A model generated the notes under the pieces. It did not search any database. It had not been told where the DNA came from and saw only the letters and a program-made list of their open reading frames with translations. From Gammaproteobacteria bacterium RIFOXYD12_FULL_61_37 (GTDB taxonomy: Bacteria > Pseudomonadota > Gammaproteobacteria > Chromatiales > Chromatiaceae): a stretch of DNA of 64,000 nucleotides. This document shows positions 1-64,000 of the stretch, piece by piece. The position numbers were made by a program, and so were the translations under genes. The stretch lies in the NCBI GenBank assembly GCA_001801995.1, contig MGZB01000001.1:186001-250000 (forward strand), written 5' to 3'. The first letter of the stretch is position 1, and each line of letters begins with the position of its first letter.

Positions 1-880
1 GTATCAGTAGCACAAGAGCAGTGAGAAAGGCCATGAAGCCGCCAACTGTCAGTGAGTCATCGCCAGGTTTTGCGCTGATAAAAACGATCACTGCCATGAT
101 GAAAGCGCCAAGAAACTCGATAATGGGAGAGCCAACGGATGCCGCCACTTGCGTTTTCATCTGCATGCGGCGCACCCAGTTTGACGAGCCGCTGAAGCGA
201 GAATGCTCCATCGCTTGCCCACAAAAGATTTTGACTACCTTGTGCCCCCTAATGCTTTCCTCCAATATGTGCGTCATGTCACTGTAATCCTGCTGGAATT
301 TTTTGTGAAGGAGGCGCAGTCTTTTTCCAAGCATTGATATCAGAAAGGCTAGAAAGGGGAAGATGGCAAACAGAATAAGGCTAAGCTTCCAGTTTAAGTA
401 GATGATGTACGCGATTAAGCCGATAGCGGTAAATGAGTCTTTGATTATGGATACAAGAACCGTCGTGCCAGATCCGGCGATGCGGGTCGCATCAAAAGTG
501 ATCTTTGAAATCAAATTGCCTGAAGTATGGTAGTCGTAGAATTCGGAAGGAAGTGTGAGGTAGCGGTCAAATACTTGATCTCGCAAGTCATAAACAACTT
601 TCGAAGAAATCCAGGTAAAAATATACTGACTAATAAAATTAGAAATTCCACGAATGATCGAGAGAATAATGATTCCTATAGGTGCCCAGAACAAGAACCT
701 GGCATCACGCTGAACGAAGGTTCCATCAAGCAGCGGCTGAAGCATCGCTGGCAGCCCTGCTTGTGTGGCGGAAAATATAACAAGAAACGCTATGGCCACT
801 GAAAACATTTTTGAATAGGGCCGAACATAACCAAGAAGCCTGATATAGGGCGATTTATTGCTAGGATTGATTGGCTGCAT
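1..880 (-). CDS. MsbA-like lipid exporter ABC protein, N-terminal part (runs off the window)
   Basis: The frame is open from an ATG at 878-880 to the window edge, giving 293 codons without a stop. The visible part is the membrane half of an ABC exporter: hydrophobic segments near residues 20-40, 55-80, 130-175 and 255-293. It follows the MsbA pattern, with YDLRDQVFDRYLTLPSEFYD at about residue 90 and EESIRGHKVVKIFCGQ at about residue 205. The nucleotide-binding domain would lie outside the window. MsbA-type proteins flip lipid A-core or other lipid-linked glycans across the inner membrane. The O-antigen ligase just upstream on the same strand fits such a role. It could instead be a dedicated exporter of another glycolipid. 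Confidence 0.85.
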   Translation of the reverse strand, partial: MQPINPSNKSPYIRLLGYVRPYSKMFSVAIAFLVIFSATQAGLPAMLQPLLDGTFVQRDARFLFWAPIGIIILSIIRGISNFISQYIFTWISSKVVYDLRDQVFDRYLTLPSEFYDYHTSGNLISKITFDATRIAGSGTTVLVSIIKDSFTAIGLIAYIIYLNWKLSLILFAIFPFLAFLISMLGKRLRLLHKKFQQDYSDMTHILEESIRGHKVVKIFCGQAMEHSRFSGSSNWVRRMQMKTQVAASVGSPIIEFLGAFIMAVIVFISAKPGDDSLTVGGFMAFLTALVLLI

Positions 881-900
881 TGCGATATTGTATGTGTTCA

Positions 901-2154
901 CTAGTTGTTCGCGATGGATATGTTGCCGGATCCACTTTTGTCAGATGCGGCCACAAAAAGGCCTGTAAATAAAGCGAAAAGTGCCGCGCTAAACTGTTTT
1001 TGCCATAGCGGCTCACCAATAAATGCAGCTAAAAATGATATGGCAAATAGGGTTCGTAGCGCGCTTACACTGCGGTCCGAAATTGGAAGCTTAAAGTAAT
1101 AATAAAAAACAAATGCAAACAGGATCAATCCAGTCAGTCCTGTTTTGGTCGCCGTTTCAAGATATTGGGTGTGTAAGTGGCTGTTGCTATACCGATCAAG
1201 AGTTGAAATAAAATTAGGGTGCTGTTCATGTAGGATGCGCTGGTATTCGTGCATGTTGTCTCCAAAGCCAGTGCCAAACAGAGGATGTTCCATAAGGATC
1301 TCACTGCCGACAATAATCATTCCTGTGCGTATACCTATGCTGCTATTCGCAGCTTTGCCTGCCAGCGCCTCTTCTGCATAGTTATATTCGCTGACGTTTT
1401 GGAGGAAACTTGGGCTTAGGAGCAAGCTGGTTCCAAATGTAACCATGAGGAGAATTAAAGACGTGAATACTATTGCCAGAGGCTTCGATGATATCTTGCT
1501 ATAAATAAGGATGGCGACAGGAATGACGGAAATGAACGCAACTTGTCCTGTGAGGCCGGTTGAGGTGAATAATGCTAATACGGTTGTGAGCAGTAGCATC
1601 GATAGCACTACCCTAGTCATCTTGTGATAACGTGGGCTCATGATTTTTATTATTAACACTATGCTTGTTGCCACAAGGAAGACACCGTACTCAATATGAT
1701 TCATGAATGGGGTTGTGCCATGTTTCAGGGTAATAAACCCAAAATGCCTGCCCCAAAATAGCAGTTGACTGATAGCCATCCCCGCCAGAAAGGCGTTGAA
1801 TACTTTGTCAACATGATTTCTCTTGAGCAATCCAGCCAGCGCTGGAATCAATAGCCAGTAGGCATATATGCCGAGATCATTGAATCCTCTAGCAAGATCC
1901 TGCGTCCATAACAATGAAAGCAAGGCAAACAAAATGTAGGCGACTATTGACCAGAAAAGCTTTGGTTGTCCGGATAGGACATTGGCGTGTGTTGATATGG
2001 AATAACATATCCAGTAAATAACGATTAAACCAGTGAGAATGCTGGTCGCTGCGCGGGAGAAGGGAAGCAGAATCACTAGAGAAGAGACAAGGTAAATTCC
2101 AATCGGCGGTAGGCTAATTGGGATTCCATTACTGGAGTGTATGTCGGCCATCAT
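901..2154 (-). CDS. O-antigen ligase / polymerase family membrane protein
   Basis: A 417-aa polytopic membrane protein with about ten or more hydrophobic segments. A long hydrophilic loop near residues 260-340 carries GTGFGDNMHEY and then HLHTQYLETATKTGL, the H-x-H-x-x-YL pattern of the Wzy_C family (WaaL ligases, Wzy polymerases). WaaL joins lipid-linked O-antigen to lipid A-core in the periplasm. Wzy polymerises repeat units. Sequence reading alone does not separate these. It lies 20 bp upstream of the MsbA-like gene on the same strand, so co-transcription is likely. The gene looks AT-richer than the rest of the window, which is common for transferred O-antigen loci. Confidence 0.8.
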   Translation of the reverse strand: MMADIHSSNGIPISLPPIGIYLVSSLVILLPFSRAATSILTGLIVIYWICYSISTHANVLSGQPKLFWSIVAYILFALLSLLWTQDLARGFNDLGIYAYWLLIPALAGLLKRNHVDKVFNAFLAGMAISQLLFWGRHFGFITLKHGTTPFMNHIEYGVFLVATSIVLIIKIMSPRYHKMTRVVLSMLLLTTVLALFTSTGLTGQVAFISVIPVAILIYSKISSKPLAIVFTSLILLMVTFGTSLLLSPSFLQNVSEYNYAEEALAGKAANSSIGIRTGMIIVGSEILMEHPLFGTGFGDNMHEYQRILHEQHPNFISTLDRYSNSHLHTQYLETATKTGLTGLILFAFVFYYYFKLPISDRSVSALRTLFAISFLAAFIGEPLWQKQFSAALFALFTGLFVAASDKSGSGNISIANN

Positions 2155-2886
2155 GAAGCTTCCCTTGTTAGTCGCGTCGATTGTTGCCTGGTGTTGGCGG
2201 CACTGTTTTTATAAATTCTAACTGGTGCGCATATCTATGCGCTCGAAGACTTGGGATGATTCTTTAAGGGTGGCTGGACTTCACCTCGGTTAGTCGCCTT
2301 GAAGGGCGCCATCGCAGTCTTAGATTGTGCATCGCCGTATATGCTGCGCGCAGCCTTAAATCGGTTTCTCTTGCCGAAAAGGGCTTGCGAAGTGTCAGGT
2401 TCCGGATGTGCGGCGCAAAGATAAAGGTTAGCATTGTCTGGTGAATGTCCGCTTTCGTCAACGGAGATGGCAGTGTTTTGCGTCCTCAATGGTTGAACAA
2501 GTAAACCGCATAGTCTAGTATGTGCGTCCCAGTGCAATGACCTAGTTTCGATATGTATTGCCATGTCGGCGAAAACAGAATCCTCGTCTTCGATCAAACC
2601 TTGCTCCGGCTTCAACTGGCGCAAGGCGAGGAACGTTTGGTCTCAAGATAGCGGACAGAGCACGTTATGCACGGATTGGAAAGCTTTGCCCACAGTCAAA
2701 GCTGACTTCACTGGCATAGATAAGATTTGCCGATGAAATGTTCCGCTTTTGTGGCGCGTACCACGCAGATACCATGGTGATTCCAACCCATATGAATGCA
2801 GAAGTCCTAAGACTGATTATTCGAATTACACAGAAATGCTACCGAGATTGCCGGCATGTGGTATGGCATGGGCTAGCAGGAAAGCT
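2155..2886. other. Intergenic region between divergent polysaccharide genes, no convincing gene
   Basis: This 730-bp gap separates the minus-strand ligase gene from the plus-strand dehydrogenase gene and should hold promoters for both. The only notable frame is a 129-codon minus-strand ORF at 2235-2624. Its composition is mixed, I recognise no family in it, and it may be chance or the remains of a decayed gene. The dehydrogenase frame is open upstream to 2749, but those 46 codons do not resemble the family. The base composition is AT-rich. Confidence 0.4.
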
Positions 2887-4161
2887 ATGTCAACGGTAGC
2901 TGTAATTGGTCTGGGTTATGTGGGGCTTCCGCTGGCCGTAGCCTTTGGTAAGCGGTTCAGAACCATCGGCTTTGACGTAGATGGCGGCAAGATCGCGATT
3001 TATCGCAATCATCGCGACCCCACAGGCGAGGTTTCCGAGCATGAGCTTAAATCCGCATCGAAGTTATTCGTGACCAGTGACCCGCAGGCTCTGGCGGAGG
3101 CAGATTTTCTGATTATTGCGGTGCCGACACCGATAGATCAGGCTCGTCGCCCTGATTTCCGTCCTCTGATAGGCGCATGCCAAGCGGTTGGCCGATACAT
3201 GAAAAAGGGGGCAGTCGTTGTCTATGAATCAACGGTCTATCCCGGCGCCACCGAGGAAATCTGCATTCCAGAACTTGAGGATCATTCCGGCTTGAAATGG
3301 AAGCAGGATTTTCATGTCGGCTATTCCCCAGAACGCATTAATCCAGGCGACAAGGTCCATCGACTGGAGACCATCGTCAAAGTAGTTGCAGGAGATGATG
3401 CAGTCACCCTGGAAAAGGTAGCGAAGCTTTACGAAACGGTCGTCGATGCGGGCGTTCACCGTGCCACCAGCATTAAGGTGGCTGAGGCGGCAAAGGTCAT
3501 CGAAAACACACAGCGTGATCTGAATATCGCCTTGATGAACGAGCTGGCCGTAATATTTGATCGCATGGGTATAGACACACTGGAAGTGCTTGAGGCAGCT
3601 GGAACCAAGTGGAACTTTCTTCCTTTTCGCCCCGGCTTAGTTGGTGGCCACTGCATTGGCGTCGATCCCTACTACCTGACTTATAAGGCTGAGATGCTTG
3701 GTTATCACCCACAGGTAATCCTTTCCGGTCGTCGCATCAATGACGGGATGGGCAAGTTTATCGCGGAGAAAACGGTAAAACTCATGGTACAAAACGGTAA
3801 ACCGATCAAGGGGGCCAGGGTCAATGTGCTGGGCCTTACCTTTAAGGAAAACTGCCCAGACCTGCGTAACTCCAAAGTGCCGGATATTATTCGTGAACTC
3901 GAAAGCTATGGAATCGCTGTGGCGGTGCATGATCCACTAGGCAATGCCCTTGAAGCGCAGCATGAATATGGCCTTGCGCTCAGTACCTGGGAGGATCTGC
4001 CAGCGGCCGATGCCATCGTGATCGCCGTAGCACACGATGCTTACCGGCAGATTGGTGCTGATCAGATCGCAGCAAAAGCGACGCATGGTGGCAATATCGT
4101 TGACGTCAAGGGGATGCTCGGGATCAGCTCCGTCGGAGGGAGGCTGGTCTGGACGCTATGA
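2887..4161 (+). CDS. tviB: UDP-N-acetylhexosamine 6-dehydrogenase (TviB/WbpO type)
   Basis: This 424-aa NAD-dependent enzyme oxidises C6 of UDP-GlcNAc or UDP-GalNAc to the uronic acid used in capsule or O-antigen. The Rossmann motif AVIGLGYVGLPLAVAFG lies at residues 5-21. The middle-domain signature GYSPERINPGDK is present, and the catalytic Cys256 sits in GGHCIGVDPYYL. The C-terminal part has the GLTFKENCPDLRNSK motif. The start is ATG 2887: AGGAAA lies about 4 bp upstream, and the family N-terminus begins there rather than at the longer open frame from 2749. Its stop overlaps the start of the next gene (ATGA), so the two were probably coupled before that gene was broken. Confidence 0.93.
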   Translation: MSTVAVIGLGYVGLPLAVAFGKRFRTIGFDVDGGKIAIYRNHRDPTGEVSEHELKSASKLFVTSDPQALAEADFLIIAVPTPIDQARRPDFRPLIGACQAVGRYMKKGAVVVYESTVYPGATEEICIPELEDHSGLKWKQDFHVGYSPERINPGDKVHRLETIVKVVAGDDAVTLEKVAKLYETVVDAGVHRATSIKVAEAAKVIENTQRDLNIALMNELAVIFDRMGIDTLEVLEAAGTKWNFLPFRPGLVGGHCIGVDPYYLTYKAEMLGYHPQVILSGRRINDGMGKFIAEKTVKLMVQNGKPIKGARVNVLGLTFKENCPDLRNSKVPDIIRELESYGIAVAVHDPLGNALEAQHEYGLALSTWEDLPAADAIVIAVAHDAYRQIGADQIAAKATHGGNIVDVKGMLGISSVGGRLVWTL

Positions 4162-4328
4162 ATTGTGCCTGCTTTAAAGCATACGATATCCGTGGCAAGA
4201 TTCCGGGTGAGCTCAACGAAGGCCTTGCCTATCGGATCAGCGGTGCTTATGCCGCCGAGATCAAATCTGACGCAGTGGTGTCGGGCACCATATCCGCCTG
4301 GAAAGTCATCTACTGGCAGTGGCTCTGA
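4158..4328 (+). pseudogene. Truncated phosphomannomutase/phosphoglucomutase N-terminus
   Basis: The ATG overlaps the dehydrogenase stop. The first 41 residues match the N-terminus of bacterial phosphomannomutases (ACFKAYDIRGKIPGELNEG, then YAAEIKSDAVV). After that the frame leaves the family and stops at codon 57. The expected GRDIR, active-site TASHNP and sugar-binding segments are missing. A degraded transposase gene starts 12 bp downstream, so an insertion or deletion event probably removed the rest. No C-terminal piece of the enzyme is visible on the far side of the element. Confidence 0.8.
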
Positions 4329-4340
4329 ATTAGGGGAAGT

Positions 4341-5407
4341 TCAGCCCGTGGCCGCCATGGCATCGGTCCACTGCTGTTTGCGGTAAGCCGCATCGATGGA
4401 AGCTTGTCGTTTGCGATGACGGACCTCCATCTGGCGGATGCGTTCTTCCTCTATGCGATCCCGGCGCGGCGGGAGCTCCGCCAGGAGCCGGACTATCTCG
4501 GCGCAACTCAACAACGGATACGTCGTCTGCCGTCGTAACCGCTTTTCCAGCAGGACAGCATCGCCATCGCTACCATTGCCATGTGGTGGTGCCAGGACTT
4601 CCAGCCGCGCGCCTGGCAGTGGCCCATCCCGACCTGCCCCTTGGCGTCCTTGAACTGCGCTCGATCCTGTAGCGCTGGCCTTGCGCTTCGGTACCGCCGG
4701 CTCCGGGTCTTCCAGGTACAGCCGCTGGTCGCGCTGTGGATGTCGATCAGGAAACATTCGCCATCGCCCTCCAGCGCTCGCAGGAAGGCGGGATCCTTGC
4801 CGTGCAGCCCGTCCGCGCCCACCCAGGCAAACCGGATGTCTTGTAGGCGCTAGTGGAGCACCATCTCCAGAGCCAGTTCCGTCTTGCTCTTGGGTCCCTG
4901 CTCTCCCACCACCGCGCAGCGATCCGGATCGGCGGTCCAGGAGGCCTGGCAGGTACAGCCATTCGTCCACCAGCGCGGTCCGCTCACCCAGACTGTGCAT
5001 CGCATACACCCCGGTCTGGCAGTTGTCCACCTTGCCGAGTTGCCCGATGTACTGGCGGCCTACCCCAACCGACTTCGTGCCGCTCTTGAGAATACCGCTC
5101 TCGTCAAGGATCAGTGCCGACTCCGCCGTACCGCCCGACAGCCGGTTCGCTTCCCGCGCCACTTGATCCAACACCGCCCGTTCGTTCCAAGCCGAGACCG
5201 ACAGGAAGTGTTGATAGCGCTGTTCATCGCTCTCAGGCACCACCTCCGCTATTCGCTCCATGTTCCGCTTGCCGGACTGCATCAGCCCGCACAGATACTG
5301 ATTGGCCTGGGGAGTGACTTCGCGCGTCTTCAGCCGGAGGTGCCCGGCGTATCGCTCCGTGAATGCAAACAAACGCTTACCGACTGATCGGAAAGCGTTT
5401 GCGCCAT
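4341..5407 (-). pseudogene. Frameshifted IS701/IS4-type transposase
   Basis: The N-terminal part carries the DDE_5-type signature ILDESGILKSGTKSVGVGRQ followed by QLGKVDNCQTGVYA, typical of IS701-family transposases. The match then jumps between frames. EWLYLP is in the first frame, GADGLHGKDPAFLRALEGDG in a second (about 4750-4822), and the C-terminal TYPLLSCAEIVRLLAELPP is back in the first. Another shift near 5385 separates the likely start ATG at 5407 (MAQTLSDQS) from KRLFAFTERY. At least three frameshifts make it inactive. I did not find clean terminal inverted repeats or a target duplication. It adjoins the truncated phosphomannomutase gene. Confidence 0.85.
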
Positions 5408-5541
5408 CGTGAATCTCCTTACATTGGGTGCCGTTTTGGGAATTTTCCGCTCAACATCTTCGCCATTGAAGTAGGCCAATCTTTGATGATAGGACTATGC
5501 CACAATGTCTATTGGAATCAAGAAGATGAATTTGACAAAAA

Positions 5542-6327
5542 CTAATCGATCACGATATAGGTGCCCATGCCGAGTGAGGTGATACGGGCCGCGACGCTGT
5601 CGGTCTTGTCCACATCATGCAGTGGCCCCACCTGCACTCGGAAGAGGGTTTGTCCGTTCTGCACGGACTGAGCGATGCGCACTGGCTGTTGCAAGCTGCT
5701 TGCCAGTCGATCCTTGACTTGGGAGGCATTTTCCGGGTTTCCGAATGCCCCGACCTGAATATAGATATCGCCCTTGGCCGGTTCGGCGGGGGGCGCGGGC
5801 TGTGGGGCTCCCTTTGAGATGACGGTGGTCACCTCAACCAGCCCCGTGCCCTTGCCGAGGATGCCCAGTTCCTTGGCTGCGGCGTAAGAGAGGTCGATGA
5901 GGCGATTTTTCTTGAAGGGGCCGCGGTCGTTGACCCGCACGACGGCGGTACGACCGTTTTCCAGATTGGTTACCTGGGCGTAGCAGGGTATGGGCAGCCG
6001 CGTGTGGGCGGCCGTCATCAAGTGCATGTCGTAGGTTTCGCCGCTGCTGGTACTGCGTCCATTGAATTCGCCGCCATACCAGGAGGCGATCCCGCGCTCG
6101 ACGTAACCCTCGGTCGAGGTCATGGTGTAGTAACGCTCGCCGAACACTTCATAGACGGGAGGATTCCCTCGCGACCCCTTGCCACGGCTGCGGGGCTTAT
6201 CATCATCGGAATCGAAGGGGTTGAGGGAACCGAGACAACCGCCAAGGAGCACGGACAACAGCAGTATCAGCCCCCCCTTGGCGAGGGCGGCCATCCGGAC
6301 CCCCAGTGGCGGTCTATGGCGTGGCAA
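5542..6327 (-). CDS. rlpA: Septal ring lytic transglycosylase RlpA (DPBB + SPOR lipoprotein)
   Basis: A 261-aa lipoprotein. A hydrophobic signal at residues 12-30 ends in LLGGC with the lipidated Cys31. A double-psi beta-barrel domain follows (GIASWYGGEFNGRSTSSGE near residue 80, VRVNDRGPF near residue 130). A C-terminal SPOR domain covers about residues 185-261 (IYIQVGAFGNPENASQVKDR) and would bind denuded glycan strands at the septum. RlpA proteins cleave denuded peptidoglycan in some species. Its start overlaps the mltB end by 14 bp, so it is the last gene of the mreB-to-rlpA operon. Confidence 0.93.
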   Translation of the reverse strand: MPRHRPPLGVRMAALAKGGLILLLSVLLGGCLGSLNPFDSDDDKPRSRGKGSRGNPPVYEVFGERYYTMTSTEGYVERGIASWYGGEFNGRSTSSGETYDMHLMTAAHTRLPIPCYAQVTNLENGRTAVVRVNDRGPFKKNRLIDLSYAAAKELGILGKGTGLVEVTTVISKGAPQPAPPAEPAKGDIYIQVGAFGNPENASQVKDRLASSLQQPVRIAQSVQNGQTLFRVQVGPLHDVDKTDSVAARITSLGMGTYIVID

Positions 6328-7360
6328 CAGGGCCTCCCTCCTTCGCTTGCCGGCGGACAGATATCTCCCGGCTCAGTTGATAAACGGCCATGGCGTAAAG
6401 AGGACTGCGGTTGTAACGGGTAATGACATAGAAATTATGCATACCAGCCCAGTATTCGAATTGCCCCTCCGCCGCTTCAAATGGCATTAGATAAGCCATG
6501 GCGCTGCCATCGATGGTCTTTTCCAATCGGATTCCCGCTCCAGTCAGCTCAGATAGGGAATGATTGGGGAGATCTTCGGGGTCAATCACCTCTTTCAGGG
6601 GGCGATCGCCTTCGCTGTAGAAAAGCGGGCTGTGTTTTTCCTTGTCCACGTTCGACGCCTGTACGGCAACGGGCTCACCTGTTTTCCAGCCATGCACGGC
6701 GAAATAGTTGGCCACACTGGCAATGATATCGGCGTTGTTTTTCCACAGATCGATATGATCGTCACCATCGGCATCGACAGCAAATTTGCGATAACTGCTG
6801 GAGATGAACTGGGGTGCGCCCATGGCCCCGGCATAGGAACCGGTGACGGTGACTGGGTCGAAAACAGCCTCGTTGGCCAGGAGAAGAAACTGCTTCAGCT
6901 CTTCGCGAAAGAACGTGGCTCGCTCCGGATAGCCGAACGCCAGAGTAAATAGGGCATCGATGACCCTGGTGTTACCTGCGCGTTCCCCGTAATAGGTTTC
7001 TACCCCCAAGATAGCGACGATAATCTCCGGGGCAACCCCATAGGTCTCTTCGGCCTTTCGTAGCGATTCGATGTTTTTGTTCCAGAAATCCACGCCCTTG
7101 CTGATGCGTAGTTCGTTGAGGAAGATAGGCCGGTATTGATACCAGCCCTTTTTCTCCGCCCGGCCGGTAATCTTGTCGATAATGTCTTGTTTATGTTGGG
7201 CCTGTTCCAATAGGCGAACGACATCTTCCTTGAAAAGCGCATGCTCCTGGGTGGCTTCATCGACAAAGGCTATGACCTGGGCGCTCAGCCCAGCCACCGA
7301 GGCAGAGATATGCAGGTTGAGGACGCCAGTTAGTAATAACCTGGTGTAGACACTGCCCAT
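6314..7360 (-). CDS. mltB: Membrane-bound lytic murein transglycosylase B
   Basis: A 348-aa lytic transglycosylase of the MltB (GH103) family, which cuts the MurNAc-GlcNAc bond of peptidoglycan and forms anhydroMurNAc. The catalytic Glu121 sits in AILGVETYYGERAG. Other family landmarks are GSYAGAMGAPQFISSSYRKF near residue 175 and DIIASVANYFAVHGWK near residue 215. The N-terminus is hydrophobic (LLLTGVLNLHISASVAGLSA). No lipobox Cys is apparent, so it may be secreted or membrane-anchored instead of lipidated. It lies 4 bp after rodA and overlaps rlpA. Confidence 0.93.
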   Translation of the reverse strand: MGSVYTRLLLTGVLNLHISASVAGLSAQVIAFVDEATQEHALFKEDVVRLLEQAQHKQDIIDKITGRAEKKGWYQYRPIFLNELRISKGVDFWNKNIESLRKAEETYGVAPEIIVAILGVETYYGERAGNTRVIDALFTLAFGYPERATFFREELKQFLLLANEAVFDPVTVTGSYAGAMGAPQFISSSYRKFAVDADGDDHIDLWKNNADIIASVANYFAVHGWKTGEPVAVQASNVDKEKHSPLFYSEGDRPLKEVIDPEDLPNHSLSELTGAGIRLEKTIDGSAMAYLMPFEAAEGQFEYWAGMHNFYVITRYNRSPLYAMAVYQLSREISVRRQAKEGGPVATP

Positions 7361-7364
7361 AAGA

Positions 7365-8507
7365 CTATATCGGCAAAAGTTTTTTATGCGATTGAATGGA
7401 CATGAGAATACCGAAGCCAGCCAAAATAGTCACTACCGAGGTACCGCCGTAACTGATCAGGGGAAGAGGTACTCCGACCACAGGCAGCAGCCCGCTGACC
7501 ATGCCGGTGTTAATGAAGAGGTAGACGAAAAAGACCAGGGAAAGACTCCCTGCAAGCAAGCGGTTGTAGCTGTTTTGCGCGGTGTTAGCGATATAGAGCC
7601 CGCGAAAAATGATGAAAAGATAGAGGCACATCAGCATAACAACACCCGTCAGACCGAATTCCTCTGAAAAGACCGAAAAGATGAAGTCGGTGTGGCGCTC
7701 CGGAATGAACTCCAGGTGCGACTGGGTGCCGTTGAGCCAGCCCTTGCCGTAAATCCCACCCGAGCCGATGGCAATCTTGGACTGAATAATATGGTAGCCA
7801 GAGCCCAATGGATCGCTTGATGGGTCGATAAAGGTGAGCACCCGCTGCTTCTGGTAATCGTGCAGCAGAGACCAAACAAAAGGGGCTGCCGATGCAACTC
7901 CCACGGCCAGGCCGATGATCAGGCGCCAACTGATTCCAGCCAGAAAAAGAACGAAGACACCGGAACTGGCTACCAGCATGGCGGTGCCTAGATCTGGCTG
8001 CTTGGCGATAAGAAAAACGGGAATCGCCATCAGTATCGTGGAGCTAAATAGACTGAGGGGCCTGGGTGGTAAGTCGCGCAAGGAAAAGAACCAGGCCAGC
8101 ATCATCGGCAAGGCGATCTTCATAATCTCGGAGGGCTGAAAACGAAACAGGCCCAGATTGAGCCAGCGCTGCGCACCCTTGCCAATGTGACCAGTAATAA
8201 GCACCGCTATCAATAATATCAGGCCCAGGCCGTATAATATCGGGCTCCAGCGGCGCAATGACTGAGGAGAGATTTGCGCCAGGATCAGCATGACACCGAA
8301 TGCAAGGGTCAGCCGGATAATCTGGGCCTTCACTTGTCCCATGTCGGCCCCGCTGGCACTATATAAGACGACCAGTCCGAGACCGCTCAAAAGAAGGAGC
8401 CCGGTCAAGAGCGGCATGTCCAGGCGAAGAATCGCGGCCAATCCCCTCCTTTGCGAAACCCTGCCCCCCGGGCTCATGTCCGCATTGAAGGCGTTACCAC
8501 TTATCAT
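7365..8507 (-). CDS. rodA: Rod shape-determining SEDS glycosyltransferase RodA
   Basis: A 380-aa SEDS-family membrane protein with about ten transmembrane segments. RodA polymerises lipid II into glycan strands in the elongasome, paired with PBP2. Family motifs include KQPDLGTAMLVASSGVFVLF near residue 170, HTDFIFSVFSEEFGLTG near residue 275 and the C-terminal GVPLPLISYGGTS near residue 345. The start overlaps the mrdA end by 14 bp, so enzyme and partner are probably translated together. Confidence 0.95.
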   Translation of the reverse strand: MISGNAFNADMSPGGRVSQRRGLAAILRLDMPLLTGLLLLSGLGLVVLYSASGADMGQVKAQIIRLTLAFGVMLILAQISPQSLRRWSPILYGLGLILLIAVLITGHIGKGAQRWLNLGLFRFQPSEIMKIALPMMLAWFFSLRDLPPRPLSLFSSTILMAIPVFLIAKQPDLGTAMLVASSGVFVLFLAGISWRLIIGLAVGVASAAPFVWSLLHDYQKQRVLTFIDPSSDPLGSGYHIIQSKIAIGSGGIYGKGWLNGTQSHLEFIPERHTDFIFSVFSEEFGLTGVVMLMCLYLFIIFRGLYIANTAQNSYNRLLAGSLSLVFFVYLFINTGMVSGLLPVVGVPLPLISYGGTSVVTILAGFGILMSIQSHKKLLPI

Positions 8508-10350
8508 TCTTCCCCCAGAGCAAATAGGCGTCCATTATCTCCTTGGCAATCGGCGCGGCCACCGAGCCGCCGTGACCTGCGTTTTCCGCAATAACCCCGA
8601 CCGCGATACGGGGGTTGTCGGCGGGGGCGAAGGCGATGAAGAGGGCATGGTCGCGCATGTGTTTAGGGACGCGGTCCTCGTCGTAGCTTTGCCCCTGCTT
8701 GACAGTAAACACCTGGGCAGTACCCGTCTTGCCAGCGATGCTGTAGGCATCGTTCGCGATGCGGCGGGCCGTCCCGCCGGCGCCCTCAACCACCATGACC
8801 ATGGCATTCACGATCTGGTCGTGTCCCTTGCCTGGGGTCAGGTTGGATTTATAGGTCTCGTAAGGCACTGCCTTACGGGTTTTCTCGTCATCGCCTAGTT
8901 GGGTATGCGCGACCAGGCGTGGCGTTTTGCGCGTACCAGCGGTTGCCATGGTCGCGGCGGCGGTAGCCAACTGCATGGGAGTGACTAGAAAGTAGCCTTG
9001 GCCGGTACCGGAGATGACAGTCTCGCCAGGGTACCAAACTTGGCCAATGGCACTGCGTTTCCACTCTGGAGACGGCAGAACCCCGTCACGCTCGTCCTTG
9101 AGGTCGACCCCCGTCTTTTGCCCGAATCCGAAGGTGGACATGAGCTTGCCGAACCGCTCGATTCCGAGCTTGTGCGCCAGGTCGTAGAAAAAGACATCGC
9201 AGGACCGGGTGATGGCCTCGCCCATGTTGACCGAGCCATGCCCGGCCTTTTTCCAGCAGCGGTATTGGTGCGACTGTCCGGGCAGCAGGAAGTAGCCCCG
9301 GCAGTAGGTCCTGTTCGCGAACTGCGTCACGCCGCTGGCCAGACCCGACCAGGCGACGAAGGGTTTCACTGTGGAGCCGGGCGGGTATTGGCCCTTGAGG
9401 GCACGATCGTACAGGGGCTTGTCCGGGGACTTCAGCAGGGCCTGGTAGATGTTCTGTGCAATGCCGTCCACGAAGAGATTGGGGTCGAATCCGGGCTTGC
9501 TGACCATGGTGATGACGCCGCCAGTAGCGAGATCGATGGCGATGGCGGAGCCGTTGTATTCGCCGAATGCCGACATAGCAATCTCCTGGATATGGGTATC
9601 CAGGTTCAGGTAAAGATTGCGTCCCCCCTGGGGAGGGGTCTTGTCCAGTACGCGGATGGGCCGTCCAGCGGCGTTGACCTCGACCTGTTGGATGCCGACC
9701 TTTCCATGCAGCTCGGTTTCGTAGCTTTGCTCCAGGCCGGTCTTGCCGATGTGGCTGGAACCGCTGTATTCCGATTCACTCAGCTTCAGCAAATCCCGTT
9801 CGCTGATACGCGCTACATATCCCACCACATGGGAGGTCAATTCCTTCAAAGGATATTCGCGCACCGGAAAGGCATTGATATCGACGCCTTGAAAGAGATG
9901 GCTATTGACGGCGAAACGGCCCAGTTCCTCATCGCTCAGGTTGATGCGGATGGGAACGCTGTCAAAGCGACGGAACTGGCGCCTTAGACGATTGAATCGT
10001 TGCCGGTCCTTGTCGCTGATGGTCACGATTTTAGAGATGCTGGCGATCGTCTCCTCCAGGTTTTTCACCTGATAAGGGGTAATCTCCAGACTGAAAGTCA
10101 GGCGATTGTCGGCCAGCAAGACGCCATTGCGATCATAGATCAGCCCGCGCGTGGGAGGCAGGGGACGCAGCTTGACACGGTTTTCCCGCGAATCGGTTCG
10201 GTACTTTTCATGCTCCAGAACCTGGAGGCGAAACATATGGCCGATATTGGCGAAAATCAGCAAGGTCACGATCACCGCCGAGGCAACGACGCGGCTGGAA
10301 AATAGCCGGGTCTCCCGCTGATAGTCCTTGAAGGTCGTGGGTTGGCTCAT
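8494..10350 (-). CDS. mrdA: Penicillin-binding protein 2 (elongasome transpeptidase)
   Basis: A 618-aa class B PBP. It has a short cytoplasmic N-terminus, one transmembrane helix at about residues 22-40, a dimerisation domain from PPTRGLIYDRNGVLLADN, and the transpeptidase domain. The active site has Ser326 in GSTVKP, the SCD triad motif (ITRSCDVFFYDLA) and KTGTAQV near residue 545. PBP2 cross-links the strands made by RodA during lateral wall growth. It overlaps mreD upstream by 4 bp and rodA downstream by 14 bp. Confidence 0.96.
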   Translation of the reverse strand: MSQPTTFKDYQRETRLFSSRVVASAVIVTLLIFANIGHMFRLQVLEHEKYRTDSRENRVKLRPLPPTRGLIYDRNGVLLADNRLTFSLEITPYQVKNLEETIASISKIVTISDKDRQRFNRLRRQFRRFDSVPIRINLSDEELGRFAVNSHLFQGVDINAFPVREYPLKELTSHVVGYVARISERDLLKLSESEYSGSSHIGKTGLEQSYETELHGKVGIQQVEVNAAGRPIRVLDKTPPQGGRNLYLNLDTHIQEIAMSAFGEYNGSAIAIDLATGGVITMVSKPGFDPNLFVDGIAQNIYQALLKSPDKPLYDRALKGQYPPGSTVKPFVAWSGLASGVTQFANRTYCRGYFLLPGQSHQYRCWKKAGHGSVNMGEAITRSCDVFFYDLAHKLGIERFGKLMSTFGFGQKTGVDLKDERDGVLPSPEWKRSAIGQVWYPGETVISGTGQGYFLVTPMQLATAAATMATAGTRKTPRLVAHTQLGDDEKTRKAVPYETYKSNLTPGKGHDQIVNAMVMVVEGAGGTARRIANDAYSIAGKTGTAQVFTVKQGQSYDEDRVPKHMRDHALFIAFAPADNPRIAVGVIAENAGHGGSVAAPIAKEIMDAYLLWGKNDKW

Positions 10351-10841
10351 CGCGCAACGTTGAAGCGACGCCGGATGTCACGCAGTATGACGAACAGCCA
10401 GGGCCAGATCAGGGCGCCAACGACGGGCGGAACCCAGAAGAGGAAGGTGACCGGCATGTGACCAAGGCTACTGCGGGTCCAGAACGAGATCATGTATTGC
10501 AGCAGCAACAGCGAAAAGACGATCAGCGCCTGTTGCCACAAGGGAAAGACACGCACCCGGTTGAAGATGTGCAGGCAGATGTAGGCGATGACAGACATGG
10601 CCAGGGCGTTCTCCCCCAGCATGGCCCCCGTCAAGGAATCCAGGGTTAGACCAAGGAACCAGGCTGTCAGTACACCAACCCTCTCCGGCATCGCCAGACA
10701 CCAATAGATCAGCGCCAGGCTGGCCCAGGGCGGGCGAAACTCTGCGGCCCACGCGGGGATGGGCAGAATGGCGAGATAGAGGGCGATGAGGAGGGTCAGC
10801 AGAATAACGCCGCCACCCTTTTGTTTATTGGGCATGAGCAT
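10347..10841 (-). CDS. mreD: Rod shape-determining membrane protein MreD
   Basis: A 164-aa protein with about five hydrophobic segments and the MreD pattern (RPPWASLALIYWCLAMPERV near residue 37, WFLGLTLDSLTGAMLGENAL near residue 60). MreD links MreC to the RodA-PBP2 synthase in the inner membrane. The start codon shares a base with the mreC stop and the stop overlaps the mrdA start, a tight arrangement consistent with fixed stoichiometry. Confidence 0.93.
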   Translation of the reverse strand: MLMPNKQKGGGVILLTLLIALYLAILPIPAWAAEFRPPWASLALIYWCLAMPERVGVLTAWFLGLTLDSLTGAMLGENALAMSVIAYICLHIFNRVRVFPLWQQALIVFSLLLLQYMISFWTRSSLGHMPVTFLFWVPPVVGALIWPWLFVILRDIRRRFNVAR

Positions 10842-11707
10842 CAGTTACCTCCCTTTTCTGGAGCGGGGGCAGGGGCATCCGGTTTCCCAGTGGTGTCCGT
10901 CGGATTCCCGGTCGCAGACTGAGCCGCTGTCGATGCGGTCCAAACCAGCAACACCTCGCGTGTCCTGTCCAAAAATGCCTTGGGTGCCGCCGTGGCCTCC
11001 GTAAAGTGGGCGCCAGGATCGCGCTCGATCTTGTCGATGGCGGCCACGGGATATCCCGCCGGAAAACGGCCGCCCAGCCCGGAGGTGACCAGCAAGTCTC
11101 CCTGTTGGATATCGGCGTTGTTGGGCAGGAATGGTAGCCTCAGTGAACTGATATCCCCCGTTCCGACGGCGATGGTGCGCAAGCCGGTGCGATTGACCTG
11201 CACCGGAATCGTGTGGCTACTGTCGGTAACCAGCAAGACCGTGGCGTTCCATGGCGTTACATGAGTCACTTGGCCCATGATGCCATGGGCATCAAGCGCG
11301 GGCTGCCCAACATAGACGCCAGCCTGACTGCCCTTATTGATGACGATTTGGTGGCGAAAAGGGTCCAGGTCCACCTGCATCAATTCCGTGACGAGGATTT
11401 GATCGCTCAGCTTATAGGAGGAGCCCAGCAAGCTGCGAAGGCGCATGTTCTCCATTTCAAGGGAATCGTACTTTTGCAGCCGGACTTGCAGGAGGTTGTT
11501 TTCCTGTCGCATCTTGTCGAGCTCACGGAGCATGACATCCTGAGAGGCAAAGCTCTCGGAAAGATACCCCGTGATCCTCGATGGCAAGTCGGCAAGAAAT
11601 TGCAGGGGATAGGTGAGAGTGGAAATGCCGGTACGCACGATCTCCAGATAGTTCTCGCGACGCTCGATGTTCAGCAAAACCAGGGACAACACCGTCACGA
11701 TCACCAT
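10841..11707 (-). CDS. mreC: Cell shape-determining protein MreC
   Basis: MreC is a periplasmic scaffold that activates PBP2. The 288 aa from the first ATG comprise a short membrane anchor, a coiled coil at about residues 55-90 (LRELDKMRQENNLLQVRLQK) and the beta-domain pair (HQIVINKGSQAGVYVGQPAL, VTSGLGGRFPAGYPVAAI). A Pro/Ala-rich tail follows. The true N-terminus is doubtful. The frame stays open for 16 codons before this ATG and reads INQLFRAGPSTTTR, which matches the normal MreC leader, but it has no ATG, GTG or TTG. An ATT at 11747-11749 is the plausible start. The mreB-mreC gap is about 215 bp. Confidence 0.92.
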   Translation of the reverse strand: MVIVTVLSLVLLNIERRENYLEIVRTGISTLTYPLQFLADLPSRITGYLSESFASQDVMLRELDKMRQENNLLQVRLQKYDSLEMENMRLRSLLGSSYKLSDQILVTELMQVDLDPFRHQIVINKGSQAGVYVGQPALDAHGIMGQVTHVTPWNATVLLVTDSSHTIPVQVNRTGLRTIAVGTGDISSLRLPFLPNNADIQQGDLLVTSGLGGRFPAGYPVAAIDKIERDPGAHFTEATAAPKAFLDRTREVLLVWTASTAAQSATGNPTDTTGKPDAPAPAPEKGGN

Positions 11708-11922
11708 GCGGGTAGTCGTTGATGGACCTGCTCTAAATAGCTGATTAATGACTTTCTACCCTTGCCGTGAAGATGCGAGCAGCGGCCCTTGCACCCTCGC
11801 CCTCCGGATGAGGGGCTGTGCAGGGAAACGATCAGGGCCGGGGCGTCCCTCCTAATCCGTGGAACCGGACCGGCCCATGATCATTGGGGCTGCAAAAGGT
11901 TTCGAATGCTGGCCCGCCAGCG

Positions 11923-13080
<1,158 letters not shown>

Positions 13081-13166
13081 TCAGTCGATCCATTGTTCAT
13101 ATAGCAAGAGAAGTTGGGTCTGTGATAGGTTTCGCGTCTTTAAAGACAGAAGATGCGGGGGAAGGC

Positions 13167-13454
13167 ATGTCGCTCGAACGTCAAGAGGTTGAGAAAATCG
13201 CCCACCTGGCGAGACTGGCCGTCCCTGAAGAGGATAGGGAAACCCTGGCCAGGGAGCTCTCCGGCATTCTCGATTTCGTCGAGCAGATGAGCGCCGTGGA
13301 CACCGGAGGCGTGGAGCCAATGGCCCATCCCCTGCGCATGGCGCAACGCCTGCGCCCCGACCGAGTAACCGAAGAAAGTCGGCGGGAACTGTTCCAATCC
13401 ATTGCACCGGAGACCGAGGCTGGACTCTACCTGGTTCCCAAGGTCATTGAATAA
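13167..13454 (+). CDS. gatC: Asp-tRNA(Asn)/Glu-tRNA(Gln) amidotransferase subunit C
   Basis: A 95-aa GatC, the small linker that stabilises the GatA-GatB complex. It starts [20 protein letters not shown], and the typical [17 protein letters not shown] lies near residue 52. The start is ATG 13167, preceded by GGGGAAGG. The open frame extends upstream but without family likeness. It is the first gene of gatCAB, transcribed away from mreB. The trio implies that Gln-tRNA or Asn-tRNA is made by transamidation. Confidence 0.95.
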
Positions 13455-13494
13455 TCCCGCCGCAACGGCCCGAACCACTACCCCAAGTATCAAG

Positions 13495-14949
13495 ATGCAC
13501 AATCAGTCGATAACACAACTGATCGCTGGCCTGCGAAATGGCGACTACTCCAGCGTCGAGTTGACCCGCTATTTCCTCGACCGGATCGAACGGCTCGATC
13601 CAGGCCTGAACAGCTACATCACGGTCGATGCTGAGGGCGCCCTGGCCCAAGCCGGGATTGCAGACCAGATGTTGCGACAGGGCAACGGCTCGCCCCTGTC
13701 CGGGGTTCCCATCGCCCACAAGGACATCTTTTGCACCCAAGGCGTCCGCACCAGTTGCGGTTCGCGCATGCTGGACAATTTCATCGCCCCCTACGATGCG
13801 ACGGTGGTGAGCCGGTTCAAGGAAGCCGGAGCCGTCATGCTGGGCAAGACCAACATGGACGAGTTCGCCATGGGGTCATCGAATGAAACCAGCTTTTATG
13901 GCCCCGTGCATAACCCATGGGACCGGGCAAGGGTTCCCGGCGGCTCCTCTGGCGGCTCGGCCGCCGCCGTGGCGGCGCGCCTCTGCGCTGGCGCCACGGG
14001 CACCGACACCGGCGGCTCTATCCGCCAGCCGGCGGCCCTCTGCGGCATTACCGGACTGAAGCCCACCTATGGCCGGGTGTCGCGCTACGGCATGATCGCC
14101 TTCGCCTCCAGCCTGGATCAGGCAGGCCCCATGGCCCGTAGCGCCGAAGAGGTGGCCCTGATGCTACAAGTCATGGCAGGCGCCGACCCCAGGGATTCCA
14201 CCTGCGCAGAAGAATCACCACCGGACTATGCCGCCAGCCTCGGCCAGGATATCGCCGGACTGCGTATCGGCCTGCCCAAAGAATTCTTCGGCGAGGGGCT
14301 GGACAGCGGCGTCGCGGCCTCCCTGGAGGCAGCCATGGCGCAATTCCGCGCCCTGGGCGCCGAGGTAGTGGAGATCAGTCTGCCCAACAACCATCTGTCG
14401 GTACCGGCCTATTATGTGGTGGCCCCAGCCGAGTGCTCCTCCAACCTGGCCCGCTTCGACGGCGTCCGCTTCGGCCATCGCTGCCATGCCCCGCAGAACC
14501 TGGAGGATCTCTACAAACGCTCGCGGGCGGAGGGGTTCGGCAAAGAGGTAAAACGCCGCATCCTGATCGGCACCTACGCCCTCTCTGCCGGCTACTACGA
14601 CGCCTATTATCTCAAGGCACAACGCATCCGGCAGTTGATCGCCGCCGATTTCCGCCGAGCCTTCGAGCAGGTGGATATCATTGCCTCTCCCGCGACACCG
14701 GGGACGGCCTTCGCCATCGGCGAGAAGATCGACGACCCGGTCACCATGTACCTGTCGGATATCTACACCATCGCTGTTAACTTGGCAGGACTTCCCGGCA
14801 TGTCGATCCCGGTTGGGCTGGCAAACAGCCTCCCCGTCGGCCTGCAACTGATTGGAAACTATTTTGACGAGGGCCGCCTCCTCAGCGCGGCGCACCGCTT
14901 CCAGCAGGCGACCGATTGGCACCTGGCCGCTCCGGCCGATATTGATTAG
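13495..14949 (+). CDS. gatA: Asp-tRNA(Asn)/Glu-tRNA(Gln) amidotransferase subunit A
   Basis: A 484-aa amidase-signature enzyme that releases ammonia from glutamine for GatB. The Ser-cisSer-Lys triad is visible: Lys76 in [11 protein letters not shown], Ser151 in [11 protein letters not shown] and Ser175 in [13 protein letters not shown]. The start is ATG 13495 ([20 protein letters not shown]). Upstream in-frame codons from 13402 run into gatC and are not homologous. It lies 40 bp after gatC and 8 bp before gatB. Confidence 0.97.
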
Positions 14950-14957
14950 GTGGAAAG

Positions 14958-16403
14958 ATGCAGTGGGAAACCGTAATCGGGCTGGAGATCCACGCCCAAC
15001 TGGCGACTAAATCGAAGATCTTTTCCGGGGCCTCCACCGCCTTCGGAGCGGAGCCTAACACCCAGGCTTGCGCTGTGGATCTGGGTTTGCCAGGGGTGTT
15101 GCCGGTGCTTAATGGCGAGGCCGTGACCATGGCCGTCAAATTCGGTGCAGCCATCGAGGCCGAGATCGGGCTGCGTTCGGTCTTTGCCCGCAAGAACTAT
15201 TTTTATCCCGACCTCCCTAAGGGCTATCAGATCAGCCAATATGAGTCTCCGATCGTCGGCATGGGCCAGGTGGAGATCCTGTTGGAGGACGGTTCCAGCA
15301 AGAGGATCGGCGTAACTCGCGCCCATCTGGAGGAAGACGCGGGCAAATCGCTGCACGAGGATTTCCACGGCCAAACCGGGATCGACCTCAACCGCGCCGG
15401 GACCCCGTTGCTGGAGATCGTCTCCGAACCCGACATGCGTTCAGCCAAGGAAGCTGTGGCATACGCCCGGCGCATCCATCAGATCGTGCGTTATCTGGGC
15501 ATTTGTGACGGCAATATGCAGGAAGGTTCCTTCCGCTGTGATGCCAACGTCTCGGTAAGGCCCATGGGACAGGAGGAGCTCGGTACCCGAGCCGAACTGA
15601 AAAATCTTAACTCCTTCCGTTTCCTCGAACGCGCCATCAATCACGAAGTGGAACGGCAGATCGACCTCATTGAATCGGGCGGAAAGGTGGTGCAGGAAAC
15701 CCGCCTTTACGACGCCAATAAGGACGAGACTCGCTCCATGCGCAGCAAGGAGGAGGCCAATGACTACCGTTACTTCCCGGATCCCGATCTGCTGCCCGTT
15801 GAGCTGGACGAGGCCTTCATCGCAGCCATCATCGCCGACCTGCCGGAGATGCCGGACACCAAACGCCACCGCTTCATTGTGAGTTACGGCCTATCCGCCC
15901 CCGACGCCGAGGCCCTGACAGCCGGTCGCGCCCTGGCGGATTATTACGAGGCAGTAGTTGCGTCTTCGGGCGATGCCAAGCTCGCCGCCAACTGGGTCAT
16001 GGTGGAATTGGGCGGCGCCCTCAACCGGGTGGGAATGGATATCCTCGACAGCCCCGTCAAGGCCGAGTCCCTCGGTAACCTAGTAGCCCGCATCAAGGAC
16101 GACAGCATCTCCGGCAAAATCGCCAAGCAGGTCTTTGAGGCCATGTGGGCCGGCGAAGGGGATGCGGACACCATCATCGAGTCGCGTGGGCTGAAGCAGA
16201 TTACCGACAGCGGTGCCATCGAAGCTGTCGTAGACGAAGTTCTGACCGCCAATCCGCAACAAGTGGAAAACTACCGCACTGCTGACGCCACCAAGCAACC
16301 CAAAATGCTCGGCTTTTTCGTCGGCCAAGTGATGAAGAAAAGCCAGGGTAAGGCCAATCCTCAGCAGGTCAATGACCTGCTGCTGAGCAAACTCTCCTTG
16401 TAA
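14958..16403 (+). CDS. gatB: Asp-tRNA(Asn)/Glu-tRNA(Gln) amidotransferase subunit B
   Basis: A 481-aa kinase-like subunit that activates the misacylated aminoacyl-tRNA with ATP and transfers ammonia from GatA. It starts [20 protein letters not shown], with the family motifs [14 protein letters not shown] near residue 75, EDAGKSLHE near residue 128 and [16 protein letters not shown] near residue 180. The C-terminal YqeY-like tRNA-binding region ends [13 protein letters not shown]. It is full length and the last gene of gatCAB. No clear hairpin terminator was seen before the convergent remnant at 16444. Confidence 0.97.
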
Positions 16404-16443
16404 AAGTAAAGATCGCCCTTCAGAGCGACTCGCTAGCCTCAAG

Positions 16444-16656
16444 TCATAGGAAGGGCACATCCAGCCCCACTTCGCGTCGGACCCGCCGGCAGATCTTCTG
16501 CACAGGCATCTCCAGCCCGACCGACTCCAGCTTGAAGGTGTCTTCCGCAGAGTAGGACTCCAACTGCCAGTGGGTGCGACGGCGGAAAACGCGCAGGCAG
16601 GGGGTATCCTGTGACACCACGACATACTCCAACAACGAAGGGATCTGGGTGTAGCT
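16444..16656 (-). pseudogene. C-terminal fragment of a Uma2-family (DUF820) endonuclease
   Basis: About 70 codons read SYTQIPSLLEYVVVSQDTPC, then LRVFRRRTHWQLESYSAEDT and VGLEMPVQKICRRV before a TGA. This is the C-terminal third of Uma2 proteins, a PD-(D/E)XK-fold family common in transposon- and cyanobacteria-associated genes. The N-terminal two thirds, with the Glu/Asp catalytic positions, are absent. The upstream sequence switches directly to a group II intron reverse transcriptase remnant, in another frame, at about 16656. Confidence 0.75.
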
Positions 16657-17020
16657 TGTAGGCCTTCAGCTTGGCGGTGAACCGTTTGCCGATGGTTTTC
16701 CTCTTCAGGCGAAAGAGCCTGCCGTCGCGGCTACGGCTGGCGTAGTGGGTGAAGCCCAGGAAGTCGATGGTTTCGAGTTTCTTTCCTGCTGTCTTGGCTT
16801 CCCGCTACGCCCCTGCCCCGCAGGCGATGACTCGCGTCATTTCCGGGGCAACTTCCAACCCGAACTGGCCTAGCCGTACCTCATGTCTGGGCATGATGCC
16901 TGTTTCCTCTCAACGCCGTTACTCTTGTGGCCGCCTTCCCTCCAGCGGCATTACCGGCCTTCTTTGGCACTACACGGCCATCCGACTCCTGATGACGCCT
17001 CCACCCACCTTGCTTTGTTT
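16657..17020 (-). pseudogene. Decayed group II intron reverse transcriptase/maturase
   Basis: The C-terminal piece reads HEVRLGQFGLEVAPEMTRVI, then an in-frame TAG, then KKLETIDFLGFTHYASRSRD and RLFRLKRKTIGKRFTAKLKA. This matches the segment between the RT thumb and maturase domain in group II intron proteins (FGLELHPEKTR...TFDFLGFTHY). Immediately upstream is a short stretch, ESDGRVVPKKAGNAAGGKAA, that resembles the usual N-terminal region. The catalytic YADD core is missing, so the middle of the gene was deleted. The orientation is opposite to gatB. About 240 bp without recognisable features follow before the GGDEF/EAL gene. Confidence 0.75.
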
Positions 17021-17259
17021 TAGTTGTATTATGCTTCTTGAGAGCACCTGTCAGCAGAACCTGGACAAGGGTCCTTATCGATCGGTGCAGTTCGCGAGCA
17101 GGCTCCCAAAATGCATCGCAAATCGCGAGGGAGAATTGGAGCGGGGCGCTGAAAGCGCCCAAATCAAAGATATTCGGACAGGTTTCCCCGCATGGTCTAT
17201 TAATTGCTCATTTGACATGGTCCGGTCATGAACCCGGAAGGAAAGATTAAGGAGCGCCA

Positions 17260-20200
17260 GTGTCCATGTTCGACGAACTAACTGATCCCTCCTGCCGGCT
17301 CCGGCAGGGTTTGGAGCTCCTGGTCCTCGCTGAGGATGACGCCGATTTTCTGGTGATCGAGCACCGGTTGCGCCAGGAGTGTGCCGGGGGCTGCCTGTCC
17401 AGGGCCATCGACCTGGAGTCACTGGAGGCATTGCTTTCCCAGGGGAACTGGGACGCGGTGCTTGCCGGGTCCGACCAGCAGGGGTCGCTGTTGCGGCAGG
17501 CGCTTGCCTTGGCCCGGCGGCAGGACCCCGATCTGCCGGTGATTCTGATCACCGGGGCCATCGGAGAGGCAGCGGTGGTCCAACTGCTCCGGGAAGGGGT
17601 TTGGGATGTGGTGCGCAAGGAGAATTTGGTTCAACTGGGCCCGGTCATCGAGTGTGCTTTGCGGATGGCAGATGCCCGCCGGGTAGGCCACGAGGCCGAG
17701 GCCCGCTATCTCGGCCTGATGGACGGCATCGGTGATGCCTTTTTCATCCACGACAGCCAGGGGCGATTTCTGGCGGTGAACCGGCAGGCCTGCGACAGCC
17801 TCGGCTACGACAAGACCGAACTGCTCGACAGGGGAGTGATGGACGTGGAGACCGGCGTCGATGCCGCTACCGCCAAGGGGCTCTGGACATTGATGAAGGA
17901 AGGCGAAGTCAAGACGCTGGAGGGGCGCCACCGCCACAAGGATGGGTCCGAGTTTCCGGTGGAGATCCGTGTGCGGTTGCTCGAAGGGACAGGGCCGCGC
18001 CGGTTCATCGCCCTGGCGCGTGACATGACCGAGCGCCGCGTCATCGAAAACGCCCTGCGGCGGGACCGGGAGCAGCAACTGGTGCTGCGGGAGCTGCTGG
18101 AAGAGGCCCTCGCGGGCGGCGGCATGGAGGAGACCCTGCGGCGCTGCCTCAAACGGCTGCTGGAGGTCTCCTGGCTCAGTATTCTGCCCAAGGGCGGGAT
18201 CTTTCTGATGGAGCCCTCGGGCGCTGGTCTGCGGCTGGCCGTCGCCGTCAATTTTTCGCCCGAGATTTCCGCCGCCTGCGCCCAGGTGCCCCTGGGGCAG
18301 TGCCATTGCGGTCGCGCCGCCCAGCAGCGCCAGATGCAGTACGTCTCCTGCGTGGATGATCTGCATGACATCCGCTATCCGGGCATGACCGATCATGGCC
18401 ACTATGCCTTCCCCCTGATATCAGAGGAGGACGTGCTGGGGGTGATGGTGCTTTATCTGCCCATCGGCTTTCAGCCCAAGTCCGAGAAGGAGCAGTTCCT
18501 GGCCTCGGTGGCCGATATCCTGGCGGGCTTCATCTGCCGCAAGCGCCAGGAAGAGCAACTGGTCCGGCACCGGGACCACCTTGAAGTACTGGTGTCTGAA
18601 CGTACCATTGAGCTGGACAAGAGCATGGTCATGCTCGACCGCTCCCAGGCCATCGCCCATGTGGGGAGCTGGGAGCTGGACCTGACCACCAACCACCTGA
18701 TTTGGTCGGACGAGGTCTACCGCATCTTCGGCATCGAGCCCCAGGTATTCGGCGCCAGCTATGAGGCCTTTCTCGACAGCGTCCACCCCGGCGACCGCGC
18801 TGCCGTGAACAATGCCTACACGGCCTCCGTACAGCAGAACAAGGAATGCTACGGGATCGAGCACAGGATTGTCCGGCGCGATAACGGCGAGGTCCGCCTG
18901 ATGCTGGAGAAATGCGAGCATCAACGCGATGCGTCCGGCAATATCGTCCGTTCCCTGGGCATGGTGCAGGACATCACCGAGCGGCGGCGGGCCGAGGAGC
19001 AATTGCGTATCGCTGCCGTGGCCTTTGATTCCCACGACGGCATGCTGGTCACTGACGCCAACAAGGTCATCCTCCAGGTCAATCAGGCCTTTACCCGGAT
19101 TACCGGCTATAGCGCGGAAGAGGCCATCGGCCAGACCCCGGCCCTGCTGCGGTCGGGCCGCCACGACAGCGCCTTTTACCGCACCCTGTGGGAATCCCTC
19201 CACCACGAGGGCCGCTGGGAGGGCGAGATCTGGAACCGGCGCAAGGACGGCGGCATCATCCCGGAATGGCTGTCGATCACCGCCATCCGCGACCCCTCCG
19301 GCGCCGTGACCCACTACCTGGGGGTCTTCTCCAATATCAACGAACCCCGTGAGGCCCAGCGCAAGATCATCGAGCTGGCCTATTACGACCCCCTCACCAA
19401 TCTTCCCAACCGACGTCTGCTGCTGGACCGCTTGAATCACGCCATCCTGAGCGGGGTCCGTACCGGCCGCATCGGCGCCCTGCTGTTGCTGGATCTGGAC
19501 AACTTCAAGATCCTCAACGACAGCCGTGGTCATGACGTGGGCGACCAGTTGCTGCGCGAAGTGGCCGGACGGCTTCAGGGCGCCCTGCGCGAATCGGACA
19601 CGGCGGCGCGCTTCGGCGGGGACGAATTCGTGATATTGCTGGAGGGCCTTGCGGAGGATGAACTGACCGCCGCTTCCCTGGCCGAGTCCATTGCCGAGAA
19701 GCTACGTGACACCCTTTCCGGCTCCTACGGGCTCAGGGCAGGTATCTATCACAGCAGCGCCAGCATCGGCATCACCCTGATCCAGGGCAACAAAGACGAG
19801 ATGGAGGCGCTACTCAAGCAGGCCGATCTCGCCCTGTACGAGGCCAAGTCGGCTGGCCGGGACTGTATTCGCTTCTTTGACTCAGCGATGCAGGCAGCGG
19901 TCAACGCCCACGTCCTGGTGGAGGAGGGACTGCGCCGAGCCATAGCCGGTGGAGAACTGTTCCTGGTCTACCAGCCCCAGATCGGCGAGGGTGGCCGTGT
20001 GACGGGCGCAGAGGCACTTTTGCGCTGGCAGCCGCCAACTGGGCCGCTGGTGTCCCCTGCCAGGTTCATCCCGGTCGCCGAAGAAAGCGGCCTCATACTC
20101 CCCATCGGCCAATGGGTCCTGACCACGGCCTGCCGCCAGTTGGCCGCCTGGTCCCGCAATCCGGCCACCCGCGATCTCAGGCTGGCGGTGAACGTCAGCG

Positions 20201-20673
20201 CCCGCCAATTCCGCCAGCCCGATTTTGTCGAGCAGGTCTGGACCGTCCTCGGGGAGACCGGCGCTCCGGCCTCGCGCCTGGAGCTGGAGCTGACCGAATC
20301 CCTGGTGCTGAAGGACGTGGAGAAGGTCATAGACACCATGAAGCGATTGAAGGCCATGGGGGTACGTTTCTCCCTGGACGACTTCGGCACCGGCTATTCC
20401 TCTCTCGCCTACCTGAAGCGCCTACCGCTGGACCAACTCAAGATCGACCAGGGTTTCGTACTCAGTCTGCCGGATACCTCTGAAAGCGCCGCCATCGTCA
20501 AGGCCATCATCGCCCTTGGCCAGAGCCTGGGGCTAGAGGTGATCGCCGAAGGAGTGGAAACCGAGCCCCAGCGCCAATTCCTCGCCCAGGCAGGTTGTCT
20601 CAACTATCAGGGCTACCTCTTCGCGCGGCCGGGGCCGGCAGGGGCGGTTGAGACAATGGCGGCGAGCGGTTAA
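17260..20673 (+). CDS. Receiver-like/PAS/GAF/GGDEF/EAL cyclic-di-GMP signalling protein
   Basis: A 1137-aa cytoplasmic multidomain protein. Residues 15-140 look like a response-regulator receiver ([18 protein letters not shown]), but the phosphoacceptor Asp position reads AVLAGSD, so phosphorylation is doubtful. Further domains are a PAS at about 145-265, a GAF at about 275-425, a PAS with PAC at about 455-575 and a PAS at about 580-700. The GGDEF motif is intact at residues 786-790, with an RESD inhibitory site exactly five residues before it. The EAL domain has an intact E918-A-L plus [20 protein letters not shown]. Both c-di-GMP synthesis and hydrolysis are possible. The GTG start at 17260 has AAGGAG 5 bp upstream, better placed than the ATG at 17266. 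Confidence 0.93.
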
Positions 20674-22016
20674 CCGGCCAGACGGGGAAGCTTGATAAGA
20701 AAACATGTGGCCTCAGCCGAGGAGGCCGCCGAGATAATCCCCCCATGGGCCTCGACGATGGATTTGACGATGGCAAGCCCCAATCCCGCGCCGTCTCCCC
20801 GGCGCTGGCGGGACGGGTCGATGCGATAGAAGCGGTCGAACAGCCTCGGCAGGTGTACGGCGGGGATGCCGGGGCCGGGATTTTCGACGAGGATGGCGGC
20901 GGAACCACCATCGGCGGCCAGTTTCACCAGCACCCTTTGTCCCGGCGGTGTGTGACGGATGGCGTTCGATAGCAGATTGCTCAGGGCGCGCCGCAGCATC
21001 AGCCGGTCGCCAGGAACGGCCAGCTCCCCTTCCAATACCAGGGACACCCCCCGCTCCTCTGCCCAGGCCTCGAAATAGTCGAACAGGCCCCTTGACTCGG
21101 TGGCCAGATCCACCGAGGTTGTGCCCGGCTGCAACTGGCCGTTGTCCGTCTGGGCGAGGAAGAGCATGTCGCCGATCATCTGGGCCATGCGCTCATACTC
21201 TTCCAGGTTCGAATAGAGGATCTCCCGGTATTGTTCGACATCGCGCGCGCCGGAGAGGGCCACCTGGGTCTGGGTCATGAGGTTGGTCACCGGGGTGCGC
21301 AGTTCATGGGCGATGTCGGAGGAGAACTGGGACAGCCGCCGGAACGAGTCATCGAGGCGTTCCAGCATCTGGTTGAATTCGGCAGACAGGCCCCTCAGCT
21401 CCTGGGGCAGATCCCCAGGCCGCAGGCGCATGTGAAGCCGTTCACCGGAGACCGTGCGCAGCAACTCCCGCATATGAGTCAGGGGGGTCAGACCCCAGCG
21501 CGAGGCGAAGAGGCTCAGTGCCACCGAAAGCAGCAGGGCGACGGCGATGGCCGTTTTCAGGGCGAGGCGGAATCCCCGCATGAAGGTCCGGTGGCGGCCC
21601 AGATCTGCCGCCAGGTAGGCATGAAGGACTTCGCCATTCCCTGTCTCCACCGGCGCCGAGATGAGGCGGTAATGGTTGCCCCCGGCCTCAAGGGTAGTGA
21701 ATTGCGATTCGATTGCGCCGATGGCAAAGCCCAGGCTATCAACCAGCACCTGCCCGTTGGCCCGTTCGAGCCGGACCCGCAGGGGGCCATCACTCAGGCG
21801 CATGGACCCAATCTGGGCCGCCAGGACTGAAACATTCTGTTCAGCCCGCGCCATGTGGCCCAGGTGGTGCAGCGCCCCCTCCAGCTCGGCCCGGTCGGAG
21901 GCCTCGAAATGGGCATCCACGGCGCGCAGCAGATAAGCCCCGAGTCCGGCCATGATCAGCGCCGTCCCCAGGAACGAGGTGAGGGCGAAACGCAGGGCGA
22001 GGGAGCGGGAGATCAT
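20670..22016 (-). CDS. CusS-type heavy-metal sensor histidine kinase
   Basis: A 448-aa membrane sensor kinase. Two transmembrane helices at about residues 8-30 and 165-188 flank a periplasmic sensor. HAMP, HisKA ([16 protein letters not shown], His237) and HATPase_c ([30 protein letters not shown]) follow. The layout and H-box match the CusS/IrlS heavy-metal kinase family. The start is ATG 22016, which overlaps the regulator stop by 4 bp. Its stop overlaps the convergent EAL-protein stop within a shared TTAA. The adjacent Cu/Ag efflux genes support a Cu(I)/Ag(I) signal, though the ligand is inferred. Confidence 0.93.
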
Positions 22017-22699
22017 GGCGTCCCGGCCGGGTCTTCCAGCTTGTAGCCCATGCCGCGCAGGGTATGAATGAGCTTGGGTTCGAACCCCTCGTCGATCTTG
22101 GCGCGCAGGCGGCGGATGGCCACGTCGATGACGTTGGTGTCGCTGTCGAAGTTCATGTCCCACACCTGGGAGGCGATCAGGGAACGCGGCAGCACCTCGC
22201 CCCGGCGGCGGGCCAGCAGCTCCAGAAGAGAGAACTCCTTGGCCGTCAGATTGAGACGGCGGCCCGCGCGCGTGACACGGCGGCGCGCCAGGTCCAGTTC
22301 CAGGTCGGCGATGCGCAGCAGGTCCGGCACCGCCGGCGTCTTGCCCCGGCGCAGCAAGGTACGCACCCGCGCCAGCAACTCGGCGAAGGCAAAGGGCTTG
22401 ACCAGATAGTCGTCCGCCCCCTGTTCCAGCCCCCGGACCCGGTCCTCCACGCTGTCGCGGGCGGTCAGAAAAAGCACCGGCACGGTTGAGCCCGACTCCC
22501 GCAGCGCCCCCAGAATCCGCAGCCCATCCACATCCGGCAACATCAGATCCAGGACGATCAGGTCATGGTCCCCGGTCATGGCCAAGTGATGCCCGTCCAG
22601 CCCGTTGCGCGCCAGATCCACCACAAACCCTGCTTCCATCAGTCCCTGGCGCAAGTAATCACCGGTCTTGGGTTCGTCTTCGACGATGAGCAGTTTCAT
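22013..22699 (-). CDS. CusR-type heavy-metal response regulator
   Basis: A 228-aa OmpR/PhoB-family regulator. The receiver domain has acidic residues VEDE at 6-9, phosphoacceptor Asp51 in [12 protein letters not shown], the switch Thr in LFLTARD and Lys in LVKPFAF. The winged-helix DNA-binding domain lies at about residues 130-222 ([40 protein letters not shown]). The start is ATG 22699, with the canonical MKLLIVEDE. The open frame runs upstream to 22774 without homology. It is probably autoregulated, since an operator-like element lies 125-183 bp upstream. Predicted targets are that element and its copy before cusF. Confidence 0.94.
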
Positions 22700-22823
22700 T
22701 TTAGAAAACCTGGTTTGACCACAAAGGCACGGAGTGCAGGCATGAAGTCTCGTCTGCGTCGGATGCATTGGCAATATGGCATTTCATTATCGATGGAGCC
22801 AGTTTCTGAATCGAGGGCGGTTA

Positions 22824-22882
22824 CAGGATTACCACTTTGTCATCTTCGCGTCAGTTTCCTGTCAGCAGGCTGCGCCGATACT
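22824..22882 (+). promoter_or_regulatory. Operator-like element A (copy 1 of 2) in the cusR / TetR-PqqD divergent region
   Basis: This 59-bp stretch matches 30339-30397 with only 5 differences. It contains CAGGATTACC followed by three GTCA half-sites at 22839, 22850 and 22861, spaced exactly 11 bp. Direct repeats at about one helical turn are typical of OmpR/PhoB-family binding sites. The element is in the same orientation as the downstream operon. Unlike copy B, a good -10 is not found 17 bp after CTGTCA (TCGGAC instead), so the promoter here differs. It may also control the divergent cusRS pair. The rest of the 300-bp gap shows nothing recognisable. Confidence 0.7.
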
Positions 22883-23000
22883 CGGACGATCCAAGTCACT
22901 GTATTACAAAGTGCTTGTGCAAGTATTTACTTTCATTGAGGCTCTTGCCGTATCACAGGAACCTTCGCCGTAGATAACCTCGGACTCTAGTCAGGCTGCC

Positions 23001-23783
23001 ATGACCAAACCCAACAAACACAGCATTGCCATCTTCTTCGCCATCGACCGGCTGGCGCGGGAGGGACGGCTGGCGACCGTCACCACGGCACTGATCTCCG
23101 AATACGCGCGGGTTTCCGAGGGCGTCATGTTCCGGCACTTTCCCAGCAAGGGGGCGATCTTCGACGCCTGGATCGACTCGCGTGCCGGGCGGCTCGCGGT
23201 GGCCCTCTCTGGCATGGCGGCTGGGCGGACCGGGCTGCTGCGCTTCATCGCCGATCAGGTGGAAGGGGGTGGCAACCTGGGCCTGCTCTGTTGCCCGCCC
23301 CTGGACTGCGGGCCGCAGCGGGAGCGGCTCGAAGCCCTGCGGCTGGATGTGCGCGCCGAGCTTGCCCAGCGTCTGGCGGGGCTGCCTGGATTGCCCCCGA
23401 ATGTCAAGGTGGAGACCCTGACCGATTCTCTCTGGCAGACCCTGTGCCGCGCCTGGAAAAACCCCGAGGGTAGCGAGGCGCGGGCGCTCGCCGTCCGCCT
23501 TCCCTGGGAGGCGGAAGAGGGTCCAAAGGCTGAGGTTTTTCCAGCGGCTGAGACGCTGGGACGGCTCGCTCTCTCGGCCAGCGGCTTCGTCTTCGATCCG
23601 GTCTCCGGCGGCAGCTTCACTGCCAACGAAACCGGTATCGCCGTGTTGCGAGCCTTGCAGGAGGGACAGGCCGGCCTGGAGAGAATGGTTGAATGCCTCG
23701 CCCAGGAGTACGACGCGCCACCCGCCATCCTGGAACGTGACCTGATGGACTTCGCCGCCCGCCTGCGGGAGGTGCTGCGATGA
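23001..23783 (+). CDS. TetR-type HTH fused to a PqqD-like domain
   Basis: A 260-aa protein with two unlike parts. Residues 1-70 carry a TetR-type helix-turn-helix (TALISEYARVSEGVMFRHFP, then SKGAIFDAW). Residues 190-260 read ALSASGFVFDPVSGGSFTAN and ETGIAVLRALQEG, the winged-helix fold of PqqD proteins, which present peptides to modifying enzymes in RiPP pathways. No PQQ genes are nearby. The middle has a CCPPLDC cysteine cluster (about residues 92-98) that could bind metal. It is the first gene of the metal-linked operon, 118 bp after operator-like element A, and its stop overlaps the ATP-grasp start (ATGA). It may act as a regulator, as a chaperone for the ATP-grasp enzyme, or as both. Confidence 0.8.
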   Translation: MTKPNKHSIAIFFAIDRLAREGRLATVTTALISEYARVSEGVMFRHFPSKGAIFDAWIDSRAGRLAVALSGMAAGRTGLLRFIADQVEGGGNLGLLCCPPLDCGPQRERLEALRLDVRAELAQRLAGLPGLPPNVKVETLTDSLWQTLCRAWKNPEGSEARALAVRLPWEAEEGPKAEVFPAAETLGRLALSASGFVFDPVSGGSFTANETGIAVLRALQEGQAGLERMVECLAQEYDAPPAILERDLMDFAARLREVLR

Positions 23784-24868
23784 GCCGCCGGACGATCACC
23801 CTGGGGATCACGGGCATGAATGCCCGCCCCGACAATCCCGGTCCCGGCCTTGCGGTGGCCCGTTGCCTGAGGGAGGCGCGCGGGCTGGATGTGCGCCTGG
23901 TCGGCCTCTCCTACGACGCCTTCGACCCCGGTCTCTACCTGCCGGAGCTGTGTGATGCAGCCTACCTGTTGCCCTACCCCTCGGCGGGGGAGGAGGCCTT
24001 TGCCGCGCGGCTGGCCCTGCTCCACGAGCGGGAAGGGTTCGACGTGCTGATCCCCTGCCTGGATGCGGAACTGCCGGTCTTCTCCCGGCTCGCGCCCCAA
24101 CTGGCCGAGTGGGGGGTACGGATGGCGGTTCCCGATCCCCGGCAGCTCCAGATGCGAGCTAAGGATCGTTTACAGGAACTGGCGCGGGAGGCCGGAATCA
24201 CTGTGCCGGAAACGCATTCCCTGTTCCGGGAAGACTGGTTCCGTACCTGTGCCGCCGAGGGGTTCAGCTATCCGCTGGTGGTCAAAGGGTTGTTTTACGA
24301 CGCAAGGATTGTCCGCACACCCGATGAGGCGGTCGCAGCCTTCCGCCAGATCGCCGGCGACTGGGGCCTGCCCGTGCTGGCTCAGCGGCTGGCGCCCGGC
24401 GAGGAAGTGAACCTGGCCGGACTGGGGGACGGCGAGGGCGGGCTGATCGCCGCCGTGATGATGAAAAAACGGGCGCTGACGGACAAGGGCAAGGCCTGGG
24501 CCGGGGTAACCATCGAGGACCCGGCTCTGCTTTCCGCCGCCACCCGGCTGGTCGCCACCACTCGCTGGCGCGGTCCGCTGGAGGTGGAAATGATGCGAGC
24601 CCCCGACGGGCGGCTCAGCCTCATCGAGATCAACCCGCGATTTCCCGCCTGGATCTATCTCTCCGCCGGGGCCGGGTTGAACCTGCCGGAGGCCCTGGTG
24701 AGATTCGCCCTGGGACAGCCCCGGGCCGTACTGCCGCCCGCCCCTGCCGGGGTCATGTTCATCCGCCACGCATGGGAGGCCATCGTTAGCCTGGAGGAAT
24801 TCGAGTCTATGGTCACCGGCGGAGGCTGTCTGCCAGGGTCCGCCACTAAGGGGAGGCGTTGCGCATGA
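23780..24868 (+). CDS. ATP-grasp ligase of unknown substrate
   Basis: A 362-aa ATP-grasp enzyme of the CarB-like group. These enzymes activate a carboxylate as acyl phosphate and join it to an amine or thiol. The N-terminal part (ITLGITGMNARPDNPGPGLA) is a pre-ATP-grasp Rossmann-like domain. The ATP-grasp core spans about residues 115-320, with RAKDRLQELAREAGITVPET, the lysine of YPLVVKGLFYDA, and the metal-binding Glu/Asn of LIEINPRFPAWIYLSAGAG. It overlaps the neighbouring genes by 4 bp on both sides. Pairing with a PqqD domain and a PLP decarboxylase suggests a small-molecule or peptide modification pathway. The substrate is not deducible here. Confidence 0.85.
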   Translation: MSRRTITLGITGMNARPDNPGPGLAVARCLREARGLDVRLVGLSYDAFDPGLYLPELCDAAYLLPYPSAGEEAFAARLALLHEREGFDVLIPCLDAELPVFSRLAPQLAEWGVRMAVPDPRQLQMRAKDRLQELAREAGITVPETHSLFREDWFRTCAAEGFSYPLVVKGLFYDARIVRTPDEAVAAFRQIAGDWGLPVLAQRLAPGEEVNLAGLGDGEGGLIAAVMMKKRALTDKGKAWAGVTIEDPALLSAATRLVATTRWRGPLEVEMMRAPDGRLSLIEINPRFPAWIYLSAGAGLNLPEALVRFALGQPRAVLPPAPAGVMFIRHAWEAIVSLEEFESMVTGGGCLPGSATKGRRCA

Positions 24869-26265
24869 AACAATCATCCCCACGCAAGACTTGGGTCGCC
24901 CCGTCCATTCGTTCGCACAACAGCGGCCTGAACAAGTTCGGCGCGGCCCGGCACCATCTGGTGACGGAGGCCATCGAGGGGACGCCGGTGGCGGAACTCA
25001 TCGCCCGCTTCGGTTCGCCGTTGTTCGTGTTCTCCGAAAAACGCCTGCGCGAAAATGCCCGCCGCCTGAAGCGCGCCTTCGCCACGCGCTGGCCGCGCGT
25101 CATCAATGCCTGGTCGTATAAGACCAACTACCTGGGCGCGGTGTGCAATACCCTGCATCAGGAGGGCTACTGGGCCGAGGTGGTCTCCGCCTTCGAATAC
25201 GAGAAGGCGCGCGCCCTCGGGGTGCCGGGCAATCGCATCATTTTCAACGGCCCCTACAAGCCCCTCGCAGCCCTTGAACGGGCAGCGGCGGAGGGGGCGC
25301 GCATCCATCTCGACTCCCTGGACGAGCTGTACAGCCTGGAGGAGGTGGCGCGCAGGCTGGGCAAGGCCCTGCCTGTGGGTATCCGCCTCAATTTCGACAC
25401 CGGCCTCACGGACCCCTGGAGCCGCTTCGGCTTCAACCTGGAGTCGGGGCAGGCCCTGGACGCCGCCCGCCGCGTGGCCAGCAGTCCCCACCTCAAACTC
25501 ACCGGGCTTCACAGCCACATCGGCACCTTCATCACCGATCCGCGCGCCTACGCCGCCGCCGTGCGCATCCTCACCGCCTTCATGGATACGGTGGAGACCC
25601 AGACCGGCACTTTGATCGAATATCTCGACATCGGCGGTGGTTTCGCCTCCCGGAACGCCCTGCAAGGGGTCTATCTACCCCCCGAGCAGCTCGTGCCCTC
25701 GCCTGAACAGTACGCCGAGGCGGTCTGCGACGCCCTCATGGCCGGCACCCGCGACCGCGAGGCCCGTGGCTTTCCACGTCCGGTGCTGGTTCTGGAGACG
25801 GGCCGGGCAGTGGTGGACGATGCCGGATCGCTCATCACCAGCGTGGCCTCCAACAAACGCCTGCCCGATGGACGGCGCGGGGTGGTGTTGGACGCAGGGG
25901 TGAACCTGCTGTTTACCGCCTTCTGGTACAACCATGATGTGCGCCCGGCGCGCCGCCCCGAGGGCATCCCGGAGGAGACGGTGCTCTATGGCCCGCTGTG
26001 CATGAACATCGATGTCATGCGCCAGAGCGTGCAGATGCCGCCCCTGGTCGTGGGTGACCTGCTGGTTTTTAACCCGGCGGGGGCCTACAACAACAGTCAG
26101 TGGCTGCAATTCATCGAATACCGTCCCAACGTGGTGATGCTGATGGAAGGCGGCGGGGTCGAGGTCGTGCGGGTGCGCGAGGACTTGGCCGTGGTGACGG
26201 CCCAGGAGCGGCTGCCGGAAAGGCTGTCCCGGCCCTTCAGCGAGGGGTGCGATGACGCGGTCTGA
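24865..26265 (+). CDS. Fold-type III PLP enzyme, diaminopimelate/ornithine decarboxylase-like
   Basis: A 466-aa member of the alanine-racemase-fold decarboxylases. The Schiff-base lysine is Lys86 in NAWSYKTNYLGA. Other landmarks are LHSHIGTF, the glycine loop DIGGGFA, an ETGRAVV variant of the usual EPGR phosphate-binding motif, Cys379 with the following Asp in GPLCMNID, and GAYNNSQWLQF near the C-terminus. The family decarboxylates or racemises amino acids, and the altered motifs suggest it is not the housekeeping LysA. The start is ATG 24865, with GGGAGG 8 bp upstream, overlapping the ATP-grasp stop. It overlaps the next gene by 14 bp. Confidence 0.87.
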   Translation: MKQSSPRKTWVAPSIRSHNSGLNKFGAARHHLVTEAIEGTPVAELIARFGSPLFVFSEKRLRENARRLKRAFATRWPRVINAWSYKTNYLGAVCNTLHQEGYWAEVVSAFEYEKARALGVPGNRIIFNGPYKPLAALERAAAEGARIHLDSLDELYSLEEVARRLGKALPVGIRLNFDTGLTDPWSRFGFNLESGQALDAARRVASSPHLKLTGLHSHIGTFITDPRAYAAAVRILTAFMDTVETQTGTLIEYLDIGGGFASRNALQGVYLPPEQLVPSPEQYAEAVCDALMAGTRDREARGFPRPVLVLETGRAVVDDAGSLITSVASNKRLPDGRRGVVLDAGVNLLFTAFWYNHDVRPARRPEGIPEETVLYGPLCMNIDVMRQSVQMPPLVVGDLLVFNPAGAYNNSQWLQFIEYRPNVVMLMEGGGVEVVRVREDLAVVTAQERLPERLSRPFSEGCDDAV

Positions 26266-28474
26266 ATCCCTTCGTGTGCTGACTGCCCGCGCCCGGACCT
26301 TTCTCTCGGGCTACAGCTCCGTCCTGTTCACTGAGCGCCCCGCCGTGGGCGCGCTCTGCTTCGCCGCCACCTGGGCCTTTCCCCGCGCCGCGCTGGGCGG
26401 GATGGCCGCCGTCGCGGTCTCGGCCCTGCTTTCCCACGCCTTCGCCCTGCCCGAAGGGGTCCGGCGGGCGGTGTTCGTCAACGCCCTGCTCACCGGTCTG
26501 ACCCTGGGCCTGTTCCAGCTCTCATCCTGGCTGGGTCTGTTTGCCCTGCTCCTTGCCACCCTGACGGCCACCTGGATCACGGCGGCGCTGACCCCGTTGC
26601 TGTGGCGGCTGGGCGAGCTGCCGGTGCTGAGCCTGCCCTTCAGCCTTGCCCTCTGGCTCTGGTTGCCCATTCAGCCCGCCGCCGTGCCGGCCGCCGGCCT
26701 GCTGCCGCTGATGGTCCTTCCGCAGCCCCTGGCAGATTTCCTCAAGAGCCTGGGCTGGATCTTCCTCTCACCCCACCCCTTGGCCGGGGCGCTGGTGCTC
26801 GCGGCGCTGGCGCTGGCATCGCGCTGGCTCGCCTGGCTGGCGGTCAGCGGCTTCGCGGCGGGCTATGCGGTGCTCGCCCTCTGGGCGCCCCTCGCCGAGG
26901 TTCCGCCACTGGGGTTCAACTTCATCCTCGCCGCCATGACGGTCGGCGGGATCTATGCCGCACCCGGCCTGGGCGGCTTTCTGCTCGCCCTGTTCGCGGC
27001 GGCCCTGGCGGTCCCGATCGGGCTGCTGCTCTCGTTCTGGCTCAGCCCGCTGGGGCTCTACCCCTTTTCCGCCCCCTTCGTCGCGGCCACCCTGCTTCTG
27101 CTCAGCGGGGGGCGTCTGGCGGGACGCGGCATCTATCTGAGCCTTGCCTATCCGGCGCTGCCCGAACGGCACGCCGAGGCCCTGCGCCTAGAGGCCGTGC
27201 GTCTCGGCCCGCACGGCAGCGTGCCGCTGGCCGTCCCATTTCTGGGCGAGTGGCAGGTCTATCAGGGTTTTGACGGGGAACACACCCACCGTGGCCCCTG
27301 GCGGCATGGGCTGGATTTTTTCATTGTCGAAGAGGGCCGGAGCTTTGGCGGCGAGGGCAGGTTACTCACCGATTATCACGCCTTCGGCCTGCCGGTGCTG
27401 GCCCCGGCGGCGGGCGAGGTGGTGGCGGTCCGGGACGGAGTCGCCGATAACCCGCCCGGCGAGGTCAATGCACGGGAAAACTGGGGCAACTATGTCCTGA
27501 TCCGCGCGGCTGGCGGGGTCCATGTCCTGCTCGCCCATTTCCGCCATGGCAGCATCGCCGCCACTCAGGGCGCCTGGGTCAAGGCGGGCGATGTCCTGGG
27601 CGGCTGCGGCAATTCCGGGCGCTCGCCCCAGCCCCACATCCATCTGCATGTCCAGGAAGGGCGGGCGCTGGGCAGTCCCACCCGGCCCTTTCATCTAGTC
27701 AACCTGATGCAGAGGGAGCCGGAAGGCTCCCTCTGGTGGCCCGCCCGCCGTCCGGCCCAGGGGGAGCGTCTCGGCCCGGCCCATACCGATTCCGGCCTGG
27801 CTCGGGCGCTGGTCTTGCCCGCCGGACGGCGGCTCTGTTTCGAGACGCGCGAGAACGGTGGTCCTTGGCGCTACTGGGAGGCGGAGACGGTCATCACCCT
27901 GACGGGGCAGACCCGGCTCGCCGCCGTCGGCGGGGCGAGTGCGGCCTTTGTCCACACCGGGTCGGTCCTGGCCTTTTTCGACCGCGACGGCCCGGCCGAT
28001 CCCTGGCTCGATCTGCTGCTGCTCGCTGTTGGACTGACGCCCCTGGCGGATGCCCGGCAATGGCGCGACAGCCCGCCGGCGCGGCTCTTTCCCGTCAAGC
28101 CCGCGATGCGGGCCTGGCTATGGCTGACCCGGCCGCTCGGCGCCTTCCTCGACTCCTGCTACCAGCGCGCATGGCAGGAGCCGCAGGGGGTTTGGCGTCA
28201 GTCCGCCGTTCATCTCCTCACCCCGGCCCCCGGCTGGCGGGTGAGGCTGGAGACCCTCGCCCTGATCTCACCCCATGGGGGCCTCGTCCATCTCGCCGCC
28301 CGAGGCGGGGCGGACTGTCCCTTCGACCCCGCTCAGGGCAGGGGCTGGCAGCGCGAGATGCGGCTCGCCTCTGTCGGCCAAAACGCCGACGAGGGCATCC
28401 CCGCCTGGAAGGTTACCGTTCACAACATCGACGACATTGCTCGTCTCACTGACAACCGAGGAGAAATATCGTGA
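26252..28474 (+). CDS. Urea-transporter-like channel fused to an M23 metallopeptidase domain
   Basis: A 740-aa fusion. Residues 15-315 form about ten hydrophobic segments with the urea transporter (UT) pattern (SSVLFTERPAVGALCFAATW; PFSLALWLWLP). Residues 340-490 form an M23/LytM-type peptidase with putative zinc ligands in HTHRGPWRHGLDF, VLLAHF and PHIHLHVQ. The C-terminal 240 residues are not recognised. No urease genes are present, so urea uptake for nitrogen seems unlikely. M23 enzymes usually cut peptide cross-bridges in peptidoglycan, and here the domain is presumably periplasmic. Overlaps with both neighbours indicate co-translation with the PLP enzyme and the outer-membrane protein. 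Confidence 0.85.
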   Translation: MTRSESLRVLTARARTFLSGYSSVLFTERPAVGALCFAATWAFPRAALGGMAAVAVSALLSHAFALPEGVRRAVFVNALLTGLTLGLFQLSSWLGLFALLLATLTATWITAALTPLLWRLGELPVLSLPFSLALWLWLPIQPAAVPAAGLLPLMVLPQPLADFLKSLGWIFLSPHPLAGALVLAALALASRWLAWLAVSGFAAGYAVLALWAPLAEVPPLGFNFILAAMTVGGIYAAPGLGGFLLALFAAALAVPIGLLLSFWLSPLGLYPFSAPFVAATLLLLSGGRLAGRGIYLSLAYPALPERHAEALRLEAVRLGPHGSVPLAVPFLGEWQVYQGFDGEHTHRGPWRHGLDFFIVEEGRSFGGEGRLLTDYHAFGLPVLAPAAGEVVAVRDGVADNPPGEVNARENWGNYVLIRAAGGVHVLLAHFRHGSIAATQGAWVKAGDVLGGCGNSGRSPQPHIHLHVQEGRALGSPTRPFHLVNLMQREPEGSLWWPARRPAQGERLGPAHTDSGLARALVLPAGRRLCFETRENGGPWRYWEAETVITLTGQTRLAAVGGASAAFVHTGSVLAFFDRDGPADPWLDLLLLAVGLTPLADARQWRDSPPARLFPVKPAMRAWLWLTRPLGAFLDSCYQRAWQEPQGVWRQSAVHLLTPAPGWRVRLETLALISPHGGLVHLAARGGADCPFDPAQGRGWQREMRLASVGQNADEGIPAWKVTVHNIDDIARLTDNRGEIS

Positions 28475-29352
28475 AACTCGCATACACACTCGCTACCCTC
28501 ACCACCCTCTTCACCGCGCCTGCCTGGGCGGACGGCAATTGGACCAACACCGCCGGCGTCCAGGGGGTTTACGGGGATTACAGCGGCTCTGTCCAGCGCG
28601 ACAGCGTCAGCGGTTACGGCGCAGCTCTGACCTCGGAATACCGGGACAAAGGAGGGCTGACTGTCATGCTGAACCACACGGATGTGCAGATGAAGGCAGG
28701 CAATGCCGATATCGACCAGAATTCCCTGTTCACCAGCGGCAGGCTCTATTCCCACCCCGGCGGCGGGACGGGAGTCCTCACCACCCGGCTGGATGTCCAT
28801 GCCATCGACAACAACGATGCCACCAAGGACACCGACGAGGTGATGGCCTACGCGCCCCAGATTTCATACCTGTCTGCGGACAAGCGCCGCTATGTCGATA
28901 TCGGCTACGCCTATTCGGACTACCGCAACAACCTGAGCGTCGATCAGTGGACGCCCACGGCCGGATTCCTGTTGGGCCAGAACGACTGGCTCCAGGTGCG
29001 GGGCTGGTTTATCGAGCCCTCCAACCCGGCTCGCGCCCAAGGGAAGGATTCGACTTCGGCGGTCGAGGGCAAGCTGACCCACTGGTTTGGTCCAACCAAG
29101 CCGCTCGGCCTGAATAACCTGCGCCTGAGCCTGCTGGCCGGCGAGCGTATCTATGCGGTGGATCAAGACGCAGGCGCGGTCAGCAATCTTTCGGACATCC
29201 AGCGCGGCAGCCTCAGCCTGGGCGGCGAATGGAAGTTCGGCAAGACCGGGTCAGCCATTGCCATGCTGGGACGTGAGCAAAACCGAAATGCCACCATTGG
29301 CGACGATTACGACTTGACCTATGGCTACCTCTGGATCTCAGGCCAATGGTAG
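28471..29352 (+). CDS. Putative outer-membrane beta-barrel protein
   Basis: A 293-aa protein with a clear signal peptide (MKLAYTLATLTTLFTAPAWA, cleavage about residue 20). Alternating hydrophobic/polar stretches and aromatic residues follow, and the last residues are YLWISGQW. A terminal aromatic residue is typical of BAM-inserted barrels. I do not recognise the family. It could pass the operon's product or metal-bound compounds through the outer membrane. The GTG start at 28471 is preceded by AGGAGAAA and overlaps the stop of the UT-M23 gene. Confidence 0.7.
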   Translation: MKLAYTLATLTTLFTAPAWADGNWTNTAGVQGVYGDYSGSVQRDSVSGYGAALTSEYRDKGGLTVMLNHTDVQMKAGNADIDQNSLFTSGRLYSHPGGGTGVLTTRLDVHAIDNNDATKDTDEVMAYAPQISYLSADKRRYVDIGYAYSDYRNNLSVDQWTPTAGFLLGQNDWLQVRGWFIEPSNPARAQGKDSTSAVEGKLTHWFGPTKPLGLNNLRLSLLAGERIYAVDQDAGAVSNLSDIQRGSLSLGGEWKFGKTGSAIAMLGREQNRNATIGDDYDLTYGYLWISGQW

Positions 29353-29879
29353 GGCCAAACGAATCAGGGTCCTCGCGGATGCCACCCGCTCCGCGATCGA
29401 TGCCAATGCGGCTGCGGACCCTGATGCTGGTGCTGGTTGCGGCGCTGACCCAGTCGTCCTGTCTCATGATGATCCCCGGCTTGCTGGCCGGGCACACCAT
29501 GGGCGGCGGAATGGGGATGATGGGGGGCATGGGGAAGGGAATGAACCACTCTCAGACAGCGCCCGCGCCCTACGACAAGATGCTCAATCCCGTCCCCCAC
29601 TCGGCGGCGGCCGTCGCCCAGGGGGCACAGATCTTCCAGGCCCAGTGTGCCACCTGCCACGGCCCCAAGGGGCAGGGCGACGGACCTGCCGGCCTGCGGC
29701 TGAGCCCCCGCCCCGCCAACCTGTCCGAGGTGGTGAAGTCGGCCCATGCCAAGGACGGGCATCTGATGTGGGTGATCAGCGAGGGCGGCAGGATGCCCGG
29801 CAGCGCCATGCCCCCCTTCAAGGGAACCCTCAAAGAAGAGGAACGCTGGCGGCTCGTCCATTACCTGCGAACCCTATGA
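29346..29879 (+). CDS. Met-rich class I cytochrome c
   Basis: A protein of up to 177 aa. A hydrophobic leader (MRLRTLMLVLVAALTQSSC) ends in a Cys that may be lipidated, although the lipobox is not canonical. A linker rich in Gly and Met follows (MGGGMGMMGGMGKGM). The mono-heme domain has CATCH near residue 105 and a Met sixth ligand probably in GSAMPPFKG. Such small cytochromes pass electrons in the periplasm, and the Met-rich linker could bind Cu(I)/Ag(I). The start is uncertain: ATG 29346 overlaps the previous gene by 7 bp, while ATGs at 29379, 29400 and 29406 are also possible. Confidence 0.85.
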   Translation: MVGPNESGSSRMPPAPRSMPMRLRTLMLVLVAALTQSSCLMMIPGLLAGHTMGGGMGMMGGMGKGMNHSQTAPAPYDKMLNPVPHSAAAVAQGAQIFQAQCATCHGPKGQGDGPAGLRLSPRPANLSEVVKSAHAKDGHLMWVISEGGRMPGSAMPPFKGTLKEEERWRLVHYLRTL

Positions 29880-29964
29880 CGAATCTATGCCCGGCCCACC
29901 GGGACGGGCATACCACAGTCCGGCGATCTGAGCCGGGCGCCACACAACTGAGAGGAGAAGACCG

Positions 29965-30279
29965 ATGAAAATCTCACGTGCAATCGCAGCCACGACCCTG
30001 ACTGCCCTGATTTCCCTGACGGCAACAACCGCAGGGGCCAGGGGAATGGGCGGTGGCGGAATGGGTGGAATGGGAGGCGGCCAGCAGGGGAGCATGTCCA
30101 CGCAGGGCAATATGCCTATGCAAGGCAGTCAGCAGGGCAATATGTCCATGCAAGGCAATCAGCAAGGCAATATGTCTATGCAAGGCAGCCAGCAGGGCAA
30201 CATGTCCATGCAGGGCAATCAGCAGGGAAACATGCCCATGCGGGGTAGCCAGCGCGGCTCGCGCAACAGGATGCAGTAA
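29965..30279 (+). CDS. Secreted Met/Gln/Gly-repeat protein, probable metal binder
   Basis: A 104-aa protein with a signal peptide (about residues 1-25). A Gly-Met tract (GMGGGGMGGMGGG) is followed by five near-identical ten-residue repeats of the form GNMSMQGNQQ. The mature part has almost no hydrophobic residues except Met and few charges apart from the Arg-rich end. Clustered Met residues spaced M-x-M are typical of periplasmic Cu(I)/Ag(I) sponges such as SilE- and CopM-like proteins, although I cannot assign it to a family. It has a strong GAGGAGAAG ribosome site and is followed by a hairpin and operator-like element B. Confidence 0.75.
   Translation: MKISRAIAATTLTALISLTATTAGARGMGGGGMGGMGGGQQGSMSTQGNMPMQGSQQGNMSMQGNQQGNMSMQGSQQGNMSMQGNQQGNMPMRGSQRGSRNRMQ
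30103..30252 (+). repeat. Five tandem 30-bp coding repeats
   Basis: Units begin at 30103, 30133, 30163, 30193 and 30223 with CAGGGCAAT, CAAGGCAAT or CAGGGAAAC. They encode the Met/Gln decapeptide repeats of the gene they lie in. The fifth unit diverges at its end. Copy number is likely to vary by slippage or recombination. Confidence 0.9.
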
Positions 30280-30300
30280 GGGAGGCACGGGTAGGTGCTA

Positions 30301-30337
30301 CTCTTGCGTAATTGCCGGGAGGGCAATTACGCAAGGG
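30301..30337. other. Long perfect hairpin directly upstream of operator-like element B
   Basis: TTGCGTAATTGCC at 30304-30316 is the exact reverse complement of 30322-30334, around a 5-nt loop. The outer bases (30301-30303 with 30335-30337) extend the stem. No T-run follows on either strand, so a simple intrinsic terminator is unlikely. It could shield transcript ends, insulate the cusF promoter or bind a dimeric regulator. Confidence 0.7.
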
Positions 30338-30338
30338 T

Positions 30339-30402
30339 CAGGATTACCCTTTTGTCATCTTCGCGTCAGTTTTCTGTCACCAGGCTACGCCGATACTAAT
30401 AT
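30339..30402 (+). promoter_or_regulatory. Operator-like element B and predicted cusF promoter
   Basis: Bases 30339-30397 repeat element A (22824-22882) with 5 differences. GTCA half-sites lie at 30354, 30365 and 30376, again 11 bp apart. CTGTCA at 30374-30379 serves as a -35-like box. TAATAT at 30397-30402 follows after exactly 17 bp and fits a -10. The cusF start lies 36 bp downstream. A regulator on the repeats would touch the -35 region, as in class II activation by OmpR-family proteins. Binding by the CusR-type regulator is inferred. Confidence 0.65.
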
Positions 30403-30437
30403 TGTCCCATATCGATCAATCCATCCCAGGAGTAGCC

Positions 30438-30785
30438 ATGAAAACCTTTCTTTCCCTTACCCTTGCCGCCGCTCTGACGGTTGCCGTTCCTGCTTACGCC
30501 GCAGAGAACATGGGCCACGACATGGCCACGCACCCAGCCCACCACTCCCCGGCGGCGGCCGACGCCATGTCCGAGGGAACGGTCAAGAGACTGGACCCGG
30601 CGGCGGGCACCGTAACCCTGGCCCACGGCCCCATAGAGAACCTGTTCATGCCAGGCATGACCATGAGCTTCCCGGTACAGGACCCGTCCATGCTTGCCGG
30701 GCTCAGCGTCGGCGCCAAGGTGCGGTTCCAGGCGGAGGAGGTGGGCGAGGTCATTCGGATCACCAAGATCGAGCTGGCCAATTAA
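30438..30785 (+). CDS. cusF: CusF-like periplasmic Cu(I)/Ag(I) chaperone with a Trp-to-Met change
   Basis: A 115-aa exported protein: signal peptide about residues 1-22 (ending PAYAAENMG), a His/Met-rich linker (HDMATHPAHH), then the CusF barrel (GTVKRLDPAAGTVTLAHGP). CusF proteins carry periplasmic Cu(I)/Ag(I) to the CusCBA pump. The metal loop reads FMPGMTMSF. Both Met ligands and the upstream His are present, but the Trp that caps the metal in E. coli CusF is replaced by Met. The start is ATG 30438 with CAGGAG upstream. It is the first gene after element B and heads cusFCBA. Confidence 0.88.
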   Translation: MKTFLSLTLAAALTVAVPAYAAENMGHDMATHPAHHSPAAADAMSEGTVKRLDPAAGTVTLAHGPIENLFMPGMTMSFPVQDPSMLAGLSVGAKVRFQAEEVGEVIRITKIELAN

Positions 30786-30877
30786 CTTTAGACCTGAGGC
30801 TTCAGGCTTGAGTCCGGAGGAAGAGGCTCTGCGCTCAATCTTCCCTCAAGCCTAAAGTCTCAAGCCTTCCGGAGGCA

Positions 30878-32182
30878 ATGCAGATCATGTCATTTCCCCG
30901 CACCCTGGTTGCCTGTCTGTCCGCCGTTTTGCTGGCCGCCCCCCTTGCCGCCCAAGGCGGGGAGCCGCCGCTCGGCGCCGCCCTGGGACCCCTGCTGGCC
31001 TATGCCCGCGAGCACAACCCGCAATTGGCGGCCAGCCGCTTCGAACGAGAAGCGGCCCAGGAGGCGGTCAAGCCGGCCGGGGCGCTGCCCGACCCCAGCT
31101 TTCAACTGGAGTTGATGGACTTCACCAACGCCGAGTACAACGCCGGGCGTGAGGCCGATGCGCCGCGCCGTTCCACTTCGCTGTTGCCGGGCGAGGTTGG
31201 GACCAGCCGCTACCGCCTCGTCCAGCCCATCCCCTTCTGGGGGAAGCGCGGTCTACGGCGGGAGGTGGCCAGTGCCCAGGCGGAACAGGGCCGGGCGTCG
31301 GAGCAGGCGGCCCTGGTTGAGGTGGAGGCGGTCATCAAGAGCGCCTTCGCCCGCCATTACCAGGCGACCGGACAGGCGCGCATCCTGCGCGAGACCCTGG
31401 CCCTGGTGACGGCCCTGGAGCGGATCGTGCTGACCCGTTACGGCGTCGGCCTGGTCCCCCAGCAGGACGCCATCCAGATCCAGAGCGAGATGACCAGTCT
31501 CAAAGTGGAGCTGCTTGAGGCCGGACGGCTCCGGCGCAATGCCGTTGCCGGATTGAACGCGGCCCTCTCCCGCCCCGCCGATGCCCCCCTCGCTGAACCA
31601 GAGGCGCTGCCCCCCGTGCCGGCGGGACTTGGTCTTGCCACTCTGCGTGACCGTCTTGAGGGACGGTCGCCGGAACTGGCCCGAGAACGGGCCGGGATCA
31701 CCGCCGCCGAAAAGGAGCGCCTGCTGGCCCGGCGCAACCGTCTCCCCGACTTCGCCCTCGGCCTCACCGACAACCGGCCGCGCGACGGCGTCGAGACCCT
31801 GGACCTGATGGTCGAGGTGGAGATCCCCTTGCAGCAGGGCGCCCGGATCGCCCAGGTGCGGCAGGCAGAGAGGATGCTGGATGCCGCGCGGGCGAAGACG
31901 GAGGCGGCCCAGGCCCGGATCGAGGGGCGGCTGGGCGAGTCCTGGGCGGCCTTCGAATCGGCCCGCGAGAAGGCAGGGATGCTGCGCGCCACCCTGCTGC
32001 CCCAGGCCGAGGCCGGTTACCGCGCGGCCCAGGCCGGTTACGAGGCCGGGCGCGTCAATTTCAATACCCTGATCGAGGCCGAGCGCCAGAAATTGCGCGC
32101 CCGTCTCACCCTGCTGGAGGCGGACGTGGAGATGCGTCTGCGCGTCGCCGAGCTGGAACAACTGGTAGGAGCCGCCCTGTGA
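30878..32182 (+). CDS. cusC: CusC-like outer-membrane efflux channel (TolC family)
   Basis: A 434-aa protein with a signal peptide (about residues 1-25) and the long helical repeats of outer-membrane factors (LLAYAREHNPQLAASRFERE near residue 40; RLVQPIPFWGKRGLR near residue 112; GYEAGRVNFNTLIEAERQK near residue 385). In tripartite RND pumps this trimer forms the exit duct. GGAGG lies only 2 bp before ATG 30878 and 11 bp before an in-frame ATG at 30887, so the start is ambiguous by three codons. Its stop overlaps the cusB GTG. The 90-bp gap before it has AGGCTTGAG at 30804 and its complement at 30845. Confidence 0.9.
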   Translation: MQIMSFPRTLVACLSAVLLAAPLAAQGGEPPLGAALGPLLAYAREHNPQLAASRFEREAAQEAVKPAGALPDPSFQLELMDFTNAEYNAGREADAPRRSTSLLPGEVGTSRYRLVQPIPFWGKRGLRREVASAQAEQGRASEQAALVEVEAVIKSAFARHYQATGQARILRETLALVTALERIVLTRYGVGLVPQQDAIQIQSEMTSLKVELLEAGRLRRNAVAGLNAALSRPADAPLAEPEALPPVPAGLGLATLRDRLEGRSPELARERAGITAAEKERLLARRNRLPDFALGLTDNRPRDGVETLDLMVEVEIPLQQGARIAQVRQAERMLDAARAKTEAAQARIEGRLGESWAAFESAREKAGMLRATLLPQAEAGYRAAQAGYEAGRVNFNTLIEAERQKLRARLTLLEADVEMRLRVAELEQLVGAAL

Positions 32183-33714
32183 ACCGCGCCAATACTGTCC
32201 TGTTGATCGCCGCCCTCTCCGCCGCCCTGGCATCCGGCTATTGGTTCGGCAGCCGCCATGCCCCGGATGACGCAGGCGCCGGTCCGGCGGTGGCCGAACC
32301 GGGTCCCGGCCAGGGGCGCAAGCTTCTCTATTACCGTAACCCCATGGGCCTGCCGGATACCTCGCCCACTCCCAAGAAGGACTCCATGGGCATGGACTAT
32401 ATCCCGGTGTACGAGGGCGACGAACCCGACGACACGGGCGTGGTCAAGGTGAGCCCCAGCCGGGTGCAGACCCTGGGGGTGCGGACCGCCCGCGTGGAAA
32501 AGCGGGTGTTGGATGCGACGGTGCGGGCGGTCGGCCGGGTGGAGACCGACGAGCGCCGGGTCCATGAGATCGCCCCCCGCTTCGAGGGCTGGATCGAGCA
32601 GTTGCACGTCAACGCCACCGGCGACCCGGTCCGCAAGGGGCAGCCGCTCTTCTCGGTCTACAGCCCCGAGCTGGTGTCGGTGCTCCAGGAACTGCGCATC
32701 GCCGAACAACTGGGGCGGGAAGGGGCGAACGCCGACGCCGCCGCGCGGGCGGGGGCCGAGCGGCTGATCCAGGCGGCGCGGGAGCGCATCAAGAACTGGG
32801 ATGTCAGCATCCTCGCCGAGGAGGGGGACCGTTCCCGGCTGAGCTTCACCTCCCCCGTGGACGGCATCGTACTGGAGAAGAAGGCGGTCGCTGGCATGCG
32901 CTTCATGCCCGGCGAGACCATCTTCCGCATCGCCGATCTGTCGAGCATCTGGGTGATCGCCGACATCTACGAACAGGACCTGGTCCGGGTGAAGCAGGCC
33001 CAGGAGGCCCGCGTGGTCATCGACGCCTTTCCTGGGAAGACCTTCGACGCCAAGGTCACCTACCTCTACCCGACCCTCAATACCTCCACACGAACTACCC
33101 CGGTCCGGCTGGAGATCCAGAACCCGGACGGGCTGCTGCGGCCAGGAATGTTCGCCCATGTGGAACTGGCGTCGGCGGGTGCCGTGCCCCGCCTGACAGT
33201 GCCCAAATCAGCGGTGATCGACAGCGGCGCCCGCCAGGTGGTGCTCATCGCCCTGGCGGAGGGCAAATACAAGCCCCAGCCCGTCAAGCTGGGCATGCGC
33301 GGGAGCGAGGAGGTCGAGGTCCTCGAAGGGCTGGCCGAGGGCGATCCGATCGTCGTCTCGGCCAATTTCCTCATCGACGCCGAGAGCAATCTCAAGGCCG
33401 CCCTCTCCGGCTTCAGCGACGCGGGCAAAGAGAAGGCTTGGCCGTCCTACGAGGCCGAAGGCAGCTTCGTCGCCCTGGACGCCGCCGCCGGGACCCTGAC
33501 TCTCAGCCACAACCCCATCCCGGCCCTGAAATGGCCCGCCATGACCATGGACTTCACCCTCGCAGCGCCGGAGCTGGCCAAGGGCATCGCCCCCGGCCAG
33601 GCGATCCGTTTCCGCTTCGAGGACCGGGGCAACGGCCAGTTCGCCATCACGCAGATCGAGCCCTTCGGCGGGGCTCAGGACAAGCCCGCCGCCAATGGGC
33701 ACGGGGGCCACTGA
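32179..33714 (+). CDS. cusB: CusB-like membrane fusion protein with a C-terminal CusF domain
   Basis: A 511-aa periplasmic adaptor. It comprises an N-terminal anchor or signal (about residues 1-23), a heavy-metal-binding motif (LYYRNPMGLPDTSPTPKKDS near residue 50), the lipoyl/hairpin/barrel core (APRFEGWIEQLHVNATGDPV; VDGIVLEKKAVAGMRFMPGE), and a CusF-type domain at about residues 415-495. That domain carries LSHNPIPALKWPAMTMDF and retains the Trp missing in the separate CusF. It links CusA to CusC and may itself load metal. The GTG start at 32179 overlaps the cusC stop. Confidence 0.92.
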   Translation: MNRANTVLLIAALSAALASGYWFGSRHAPDDAGAGPAVAEPGPGQGRKLLYYRNPMGLPDTSPTPKKDSMGMDYIPVYEGDEPDDTGVVKVSPSRVQTLGVRTARVEKRVLDATVRAVGRVETDERRVHEIAPRFEGWIEQLHVNATGDPVRKGQPLFSVYSPELVSVLQELRIAEQLGREGANADAAARAGAERLIQAARERIKNWDVSILAEEGDRSRLSFTSPVDGIVLEKKAVAGMRFMPGETIFRIADLSSIWVIADIYEQDLVRVKQAQEARVVIDAFPGKTFDAKVTYLYPTLNTSTRTTPVRLEIQNPDGLLRPGMFAHVELASAGAVPRLTVPKSAVIDSGARQVVLIALAEGKYKPQPVKLGMRGSEEVEVLEGLAEGDPIVVSANFLIDAESNLKAALSGFSDAGKEKAWPSYEAEGSFVALDAAAGTLTLSHNPIPALKWPAMTMDFTLAAPELAKGIAPGQAIRFRFEDRGNGQFAITQIEPFGGAQDKPAANGHGGH

Positions 33715-33715
33715 G

Positions 33716-36700
33716 ATGCTTGCCCGGCTCATCGACTGGTCCGCCCGCAACCCCTTCCTGGTGCTGCTGATCACCCTGGGGATCTCCGTCGGCGGGATTT
33801 ACGCGGTCATGAAGACGCCCTTGGACGCCTTGCCCGACCTCTCCGACGTGCAGGTCATCGTCTTTACCCCCTATCCCGGCCAAGCGCCGCAGGTGGTGGA
33901 GGACCAGGTAACCTATCCGCTCACCACCGCCCTGTTGGCGGCGCCCAAGGCCAAGGTAGTGCGCGGTTTTTCCATGTTCGGCGCCTCCTATGTCTATGTG
34001 ATCTTCGAGGACGGCACGGACATCTACTGGGCGCGCTCGCGTGTGCTGGAATACCTCAACTCCGTGCAGGGCCGTTTGCCCCAGGGGGTTGCCCCGCAGA
34101 TCGGGCCGGACGCCACCGGGGTGGGCTGGGTGTTTCAATACGCCCTCAGGGGCAAGGACCGGAACCTGGCTGACCTGCGTAGCGTCCAGGATTGGTATGT
34201 GCGTTACCAGCTCACCAAGGCCGGTGGTGTGGCCGAGGTGGCCAGCGTGGGCGGCTTCGTCAAGGAGTACCAGGTGCGGATCGACCCCCACCGGCTGGCC
34301 AGCTACGGCATCCCCCTGGAACAGTTGAGCCAGGTGATCCGCGATTCGAACAGTGATGTGGGTGGGCGAGTGGTCGAGCTGGCGGAAAAGGAGTACATGG
34401 TGCGTGGCCTCGGCTATCTGCGCGGCATCGAAGATATCGAAACTCTGGTGCTGAAAAACGAGGGCGGCACGCCGGTGCTGGTGCGCGATGTGGCGAAGGT
34501 GGAGATCGTGCCCGCAGAGCGGCGCGGCATCGCCGAACTCGACGGCGAGGGCGAGGTCGCCTCCGGCATCGTCATGGCCCGCTTCGGCCAGAACGCCCTG
34601 GAGGTCATCGCCAACGTCAAGGCCAAGATCAAAGAGATCGCGGCCGGCCTGCCGTCGGGGACCGAGATCGTCCCGGTCTATGACCGTTCGGAACTGATCC
34701 TGCGCGCCATTGACAACCTCAAGGCGACCCTGCTGGAAGAGAGCCTGATCGTCGCCCTGGTCTGCGTCCTGTTCCTGCTGCATGTGCGTAGCGCCCTGGT
34801 GGCCATCATCACCCTGCCCATCGGCATCCTCCTGGCCTTCATCGCCATGCGCGCCCTGGGGCTGGGATCGAACATCATGAGCCTGGGCGGCATCGCCATC
34901 GCTATCGGCGCCATGGTGGACGCAGCTATCGTCATGATCGAGAACGCCCACAAACGCCTGGAGCACCTGCCGGGGGACGCACCCCACGCCGAACGAGCGA
35001 GAGTGATCATCCGGGCCTGTCAGGAGGTGGGCCCGGCGCTGTTCTTCTCGCTGCTCATCATCACCGTCTCCTTCCTGCCGGTATTCACCCTGGAGGGCCA
35101 GGAGGGGCGACTCTTCTCGCCGCTGGCCTTCACCAAGACCTTCGCCATGGCCGGCGCGGCGCTGCTGTCAGTCACCCTCACCCCCATGCTGATGCTGTTC
35201 TTCGTGCGCGGACGGATTATTCCCGAGGCCAGCAACCCGGTGAACCGGGTCCTGATCCGGGGCTACCGGCCGATCATCCAGTGGGTGATGCGGCGCAAGG
35301 GGCTGACACTGGCCGTGGCCGTGACGGCCATGGCCGTCACCCTAGTCCCGGCCGGGCGCATTGGCTCGGAGTTCATGCCCACCCTCAACGAGGGGGCGCT
35401 CTTCTACATGCCTGCCTCGCTGCCGGGCCTGTCGGTGACCGAGGCGGCCCGGCTGCTGCAAACCACCGACCGCATCATCAAGACCTTCCCCGAGGTGGCA
35501 TCCGTGTACGGCAAGGCGGGTAGGGCCGAGACCGCCACCGACCCGGCGCCGCTGGAGATGTTCGAGACGGTGATCAATCTCAAGCCGGAGCCGGAATGGC
35601 GGCCGGGCATGACAACGGACAAGCTGATCGCCGAAATGGATGCGGCCCTGAAATTTCCCGGTATCGCCAACTCCTGGACCATGCCCATCAAGGCGCGCAT
35701 CGATATGCTCTCCACCGGCATCCGCACCCCGGTCGGCGTCAAGGTCTTCGGCAAGGATCTGGCCGTCATCGAACGGGTGGCGCGTGAGATCGAGCAGGTG
35801 GTCCGGCGGGTGCCCGGCACCACCAGCGCCTACGCCGAGCGCGTCACCGGGGGTTACTATCTGGACATCAGGCCCAAGCGCGACCAGTTGGCCCGCTACG
35901 GGGTAACGGTGGGCGATTTCCAGCGGGTCATTGCCACAGCCCTGGGCGGTGAGATGATCACCACCACAGTGGAGGGCCTTGAGCGCTACGGCGTCTCGGT
36001 CCGCTACCCCCGCGACCTGCGCGACGATCCGCACCGTATCGCCACCGAGGTCTATGTCCCGGCAGGCAGCGCCATGATCCCCCTCGGCCAGCTCGCCGAT
36101 ATCACCATCAGCAGTGGCCCGCCTGCCATCAAGACCGAGAACGCCCTGCTCGCGGCCTACGTCTATGTGGATATCCGCGACCGCGACATCGGCTCCTTCG
36201 TCAAGGAGGCACAACAGGCGGTAGCGGATCAGGTGACCTTTCCGCCCGGCTACTACGCCACCTGGTCTGGCCAGTTCGAATACATGGAACGGGCCAGGGC
36301 CAAGCTGGCCATCGTCGCGCCAGTGACCCTCGGTATCATCTTCCTGTTGCTCTACCTCAACTTCCGCCGTCTGACCGAGACGCTGATCGTCATGCTCTCG
36401 GTGCCCTTCGCCCTGGTCGGCGGGGTCTGGCTGATGTACCTGCTGGACTACAACATGAGCGTGGCGGTGGCGGTGGGCTTCATCGCCCTGGCCGGGGTCG
36501 CTGCCGAGACCGGGGTGGTGATGCTGATCTATCTCGACCATGCCTGGGAGGCGGTCAAGGCCAAGTGCCGTGACGAGGGCCGCGTCCCCACCGCCGTCGA
36601 CCTCTATCACGCCATCATGGAAGGGGCGGTGGAGCGCGTGCGGCCCAAGATGATGACTGTGACCGCCATCATGGCCGGCCTGCTGCCCATCATGTGGAGC

Positions 36701-36853
36701 TGCGGCACCGGTTCCGAGGTCATGAGCCGCATCGCCGCGCCCATGGTGGGTGGCATGATCTCCTCGACGATCCTGACCCTGATCGTCATCCCGGCCATCT
36801 ATGCATTGGTCATGCAGTGGCAGCTGAAGCGGGGGCTGGCAGGCCAATCATGA
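33716..36853 (+). CDS. cusA: CusA-like Cu(I)/Ag(I) RND efflux pump
   Basis: A 1045-aa heavy-metal RND pump with twelve predicted transmembrane helices and two large periplasmic loops. The TM4 signature GAMVDAAIVMIENAHKRLE near residue 400 and MTVTAIMAGLLPIMWSCGTG near residue 980 are typical. Met565 (FYMPASLPG), Met615 (PLEMFET) and Met664 (RIDMLSTG) sit at a constant offset of 8 from E. coli CusA Met573/623/672, the Cu/Ag-binding triad, so monovalent Cu/Ag is the likely substrate. The start is ATG 33716, 1 bp after the cusB stop. An upstream in-frame start inside cusB is less likely. Confidence 0.95.
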   Translation: MLARLIDWSARNPFLVLLITLGISVGGIYAVMKTPLDALPDLSDVQVIVFTPYPGQAPQVVEDQVTYPLTTALLAAPKAKVVRGFSMFGASYVYVIFEDGTDIYWARSRVLEYLNSVQGRLPQGVAPQIGPDATGVGWVFQYALRGKDRNLADLRSVQDWYVRYQLTKAGGVAEVASVGGFVKEYQVRIDPHRLASYGIPLEQLSQVIRDSNSDVGGRVVELAEKEYMVRGLGYLRGIEDIETLVLKNEGGTPVLVRDVAKVEIVPAERRGIAELDGEGEVASGIVMARFGQNALEVIANVKAKIKEIAAGLPSGTEIVPVYDRSELILRAIDNLKATLLEESLIVALVCVLFLLHVRSALVAIITLPIGILLAFIAMRALGLGSNIMSLGGIAIAIGAMVDAAIVMIENAHKRLEHLPGDAPHAERARVIIRACQEVGPALFFSLLIITVSFLPVFTLEGQEGRLFSPLAFTKTFAMAGAALLSVTLTPMLMLFFVRGRIIPEASNPVNRVLIRGYRPIIQWVMRRKGLTLAVAVTAMAVTLVPAGRIGSEFMPTLNEGALFYMPASLPGLSVTEAARLLQTTDRIIKTFPEVASVYGKAGRAETATDPAPLEMFETVINLKPEPEWRPGMTTDKLIAEMDAALKFPGIANSWTMPIKARIDMLSTGIRTPVGVKVFGKDLAVIERVAREIEQVVRRVPGTTSAYAERVTGGYYLDIRPKRDQLARYGVTVGDFQRVIATALGGEMITTTVEGLERYGVSVRYPRDLRDDPHRIATEVYVPAGSAMIPLGQLADITISSGPPAIKTENALLAAYVYVDIRDRDIGSFVKEAQQAVADQVTFPPGYYATWSGQFEYMERARAKLAIVAPVTLGIIFLLLYLNFRRLTETLIVMLSVPFALVGGVWLMYLLDYNMSVAVAVGFIALAGVAAETGVVMLIYLDHAWEAVKAKCRDEGRVPTAVDLYHAIMEGAVERVRPKMMTVTAIMAGLLPIMWSCGTGSEVMSRIAAPMVGGMISSTILTLIVIPAIYALVMQWQLKRGLAGQS

Positions 36854-36920
36854 CAAGACCGGTTTTGAACATGATGGGTGGCCGTCTGTGACAAAGCAGA
36901 ATTGGACCTCAAGCCCAAAT

Positions 36921-37178
36921 TCACCCCAATCCGCACATGCCGCCGGGGCAGCCGCCACCACCACAGGGAGGCATGGGCGGCATGCCACCCTTGGACGAGC
37001 CGGTGATAAGATTGCCGCCGGTGGCCATGCGGGTCACGGGCGCATCGGCAGGGGTATCGCCCGGATCGGCACCGGCCTTGTCACAGAGTTCGCCCCAGGT
37101 TCGCACCTCTTCGCTCATGCGGTGGTTGACTTCAAGGACACGGCCGTTGGCTTCGCAGCGGTAGTCGTAAGTTGGCAT
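36921..37178 (-). CDS. FmdB-family zinc-ribbon protein
   Basis: An 85-aa protein starting MPTYDYRCEANGRVLEVNHR, the usual opening of FmdB/CxxC_CxxC_SSSS regulatory-type proteins. The first half has only two separate cysteines (positions 8 and 32), while the tail has a Gly/Met/Cys tract (PPCGGGGCPGGMCGLG) that could bind metal. AAGGAG lies before the start. It is convergent with cusA, 67 bp apart. The role of the family is unclear. Location next to the Cu/Ag pump suggests, but does not prove, a metal link. Confidence 0.75.
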   Translation of the reverse strand: MPTYDYRCEANGRVLEVNHRMSEEVRTWGELCDKAGADPGDTPADAPVTRMATGGNLITGSSKGGMPPMPPCGGGGCPGGMCGLG

Positions 37179-37346
37179 TAGTTGGCTCCTTGGATTAAAT
37201 ATTAGAGACGCCTGATATTATCAGGGATGCGTCATCGACGATAAAGCCTCCAAGCTTGTCCACGCAAATTTTCGGGCGCATCCGGTTGGCCCCGGTCCCG
37301 CTTTTCGGTCTATCCTTGCCATGACAAACCACCAAGGAGCACGGAA

Positions 37347-38525
37347 ATGGCCGACAGCTATACCGAAACAAGCACCCGTTCCTGGGGCAGCCGCGTTGGC
37401 GGTTCTTTCAAGGGCATCATCGTTGGACTGATCATGTTCGTCCTCAGCTTCCCGCTCCTGTGGTGGAACGAGGGACGTACCGTGGAACGCCATCTGGCGT
37501 TGCAGGAGGGGGCTGGGCTTGTGATCTCCGTAGACTCCGAGGCCATCGACGCCGCCAACGAGGGCCGCTTGATCCACACCACCGGGACCGCAATTCCCAA
37601 GGAAACCTTGAACGACCCGGAATTCGGCGTATCCATTGAGGCCCTGCAATTGATCCGGCAGGCGTCCATGTTCCAATGGCAGGAACGCCGCGAATCCAAG
37701 AGCGAGAAAAACCTGGGCGGGAGCGAGACCACGACCACCACTTACCGCTATGAGCGGGGCTGGAGCACCAACCTTATCCAATCCGGCAGTTTTCACCACA
37801 CCGAAGGCCATGAGAACCCTTCCTCCATGCCCTTCGAGTCGCGCACCTTTACCTCGAACAACGCCTCCCTGGGCCAATTCCGCCTGACCCCCGACCAGGT
37901 TGATCAACTCTCCAACCCGCAACCCATGAACATCGGCAAAGCCACCTTCGGTAACCTGCCCCGGCCATACCACCTCATCGGCAATACCCTCTACATCGGC
38001 GCCAATCCCAACGAACCGCGTATCGGCGACACGAAGATCAGCTTCAGCCAGAGCCCCTCCACCCCCGCCTCCATCGTCGCCATGCAGCAGCGGGGCGGCT
38101 TTGCCCCCTACCGGCCCAGGGCGGGCAGTTCGATCCTCATGATTCAACCCGGATTGGCCAGCGCGGAAGAGATGTTCAAGGCAGCCGAGGAGACCAACAA
38201 GATCATCGCCTGGCTCATCCGCGCCGGCGGCTTCCTGCTCATGTTCATCGGCCTGCGCCTCATCCTCGGCCCCCTGTCGGTCCTGGCCGATGTCGTCCCC
38301 TTCATCGGCTCCATCGTATCCTTCGGCACCGGGACTCTCGCCTTACTCCTCGCCCTACCGCTTACCCTGCTGACCATCGCCATCGCCTGGATCTTCTACC
38401 GCCCCTTCCTCGCCATCGGCCTGATCCTGGCCGCCATCGGCGTATTCACCGGAATCTACCGGCTCAAACGCAGCAAGATGGCTGGCACATCAACAGCAGT
38501 GCCGGGGGCGGTGGAGCTCGGTTGA
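37347..38525 (+). CDS. TMEM43-family membrane protein
   Basis: A 392-aa membrane protein resembling bacterial homologues of eukaryotic TMEM43. It has the N-terminal SWGSRVGGSFKGIIVGLIMF with an N-terminal helix (about residues 22-42) and then FPLLWWNEGRTVE. A long extracytoplasmic region follows, then three or four closely spaced helices from about residue 285 to 375. The function in bacteria is not established. AAGGAG is placed 9 bp before ATG 37347. The upstream gap contains a perfect palindrome, CCTGATATTATCAGG, at 37211-37225, a possible operator. Confidence 0.8.
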   Translation: MADSYTETSTRSWGSRVGGSFKGIIVGLIMFVLSFPLLWWNEGRTVERHLALQEGAGLVISVDSEAIDAANEGRLIHTTGTAIPKETLNDPEFGVSIEALQLIRQASMFQWQERRESKSEKNLGGSETTTTTYRYERGWSTNLIQSGSFHHTEGHENPSSMPFESRTFTSNNASLGQFRLTPDQVDQLSNPQPMNIGKATFGNLPRPYHLIGNTLYIGANPNEPRIGDTKISFSQSPSTPASIVAMQQRGGFAPYRPRAGSSILMIQPGLASAEEMFKAAEETNKIIAWLIRAGGFLLMFIGLRLILGPLSVLADVVPFIGSIVSFGTGTLALLLALPLTLLTIAIAWIFYRPFLAIGLILAAIGVFTGIYRLKRSKMAGTSTAVPGAVELG

Positions 38526-38627
38526 TTTCACCCAACTCCGGAATCCCGGCGGGTTTTGCGCCCCAATGCAATCGCGTTTCGCTCATCGTGCGCCACGCCA
38601 AGGAAGTAGGCCCCAGTCCGGCAACTG

Positions 38628-38756
38628 CTATCTACGGACGATCTGCCCGGCGGGGATGCTGTGGCAGGGATGATCCTTTTTCATCATGAAGTCGAACAGG
38701 GTTTGAAGATGACGCCCCCGCATTTCAAAAGCGCGATCCTTACCCTGAAAATACAT
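38628..38756 (-). CDS. Small ORF, 42 aa, in an otherwise empty 465-bp gap
   Basis: A short minus-strand frame (MYFQGKDRAFEMRGRHLQ ... HSIPAGQIVRR) has a good ribosome site (GGAGAG, 6 bp before the ATG). The frame is open for about 30 codons upstream with similarly protein-like content (EDEKPPSHWATGEGI), so it could be the end of a longer gene that lost its start. No family recognised. The rest of 38526-38990 shows nothing I can support. Confidence 0.3.
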   Translation of the reverse strand: MYFQGKDRAFEMRGRHLQTLFDFMMKKDHPCHSIPAGQIVRR

Positions 38757-38990
38757 AATGCCCTCTCCAGTAGCCCAATGGGATGGCGGTTTTTCATCTT
38801 CCGGGGTGGCTCGCCTCGTCTCATGTGTTAGCTACAGCAAGTTCGCTGCTACCGGTACGGCATGATTCGAACTCGTTGTCGCCTTGAATTTGCGCTTTTG
38901 TTGGTAGAGCAACCCACAAGGCGCACGATGCTACCCTACATGACCGCATCTCCGCCGAAAGCAGGGCCTTGAATCGCGGTCCATCCAGGA

Positions 38991-40046
38991 TCAAATCACC
39001 CCAAGCCGCTCGCCCCGGTAGCTGCCGTCCATGACGCGCCCGTACCACTCCCGATGCTCCAGATACCAGGCGACCGTTTTACGGATGCCGGTCTGAAAGG
39101 TCTCCTGGGGGACCCAGCCCAGCTCGCGCTGGACCTTGCCTGCATCGATGGCGTAGCGCCGATCGTGGCCGGGGCGGTCCTTGACGAAGCTCTTCAGGCC
39201 GCGATGGGGTTTGTAGGGCGAGTTGGGCAGCAGTTCGTCCAACAGGTCGCAGAGGGTATCGACGATCTCCAGGTTGGTCAGTTCGTTATGGCCGCCGATG
39301 TTGTAGACCTCGCCCGGCCGGCCCCTCGCCAGCACGGTCTGGATGGCTCTGCAGTGGTCCTCCACGTAGAGCCAGTCGCGGATATTGAGGCCGTCGCCGT
39401 AGATGGGGAGGGGCTTACCCGCGATGGCGTTCATGATCACGAGCGGGATCAGCTTCTCCGGGTACTGGTAGGGGCCGTAGTTGTTGGAGCAGTTGGTGGT
39501 CAGGACCGGCAGGCCATAGGTGTGGTGCCAGGCCCGCACCAGGTGGTCCGAGGCCGCCTTGGAGGCGGAATAGGGGGAGTTGGGGGCGTAGGGGGTCGTC
39601 TCGGTGAAGAGACCGGTCTTGCCCAGGGAGCCGTAGACCTCGTCAGTGGAGACGTGCAGGAATCGGAATTCGCCCCTCGCCGGGGCGGACAGCTCCCGCC
39701 AATGGGCGAGGGCGGCCTCCAGCAGGCGGTGGGTGCCGTTGATATTGGTGGCGATGAAGGCGGCCGGGCCGTCGATGGAACGGTCCACATGGCTCTCGGC
39801 CGCGAAATTGATCAGGGTGTCGGGGCGATGTTCCCGCAGCAGCCGGGAGACCAGGCCACTGTCGCCGATATCCCCCTGAATGAAGACATAATCGGGGTGG
39901 ATCTCCAGATCCCGCAGGTTCTCGGGGTTCCCCGCGTATGTCAGCAGGTCGAGGTTGATGACCCTGACCCCGCTCCCGGCCAGGGCCTGGCGGACGAAAT
40001 TGCTGCCGATGAAGCCTGATCCACCGGTGACCAGCCAAACCCTCAT
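38991..40046 (-). CDS. rfbB: dTDP-glucose 4,6-dehydratase
   Basis: A 351-aa extended short-chain dehydrogenase. It has the NAD motif [14 protein letters not shown] at residues 4-17, [13 protein letters not shown] near residue 83, the catalytic TDEVYGSLG (T-D-E) near residue 133 and the [11 protein letters not shown] (YxxxK) motif near residue 160. It converts dTDP-glucose to dTDP-4-keto-6-deoxyglucose for rhamnose and other deoxysugars. No rfbACD genes are in the window. The start overlaps the ATPase stop (ATGA). It is the last gene of the minus-strand exopolysaccharide cluster. Confidence 0.96.
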
Positions 40047-40984
40047 GAGTCCCCCTTTTCACGTTGCATCTTTTCGATCAATTCCTTGGCTAGCTCCCGG
40101 TCATAGATCACCAGGGCCGGCTTGCGGGCCTGGGCCGGCGGGAGGCCTTCCCCGTCCGGCGGGACGGGGGCATTGAATATACCGTACTTCTGTTTGTCGC
40201 TGATCACCTCGTCGATCACCCGCCGCGCGATGCGTTCGATCCCCAGGGAGAAGCCGTAGACCAGGGCCGTATCGCAGAGGATATTGATGCTGCGTGGGAT
40301 ACCGCCGCTCACCTCGGCGATCCGCATCAGGGCCTCGTGGCTGAAGAGCGGGGTCTCGCGCCCCGCCACCTTGAGGCGATGGATCACGTAGAGGCCGACC
40401 TCGGCGTCGCAGAGCCGTTGCAGGTGGAAATCCACCGAGATGCGCTGGGCGAACTGTTGCAGCTCCGGCCGCCGCAACAGTGTCTTCAACTGGGGCTGGC
40501 CCAGCAGGACGATCTGCAACAACTGGTCCTTGTCAGCGTTGATGTTGGAGAGCATCCGCAGGGACTCCAGTGCCTCCGGATTCAGATTCTGGGCCTCGTC
40601 GATGATCAGCACCACCCGCCGCCCAGCGCCGTATTCCGCGATCAGGAAGTGCTGAAAGGCGTCGAACAGGGCCGCCGGCGACCTGTTCTCGTAGGGCTGG
40701 CCGAAGGCCATCATGACCCATTCCAGGGGATCGAGAATATGGCGCTGGGTATTGGAGATGAGGCCAACCCGGATCTCCGGCCCCAGGTTGTTCAACAGGT
40801 GGCGGATCAGGGTCGTCTTGCCGCAGCCGATCTCCCCCGTGATCACCGAAAACCCGGCGCGGTTGTGAATGCCGTACTCCAGCATGGCAAAGGCCAGCCG
40901 GTGGCGCTGGCTGAAGAAGAGGAAATCGGGATCGGGCTGGATGGAGAAGGGCTTCTCTTTCAGGCCGTAGAAGGATTCATACAT
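40043..40984 (-). CDS. ExeA/XrtA-associated type AAA ATPase
   Basis: A 313-aa AAA ATPase starting [20 protein letters not shown], the standard opening of the ExeA and PEP-CTERM/XrtA exopolysaccharide-locus ATPases. Walker A is [14 protein letters not shown] near residue 48, Walker [15 protein letters not shown] near residue 128, and a sensor-type region [13 protein letters not shown] lies near residue 230. In EPS loci it is usually found with exosortase and chain-length genes, which are not visible here. ExeA-like roles in secretion are the alternative. Confidence 0.88.
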
Positions 40985-41040
40985 ATCCTGGCATTTTTAG
41001 GCTTGAGGTTTTAGGTCCGAGGGATATCTCCGCAGGATAC

Positions 41041-41087
41041 GTAGGTCGGGCTTTAGCCCGACATATCGGCCTGAAGGCCGACCTACA
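41041..41087. repeat. REP-like nested palindrome
   Basis: GTAGGTCGG at 41041 pairs with CCGACCTAC at its far end. Two smaller hairpins lie inside (GTCGGGCTTTAGCCCGAC and TCGGCCTGAAGGCCGA), giving a cloverleaf shape. Such palindromes recur between genes in many proteobacteria. It sits in the gap between the ATPase and Alg13-like genes and may cap transcripts. Confidence 0.75.
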
Positions 41088-41111
41088 GCTTCGCGTTTCT
41101 TGGGTGCAAGC

Positions 41112-41594
41112 CTATTTCCCTTCCTCGACAAAGGCGCGTATGCGCCGGATCAACTCCGGCGAGGCTTGTGTTCCCAGAGAGCCGCTAGGACGGAAGGTTT
41201 CAAGGCCGTCCATCAATCCCGGCAATTCATCTTCATATTCCGCCATCAGAATCCGGCCCGATGCAGCGAAGTGGCGGGCGGTGCCCCACTGGTGGTCACT
41301 CCGCGTCTCGCCCTGGGCGGCCAGGCGCGGCAGTACCAGCAAAGGCTTGCCGAGCAACAGGGCCTTGATGATCGTCCCCGTCCCCGCGTGGGCCACCACG
41401 GCGCTACACCCCTGCATCCGGGCATCGAACTCGGCCGGGGAGAGGAACGCCTGGCTGGGGAAATGGGCCGGGCGATAGCTCCCCTCCCCGATCTGGGCAA
41501 AGAGATCTTTCCTTCCTCGCTCCCCGGCCCAAAGGTCCACCAGCCGCACCAGGCGGTCGAAGGGGGTTTGATGGCCAACGGTGACGAAGATCAT
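41112..41594 (-). CDS. Alg13/PssE-type glycosyltransferase subunit (GT28 C-terminal)
   Basis: A 160-aa protein that is only the C-terminal, nucleotide-sugar-binding half of a GT28 enzyme: IFVTVGHQTPFDRLVRLVD at the start, then MQGCSAVVAHAGTGTIIKAL near residue 60 and LLVLPRLAAQGE. In the Alg13/Alg14 and PssE/PssD systems this half needs a separate membrane partner. The gene 147 bp upstream supplies it. Together they would add a sugar, often GlcA or GlcNAc, to a lipid-linked glycan. Confidence 0.85.
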   Translation of the reverse strand: MIFVTVGHQTPFDRLVRLVDLWAGERGRKDLFAQIGEGSYRPAHFPSQAFLSPAEFDARMQGCSAVVAHAGTGTIIKALLLGKPLLVLPRLAAQGETRSDHQWGTARHFAASGRILMAEYEDELPGLMDGLETFRPSGSLGTQASPELIRRIRAFVEEGK

Positions 41595-41741
41595 CCTTGA
41601 AATCTCAGTTCAACCGCAAAGGGCGCAAGGGGTTACATCTACTGGCGCTTTCACCTGCCGGCCGAGAGTCTGAGTGCATCTGATCTGTTGTATTACTTTG
41701 CGTTCCATTGCGATCTTTGCGGTTAAATCCGGTTATTAGGA

Positions 41742-42212
41742 TCATACCACCTGCCCGGCGTACTCCGGCCCCTCCGCCGATGCGAGCCCTGGCCACTGGG
41801 TCAGCCAGAGATCGGCGTATCTGCCCGCCATGGCGCCTGCGCGGGAGAGCCGGTCCACGTTGGCCAGGCTGTCCAACCAGAGGGTGCGGGCACCGAGCCG
41901 CTTGCCGAAGCGGACGGCGAAATAGCCGGGGGCTGCCCCCGTGGTGACGACGAGACCGGGCCGCAGACGCAACAGGAGCCAATACACCCGGACCGCTTGC
42001 AGCAGCGCCCCGAGCGGGTTCCAGCGGGTGGCGTCGTTGACGGTGTAAAAGGGCGCGTCCGCGACCTCGCTCCGGTAGTCGGCCCGCACCGTGAGATAGG
42101 CGATGTCGCAGCCCACGAAGGCGGGCATGATCCGCATCAGTTCGATCCAATGGCCGCCCCCGCTGGAGACGGCCAGGACCCGGAGACGGCCTCCCCTATT
42201 CACGATCCGCAC
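41742..42212 (-). CDS. Alg14/PssD-type glycosyltransferase anchor subunit
   Basis: A 156-aa partner of the Alg13-like protein. It starts with LRVLAVSSGGGHWIELMRI, the acceptor-binding loop of the family, followed by a hydrophobic membrane-association stretch (LLQAVRVYWLLLRLRPGLVV) and TTGAAPGYFAVRFGKRLGAR. I chose GTG 42212, which has AAGGAG 7 bp upstream. GTG 42203 and ATG 42248 are alternatives. It overlaps the preceding GT2 gene, so the proteins are probably coupled. Confidence 0.82.
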   Translation of the reverse strand: MRIVNRGGRLRVLAVSSGGGHWIELMRIMPAFVGCDIAYLTVRADYRSEVADAPFYTVNDATRWNPLGALLQAVRVYWLLLRLRPGLVVTTGAAPGYFAVRFGKRLGARTLWLDSLANVDRLSRAGAMAGRYADLWLTQWPGLASAEGPEYAGQVV

Positions 42213-43386
42213 GATTCCACTCCTTCTGCCGCCGTGTGAAGAATTCAAGGTAGAGCAAGAGCTTGGATGCCACGTAGATCGGCATCAGGAGCAGGCGCCG
42301 GACCGGGATCAGGTCCCGCCCGAACCGGAACCAGGCCAGAAAGAGACCGGCGAGAGTCAACCCCCAAGAGAGCCCCAGGAGCGCTAGCGCCCCCTGTCCC
42401 AGGTCAAAGAAGAGGACCGCCGGCAGGATCAGCAGTGTCGCCAGGGCCAGCAGCACCAGAAAGAGCGAAAGCGGCGGTACGCAGACATCCAGGGCCAGGG
42501 CCAGGCGCTGGGGGTCTCCCTTGCGCAGGCTGCGCCAGAGGGCAGGCAGTCCGTGCCCCAGGATAGTGGCGATGTGGCCGTGCTCCCAGCGCCGTCTTTG
42601 ACCGGCCGCCGCCTCCTCTGTCGCCGGAAAGGCGCTGATGACGCAGGCATCGGCGCAAAAGAGCGGCAGGGCGCCCTCATCGATCAGGTCCAGGGTCAGC
42701 TTCATGTCCTCGACGATGTGGCCGCTCGCCAGCGACAGGCGCTCCAGCACCGCCCAGGGTAGGGCCATGCCCGTGCCGTACAGCTGGCAGGGCATCCCCA
42801 GGGCCGCAAGTCCCATGGGCCGTACCAGACCGCGCAGCCGCCAGGCGAAGCCGGCGACGCCGGGGCGGTCCAGGTCACCGTCCTGGCGCATGCGGTAATG
42901 GGCCTGGGCCGGCCGGCCCCTGGATTGGGCGACCTGGGCCAGTTCCTCCAGGCTCCCCGGCGTCAGCTCGCAATCGGCATCCAGGAAGACCACCACCTCG
43001 GGCGGATCAGGCCTTAAATGCTTCAAGGCAAAATCCAGGGCAAAGCCTTTGCCCCGCCGATCCGGATCCTTGCGCTCCAGCACCTCCACGCCCAGCCCGG
43101 CCGCCACGGTGGCAGTGGCATCGGTACAGTTATCCGCCACCACCAGGACCCGGTCCTGCCCCTCCAGCTCCGGCAGCAGGGCCGAGAGGGTCCGGCCGAT
43201 GGAAAGCGCCTCGTCGTGGGCGGGAATGACGACTGCCTTCGTCACATAGCGGCCTTCAAGCCCCTCCCGGCGACAGGCGGCCCTCGGGCGCGCCAACGCC
43301 ATCAGGCACTCGACCGCCAGCACCGATGAGGGAATCAGGAGGATCAGCGCCAGGGCGGCTAAGGGAAGGGAGAGGAGTAGGGTCAT
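42196..43386 (-). CDS. Membrane-bound family 2 glycosyltransferase
   Basis: A 396-aa processive-type GT2 with an N-terminal transmembrane helix (residues 5-25), a catalytic domain (KAVVIPAHDEALSIGRTLSA; DADCELT near residue 137; HIVEDMKL near residue 222; GQRRRWEHGH near residue 265), and two or three C-terminal helices. The DxD, ED and Q/RxxRW motifs are those of inverting enzymes such as cellulose- and N-glycan-type synthases. It likely extends or starts the repeat unit at the inner membrane. It overlaps the GT4 gene by 4 bp. Confidence 0.88.
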   Translation of the reverse strand: MTLLLSLPLAALALILLIPSSVLAVECLMALARPRAACRREGLEGRYVTKAVVIPAHDEALSIGRTLSALLPELEGQDRVLVVADNCTDATATVAAGLGVEVLERKDPDRRGKGFALDFALKHLRPDPPEVVVFLDADCELTPGSLEELAQVAQSRGRPAQAHYRMRQDGDLDRPGVAGFAWRLRGLVRPMGLAALGMPCQLYGTGMALPWAVLERLSLASGHIVEDMKLTLDLIDEGALPLFCADACVISAFPATEEAAAGQRRRWEHGHIATILGHGLPALWRSLRKGDPQRLALALDVCVPPLSLFLVLLALATLLILPAVLFFDLGQGALALLGLSWGLTLAGLFLAWFRFGRDLIPVRRLLLMPIYVASKLLLYLEFFTRRQKEWNRADRE

Positions 43387-44606
43387 GCCCCATCATCCCA
43401 TACCGATTGGGTGAAAAGAACGGCCAGTCTGGCCGCCTCGCTGTCCACCGAATGGCGCTCCATGACCCGGTGGCGGCCGGCCTCGCCCATTTCTTGAAGG
43501 CGGGCCGAGGGGGTGGAGAGGCAGGTCTCCATGGCCAGGACCAGCTCATCGGTCGAACCGGCGGGGATGAGCCAGCCGTTCTCACCCTGGCGCACCAGTT
43601 CAGGGATACCGGCGATGGCGGTGGTAATCACCGGCCGCCGCAGAGCCAGGGATTCCATGATCACCACCGGCAGGCCCTCGGCGAAGCTGGGCAGGACCAG
43701 GGCACGGGAGGCCAGGATCTCCTCGCGCACCCGCTCCCCGCTGATCCAGCCGGTGACGCGGACCTGGGGGTCCAGCCCCAGCGCGGTTATCAGTCGCTCG
43801 ATCTCGCCGCGCATCTCGCCGTCACCCGCCAGGACCAGCTCAAACCGGACGCCCTGGTCCGCCAGCCGCCGGGCAGCTTCGATCAGCAGGAGCTGGCCCT
43901 TCTGCTCGCAGAGGCGGCCCACGCAGACCAGCCGGGGCACCTCGGGGACAGGGATTTCCGGAACCCCCTGAAAGGCCGGTTCCAGCCCGCAATGGACGAC
44001 TTTCACCTTCGACCAGTGCCCGTGCCCCACCCAGCGGTAGAGCTGACTGCGGCCATAGGAGCTGATCGCCACCAAGAAGGCGGCGCGGCGGACCTTCTCG
44101 CCCAGCTTGAGGGCCTGGGGACGGTCGAACTCCTCCGGGCCGTGGACCGTGAAGCTGTAGGGCGGACCACCCAGGCCCCGGACCAGCATCGCCACCTCGG
44201 CGGAGTTGGTGCCGAAGTGGGCATGCAGATGGCTCACCCCCGCCTCCCGCAGCCAGGGCAGCATCCGGCAGGCCTCCGCCAGATAGATCAGGTGATAGGG
44301 CAGCGGGCGGTCGCCACGCCAACCCATGCGCAGGGCCAGCCGGAGACCAGCCAGGAAGGGGCCGGGGGTCTGGACGAGGGTACGGAGCAAGGCCACCAGG
44401 AGCGGCACCACCCCCTCCCGCAGGACATAACGGGTCTTTTCCCGTTCGCGTTCGTCCTCGGCATCCGCCAGCTCCGCATCCCAGCCGCGCAGGGCGATGC
44501 GTGATACCTGAACGCCCTGCCGCTCCAGGGCCAGGATCTCCCGGCGGATGAAGCTGTGGCTGACCTTGGGGTATTGGTTGATGAAATAGGCGACGCGCAG
44601 GCTCAT
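43383..44606 (-). CDS. Family 4 glycosyltransferase
   Basis: A 407-aa GT-B enzyme. The N-terminal domain begins MSLRVAYFINQYPKVSHSFI and includes HLHAHFGTNSAEVAML near residue 125. The C-terminal domain has the donor-binding PRLVCVGRLCEQKGQLLLIE near residue 230 and the E-x7-E motif of PSFAEGLPVVIMESLALRRP near residue 305. A retaining glycosyltransferase for the polysaccharide repeat unit is the likely role. The start is ATG 44606, overlapping the acetyltransferase stop. The longer open frame to 44981 is an overlap artefact. Confidence 0.9.
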   Translation of the reverse strand: MSLRVAYFINQYPKVSHSFIRREILALERQGVQVSRIALRGWDAELADAEDEREREKTRYVLREGVVPLLVALLRTLVQTPGPFLAGLRLALRMGWRGDRPLPYHLIYLAEACRMLPWLREAGVSHLHAHFGTNSAEVAMLVRGLGGPPYSFTVHGPEEFDRPQALKLGEKVRRAAFLVAISSYGRSQLYRWVGHGHWSKVKVVHCGLEPAFQGVPEIPVPEVPRLVCVGRLCEQKGQLLLIEAARRLADQGVRFELVLAGDGEMRGEIERLITALGLDPQVRVTGWISGERVREEILASRALVLPSFAEGLPVVIMESLALRRPVITTAIAGIPELVRQGENGWLIPAGSTDELVLAMETCLSTPSARLQEMGEAGRHRVMERHSVDSEAARLAVLFTQSVWDDGA

Positions 44607-45124
44607 GACCGCCCTCCACGGGCACGGACCACCGGGGCGGCCACCGAGACCGAGCTGTGGTCGGGCACATCCTGGGTCAGTACCACGTTCGCGCCGACCT
44701 TGCAGCCCCTGCCTATCCGCACCCCGCCGATGACCTTGGCCCCGGCGAAGATCGAGCTGCCGTCGCCGATGACCGGCGCCCTGCCCTGCCACTCCGCCAG
44801 GCTGACCTGTTGAAACAGGGCGACATCGGCCCCCAACACCGCCATGGGATTGACGAAGAGGCCGCTGGGATGGGGGAGGTAGAGCCCAGGCCCGGCGGGG
44901 ACGGCGGCTGCGATCAGGCTGTCGGAGCGCATGCGCCGGGCAATGCCCAGAAGCAGGTCCAGGGGGAGCAACAACCGGCAAGGGAAAGGCCCGAATTTAC
45001 GCAAGCGGCGGATGCGATAAGAGAGCACCACCCAGAAGCCGGCATGGATTGGCCAGCCCGCGCCATAACGCTGGGCATCCCGTTTCAGGGCGGTCAGGGT
45101 CTCTTTGAACGAGGGTCTTTCCAT
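44603..45124 (-). CDS. Serine acetyltransferase-like left-handed beta-helix protein
   Basis: A 173-aa protein with an N-terminal amphipathic part (HAGFWVVLSYRIRRLRKFG) and hexapeptide repeats from about residue 80 (VIGDGSSIFAGAKVIGGVRI, GRGCKVGANVVLT). This is the form of CysE-related acetyltransferases found in polysaccharide loci, where they probably acetylate sugars. It sits between glycosyltransferase genes, so a glycan substrate is favoured over serine. The operon has a second copy of the type (50971-51477). Confidence 0.85.
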   Translation of the reverse strand: MERPSFKETLTALKRDAQRYGAGWPIHAGFWVVLSYRIRRLRKFGPFPCRLLLPLDLLLGIARRMRSDSLIAAAVPAGPGLYLPHPSGLFVNPMAVLGADVALFQQVSLAEWQGRAPVIGDGSSIFAGAKVIGGVRIGRGCKVGANVVLTQDVPDHSSVSVAAPVVRARGGRS

Positions 45125-45128
45125 GGGG

Positions 45129-46103
45129 TCACTTGTATTCGATCAGTCTCGCCTTTCGGCCCCGGATGCGATTCTGGAGAAACCACAACTGGCCCGCCAC
45201 CTCGGAAAACTTGCCCAGGACCAGGAACAGGGCGCGCCAGACGTTGACTCGCCATGAATACCCTCCCCGTAACGCCAGGCGCAGTATCTGCCAGGGATAG
45301 ATCCCGGCCAGCAGTAGCCCCTTGGAGCCAAACAAGGAAACCGCGCCGAGGGTGACGAGGGGAATGATCGCCCCCCAGAGCCAAGCGCTCAAGGACTCCC
45401 GCACCCAATGACGCTCCGGCGAACGGCCATGCAGCCAAGCCCCCTCGGCAAAGGCATGGCCGGCCCGCAGGCTCCTTCGCCACCACTGGCCGAAGCGGGC
45501 CATGGCGGCATCGTGCAGGGTCATCTCCGCCTCCAGACGCCAGATCCGCCAGCCCTGGGCGCGCAGTCTCAGGCAAAGCTCCGGCTCCTCGCCGGCGATG
45601 AGGCTCTCCCGATAGCCGCCCGCCGCCTCGAAGGCATCCGTCCGCATCAGGGCATCGCCGCCGCAGGCACTGGCCTCGCCCACCGGGGTATCCCACTCCC
45701 TGTCGCAGAGAAGATTGTAGATGGAACGTTCCGGGAAACGCTCGCGCCGCCGGCCGCAGGCCACGGCGACATCCCCATGATCCTCCAGAAAGGCGGCGGC
45801 CCGCGCCAGCCAGCCCTCGATCAGCTCGCAGTCCCCGTCCACGAACTGCACATAGGCCAGCCCCTGTGCCAACTCATGCAGCCGCCGGAAACCTGCGTTG
45901 CGGGCACGGGCAGCGGTGAAGGGGATCGACAGATCCAGCTCGACCACCTCCGCCCCCAGGGACCTGGCCAGGGCCACCGAACCGTCTGTCGAGCCCGAAT
46001 CCACATAGACCAGCCAGTCCACCCGCCCGGCCGCCGATGCCAAGCAGAGGCGCAACCGTTCCCCCTCGTTGCGGCCGATGGCGACCAAGCCGATGGCGTT
46101 CAT
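45129..46103 (-). CDS. Family 2 glycosyltransferase
   Basis: A 324-aa GT-A enzyme with the opening AIGLVAIGRNEGERLRLCLA and DSGSTDGSVALARSLGAEVV near residue 35. The metal-binding YVQFVDGDCEL lies near residue 88. Two hydrophobic segments near residues 240-270 suggest membrane attachment. The start is ATG 46103, with GGAGG 7 bp upstream, overlapping the stop of the AlbA_2-like remnant by 3 bp. This gene therefore restarts the polysaccharide operon after the accessory block. Confidence 0.88.
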   Translation of the reverse strand: MNAIGLVAIGRNEGERLRLCLASAAGRVDWLVYVDSGSTDGSVALARSLGAEVVELDLSIPFTAARARNAGFRRLHELAQGLAYVQFVDGDCELIEGWLARAAAFLEDHGDVAVACGRRRERFPERSIYNLLCDREWDTPVGEASACGGDALMRTDAFEAAGGYRESLIAGEEPELCLRLRAQGWRIWRLEAEMTLHDAAMARFGQWWRRSLRAGHAFAEGAWLHGRSPERHWVRESLSAWLWGAIIPLVTLGAVSLFGSKGLLLAGIYPWQILRLALRGGYSWRVNVWRALFLVLGKFSEVAGQLWFLQNRIRGRKARLIEYK

Positions 46104-46690
46104 TCCTGGACCTCCCAATGACCACCCTTTTGGGGGCCGACATACCGCAGCTTCCCGCCTTTGGCCAATTTTGTGCTAGATCGCTCCACCGCACTGAGCG
46201 ACTTCCCGATGGTATCGGCCACCTCGGCCAGCGTCAGGCGAGGATTCCCCCTTATGGCCTGCAAGACTAGATCGGGCGTTTTCACCCGCGTTTCTACCGG
46301 CACATTATCAGCAACACCCGCCAGCGCCAGCTCTTCGAAGGACTTCCGATAAACCATCGCAGTAAACAAACAGCCATCATGGTCATCAACAAAATCGATA
46401 GCAGACCATACAGCCAGCGACCGTTTGATGCCAGTACCCAGTCCGTGATAGGGCAACAGACCTTTGGCCACATAGGAAAACAGAATTGGGTTGCGGTCGA
46501 TGCCCGCCTTGGTGGGCAGCTCGTCGGCATGGAACTGGTTGGTGAACTGGAACAGACGGCGCAGCTCCTCCTTGGAGCTCACTCGCCGTTTATCCGAGGC
46601 CAGCGATTCGGCGTTTTTCACATCCGCCTTGAACTGGCGGGTGGAGTCCTCGCCGAGGGCGATTTGGGAGAGGATGGATTGGGTGGTCAT
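46100..46690 (-). CDS. Internally deleted AlbA_2 / RecG-like transcription regulator
   Basis: A 196-aa protein that joins both ends of a much longer family. Residues 5-30 resemble the start of AlbA_2 (Schlafen-type) proteins (LSQIALGEDSTRQFKADV). Residues 67-85 (NPILFSYVAKGLLPYHGLG) and GCLFTAMVYRKSFEE belong to the distal part, normally about 300 residues further on. A winged helix closes the protein (LTLAEVADTIGKSLSAVERS). The reading frame survived the deletion, so a shortened DNA-binding protein may still be made. It overlaps its neighbours by 4 bp on both sides. Confidence 0.7.
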   Translation of the reverse strand: MTTQSILSQIALGEDSTRQFKADVKNAESLASDKRRVSSKEELRRLFQFTNQFHADELPTKAGIDRNPILFSYVAKGLLPYHGLGTGIKRSLAVWSAIDFVDDHDGCLFTAMVYRKSFEELALAGVADNVPVETRVKTPDLVLQAIRGNPRLTLAEVADTIGKSLSAVERSSTKLAKGGKLRYVGPQKGGHWEVQE

Positions 46691-49600
46691 GGCTCGTCCT
46701 CCTGTCGATGCTCGGCGATGATACGTTCGGCCTCGCGGTCGTAGCCGTCCGCCAAACCTCTCAAGGTAACGGCAAATCGTTGAAAGCCAGCGTTCTCTAC
46801 TTCCTCAGCTTTTCTTCGGAACTGATCAGCCAGTTCCCTCTCCGGCTTTCCGGCTGGGTCAACCCAATGAACACCGCGTGAGTTGTATGTCCCCGTCCTG
46901 AAACCGTTGCGCATATCATCAGCATCACGGTCGTTCAATGCGGCAGCGACAGCGCGGCGTATCCACAATCCGTCTGAATCGGGTGGGGTATGAATCAATA
47001 CTTCGCCAATATTGATGAGTGCTACATCCAGGTGGCCGGATTCTGTGCAGACTTCCTTGACCCTTTGGAGCCATTCGGTGAAGCGCTCTTCGATGAAAGC
47101 CCCATCTTTTTGTGTTCCCGGCGGTGTCTTCCACTCGTGCAATAACCGCCAGGCATTTTCCGCGATTGCCTTTGATTCCTCGGTGGGATTCTTCAACGGC
47201 TGATCTTCTTTTTCGGATCGGTAGATCAGTCGAATTACCTCGCAAAAAAACTCGGCGTCACTGGCCAGTCTGCTTTCAAGGAGTTGGGGTGCAGCACCTC
47301 TATGGCGGTTGAGTAAGGGAACATAGGCCCACTCCACTCTAAAGAGGTCGTCCTGGTTAACCGAAGGCTCTGCCTGAAGAAACTTGATCAGTTCGACAAT
47401 GCGGTACCCGTCCATGGTGTAACTGGGCTCGTTGGAGGAAAGCGCTGCGAGCAACGCTCGAACACATTGATTACTATCGATTGGCTGCTTGTCATGGCGC
47501 ATCCTGTCCAGGCAGTTGATTGCCGCGTGAGCTCTACCATGTTCAATAAGCTTCTCAATAGCAATGGTAAGATCGTCATCGGCCTGATAAGCATTGGCGT
47601 CGGTGCGGGTCCAATATTCGGGCTCGTGTGACTGAAGCCATTCAGAAGCACGATCCCACGTTTCCTTGGAAAATGGCAAACAAGCTAGGAATTCCCCTAC
47701 TTGCTCTGGCGTCCAATCAGATTTATTGATGTCGTCGCACCACCCCCAGCCTTTGAGGTGGTAACGCCGCCAGATAAAACCGCTCACCAATGCCTTGCGC
47801 CTGTTGTCCGCTGAATCCAAGAAGTGAGGCAAAAGGGTTCGCTCAATGACTGAATCGGCAATAACGCCAAGCGCGCGCCCTACCTGACCGGGTGAAGAAA
47901 CGGATTCGGCAAATCGGATGACACCCTTGGCACCATCTTGCTGAAAGATTTCCGAAATGGCCGTTTCACGTCGCGTTTCGAGTTTCTTGCGCTGCTCCTC
48001 CCAATCGCCGTTCTCTTCGTAGAGATCAAAGTCACGATCTGTAAAAAGGTGCTGATACAAATTGAACGAATTTGTGGGTGCAAGCTGTTCGGAAACTTGT
48101 TCAATGCGGGTAATCAGTTCATCGGACAGCGCCCATTTAGCATCTGAGAACCCTCTGTGTTTATTTGTGAATTTCGTTAGGTGGTCCCAAATCGAAAGTC
48201 GCTGCTCTTCAGGAAGTTCCGCAATGGGCTGGGAGGCAAGAGTCTGGAGAAGCTGATCAAAAGATGGTTCGGGCAGCTTGTCAAACTGGTCAATCAACGC
48301 GGAAAGCCGGGCGGTATCTTGACCTGCTGCAGCGACGGCGAGTTCTGCATAGAAAGATGTCTGCTGCCAATATTCCTGATGCGTAACGCCTTTTTCCCAA
48401 TCATCGGGAATTGTCTTACGCCAGCTTGGCTTGTGCGATCCAGTAGATATTTGGTGCTGCCCGGGAAGAAGCTGAATGATCAACTTCCAGGCAATATCCG
48501 GCCATTCATTAAGGATTGTCCGCACAGCCACCTTGCGCTTTTCAATAGATGCCAGCGTTTGCGGTAGCCAAGGCAATAAAATGGTTGCAAGTGAATTGGA
48601 TGGGCGATTGGCCCACTGGCCCCCAGGGTCATGGCTAGCAAGTTCACCAAGCGCAACACATACACGAACTAGATATTGTTCATCCCAGGCCAGCCCTTCC
48701 AGCGCCCAGAGCAGGCCGGCCAAGTAATTGCCGCCGGTAATGCCGTCGCCTTCCTGGAAAAAAAGCTCATCAAATGGACAGGGCGTAAGGCGCATCGCCT
48801 TCTCGACCGCTTCAAGAAATTCACCGGGGGCGGCTTCGGCCAGGGTGGGCAGTAAACCGTTCAGGCTGCCCCAAAGAATCCAGTCAGCATCAGTCAGAAG
48901 TTCACGTATCACCAGCACGCAGGTTGCTTTAGCTTTACCTTGCGAGCAGTTACCACACGCTTCGGGCTGTGTGCCCACAATGGCCAACCCCTCGGCGATT
49001 CCCTTTCGTAAAACACGCGAACAATTCAGCACTTTGCCATGAATGCTTGCTGCGTATCGCTCTTCGGCAGGCAGCTCAAAAGCGGGGTCTGGCTCTTTCA
49101 GTAACGAAACAGCCAGCGACTTAAACGTATCAAGGTTCTGATCGAGGATGCGCGATCCCAGCAGTTTCCAAAGCTCGGCTCGATTAACAACTTTCCAGAT
49201 GCCGTTTTTGAGAGACAACGGGCTGTCAGGGCAGTGCAATATTTCCCGTGCCTTCTTAAGCCATTCGTCATAACTGATGCCGAGCAGTTGGGTTACCGCC
49301 TCACGGTCGCATTGACTTTTGTCTTGCCAAGAGCCGGTCAAAACCGCCGAAGCCAGGTAGGTGGCGTCCGAGTGATGGGTCCAATCGGTTTTAGGTTTCT
49401 CCTGCGCCGCCTTGAACTCCTCGGGCATCTCCGCCACGGCCTTTTGTTTAAAGGCATCCAGAAGATCGTCCGGGATCTTGTCGGGCGTGATGGTGCCGGC
49501 ATACTGATTCCATGTTTGTACGATATCGACAACCCGCGACCAGACCCACTTCGGATACCGCTGCTGGAATTGGGAAATGTGGGAATGCAGCAGAGACAGG

Positions 49601-50229
49601 ACAACACCTAACTCGTTACCAAGATCGTAGCCGAGTAGATGGAAGTGGTTCAGGAAGCCATAGAGTTCGTCCCTTGAAACATCGTTGCCGCCGTTTGCTG
49701 CCTTCAGGTGGTGCTGAATGACCTCCAGTTTCTCGGTACTCTTGGGGGGGCTGAAATTCGCCTGCTGGACGTTTCTGAAAAACTCATCAACGTTTTTGGT
49801 GTACCTCGCCTGGTTCAGCAACCATTGCACATTGTGTGCATCGGTCGCGCTGAGGGGGCCTGTGATCAGGGCAATAATGTCCTTATCTCTTGTGAACACC
49901 TTCGGATTATTGAAATCATTCCAGGCGGCTTGCATAACCTCGCCAAACAGAGCGCTGCGGTGCGTGATGTTAATGGAATGCTTGACTTGCCCGAGAAGTT
50001 TCCGCCGTTCCTTGCTGTTTACGTTTTCTACGACAACAACGAGGTCGTCTGTATCAAAGCCGTCGATCTTGCCCTGAAGTTTGATTTCCGCAATGGGCCA
50101 GCAGGGAAGACAGGGGGCGTGACCGCCGGTGAGCATCAGCGCGACAAATGACGCCTGGACATGCGCTTCAAAATGACCGCCGCCATTGCCGGTGGAAAAC
50201 GAATTGCTGAGTTTTTTGATTTTGCTCAT
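46687..50229 (-). CDS. Large protein with a putative PD-(D/E)XK nuclease N-terminus; candidate defence protein
   Basis: A 1180-aa protein. Residues 17-86 have the layout of Mrr/Cap4-type nucleases: Glu21 in GGHFEAHVQASF, acidic D61-D62 in GFDTDDLVVVVEN and a QVK at 81-83 in LLGQVKHSI. I recognise no catalytic domain in the remaining 1000 residues, which look helical, with many Trp and Leu-rich repeats (about 90-260 and 330-1170), plus a possible metal site CGNCSQGKAKATC near residue 425. I find no Walker A motif, so a STAND NTPase seems absent. Large nuclease-plus-sensor proteins are typical of anti-phage systems, but the role here is inference. It looks AT-richer than the surrounding glycosyltransferase genes. 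Confidence 0.7.
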   Translation of the reverse strand: MSKIKKLSNSFSTGNGGGHFEAHVQASFVALMLTGGHAPCLPCWPIAEIKLQGKIDGFDTDDLVVVVENVNSKERRKLLGQVKHSINITHRSALFGEVMQAAWNDFNNPKVFTRDKDIIALITGPLSATDAHNVQWLLNQARYTKNVDEFFRNVQQANFSPPKSTEKLEVIQHHLKAANGGNDVSRDELYGFLNHFHLLGYDLGNELGVVLSLLHSHISQFQQRYPKWVWSRVVDIVQTWNQYAGTITPDKIPDDLLDAFKQKAVAEMPEEFKAAQEKPKTDWTHHSDATYLASAVLTGSWQDKSQCDREAVTQLLGISYDEWLKKAREILHCPDSPLSLKNGIWKVVNRAELWKLLGSRILDQNLDTFKSLAVSLLKEPDPAFELPAEERYAASIHGKVLNCSRVLRKGIAEGLAIVGTQPEACGNCSQGKAKATCVLVIRELLTDADWILWGSLNGLLPTLAEAAPGEFLEAVEKAMRLTPCPFDELFFQEGDGITGGNYLAGLLWALEGLAWDEQYLVRVCVALGELASHDPGGQWANRPSNSLATILLPWLPQTLASIEKRKVAVRTILNEWPDIAWKLIIQLLPGQHQISTGSHKPSWRKTIPDDWEKGVTHQEYWQQTSFYAELAVAAAGQDTARLSALIDQFDKLPEPSFDQLLQTLASQPIAELPEEQRLSIWDHLTKFTNKHRGFSDAKWALSDELITRIEQVSEQLAPTNSFNLYQHLFTDRDFDLYEENGDWEEQRKKLETRRETAISEIFQQDGAKGVIRFAESVSSPGQVGRALGVIADSVIERTLLPHFLDSADNRRKALVSGFIWRRYHLKGWGWCDDINKSDWTPEQVGEFLACLPFSKETWDRASEWLQSHEPEYWTRTDANAYQADDDLTIAIEKLIEHGRAHAAINCLDRMRHDKQPIDSNQCVRALLAALSSNEPSYTMDGYRIVELIKFLQAEPSVNQDDLFRVEWAYVPLLNRHRGAAPQLLESRLASDAEFFCEVIRLIYRSEKEDQPLKNPTEESKAIAENAWRLLHEWKTPPGTQKDGAFIEERFTEWLQRVKEVCTESGHLDVALINIGEVLIHTPPDSDGLWIRRAVAAALNDRDADDMRNGFRTGTYNSRGVHWVDPAGKPERELADQFRRKAEEVENAGFQRFAVTLRGLADGYDREAERIIAEHRQEDEP

Positions 50230-50318
50230 ACGGCAGCCTCCACCAGTTTTTCAGCGCCCGGAATGCGGATTTCACCCATGGTCCCATTCCGGCGGTCGAA
50301 TCGTCCCCGCCATTTCAT
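50226..50318 (-). CDS. 30-aa ORF coupling two accessory genes
   Basis: A 30-codon frame (MKWRGRFDRRNGTMGEIRIP ...) starts with a strong GGAGGAG site. Its ATG overlaps the stop of the 76-aa gene and its TGA overlaps the start of the 1180-aa gene. It may be a coupling leader, a real microprotein or the stump of a deleted gene. No family recognised. Confidence 0.45.
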   Translation of the reverse strand: MKWRGRFDRRNGTMGEIRIPGAEKLVEAAV

Positions 50319-50545
50319 GCCTTCTCCTCCGAACGTAGAAAGCGCGAATGGATCAGCAGCGCCGTGCGGCCCAAATCCGTTGCGTCATCATAGACGCCGA
50401 CATACCACTCCTTGTCTGCGACCTTCTCGATGGCGATCTCGCGCAGGTCGGTGACCGGGTCGTAGCCCTGTTCATAGCTGGCGACGACCACCTCCAGGTC
50501 GGCCGGGCATGCCTGCAATCGGGCGATCAGTTCGGCGACGGTCAT
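50315..50545 (-). CDS. Small conserved-type hypothetical protein (76 aa)
   Basis: A 76-aa acidic protein beginning MTVAELIARLQACPADLEVV, then VASYEQGYDPVTDLREIAIE. The pattern resembles small hypothetical proteins that accompany toxin-antitoxin or restriction-like genes, but I cannot name a family. It overlaps the RhuM remnant upstream and the 30-aa ORF downstream by 4 bp each, so it is part of the coupled accessory block. Confidence 0.65.
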   Translation of the reverse strand: MTVAELIARLQACPADLEVVVASYEQGYDPVTDLREIAIEKVADKEWYVGVYDDATDLGRTALLIHSRFLRSEEKA

Positions 50546-50955
50546 TTGCGTTTTCCCTTTTTTCTCTGGCGTTTAAGCGTCTCCGCCGTCTTTTTCAAGT
50601 CGTCGATATAATGCTGTTCAGCCTGCTGCTGTGCAGCTATACGGCGTTTTTCAGCAAAGCGGTCGTATTTGCTCGTTGGCAAACTCCAGCGCGGCATCGC
50701 GGCTGACATTGGCCGCTCGGTTTGAACTATTCGGAATTTCCTAATAGTTGCCTCGGGCAGCAGCTCTTCGTCTTCATAAATATTTGAAATGTGTTCGTTT
50801 ATGGTCGGAATGGCCACGCCATAGATCTCCGCCATCAATCTCTGGCTCAGCCAAACTGTTTCGCCTTCCAGCCGTACCTGAATCGGGTCATCCAGCCCTT
50901 GCCCCTGACAAACCAGCAGCTCGCACTGGGGGCGCAACTCATCGTTATTCCCCAT
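50542..50955 (-). pseudogene. RhuM-family gene with an internal deletion
   Basis: The 137-codon frame starts like RhuM virulence/defence-associated proteins (VWLSQRLMAEIYGVAIPTIN, then ISNIYEDEELLPEATIRKF). It ends like their C-terminus (YDRFAEKRRIAAQQQAEQHY). Full-length RhuM is about 330 aa, so most of the middle is missing. Residues about 82-98 (PMSAAMPRWSLPTS) make no sense in this frame, but the same DNA in another frame reads NVSRDAALEFANEQI, typical of the C-terminal region. The gene therefore has a deletion plus compensating frameshifts and is probably non-functional. Confidence 0.75.
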
Positions 50956-50970
50956 AACCCAGCACCAGAA

Positions 50971-51477
50971 TTATCCCCGCCCCAAGGGCTTGATCACCGC
51001 CGGCACACCGACGGCGATGCTATTGGCGGGCACATCGCTGATGACCACGGCATTGGCGCCGATGATGACGTTGTCGCCGATATGGATGCGGCCCAGGACC
51101 TTGGCGCCGGCGCCGATGTCCACATTGTTGCCGATCACCGGGGCGCAGGGGTCGTCCACCCGTTTAAGGCCCACCACCACGCCGTTGCGGATGCGGCAGT
51201 CGTCGCCGAATTTCGCGTAGCCGCTGACGACGATGCCGCCGAAGTGGTCGATGACGAAGTTGCGGCCGATCTCCACCTGGCAGGGGAGTTCGATGCCGGT
51301 GAGGATTTGGACCAGTTTGAAAAGGATCTTGTAGATGAGGGAGCAGAGCTTTCGCAGCAGGACGGGTTTTACCCCGTAGCGCCAGCGGCCGAAGCGATAG
51401 ACCAGCAGTGCCCAGAAGCCTTGGGCGCCCCAGTCGCCGCCGTGGGCCTTCAGGTCTTGCCGGATGTTGTCAAACAT
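50971..51477 (-). CDS. Serine acetyltransferase-like LbH protein
   Basis: A 168-aa CysE-related protein. The N-terminus (MFDNIRQDLKAHGGDWGAQG, then FWALLVYRFGRWRYG) is typical of polysaccharide-locus acetyltransferases. Hexapeptide repeats run from about residue 60 to 160 (IGNNVDIGAGAKVLGRIHIG, DNVIIGANAVVIS). The substrate is probably a sugar or lipid-linked glycan. It lies 6 bp after the GT2 gene and 15 bp before the accessory block, so the block was inserted directly behind it. Confidence 0.88.
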   Translation of the reverse strand: MFDNIRQDLKAHGGDWGAQGFWALLVYRFGRWRYGVKPVLLRKLCSLIYKILFKLVQILTGIELPCQVEIGRNFVIDHFGGIVVSGYAKFGDDCRIRNGVVVGLKRVDDPCAPVIGNNVDIGAGAKVLGRIHIGDNVIIGANAVVISDVPANSIAVGVPAVIKPLGRG

Positions 51478-51483
51478 GGGTCC

Positions 51484-52440
51484 TCACCGAGTGGGCCTTC
51501 GCCCCCAGCGGGTGCGGGCGAAGGTGCGCCAGACCAGGCCGATGTGCCCGAGGTATTCCTGCAGGCCCACTGGCCGCTTCCCCTTGATCAGCCGTGTCAG
51601 GGGGATGATCAGGTCCGCCAAGGTGATCAAAACCACATCGAGCAAAGCCGACAGGCGTCCGTGGTTTTTCCGGAAATAGAGCAGTTCGCTCTCGATCTGC
51701 AAGGTCTCGATCTGGCGGCCCAGGGCGCTGAGTTCGCCCTCGCTCCGGGCGCTTTCGCCGCCGATGTGGACCACGCGTGTATCGGGGTAATAGATCACCT
51801 CCCAGCCCGCGCCCTTGACCGCCTTGCAGTGATCGACCTCCTCGTAATAGAGGAAGTAGCGCGGATCGAAGGGCCCCACCTGTTCCACCACCTCGCGCCG
51901 CACCAGGTAGAAGCAGCCGGGCACCCAGTCGCAGGGGCGCGCCGAGGCGTGGTCCCAGGCCATGTCGTCCACCAGCCGGGTGCCGGTGAAAAGCCGGTCG
52001 AGGCCGGTCCGGGCCAGGAAGAGGTTCCAGGGGGTGGGAAAATAGCGGCAGGAGGGTTGCAAGGTCCCGTCGCGGCCCTCCAGCCGGACGCCCAGCACCC
52101 CGCAACGCGGGTGGGACTCCATGTAGGCGAGGGTCTTGCGCAGGCTGTCCGGGGCCAGGAAGGCGTCGGTGTTGAGCAGCAGGAGATAGCGGCCCCGGCT
52201 CCGGGCCAGGCACTGGTTGTTGGCCCGGCCGAAGCCGACATTGACCCGGTTCTCGATCAGCTCGATATCCGGGTAGCGGGATCTGATGAACTCCACCGAA
52301 CCATCCGCCGAGGCATTGTCCAGCAGCAGTGTCTCCAGGACGAGCCCCTCACTCGCCTGGTCAAGGGCGTGGAACAGCTCGTCCAGCAGATGGGCGGTGT
52401 TGTAGTTGACCAGCAGGATGGAGAGGTCGGGGCGCATCAT
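51484..52440 (-). CDS. Family 2 glycosyltransferase, rhamnosyltransferase-like
   Basis: A 318-aa GT-A enzyme beginning LSILLVNYNTAHLLDELFHA, with DNASADGSVEFIRSRYPDIE near residue 40, the DxD-like LLLNTDAFLAPDSL near residue 90 and FLYYEEVDHCKAVKGAGWEV near residue 192. This pattern is shared with rhamnosyl- and other deoxysugar transferases, which fits the presence of rfbB in the same operon. The acceptor is unknown. It lies 4 bp downstream of the flippase gene. Confidence 0.88.
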   Translation of the reverse strand: MMRPDLSILLVNYNTAHLLDELFHALDQASEGLVLETLLLDNASADGSVEFIRSRYPDIELIENRVNVGFGRANNQCLARSRGRYLLLLNTDAFLAPDSLRKTLAYMESHPRCGVLGVRLEGRDGTLQPSCRYFPTPWNLFLARTGLDRLFTGTRLVDDMAWDHASARPCDWVPGCFYLVRREVVEQVGPFDPRYFLYYEEVDHCKAVKGAGWEVIYYPDTRVVHIGGESARSEGELSALGRQIETLQIESELLYFRKNHGRLSALLDVVLITLADLIIPLTRLIKGKRPVGLQEYLGHIGLVWRTFARTRWGRRPTR

Positions 52441-52444
52441 GGGG

Positions 52445-53809
52445 TCATCCCAGGGTCAGTCTGATGAGGTCTTCCATGGTCACCAGGATAATGGCCGCCA
52501 GCACGACGACCGTCTCCCGCTTACCATTGAAGAGCCCTTGCCTCGCCTTCAGATAGAGGGAGACAGGGACGGCGGCGAAATAGCTCAGGACGATGGCCCA
52601 GAGGGCACCCTCCATGCCCTGGAGATTGAAGCCGAGGGGTACCAGGCCAAAGATGGCGCCGGCCCGGATGACGTTCAGCAGGGAGAGCAGCTTCGGCTTG
52701 CCCAGGGCCAGGAAACACTGGTCGGCGAGGCTGTAGATCTGGGCGATCAATACCAGGGCCAGCACCTGTAACATACTGCCCGCAGCGGCGTACCGCTGAT
52801 CGTAGAGCAGTTCGATGAGCCATCCCCCCCCCAGCACCAGGCAGCCCGAGACCGCAAGGATGGCGCTGTCCAGCCGCAGCCGGAATTTGTAATAGGTCTG
52901 CTTCAGCTCCTGGCTGTGTTCCCGCTGGACCTCGCTCAGGGCCGGAAAGGCGACCGCGCCGTTGAGCTTCATGAAGGCCATCTGCAAGGCATTGATAAAG
53001 AGGAAGGCAATGGCGTAGATCCCCATGAGCTCCGACCCGATCAGGCCCGCCAGCAGGAGGCGGTCGCTGTTCATGGCCAGGAAGCCGAGCACGGAGGAGA
53101 GGAAGATCCATTTGCCGAACTGGAACACCTCGCGGAAGACGGCCGGGTCCCATTCCCAGCAGTTGGGCGGGCCCGGCAGCATAAGATGGCTCAGTGCGGT
53201 CCTCGCCACGTAACCGGTGGTACCGCCTGCCACCAAAGCCCAGATGCTCTTGTCGGCAAGAGCCCAGAGGATCATGACGAGGAGCCCCGTCAACTGACTG
53301 TAGATCTCCATCAGCACCAGTTGTTTCTGGGTCAGGTGCCGGGCCGCCGTCGAGACGCGGGTCGATTGGAAGCCGAAGATCAGGGCCGAGAAGGAGGCAG
53401 CGGCGATGGCGAAGGGGAGCAGGGGGTCGGCATAGACCGAGTCTCCCGGCAGCAGGCCTTCTCGATTCAGCAGGTACAGGCCCCCGGCGATCGCCAGGGT
53501 GGAAAGCCAGATGATAAATCCACGCAGGATCTGGATGGTCCATACCGTGTTGAGGAAGCGGGGGTCGTCCCCGCGCTTGTTCTGGATGATGTTTTCGCGC
53601 AGGCCCAGATCGGAGAAGAGGGTTAGGCCGACCATCAGGGTAGTCACCAGCGCCATCACGCCGAACATCTCCGGCGCCAGCAGGCGAGTCATGATCAGGT
53701 TGCTGCCCAGCCGGATGGCTTGGCTCAAACCGTCGCCGCCAATGGCCCAGAAACTTGCCTTGAGGATACGGCTGCGGAGGGAGCCGGGGGCGGGAATGGT
53801 GTTCGTCAC
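52445..53809 (-). CDS. Wzx-like oligosaccharide flippase
   Basis: A 454-aa MOP-superfamily protein with about twelve to fourteen hydrophobic segments. The N-terminal FWAIGGDGLSQAIRLGSNLI and MTRLLAPEMFGVMALVTTLM are typical of Wzx/RfbX proteins, which move undecaprenyl-linked repeat units to the periplasm. It is probably the first gene of the minus-strand operon. The 131-bp gap to the divergent GNAT/CelD-type gene should hold promoters for both directions, though no clear boxes were identified. Confidence 0.9.
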   Translation of the reverse strand: MTNTIPAPGSLRSRILKASFWAIGGDGLSQAIRLGSNLIMTRLLAPEMFGVMALVTTLMVGLTLFSDLGLRENIIQNKRGDDPRFLNTVWTIQILRGFIIWLSTLAIAGGLYLLNREGLLPGDSVYADPLLPFAIAAASFSALIFGFQSTRVSTAARHLTQKQLVLMEIYSQLTGLLVMILWALADKSIWALVAGGTTGYVARTALSHLMLPGPPNCWEWDPAVFREVFQFGKWIFLSSVLGFLAMNSDRLLLAGLIGSELMGIYAIAFLFINALQMAFMKLNGAVAFPALSEVQREHSQELKQTYYKFRLRLDSAILAVSGCLVLGGGWLIELLYDQRYAAAGSMLQVLALVLIAQIYSLADQCFLALGKPKLLSLLNVIRAGAIFGLVPLGFNLQGMEGALWAIVLSYFAAVPVSLYLKARQGLFNGKRETVVVLAAIILVTMEDLIRLTLG

Positions 53810-53940
53810 GGGGGACTATGACCTCTCACTGTCCTTGTCACGGCGGAACCCGATTCGATCGACAATGCGCGCATGATTTACCGTTCAGCTTGTGAAATGC
53901 GATCATACCTCATCCGCACGATTCGAAAGGAATCAAGAAA

Positions 53941-55083
53941 TTGCCGACGCCTATCCATATCTCCCGCCACCTTGGCATCGCCGGCTATCGGGAACTGGAG
54001 CCGGAGTGGCGGCGGCTTGCGGGCGAATCGGCAACCCACTTCCTTCATCACCCCGCCTGGTACGGGGCCAAGCTGCTGGCCTGCGAAGATGACCCCGAGT
54101 CCGTCATCTTTCTCAGTTTCCACTATGAGGGCAACCTGATCGCCGTCGTGCCCCTGAAGCAGGGATTCAAGACCTTAATGCGGTTCGGCCTCGCCTTGAA
54201 CTACAGTTTTTGGGAGATCTACTACCCCAACGAGATGGGGCTTTGCGACATCACCCTGGACAATCGGTTTGCGGGGGCTTCCCTACTAATAGACGCCCTC
54301 ACAGGGAAACTGAATTGCTATCGCCGGTGGGACCTGCTGGAGGTCCCGCACCTGCCGCAAGGATCAGCCTTTCTGGCCCTCATGGCCCGCTCCCGCTGCT
54401 TCTTCACCAAACCCAGCCACGTCTCCAAATACCTGGCGATCGAGGGCGATTACGACGGCTTCATGGCCCGTTATCCCCGGAAATTTCACAAGAACCTGCG
54501 CCGCAAGCTCAACAACCTGCATGGCATGGGGACCGTCCGCTTCGAATATGTGACAGCACGGGAGGAACTGGAGCGGGCCTTCACCAATTTTCTGCGGGTG
54601 GAGGACGCGGGCTGGAAGGGGCGCGACGGCACCTCGATCCTGCGTCAGCCCCGCGTCCTGGACTATTACCGGCGGCTCATGGCGGGGTTCGATGCAAAGC
54701 CGGGAGCGACCGGCGGATCGGGGGAGGTTGTCATCCACCTCCTCTGGCTGGACGGCCACTGTATCGGCGGTCAATTCGCGCTTCATCTGGGAACGACCCT
54801 CTCCCTGCTCAAGATCGGTTACGACGAGCGTTACAGCGCCGAAAGCCCCGGTTTCCTGCTGGTCGATCAATTGATCCGGGAGGCCTGCGAGCGCAAGGGG
54901 ATCGAGCGCATCAGCTTCGTCACCGGCACCCAATGGATGGATGTCTGGAAACCCTGGGAAGAACCGGTTTTCAACGCCTATCATTTCAACCGGACCTTCA
55001 AGGGGCTGTTGTTGAGCCTGACCATGCGGCTTTATGAACGGCTCAAGCCCTATCTGCCATCACGGAGTCAGCCTGAATCATGA
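53941..55083 (+). CDS. GNAT / CelD-BcsL-type acetyltransferase (Acetyltransf_6)
   Basis: A 380-aa protein of the GNAT/FemAB-like group seen in exopolysaccharide loci. Landmarks are EWRRLAGESATHFLHHPAWY near residue 20, RYPRKFHKNLRRKLNNL near residue 180 and KIGYDERYSAESPGFLLVDQ near residue 297. It probably transfers an acyl or aminoacyl group to the glycan. The start is TTG 53941, with AAAGGA 9 bp before it. No ATG fits the N-terminus. The stop overlaps the carbamoyltransferase ATG. Confidence 0.82.
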   Translation: MPTPIHISRHLGIAGYRELEPEWRRLAGESATHFLHHPAWYGAKLLACEDDPESVIFLSFHYEGNLIAVVPLKQGFKTLMRFGLALNYSFWEIYYPNEMGLCDITLDNRFAGASLLIDALTGKLNCYRRWDLLEVPHLPQGSAFLALMARSRCFFTKPSHVSKYLAIEGDYDGFMARYPRKFHKNLRRKLNNLHGMGTVRFEYVTAREELERAFTNFLRVEDAGWKGRDGTSILRQPRVLDYYRRLMAGFDAKPGATGGSGEVVIHLLWLDGHCIGGQFALHLGTTLSLLKIGYDERYSAESPGFLLVDQLIREACERKGIERISFVTGTQWMDVWKPWEEPVFNAYHFNRTFKGLLLSLTMRLYERLKPYLPSRSQPES

Positions 55084-56768
55084 ACATTCTCGGGATCAAT
55101 TACGCCTTCCACGACTCCTCGGCCTGCGTCCTCAAGGACGGCCAGTTGCTGGTTGCCATCGAGGAGGAACGGCTGTCGCGGCAGAAACACACCCAGGAGT
55201 TCCCCCATCGGGCCATCCAGCGCTGTCTGCAAACGGCCGGGATGACGCCGGACGATATCGACATCATCGCCTTTTCCATCCAACCCACATTGCACCTGGC
55301 GACCAAGGCCCTCTACGCAGCCCGGCACCTCAACAAGGCCCTGCCTTTCCTGAACCACGAGTTCGTCTGGGGCTGGGCCCGTCAAAGAACCATCGGCAAG
55401 TGGTACCGTTCCCTTTGGGGCAACAAAGAAAGTCGGCCGCGCATCGAATGGGTCAACCACCACCTCTCCCATGTGGCCGGCACCTTCCTGGTCTCGCCCT
55501 ACGAGGAGGCGGCCCTGCTCTCCATCGACGGCTCCGGCGAATGGGCCACGGCCTTCCTGGGTTACGGCCAGGGGACCCGGATCACCGAATACACCCAGTC
55601 CTTCTTCCCCCACTCCCTGGGCTCGGTCTACGAGGCCGTCACCGCCTTCTGCGGCTTCAAGCCCATGTACGACGAGGGCAAGACCATGGGACTGGCGCCC
55701 CTGGGCGACCCCGACCGCTTTTATCAAGAGGCCTCGCGCATCGTCCATGTCACCGGCGAGGGCCAGATCCGCATCGACCTCTCCTGGTTCGGCTACCAGT
55801 TCTGGGAACACAACTATTGCAGCCCCAAGTTCCTGGAGACGTTTGGCCCGCCGCGCAAGGCAGGGGAGGGTTTCCAGCAAAACCACCTGGACACGGCCGC
55901 CGCCTTCCAGCGGGTACTGGAGGACGCCGCCCTAAAGATGTGCGCGGCCCTGCGCCGTAAGACCCAGGCAAGGCACCTGGTGATCGCAGGGGGCGTGGCC
56001 CTGAATAGCGTCATGAACGGCCGCATCCTGCGCGAGACCGACTTCGAGGACCTCTACGTGATGCCCGCCGCCGGCGACAACGGCACCGCCATCGGCGCCG
56101 CCTACTATGTCCACAACATCACCCTGGGCAACAAGCGTTCCTACGTGCATGACAACCCCTACGTGGGCACCTGCTACGACAACCCCCGCCTCGCCGAGAT
56201 CATCAAGGAGTGCAAGCTCAACGCCGTATATCACGAAGAGATCGAGGAGGAGACCGCCCGACTCCTGGCCGAGGGCAATATCATCGGCTGGTTCCAGGGC
56301 TGCATGGAGATCGGTCCCCGCGCCCTGGGCAACCGCAGCATCCTGGCCGATCCCACCAAACCGCACATGAAGGACAAGATCAACGCCGAGGTGAAGCACC
56401 GCGAGGCCTACCGCCCCTTCGCCCCCTCGGTCCCGGTCGAGCACCTGCAAGCCTATTTCGACATCAAAGTCGAGGTCCCCTTCATGCTCAAGGTCTGCCA
56501 GGTGCGGGAGGAGAAAAAGCCCGTCCTGCAGGCCATCACCCATGTGGACGGCAGCGCCCGCGTCCAGTCGGTGCGGGCCGAGATCAACCCCCGTTACCAT
56601 AAATTGATGATGGAGTTCGGCAAGCTGTCGGGCGTCCCCGTCGTCTTGAACACCAGCTTTAACATCATGGGCGAGCCCATCGTCGAATCGCCCTACGACG
56701 CCATCCGCTGCTTCTTCTCCACCGGGCTCGACGTGCTGGTGCTGGGTAATTACGTAATCGGCAAGTGA
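55080..56768 (+). CDS. Carbamoyltransferase (NodU/CmcH family)
   Basis: A 562-aa enzyme. The N-terminal Kae1-like domain has [40 protein letters not shown] near residue 125 and [16 protein letters not shown]. The C-terminal YrdC-like part has [19 protein letters not shown] near residue 415 and [19 protein letters not shown] near residue 523. The family makes carbamoyl-adenylate and transfers it to hydroxyl groups, in Nod factors, antibiotics or polysaccharides. With the upstream acyltransferase it probably decorates the exported glycan. Confidence 0.93.
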
Positions 56769-56820
56769 GAATGAGGGCAAAAGTAGTCACTGCCATATTC
56801 CTGAAAGGATGTTTTGCTCC

Positions 56821-57225
56821 ATGACCCTTCGAGCGCCCTGTTACAAAGCGGTCCTGTTCTGGTTTCTCCTGGCGCTGGGGTTCTATCCCGCCTTCGCCCT
56901 GATCAACCTGGCCCTCTTCGGGACGGGGGGCGATGTGCTGCTGCCCTCCCTGGACGCCCATCCCAGCAAGCGTTTTTTGCTGCCCTTCCTGCTCGACGAC
57001 TGGCTCCAGTCCCTGCCCGCCGGGGCGGCGCTCGCCACCCTGGTGGTCTTGATCCCCCGGTTGCTTCTCCGCCCCTGGCTCGCCTGGCTGGCGCTCAATC
57101 TGACGATCATCGCCCTCTGCGGCCTGATCTTCTCCCTCCATTGGGATCTCTACGCGGCGCCGTTGCTGCTGGGCAATCTCTTTTTCCTGGCCGGGCGGCC
57201 CTGGAAAATGGGCGAGGAATCGTAG
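56821..57225 (+). CDS. Small membrane protein of unknown function
   Basis: A 134-aa protein with three or four hydrophobic segments (AVLFWFLLALGFYPAFALIN; ALATLVVLIPRLLL; LALNLTIIALCGLIF). No family recognised. ATG 56821 is 11 bp after GAAAGGA. ATG 56809 is also possible but sits directly on the ribosome site. Its stop abuts the start of the caspase-like gene. It may be a membrane partner in polysaccharide export. Confidence 0.65.
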   Translation: MTLRAPCYKAVLFWFLLALGFYPAFALINLALFGTGGDVLLPSLDAHPSKRFLLPFLLDDWLQSLPAGAALATLVVLIPRLLLRPWLAWLALNLTIIALCGLIFSLHWDLYAAPLLLGNLFFLAGRPWKMGEES

Positions 57226-58710
57226 ATGGTCTTCTCGTTGTCTTCGTATATTCACCCTAATCTTGTAGGTTGGGTTAGGCGGTATTCCCGCCGTAACCCA
57301 ACAGGCAGCGCCGGGTGGCTCCTGCTCCTCGCACTCTTTTTTATTTCGGCACAGGCCCAGGAATCCGTCCTGCTCATCGGCGGGGGGGATCAGTTGACCC
57401 AGTCGCAGATCTCCATCGAGAAGAACAGCGCCTGGATCCTGTCGTACCTGAAGGGCTACCCCGTCCAGATCCTCTACACGGATGGCAACGACCCGGCCTC
57501 CGATGTCTTCCAGGTCATAGAGCCCCAATCGACCCTCGACCGCTTGAATCTCCTCTTCGCTGACAGGGATGAGCTGCACAGGTACACAAACAGCTGCCTG
57601 GGCAATGGGGTGGAGCCCTCGACGGCCGCGAGTGCCAAGGGGAGGCTTGCCCAGTTGCTCTCCGGGCAGGGCCCGGACCGGGGCCTGACCCTCATCTATC
57701 AGGGCCATGGGGACTTCTCACCCCAGGGCACCAACAACAATTACCTGCGCCTCTGGGGAGAGACCCGGCTGCCGGCGCTAGAGTTGTCGCGGATACTTGC
57801 CGACAACAACCGGGGCAGCCGTTTCCGGTTCCTTTTCACCCAGTGCTTCTCCGGCTCCTTCGCCCGGCTCATCTACCGGGAGATGGACCCGAAACAGGGA
57901 CTGACGGTCGACACCCGCTGCGGCTTCGTCTCTCAGCTCGAATTCCTCCCCTCCGAGGGCTGCACCCCTTCGGTGAACGAGGCGGGCTACCGCGACTACT
58001 CCACCTATTTCTTCGAGGCCATGAACGGCGTCCGCCGCACCGGCGAGCCCTTGCCCGAGGCCCCGGACTTCAATCGTGACGGACGGGTCAGCCTGCGGGA
58101 GGCCCATCTCTATACCCTGAGAAACGCCCACAGCGTCGATTACTCCACGGCGACCAGCGAGGACTATCTGCACCGCTGGGCCAAGTGGTACAGCCGCTGG
58201 CTCCCCGCCAGGGTGGACAAGGAGAACGACTATTACCGGGCAGCCGCGAAGATCGCCGGGGGCATCAGCGGCGGCTTGCTGGAATCTCCCGCGGAACGCC
58301 ACGCCCTGCTGGCGCGCAAGCGGGCCGAGTTCCATCAGATGGAACAGGCATTGACGGCGAGCCAGGCCGAGTACCGGAAACAGAGGTCCGAACTGGCGCA
58401 ATCCCTGAAGAACCAATGGCCCTGGCTGCCCGGCCATGCCAAGGGAACCGATGCCAGGGAGACGGAGTTCAAGGCCATCCAGGCCCAGCTCGACAGGCAG
58501 CTCACCGGGAGCCGGTTCCTCGAACTCAGGACAGCCATCCATCGTGACCTGCCGCGAAAGACGGATCTGGAGCGGGAGATCGCCCAGATCGTCAAGATCG
58601 ACCGCATGCTGGAACTGGCCCGGTTCCGGGCCCTGTTCGACCGCCTGGCGAGCGACACAGAGAAGGCCGAATACCAGCGGCTCCTCGCTTGCGAAGACAG
58701 CTTCCTCTGA
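57226..58710 (+). CDS. Secreted caspase-like (clan CD) peptidase with an EF-hand loop
   Basis: A 494-aa protein. After an odd 30-residue N-terminus comes a signal helix (GWLLLLALFFISAQAQ) and a caspase-like fold: ESVLLIGGGDQLTQSQ, the catalytic His161 in IYQGHGDFSP and Cys207 in FLFTQCFSGSF. Further on, DFNRDGRVSLREAH is a complete 12-residue EF-hand loop (D-x-N-x-D-G-x-V-S-x-x-E), so calcium may control it. The C-terminal 130 residues are charged and helical. It lies in a polysaccharide operon and is probably periplasmic. ATG 57226 has GAGGA 8 bp upstream. A REP-like repeat forms part of its leader. Confidence 0.82.
   Translation: MVFSLSSYIHPNLVGWVRRYSRRNPTGSAGWLLLLALFFISAQAQESVLLIGGGDQLTQSQISIEKNSAWILSYLKGYPVQILYTDGNDPASDVFQVIEPQSTLDRLNLLFADRDELHRYTNSCLGNGVEPSTAASAKGRLAQLLSGQGPDRGLTLIYQGHGDFSPQGTNNNYLRLWGETRLPALELSRILADNNRGSRFRFLFTQCFSGSFARLIYREMDPKQGLTVDTRCGFVSQLEFLPSEGCTPSVNEAGYRDYSTYFFEAMNGVRRTGEPLPEAPDFNRDGRVSLREAHLYTLRNAHSVDYSTATSEDYLHRWAKWYSRWLPARVDKENDYYRAAAKIAGGISGGLLESPAERHALLARKRAEFHQMEQALTASQAEYRKQRSELAQSLKNQWPWLPGHAKGTDARETEFKAIQAQLDRQLTGSRFLELRTAIHRDLPRKTDLEREIAQIVKIDRMLELARFRALFDRLASDTEKAEYQRLLACEDSFL
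57269..57302. repeat. REP-like inverted repeat inside the caspase-like gene leader
   Basis: GTTGGGTTA at 57269 pairs with TAACCCAAC at 57294, with an inner GGCGG/CCGCC stem and one bulged base. This is the core of a common proteobacterial intergenic repeat (GTAGGTTGGGTTA...). Here it is translated as part of the N-terminal 30 residues of the peptidase. Confidence 0.8.
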
Positions 58711-58718
58711 ACAACCTC

Positions 58719-59936
58719 ATGAAGCTTGCCGTTCCCAGCTCACGCCCCTCACCTCCATCCCTGGAGGCGCAGCTAGTCATCACCCCTTCGGTCCCTGTCT
58801 GGCGCAAGGAAGGGAAACTGTTCTTCGACCGCAAGTTTTACGAAGGGATGTGTCTCTACGGGGAGAAGTGGCCCGGCCCACTGAAATGCGTCCTGTCGAG
58901 GTCGGATGCGCCCCTCCCCGATTTCGGCACGGTTGCTATCGAACTGGCCGATCTCCCCTTCGAATGCCGGGTGCTGGAGCCAGGGGAGCGCATCGGGGCA
59001 GGCCATCTGGCGGGGGCCGCACTGGTGCTGGCCTCGGGGGACGACTTCGATCAGCTCCATCTCAGCCGCCTTTGCGCCAGCATCGGGATCAAGTGCGTCT
59101 ATGTCATCGAGTACATCCCCGAGACGCGCCACCAGATCGTGGCCTTAAGCACACCCAATCCCCTGCGCCGGTTGCGGCGGCACCTCTACCTCTGGCGCGG
59201 CGAGCAAAAGCGGCTGCGTGCCTTCGCCCAGGCGGACGGGCTCCAGTCCAACGGCATGCCGGCCTATCGGGAATATGGGGGATTCCGGAACAACCTCCTC
59301 TTTTTCGACACCCGCGTGCATCAAGGGGAGATGATTGGCGAGGCCGAGCTGGATCGGCGGCTGGCCTGCCTCAACCAGGGCGGCCCCCTGCGCCTTGCCT
59401 TTTCCGGCCGCCTGATCCGAATGAAGGGGGCGGATCATCTGGTCCAATTGGCCCGACGCCTGGACCGGTCCGGCCTGGCATTCCACATGACGATCTACGG
59501 CGCGGGCGAGCTGGAGGCCGAGATGCGGGCCTTCATCGCACGAGAGGGCCTTGAGGACCGGGTGGCGCTGACCGGCGCGTTGGACTTTCATGAACGGCTC
59601 CTGCCCGATCTCAAATCCCAGGTCGATCTCTTCATCTGCCTGCACCGGCAGAGCGACCCCTCCTGCACCTATCTGGAGACCCTCTCCTGCGGCGTGCCCA
59701 TCCTGGGTTACGAGAACCGGGCCTTCGCGGGTCTGCTGGGGGAAGCGGCTATCGGTTGGGGTGCGGCACTGGAGGACCTGGCGGGGATCGGGGACAGGGT
59801 TCTCTGGCTCGACCGCCACCGCGAGGCCCTGGCGGAAGCGGCCCGGACGGGCGCCCACTTTGCCCGGAGTCACGGCTTCGAGGCGACCTTTCAACGCCGG
59901 ATCGACCACCTGGTGGCCCTGTGCCGGAACATCTAA
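58719..59936 (+). CDS. GT-B (family 4-like) glycosyltransferase
   Basis: A 405-aa protein with a GT-B layout. The acceptor half contains LFFDRKFYEGMCLYGEKWPG near residue 35. The donor half has GPLRLAFSGRLIRMKGADHL near residue 222 and QSDPSCTYLETLSCGVPILG near residue 315, a variant of the E-x7-E motif. ATG 58719 follows the previous stop by 8 bp but lacks a clear ribosome site, so coupling is possible. It likely adds a sugar to the repeat unit encoded by this operon. Confidence 0.82.
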   Translation: MKLAVPSSRPSPPSLEAQLVITPSVPVWRKEGKLFFDRKFYEGMCLYGEKWPGPLKCVLSRSDAPLPDFGTVAIELADLPFECRVLEPGERIGAGHLAGAALVLASGDDFDQLHLSRLCASIGIKCVYVIEYIPETRHQIVALSTPNPLRRLRRHLYLWRGEQKRLRAFAQADGLQSNGMPAYREYGGFRNNLLFFDTRVHQGEMIGEAELDRRLACLNQGGPLRLAFSGRLIRMKGADHLVQLARRLDRSGLAFHMTIYGAGELEAEMRAFIAREGLEDRVALTGALDFHERLLPDLKSQVDLFICLHRQSDPSCTYLETLSCGVPILGYENRAFAGLLGEAAIGWGAALEDLAGIGDRVLWLDRHREALAEAARTGAHFARSHGFEATFQRRIDHLVALCRNI

Positions 59937-61528
59937 GGGCACTGGTCTTTATCCTGGTGTTGGCGGCCATGGTCTTCCTCATGGCCGCCCGCTCCGCCTG
60001 TTCCATCATCGACCGCGCCGAATTCGAGCGCCAGCGTAACCTCTGGTTCATCCTGACCCTGATCGCCTTCCTCTCCCACAGCTTCTGGGTCTATGCCGTT
60101 GTCGGCGGTCTGCTCATCCACTTCACCGGACGGCAGGAGCCCAATCGAATGGCGCTCTTTTTCTTCCTGCTGTTCCTGATACCCTCCGCCCCCGCCGAAA
60201 TCCCCGGCTTCGGGGTGATCAACTACGTCTTTACCCTCACCCACATCCGCCTGCTGGAACTGATCATCCTGCTGCCGGCCTATCTCGCCCTCCGCCGCCA
60301 GGCGGATACCCTGCCCTTCGGGCGCGTCTGGGCGGACCGCCTGCTACTCATTTACCTGCTGCTCACTTTTGTCCTCTTGTTCCGGGAGCCCGATTCGAGC
60401 TTCACCAACGTCATGCGGGGGGGCTTCTACCTCTTCATCGACATCTTCCTGCCCTATTACGTCGCCAGCCGCGCCCTCCGGAATCTCCATGAGTTCAAAC
60501 AGGCCATGCTGAGTTTCGTCCTGGCCGCCATGGTGCTCGCCATCATCGGCCTATTCGAGTTTGCCAAGCACTGGTTGTTGTACGGCGCCCTAATCACCAG
60601 CATGGGCCTGGAATGGGACCTCTCGGGCTACCTGGGTCGGGCGGGCCTCATCCGGGCGAACGCCACCACGGGCCAGGCCATCGCCCTCGGTTACACCATG
60701 GCCGTCGCCATCGGCTTCTTTCTCTTCCTGATGGACTTCATCCGCATCAAAAGCAGCAATCTGGTGGCTGGGGAGTTGGTCTCTGCTGAGGTCCACTGCG
60801 GGATTTGCCGCCTCTCCGGCGGCCTGCTGCTGGCGGGCGGGCTCTTCGCCCCCCTCTCGCGCGGCCCCTGGTTGGGCGCGGTGGCCTTGATCATCGCCTT
60901 CATCGCCACGGGGCGCGGCGCCTTCCGGCGGCTGGTCGTTCTGGGTCTGGCGGGGTTATTGTTGCTGCCCACCCTGGAGTTCATCCCCGGCGGCGAGAAG
61001 GTCATCGCCCTGCTCCCCTTCGTGGGCACGGTGGAGAAGGAGAACGTGGATTACCGGGAGAAGCTCCTGCAAAACTCCCTCGTCGTCATCGGCCGCCATC
61101 TCCTTCTCGGCTCCCCCGACGCCCTGAAGGAGCCCGAGATGGAGGCCCTGCGCCAGGGAGGCGGCATCATCGACCTGGTCAACAGCTACATCGGCGTCGC
61201 CTTGGATTCGGGACTCGTCGGGCTGTCGCTCTTCCTGGGCTTCTTTCTGACCGTGCTCGCGGGCATCCGCCGCGGCTTCCGCCATCTGCCCGGTGCCTCC
61301 AGGGATGGAGGCGGTAGGGCAACGCAGGATGCCAAAGCTGAGGACAGGGACGGACTGCGCCGCCTGGGCCGCTCCCTTTTCGCCACCCTGACCGGCATCC
61401 TCCTCATCATCTTCACCGTCAGCAGCATCAGCGTCATCCCCGTGATCTACTGGTCGGTAGCGGGGCTGGGGGTGGCCTATGGGCGCATGCTGAGGAAAGC
61501 GGGGGGCAAAGGGAGTCAATTCTCGTAA
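59921..61528 (+). CDS. O-antigen polymerase/ligase-like membrane protein
   Basis: A 535-aa polytopic protein with about eleven hydrophobic segments and the O-antigen ligase pattern: RAGLIRANATTGQAIALGYT near residue 240, PLSRGPWLGAVALIIAF near residue 315 and the late periplasmic loop ending GIIDLVNSYIGVALDSGLVG near residue 425. It would polymerise or ligate the glycan made by the plus-strand genes. The first fitting start is GTG 59921, inside the previous gene. ATG 59972 would cut the first helix. It converges with the PerM gene, overlapping it by 13 bp. Confidence 0.8.
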   Translation: MPEHLRALVFILVLAAMVFLMAARSACSIIDRAEFERQRNLWFILTLIAFLSHSFWVYAVVGGLLIHFTGRQEPNRMALFFFLLFLIPSAPAEIPGFGVINYVFTLTHIRLLELIILLPAYLALRRQADTLPFGRVWADRLLLIYLLLTFVLLFREPDSSFTNVMRGGFYLFIDIFLPYYVASRALRNLHEFKQAMLSFVLAAMVLAIIGLFEFAKHWLLYGALITSMGLEWDLSGYLGRAGLIRANATTGQAIALGYTMAVAIGFFLFLMDFIRIKSSNLVAGELVSAEVHCGICRLSGGLLLAGGLFAPLSRGPWLGAVALIIAFIATGRGAFRRLVVLGLAGLLLLPTLEFIPGGEKVIALLPFVGTVEKENVDYREKLLQNSLVVIGRHLLLGSPDALKEPEMEALRQGGGIIDLVNSYIGVALDSGLVGLSLFLGFFLTVLAGIRRGFRHLPGASRDGGGRATQDAKAEDRDGLRRLGRSLFATLTGILLIIFTVSSISVIPVIYWSVAGLGVAYGRMLRKAGGKGSQFS

Positions 61529-62595
61529 AGTCGGCTGCCCATGTACCTTTCCACGGCGTGGCGCACCCAGACCATGGCGACGGCGGCCACGGGCAGGGCC
61601 ATGAGGATGCCGAAGAAGCCGTAGAGATGCCCCCCGGCCATGACGGCGAAGATGACCGCCACGGGGTGCATGCCGATGTTGCCGCCGACGAACCTGGGGG
61701 TCAGGATGGTCCCCTCCACGATCTGGCCGGTGATGAAGACCAGCGCCACCCAGGGCAGCGGCCCCAGGCCCTGAAACTGGAGCACGGTGGCAATCCCGGC
61801 CAGGATGAGTCCCAGGATCAGCCCCAGATAGGGGACGAAGCTGACCATTCCGGCCAGCATGCCGATCAGCAGGGCGAAGTCCAGCCCCACCAGCCAGAGG
61901 CCGATGGTGTAGATCAAGCCAAGCCCCAGCATGACCATCAACTGGCCGCGCATGAAGGCCCCCAGCATGGCGTCCGATTCCCGCGCCAGGCGCGCGATGG
62001 TGGGTTCGTAGCGCCTCGGCAGCAGGGCGTGAATGGCCGCCACCAGATCATCCCAGTCGCGCAGGAGGTAGAAGGTGATGACGGGGATCAGCAGCAGGCT
62101 GGCCAGCGTACCGAGCAGGGAGGCGCCGGACTGGGAGACGGAGATCAAGGCCCCTTTCACAAAGCCACCGGCGTCCTGCCAGTGCTTCGCCAGGACATCC
62201 TGGAACCAGCTCAGGTCGTTTAGACGGCCTTCCAGACCCAGATGCTGTTGCAGCCAGGGGAGGGTCTTTGTCTTGATCCAGTCGATATAGGCGGGGAATT
62301 GCTGGAACAGCAGGGAGATCTGACCTTCCAGCCGGGGCAGGATCACCAGGGCAACAGCCAGCGCCAGCAGCAGAAAGGCCGTGAACACCATGGCCACCGC
62401 GAGGCCACGGCTGATTTTGAGGCGTTCGAGCCGGTCTACCAGGGGATCGCCCAGATAGGCCAGGAGGGCGCCGGCCAGGAATGGGGTCAGAATGGGTGAC
62501 AGCAGGGAGATCAGCCACCCCGCCAGGATCGCCAGCGCCAGGTAATACCAATGGCGCGGGTCAGTCGCCCTTTCTCGCTCGTTCTGTCGCTTCAC
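61516..62595 (-). CDS. AI-2E family transporter / PerM-like permease
   Basis: A 359-aa membrane protein with the family arrangement of about eight helices: LISLLSPILTPFLAGALLAY near residue 25, YLGDPLVDRLERLKISRGLA, then PVITFYLLRDWDDLVAAI near residue 170 and GNIGMHPVAVIFAVMAGGHL near residue 305. Family members export autoinducer-2 or act in ion exchange. The exact substrate cannot be read. I chose GTG 62595, giving MKRQNERERATDPRHWYYL. ATG 62622 is an alternative. It overlaps the pgsA end by about 35 bp. Confidence 0.88.
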   Translation of the reverse strand: MKRQNERERATDPRHWYYLALAILAGWLISLLSPILTPFLAGALLAYLGDPLVDRLERLKISRGLAVAMVFTAFLLLALAVALVILPRLEGQISLLFQQFPAYIDWIKTKTLPWLQQHLGLEGRLNDLSWFQDVLAKHWQDAGGFVKGALISVSQSGASLLGTLASLLLIPVITFYLLRDWDDLVAAIHALLPRRYEPTIARLARESDAMLGAFMRGQLMVMLGLGLIYTIGLWLVGLDFALLIGMLAGMVSFVPYLGLILGLILAGIATVLQFQGLGPLPWVALVFITGQIVEGTILTPRFVGGNIGMHPVAVIFAVMAGGHLYGFFGILMALPVAAVAMVWVRHAVERYMGSRLYEN

Positions 62596-63130
62596 GTGCT
62601 CTTTTCCCCCAAACCCAGACATAATCCATGCCGCTCGACAAAGTAGTGGCCAGGGTGATCCAAACCAAGGCCCCGATGGCACCTACGGGCAACAACCCCA
62701 GCGCCTGATCGGCCACTACGGATACCACCAGCAGTATTTGCACGAAGGTGTTGATCTTGCTGACGATGGTCGGCTCGGCTTCCAGTTGTCCGATTCGCAG
62801 GGTCCAGATACCCGCGCCGCCGACGATGATCAGATCGCGCAACATCACGGCGGCGACCAGCCAGGCCGGCAGCAGCCCTAGCCAGCCAAGGCAGAGGTAA
62901 CTGGAGACCAGGAGCAGCTTGTCGGCGATGGGGTCGAGCAGCGAACCCAACCGGCTTTGCCAGTGAAACTGCTTGGCGAGAAAACCGTCCACTCCATCGG
63001 AGACGCCTGCTACCACGAACAGGGCCAGGGCCAGTTCAAACTCCCGGAAGAGCATGGCGATCACCACCGGCAGGGTCAGCAGGATACGGGCAATGGTGAT
63101 GAGATTGGGTATATCGCTGGCTCGCAGCAT
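62561..63130 (-). CDS. pgsA: CDP-diacylglycerol-glycerol-3-phosphate 3-phosphatidyltransferase
   Basis: A 189-aa CDP-alcohol phosphatidyltransferase. The motif D-x2-DG-x2-A-K/R-x8-G-x3-D-x3-D is seen as SDGVDGFLAKQF followed by GSLLDPIADK (residues about 44-71), with Lys in place of the usual Arg. It has four or five membrane helices. It makes phosphatidylglycerol phosphate, the first committed step to phosphatidylglycerol and cardiolipin. The DUF2066-pgsA-perM order recurs in gammaproteobacteria and some betaproteobacteria. A paralogue of unknown alcohol substrate remains possible. Confidence 0.87.
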   Translation of the reverse strand: MLRASDIPNLITIARILLTLPVVIAMLFREFELALALFVVAGVSDGVDGFLAKQFHWQSRLGSLLDPIADKLLLVSSYLCLGWLGLLPAWLVAAVMLRDLIIVGGAGIWTLRIGQLEAEPTIVSKINTFVQILLVVSVVADQALGLLPVGAIGALVWITLATTLSSGMDYVWVWGKRAREATERARKGD

Positions 63131-63250
63131 TCCGCTTCACCGCCTCCCGGTCAAGAAAACAGGGAAAGGGACAACGCTGCCCGCCGCGCCCAGTGCCGTC
63201 TGCGGGTGGCGGGAGATATTTTCACGGCCTATCAGTCCCATGCTAGGCAC

Positions 63251-64000
63251 CTATTCAGATTTGACGACGGCATAGAACAGATCCGCCGGGGGCGGCGCTT
63301 CCGCCGCCAGCGGTGTCAGACTCGCCCCGCCGGTCGGGCTGGACACCTTGGGGGACGGCTTGGCCGCACGGGGCAGATCGAACAAATCAAGGGGATTGGG
63401 GGCAACGCCTGTTTCCACCGGGACCGGCGTTTCCTGCGGCTTGTCCGCTGGCGGAAGCTCCTTCACGGGGGGCGAAGCAGGCGGCTCTGCCGGGCGAAGC
63501 AGGGCGCCAGCAGCGATCGCCTGTTCGAGTGCGGCCTTCCCGCCGCGAACGCTGAGGCGCAGGGTCAGGAAATCGATACCGATTTCCAGGATCTTGCTCT
63601 CCCCTACGGGGGCCAGTTGACGCAGGTGTTCCGAGACACGGGCTTGCCCGGCAGGTCCGGTAACGCCCTGGACCCGAATCACCAACTGCACGGGGGGAAC
63701 ATGCTGCGTCACCTTTGCCTGGTCGCCGGCCAGCATACCGACGACTTTGTCCACCCCGTTTCTGGCCGCCTCGGCGGGGGTTTTGGTGAAATCGGCCCAA
63801 TCTTTCCGCTTCCCATTTTGATAGAGGATCCAGAAGACCTCCCAACGATCCTCGGCCAGGAAGGTGATGCGCCCCACCAGCACCACATCCGGCTGATAGC
63901 GCTGCGACAGCGTCACCACCTCCACAATGGAGCCGGACCAGAGTTTTTCGGTCAAGCCATTTGAACGCTCCTGAAGATCCATCAAAGGCATCAGGACGGG
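63251..64000 (-). CDS. DUF2066 domain protein, C-terminal part (runs off the window)
   Basis: The frame is open to the right edge. The bases before the first visible ATG (63991) read PVL, in keeping with the family's PVLMPLMDLQE. Visible landmarks are RYQPDVVLVGRITFLAEDRW near residue 30 and ILYQNGKRKDWADF, matching DUF2066. The C-terminal 90 residues are Pro/Ala-rich. It is probably an exported or periplasmic protein of unknown role, and any signal peptide lies outside the window. A 120-bp gap separates it from pgsA. Confidence 0.78.
   Translation of the reverse strand, partial: PVLMPLMDLQERSNGLTEKLWSGSIVEVVTLSQRYQPDVVLVGRITFLAEDRWEVFWILYQNGKRKDWADFTKTPAEAARNGVDKVVGMLAGDQAKVTQHVPPVQLVIRVQGVTGPAGQARVSEHLRQLAPVGESKILEIGIDFLTLRLSVRGGKAALEQAIAAGALLRPAEPPASPPVKELPPADKPQETPVPVETGVAPNPLDLFDLPRAAKPSPKVSSPTGGASLTPLAAEAPPPADLFYAVVKSE

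Follow-up and report, generated by a model that had tools for sequence, protein, structure and literature searches.

To our knowledge, most of the caspase relatives known from bacteria are orthocaspases without defined partners. Two families with a His/Cys dyad offer the closest points of comparison for the protein described here: peptidase family C13 (PF01650), which includes legumain, GPI8 and the bacterial proteins labelled L044-L046 below, and family C14 (PF00656), which comprises orthocaspases and metacaspases such as GSU0716 (3bij). Metacaspases, which are fold relatives, are switched on by calcium (PMC5756287), and EF-hand motifs have been reported in seven archaeal orthocaspases or domain combinations (PMC6426788). 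With respect to gene content, the nearest described arrangements are pairs of NodU/CmcH-type carbamoyltransferase and GNAT-type acyltransferase genes in glycan clusters.

Here we describe a 494-amino-acid caspase-like protein with a calcium loop, delineated from its open reading frame and family alignments at positions 57226-58710 (+) of a 64,000-nucleotide stretch of a gammaproteobacterial genome (the whole stretch is hereafter the window). It is the last gene of a conserved four-gene cassette, and it is most likely a calcium-stabilised periplasmic cysteine peptidase serving that envelope-modification cassette. An exported caspase relative whose calcium loop and partners are both fixed in evolution provides a concrete handle on the role of such enzymes, since the four-gene unit yields a testable hypothesis of a single pathway and the loop offers a target for point mutations.

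Sequence features and distribution of the caspase-like protein

The N-terminus is a signal peptide-like segment (WLLLLALFFISAQAQE), which we read as a signal peptide of residues 1-45 (57226-57360, +) with probable cleavage after AQA (SAQA/QES). A 12-residue stretch with mean hydropathy above 1.8 lies just before the IGGG strand in 30 of 36 homologues, supporting as a family-wide feature the signal helix that had been proposed from the sequence alone, and we infer that the protein is exported across the inner membrane into the periplasm. Much of the N-terminal region preceding this helix consists of a REP-like interspersed palindromic repeat (57259-57312, +) that is read in frame as part of the signal-peptide n-region and has 11 further matches elsewhere in the genome, 87-100% identical. 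The hydrophobic segment downstream of it is genuine, as its family-wide conservation indicates. The gene of a sister species lacks this repeat at the n-region position and carries a different in-frame insert (L007:7960-9525, residues ~193-222, ~24 residues net, ENRGQTTIIRDDASGPEPRAPNNRGLSPI), which directly precedes the strand leading to the catalytic Cys and resembles another dispersed element.

The candidate catalytic residues are His161, in the GHG motif within IYQGHGD (codon 57706-57708, +), and Cys207, the putative nucleophile, in the QC[FY]SG motif within FTQCFSG (codon 57844-57846, +). We aligned 36 homologues, all of them gammaproteobacterial and with one order dominating, among which Cys207 is kept in 35, His161 in 34, and the full dyad in 34, including the window protein. 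The positions assigned to the dyad by the sequence-only reading were thus right, and their conservation is not a matter of chance. The protein has five cysteines (124, 207, 232, 246 and 489), and the conserved pair Cys232 and Cys246 (RCGF ... EGC; 57919-57963, +; 36/36 and 35/36, respectively) possibly forms a disulfide in the exported protein. The helical C-terminal region (residues ~350-490; 58273-58695, +), probably a coiled coil, ends in an invariant Cys489-Glu490 (Cys489 in 36/36) and was the only part modelled by AlphaFold2 with moderate confidence (blocks up to 74).

Profile searches found clear carriers in 14 of 369 gammaproteobacterial genomes and in 22 of 48 genomes from the order of G200, whereas a 398-genome draw of the phylum gave no clear carrier outside Gammaproteobacteria. 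The viral contigs and plasmids searched held no relatives. The sister-species copy is 74-79% identical to the window protein.

The dyad also bears on the reading that the caspase core of this family binds without cutting, as a pseudo-enzyme or scaffold, which we consider very unlikely. Two members would fit it, since His and Cys are missing from L133, and His from L042, while each retains the loop and, encoded upstream, the membrane protein described below, yet the full dyad persists in 34 of 36 homologues and both dyad-poor members lie in loci without a carbamoyltransferase. The L133 protein (L133:7398-8918, from G824), with GLG and QSHSG in place of the dyad motifs, is a natural pseudo-enzyme; it has kept its calcium loop, its locus still has the membrane protein upstream, and no carbamoyltransferase gene adjoins it. 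Dyad loss was seen in 2/12 loci without the carbamoyltransferase and in 0/24 with it (p ~0.1 by hand), numbers too small to support an association between the two losses.

Relationship to clan CD peptidases

Searches of Pfam, NCBIfam and PADLOC, including the PADLOC defence models, returned no family for the caspase-like protein, and the initial assignment as caspase-like was therefore based on motifs only. Pfam C14 gave no match for any of five members even at E 10, placing the protein below every Pfam threshold for that family; Pfam C13 matched neither this protein nor any other in the genome; and the C-terminal half has no Pfam match and no recognised p10.

Profile-profile comparison with hhalign gave a different picture. 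Against C13 proteins of related genomes the probabilities were 95-96% over 164-167 columns, with the core alignable over 164 columns (96%), the HG and CxSG motifs at matching positions, and a Cys common to both families in the segment that follows the catalytic strand (SFGC in C13, EGC here). Against C14 they were 92-94% (E 1.6e-7 to 4.9e-7, 137 columns) with the dyad columns aligned, while two unrelated controls scored 1.1% and 0.2%. A homologous core with a His-Cys dyad is thus shared with both families. The family nevertheless differs from C13 in its own N-terminal GGG...SQ..IE.N motif, its C-terminal helical region, its calcium loop, its gene neighbours and the missing Pfam C13 score, and from C14 in its fixed cassette partners.

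Structural comparisons were more equivocal. A 16-member profile matched the metacaspase-like GSU0716 (3bij; E 0.003) and metacaspase-4 (E 0.02) in the PDB with the dyad aligned, and the metacaspase match was lost with the 36-member profile; we attribute this loss to the dominance of one order in the larger alignment and take it as a reason for caution. AlphaFold2, run with two sequences only, gave pLDDT values of 37 for the full length and 33 for residues 44-335, although the strand-helix order around both motifs in the first of these low-confidence runs fits clan CD. Taken together, the profile comparisons (C13 96%, C14 92%) indicate that the caspase (clan CD) core is very likely, as the sequence-only reading had proposed. 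We predict an exported cysteine peptidase of clan CD, in a family missing from the libraries searched, and give this reading as a whole, with the mechanism set out below, somewhat better than even credence.

The calcium loop

A 12-residue EF-hand-type loop, DFNRDGRVSLRE, occupies residues 281-292 (58066-58101, +) and starts 74 residues after Cys207 in most members. The pattern D-x-[DNS]-x-[DNS]-x-x-x-[STDNEG]-x-x-[ED], with ligands at positions 1, 3, 5, 9 and 12, is present in 33 of 36 homologues, bearing out the description of a canonical calcium loop and the expectation that its residues be conserved in the family. Loop positions 1, 5, 6 and 12 fall within the 8-12% most conserved columns of the alignment, and positions 3 and 9 rank at 23% and 30%. 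Positions 2 and 4, which are not ligands, and position 7, which in EF-type loops binds metal through its backbone, are among the most variable columns (88th-94th percentile). This combination of conserved ligand positions and variable others is what metal binding would lead one to expect, and it shows directly that the metal-ligand pattern, rather than the stretch of sequence, is under selection.

The earlier description of a complete EF-hand goes too far. The loop is present and an exit helix is predicted at residues 290-300 (AlphaFold2, low confidence), but no adjoining entry helix is predicted: the helix upstream (STYFFEAMNG, residues 258-267) ends ~12-13 residues before the loop, with prolines between. 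Because of this distance and the intervening prolines, we describe the feature as a lone EF-hand-like loop with an exit helix instead of a complete helix-loop-helix.

A calcium-gated caspase-like enzyme among glycan genes had been called unusual, which the comparisons sustain in part. Of the 36 C14 proteins from the class in which a dyad could be recognised, 5 have an EF-type loop 59-96 residues after the Cys, directly following the last core helix (for example LKGLRGAADTGTRDFDSDGVVSLHELIDYV in L065). The alignment with C14 stops at the helix that in each family precedes the loop, and L061, the C14 protein matched, carries an EF loop at this very place. Archaeal orthocaspases, compared here by their published description (PMC6426788), likewise join a caspase core to an EF-hand motif, although they are archaeal and are reported as seven domain combinations, with no cassette. 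Caspase core plus EF loop is thus a recurrent design of prokaryotic caspase relatives, and what is distinctive here is the near-universal conservation of the loop together with export.

Whether the loop gates activity is a separate question. Because the sites through which calcium switches on metacaspases are other sites (PMC5756287), the p20 site and the 280-loop, both of which differ from the EF-type loop here, gating of activity is plausible by analogy alone, and we regard it as doubtful. A structural or folding role, which we favour over gating, has about an even chance, and we give equal weight to its strictest form, in which the loop serves structure only, is permanently occupied outside the cytoplasm, and has no gating function. 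Calcium loops of this kind are found in dockerins and many other extracellular proteins. The single lone loop does not form a cooperative EF pair, and three members without the loop (L031 and L032, from two related genomes, and L118) keep the dyad, showing that calcium is not universally needed. The dyad-poor L042 and L133 both retain the loop, indicating that its role is independent of catalysis. The activation of metacaspases by calcium (PMC5756287) leaves room for regulation all the same.

A four-gene cassette

The conserved unit, which was absent from the sequence-only reading, is a cassette of four co-directional genes. Gene 1 (53941-55083, +) encodes a 380-aa GNAT-type acyltransferase (Acetyltransf_6, PF13480; E 6.5e-26). 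Gene 2 (55080-56768, +), which overlaps it by 4 nt, encodes a 562-aa NodU/CmcH-type carbamoyltransferase with both Pfam domains above cut-off (PF16861, E 1.6e-71, 239.8 bits; PF02543, E 3.7e-64, 217.8 bits). Gene 3 (56809-57225, +) encodes a hydrophobic membrane protein of about 138-140 aa without a family in Pfam, NCBIfam or PADLOC, and its stop codon lies immediately before the ATG of the caspase-like gene; in many other loci the two genes likewise abut or overlap. Genes 1 and 2 resemble the NodU/CmcH and GNAT pairs of glycan clusters, to which the cassette adds a membrane protein and an exported caspase-like enzyme. In the literature we found no description of this four-gene unit or of a link between caspases and carbamoyltransferases.

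The order GNAT, carbamoyltransferase, membrane protein and caspase-like protein recurs across families beside unrelated flanks. A homologue of the membrane protein lies upstream of the caspase-like gene in 31 of 36 loci. Its profile gave nine strong matches in 369 genomes, all in carriers of the caspase-like gene, and also recovered it in 20 of 20 new loci from the order of G200; as the profile was built from caspase-like loci and none of these 20 were used in building it, the latter is the cleaner test. The carbamoyltransferase lies within the locus in 24 of 36 cases, and in G089 the end of a different contig carries it together with the membrane protein. Cassette orthologues of this enzyme share 53-64% identity, compared to about 42% or less for other full-length matches, and the distinct clade at or above 53% spans eight genomes, seven of which have the caspase-like gene. 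The exception, G128, has only the GNAT and carbamoyltransferase pair, without genes 3 and 4, adjoining what appear from sequence to be sugar-nucleotide dehydrogenase and glycosyltransferase genes. The GNAT gene precedes the carbamoyltransferase gene in L007, L035, L037, L040, L043 and the loci from the order of G200, and in G065 and G327 it follows the caspase-like gene instead of opening the block.

The cassette is not obligatory, given that five genomes (L033, L034, L036, L039 and L041) have the caspase-like gene alone, without the membrane protein or carbamoyltransferase. These cases, 5 of 16 divergent loci, in which the gene sits beside clpB, an oxidoreductase or other unrelated genes, could reflect a free-standing exported orthocaspase-like protease of a general stress or cell-death type, for which both the cassette and the polysaccharide placement would be incidental; C14 caspases occur commonly in the class, in 20 of 114 genomes, and four are encoded elsewhere in the window genome. 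We consider this explanation rather unlikely in view of the membrane protein in 31 of 36 loci and the dedicated carbamoyltransferase clade in 24 of 36, as well as a kept gene order and abutting or overlapping reading frames that would be hard to obtain by chance.

The same partners invite a second alternative, in which the enzyme would be a transamidase, akin to a sortase, of clan CD: Cys207 would form a thioester with an exported protein and pass that protein on to an acceptor glycan, carbamoylated and acylated, that the two cytoplasmic cassette enzymes supply, on the model of GPI8 (C13) and PorU (C25). In its favour, the profile matches the C13 group best, the GPI transamidase subunit belongs to that family, and the gene is associated with sugar-modifying enzymes and export. 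The acceptor route would nonetheless be missing in the 12 of 36 loci without a carbamoyltransferase, and the bacterial C13 proteins aligned are not known transamidases; we judge this reading unlikely. The broader proposal that the whole cassette is an envelope protein-anchoring or maturation machine, in which a calcium-requiring clan CD transamidase docked on its own membrane partner links or cuts exported proteins at such a glycan, appears to us very improbable.

The reading we prefer remains a calcium-stabilised periplasmic peptidase serving the cassette. The protein would cross the inner membrane by means of its signal peptide and, in the periplasm, form disulfides and bind Ca2+, which would stabilise the end of the caspase fold such that the enzyme reaches its complete fold only once it has left the cytoplasm. 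There its partner or its target may be the membrane protein encoded immediately upstream. The cytoplasmic GNAT and carbamoyltransferase would modify a sugar or glycolipid precursor by acylation and carbamoylation, and the peptidase would mature or control an envelope protein that handles the modified product. The neighbouring exopolysaccharide would itself not be required.

Polysaccharide context and other observations

The window contains a polysaccharide cluster with EpsE-like, EpsU-like and XrtA-associated ATPase-like genes (NCBIfam), and a glycosyltransferase followed by a Wzy-like ligase lies downstream of the cassette. The placement of the caspase-like gene in a polysaccharide operon, as originally described, applies to this genome and its sister species, in which the cassette is intact yet the next downstream gene differs, but not to most homologues, in which the cassette stands by itself beside unrelated genes or the caspase-like gene stands alone. 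In the order of G200, apparent housekeeping genes (pta, trpS and an asparaginase-like gene) flank the cassette and there is no glycan cluster, indicating that the cluster in the window is local context. A conserved polysaccharide operon was rejected as the general setting, as no glycan cluster adjoins the cassette in most homologues. What links the cassette to glycans is the naming of the partner families together with two local clusters, in the window and in G128.

Several further features of the window and its genome may be of interest. Two genes interrupt the exopolysaccharide cluster (46100-50229, -), one for a 1180-aa protein that neither Pfam nor PADLOC matched and one for a 196-aa winged-helix protein, in an arrangement reminiscent of a defence-type insertion. 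A short reading frame nearby (50542-50955, -) matches several far longer PADLOC models of PDC-S05/PDC-S23, which we take to be RhuM-like, over its first ~80 residues before diverging, and is probably a gene remnant. A bacterial TMEM43 homologue (37347-38525, +; PF07787, E 3.6e-79) adjoins the same cluster. Further upstream, an odd co-directional set (23001-29968, +) combines PqqD/TetR-domain, ATP-grasp-like and diaminopimelate-decarboxylase-like genes with one in which a urea transporter is joined to an M23 peptidase domain; genes for two unknown proteins come next. The same genome has, outside the window, a group of four C14 caspase-domain genes within ~8 kb (G000:C7:4857-13017), and the sister species has eight matches.
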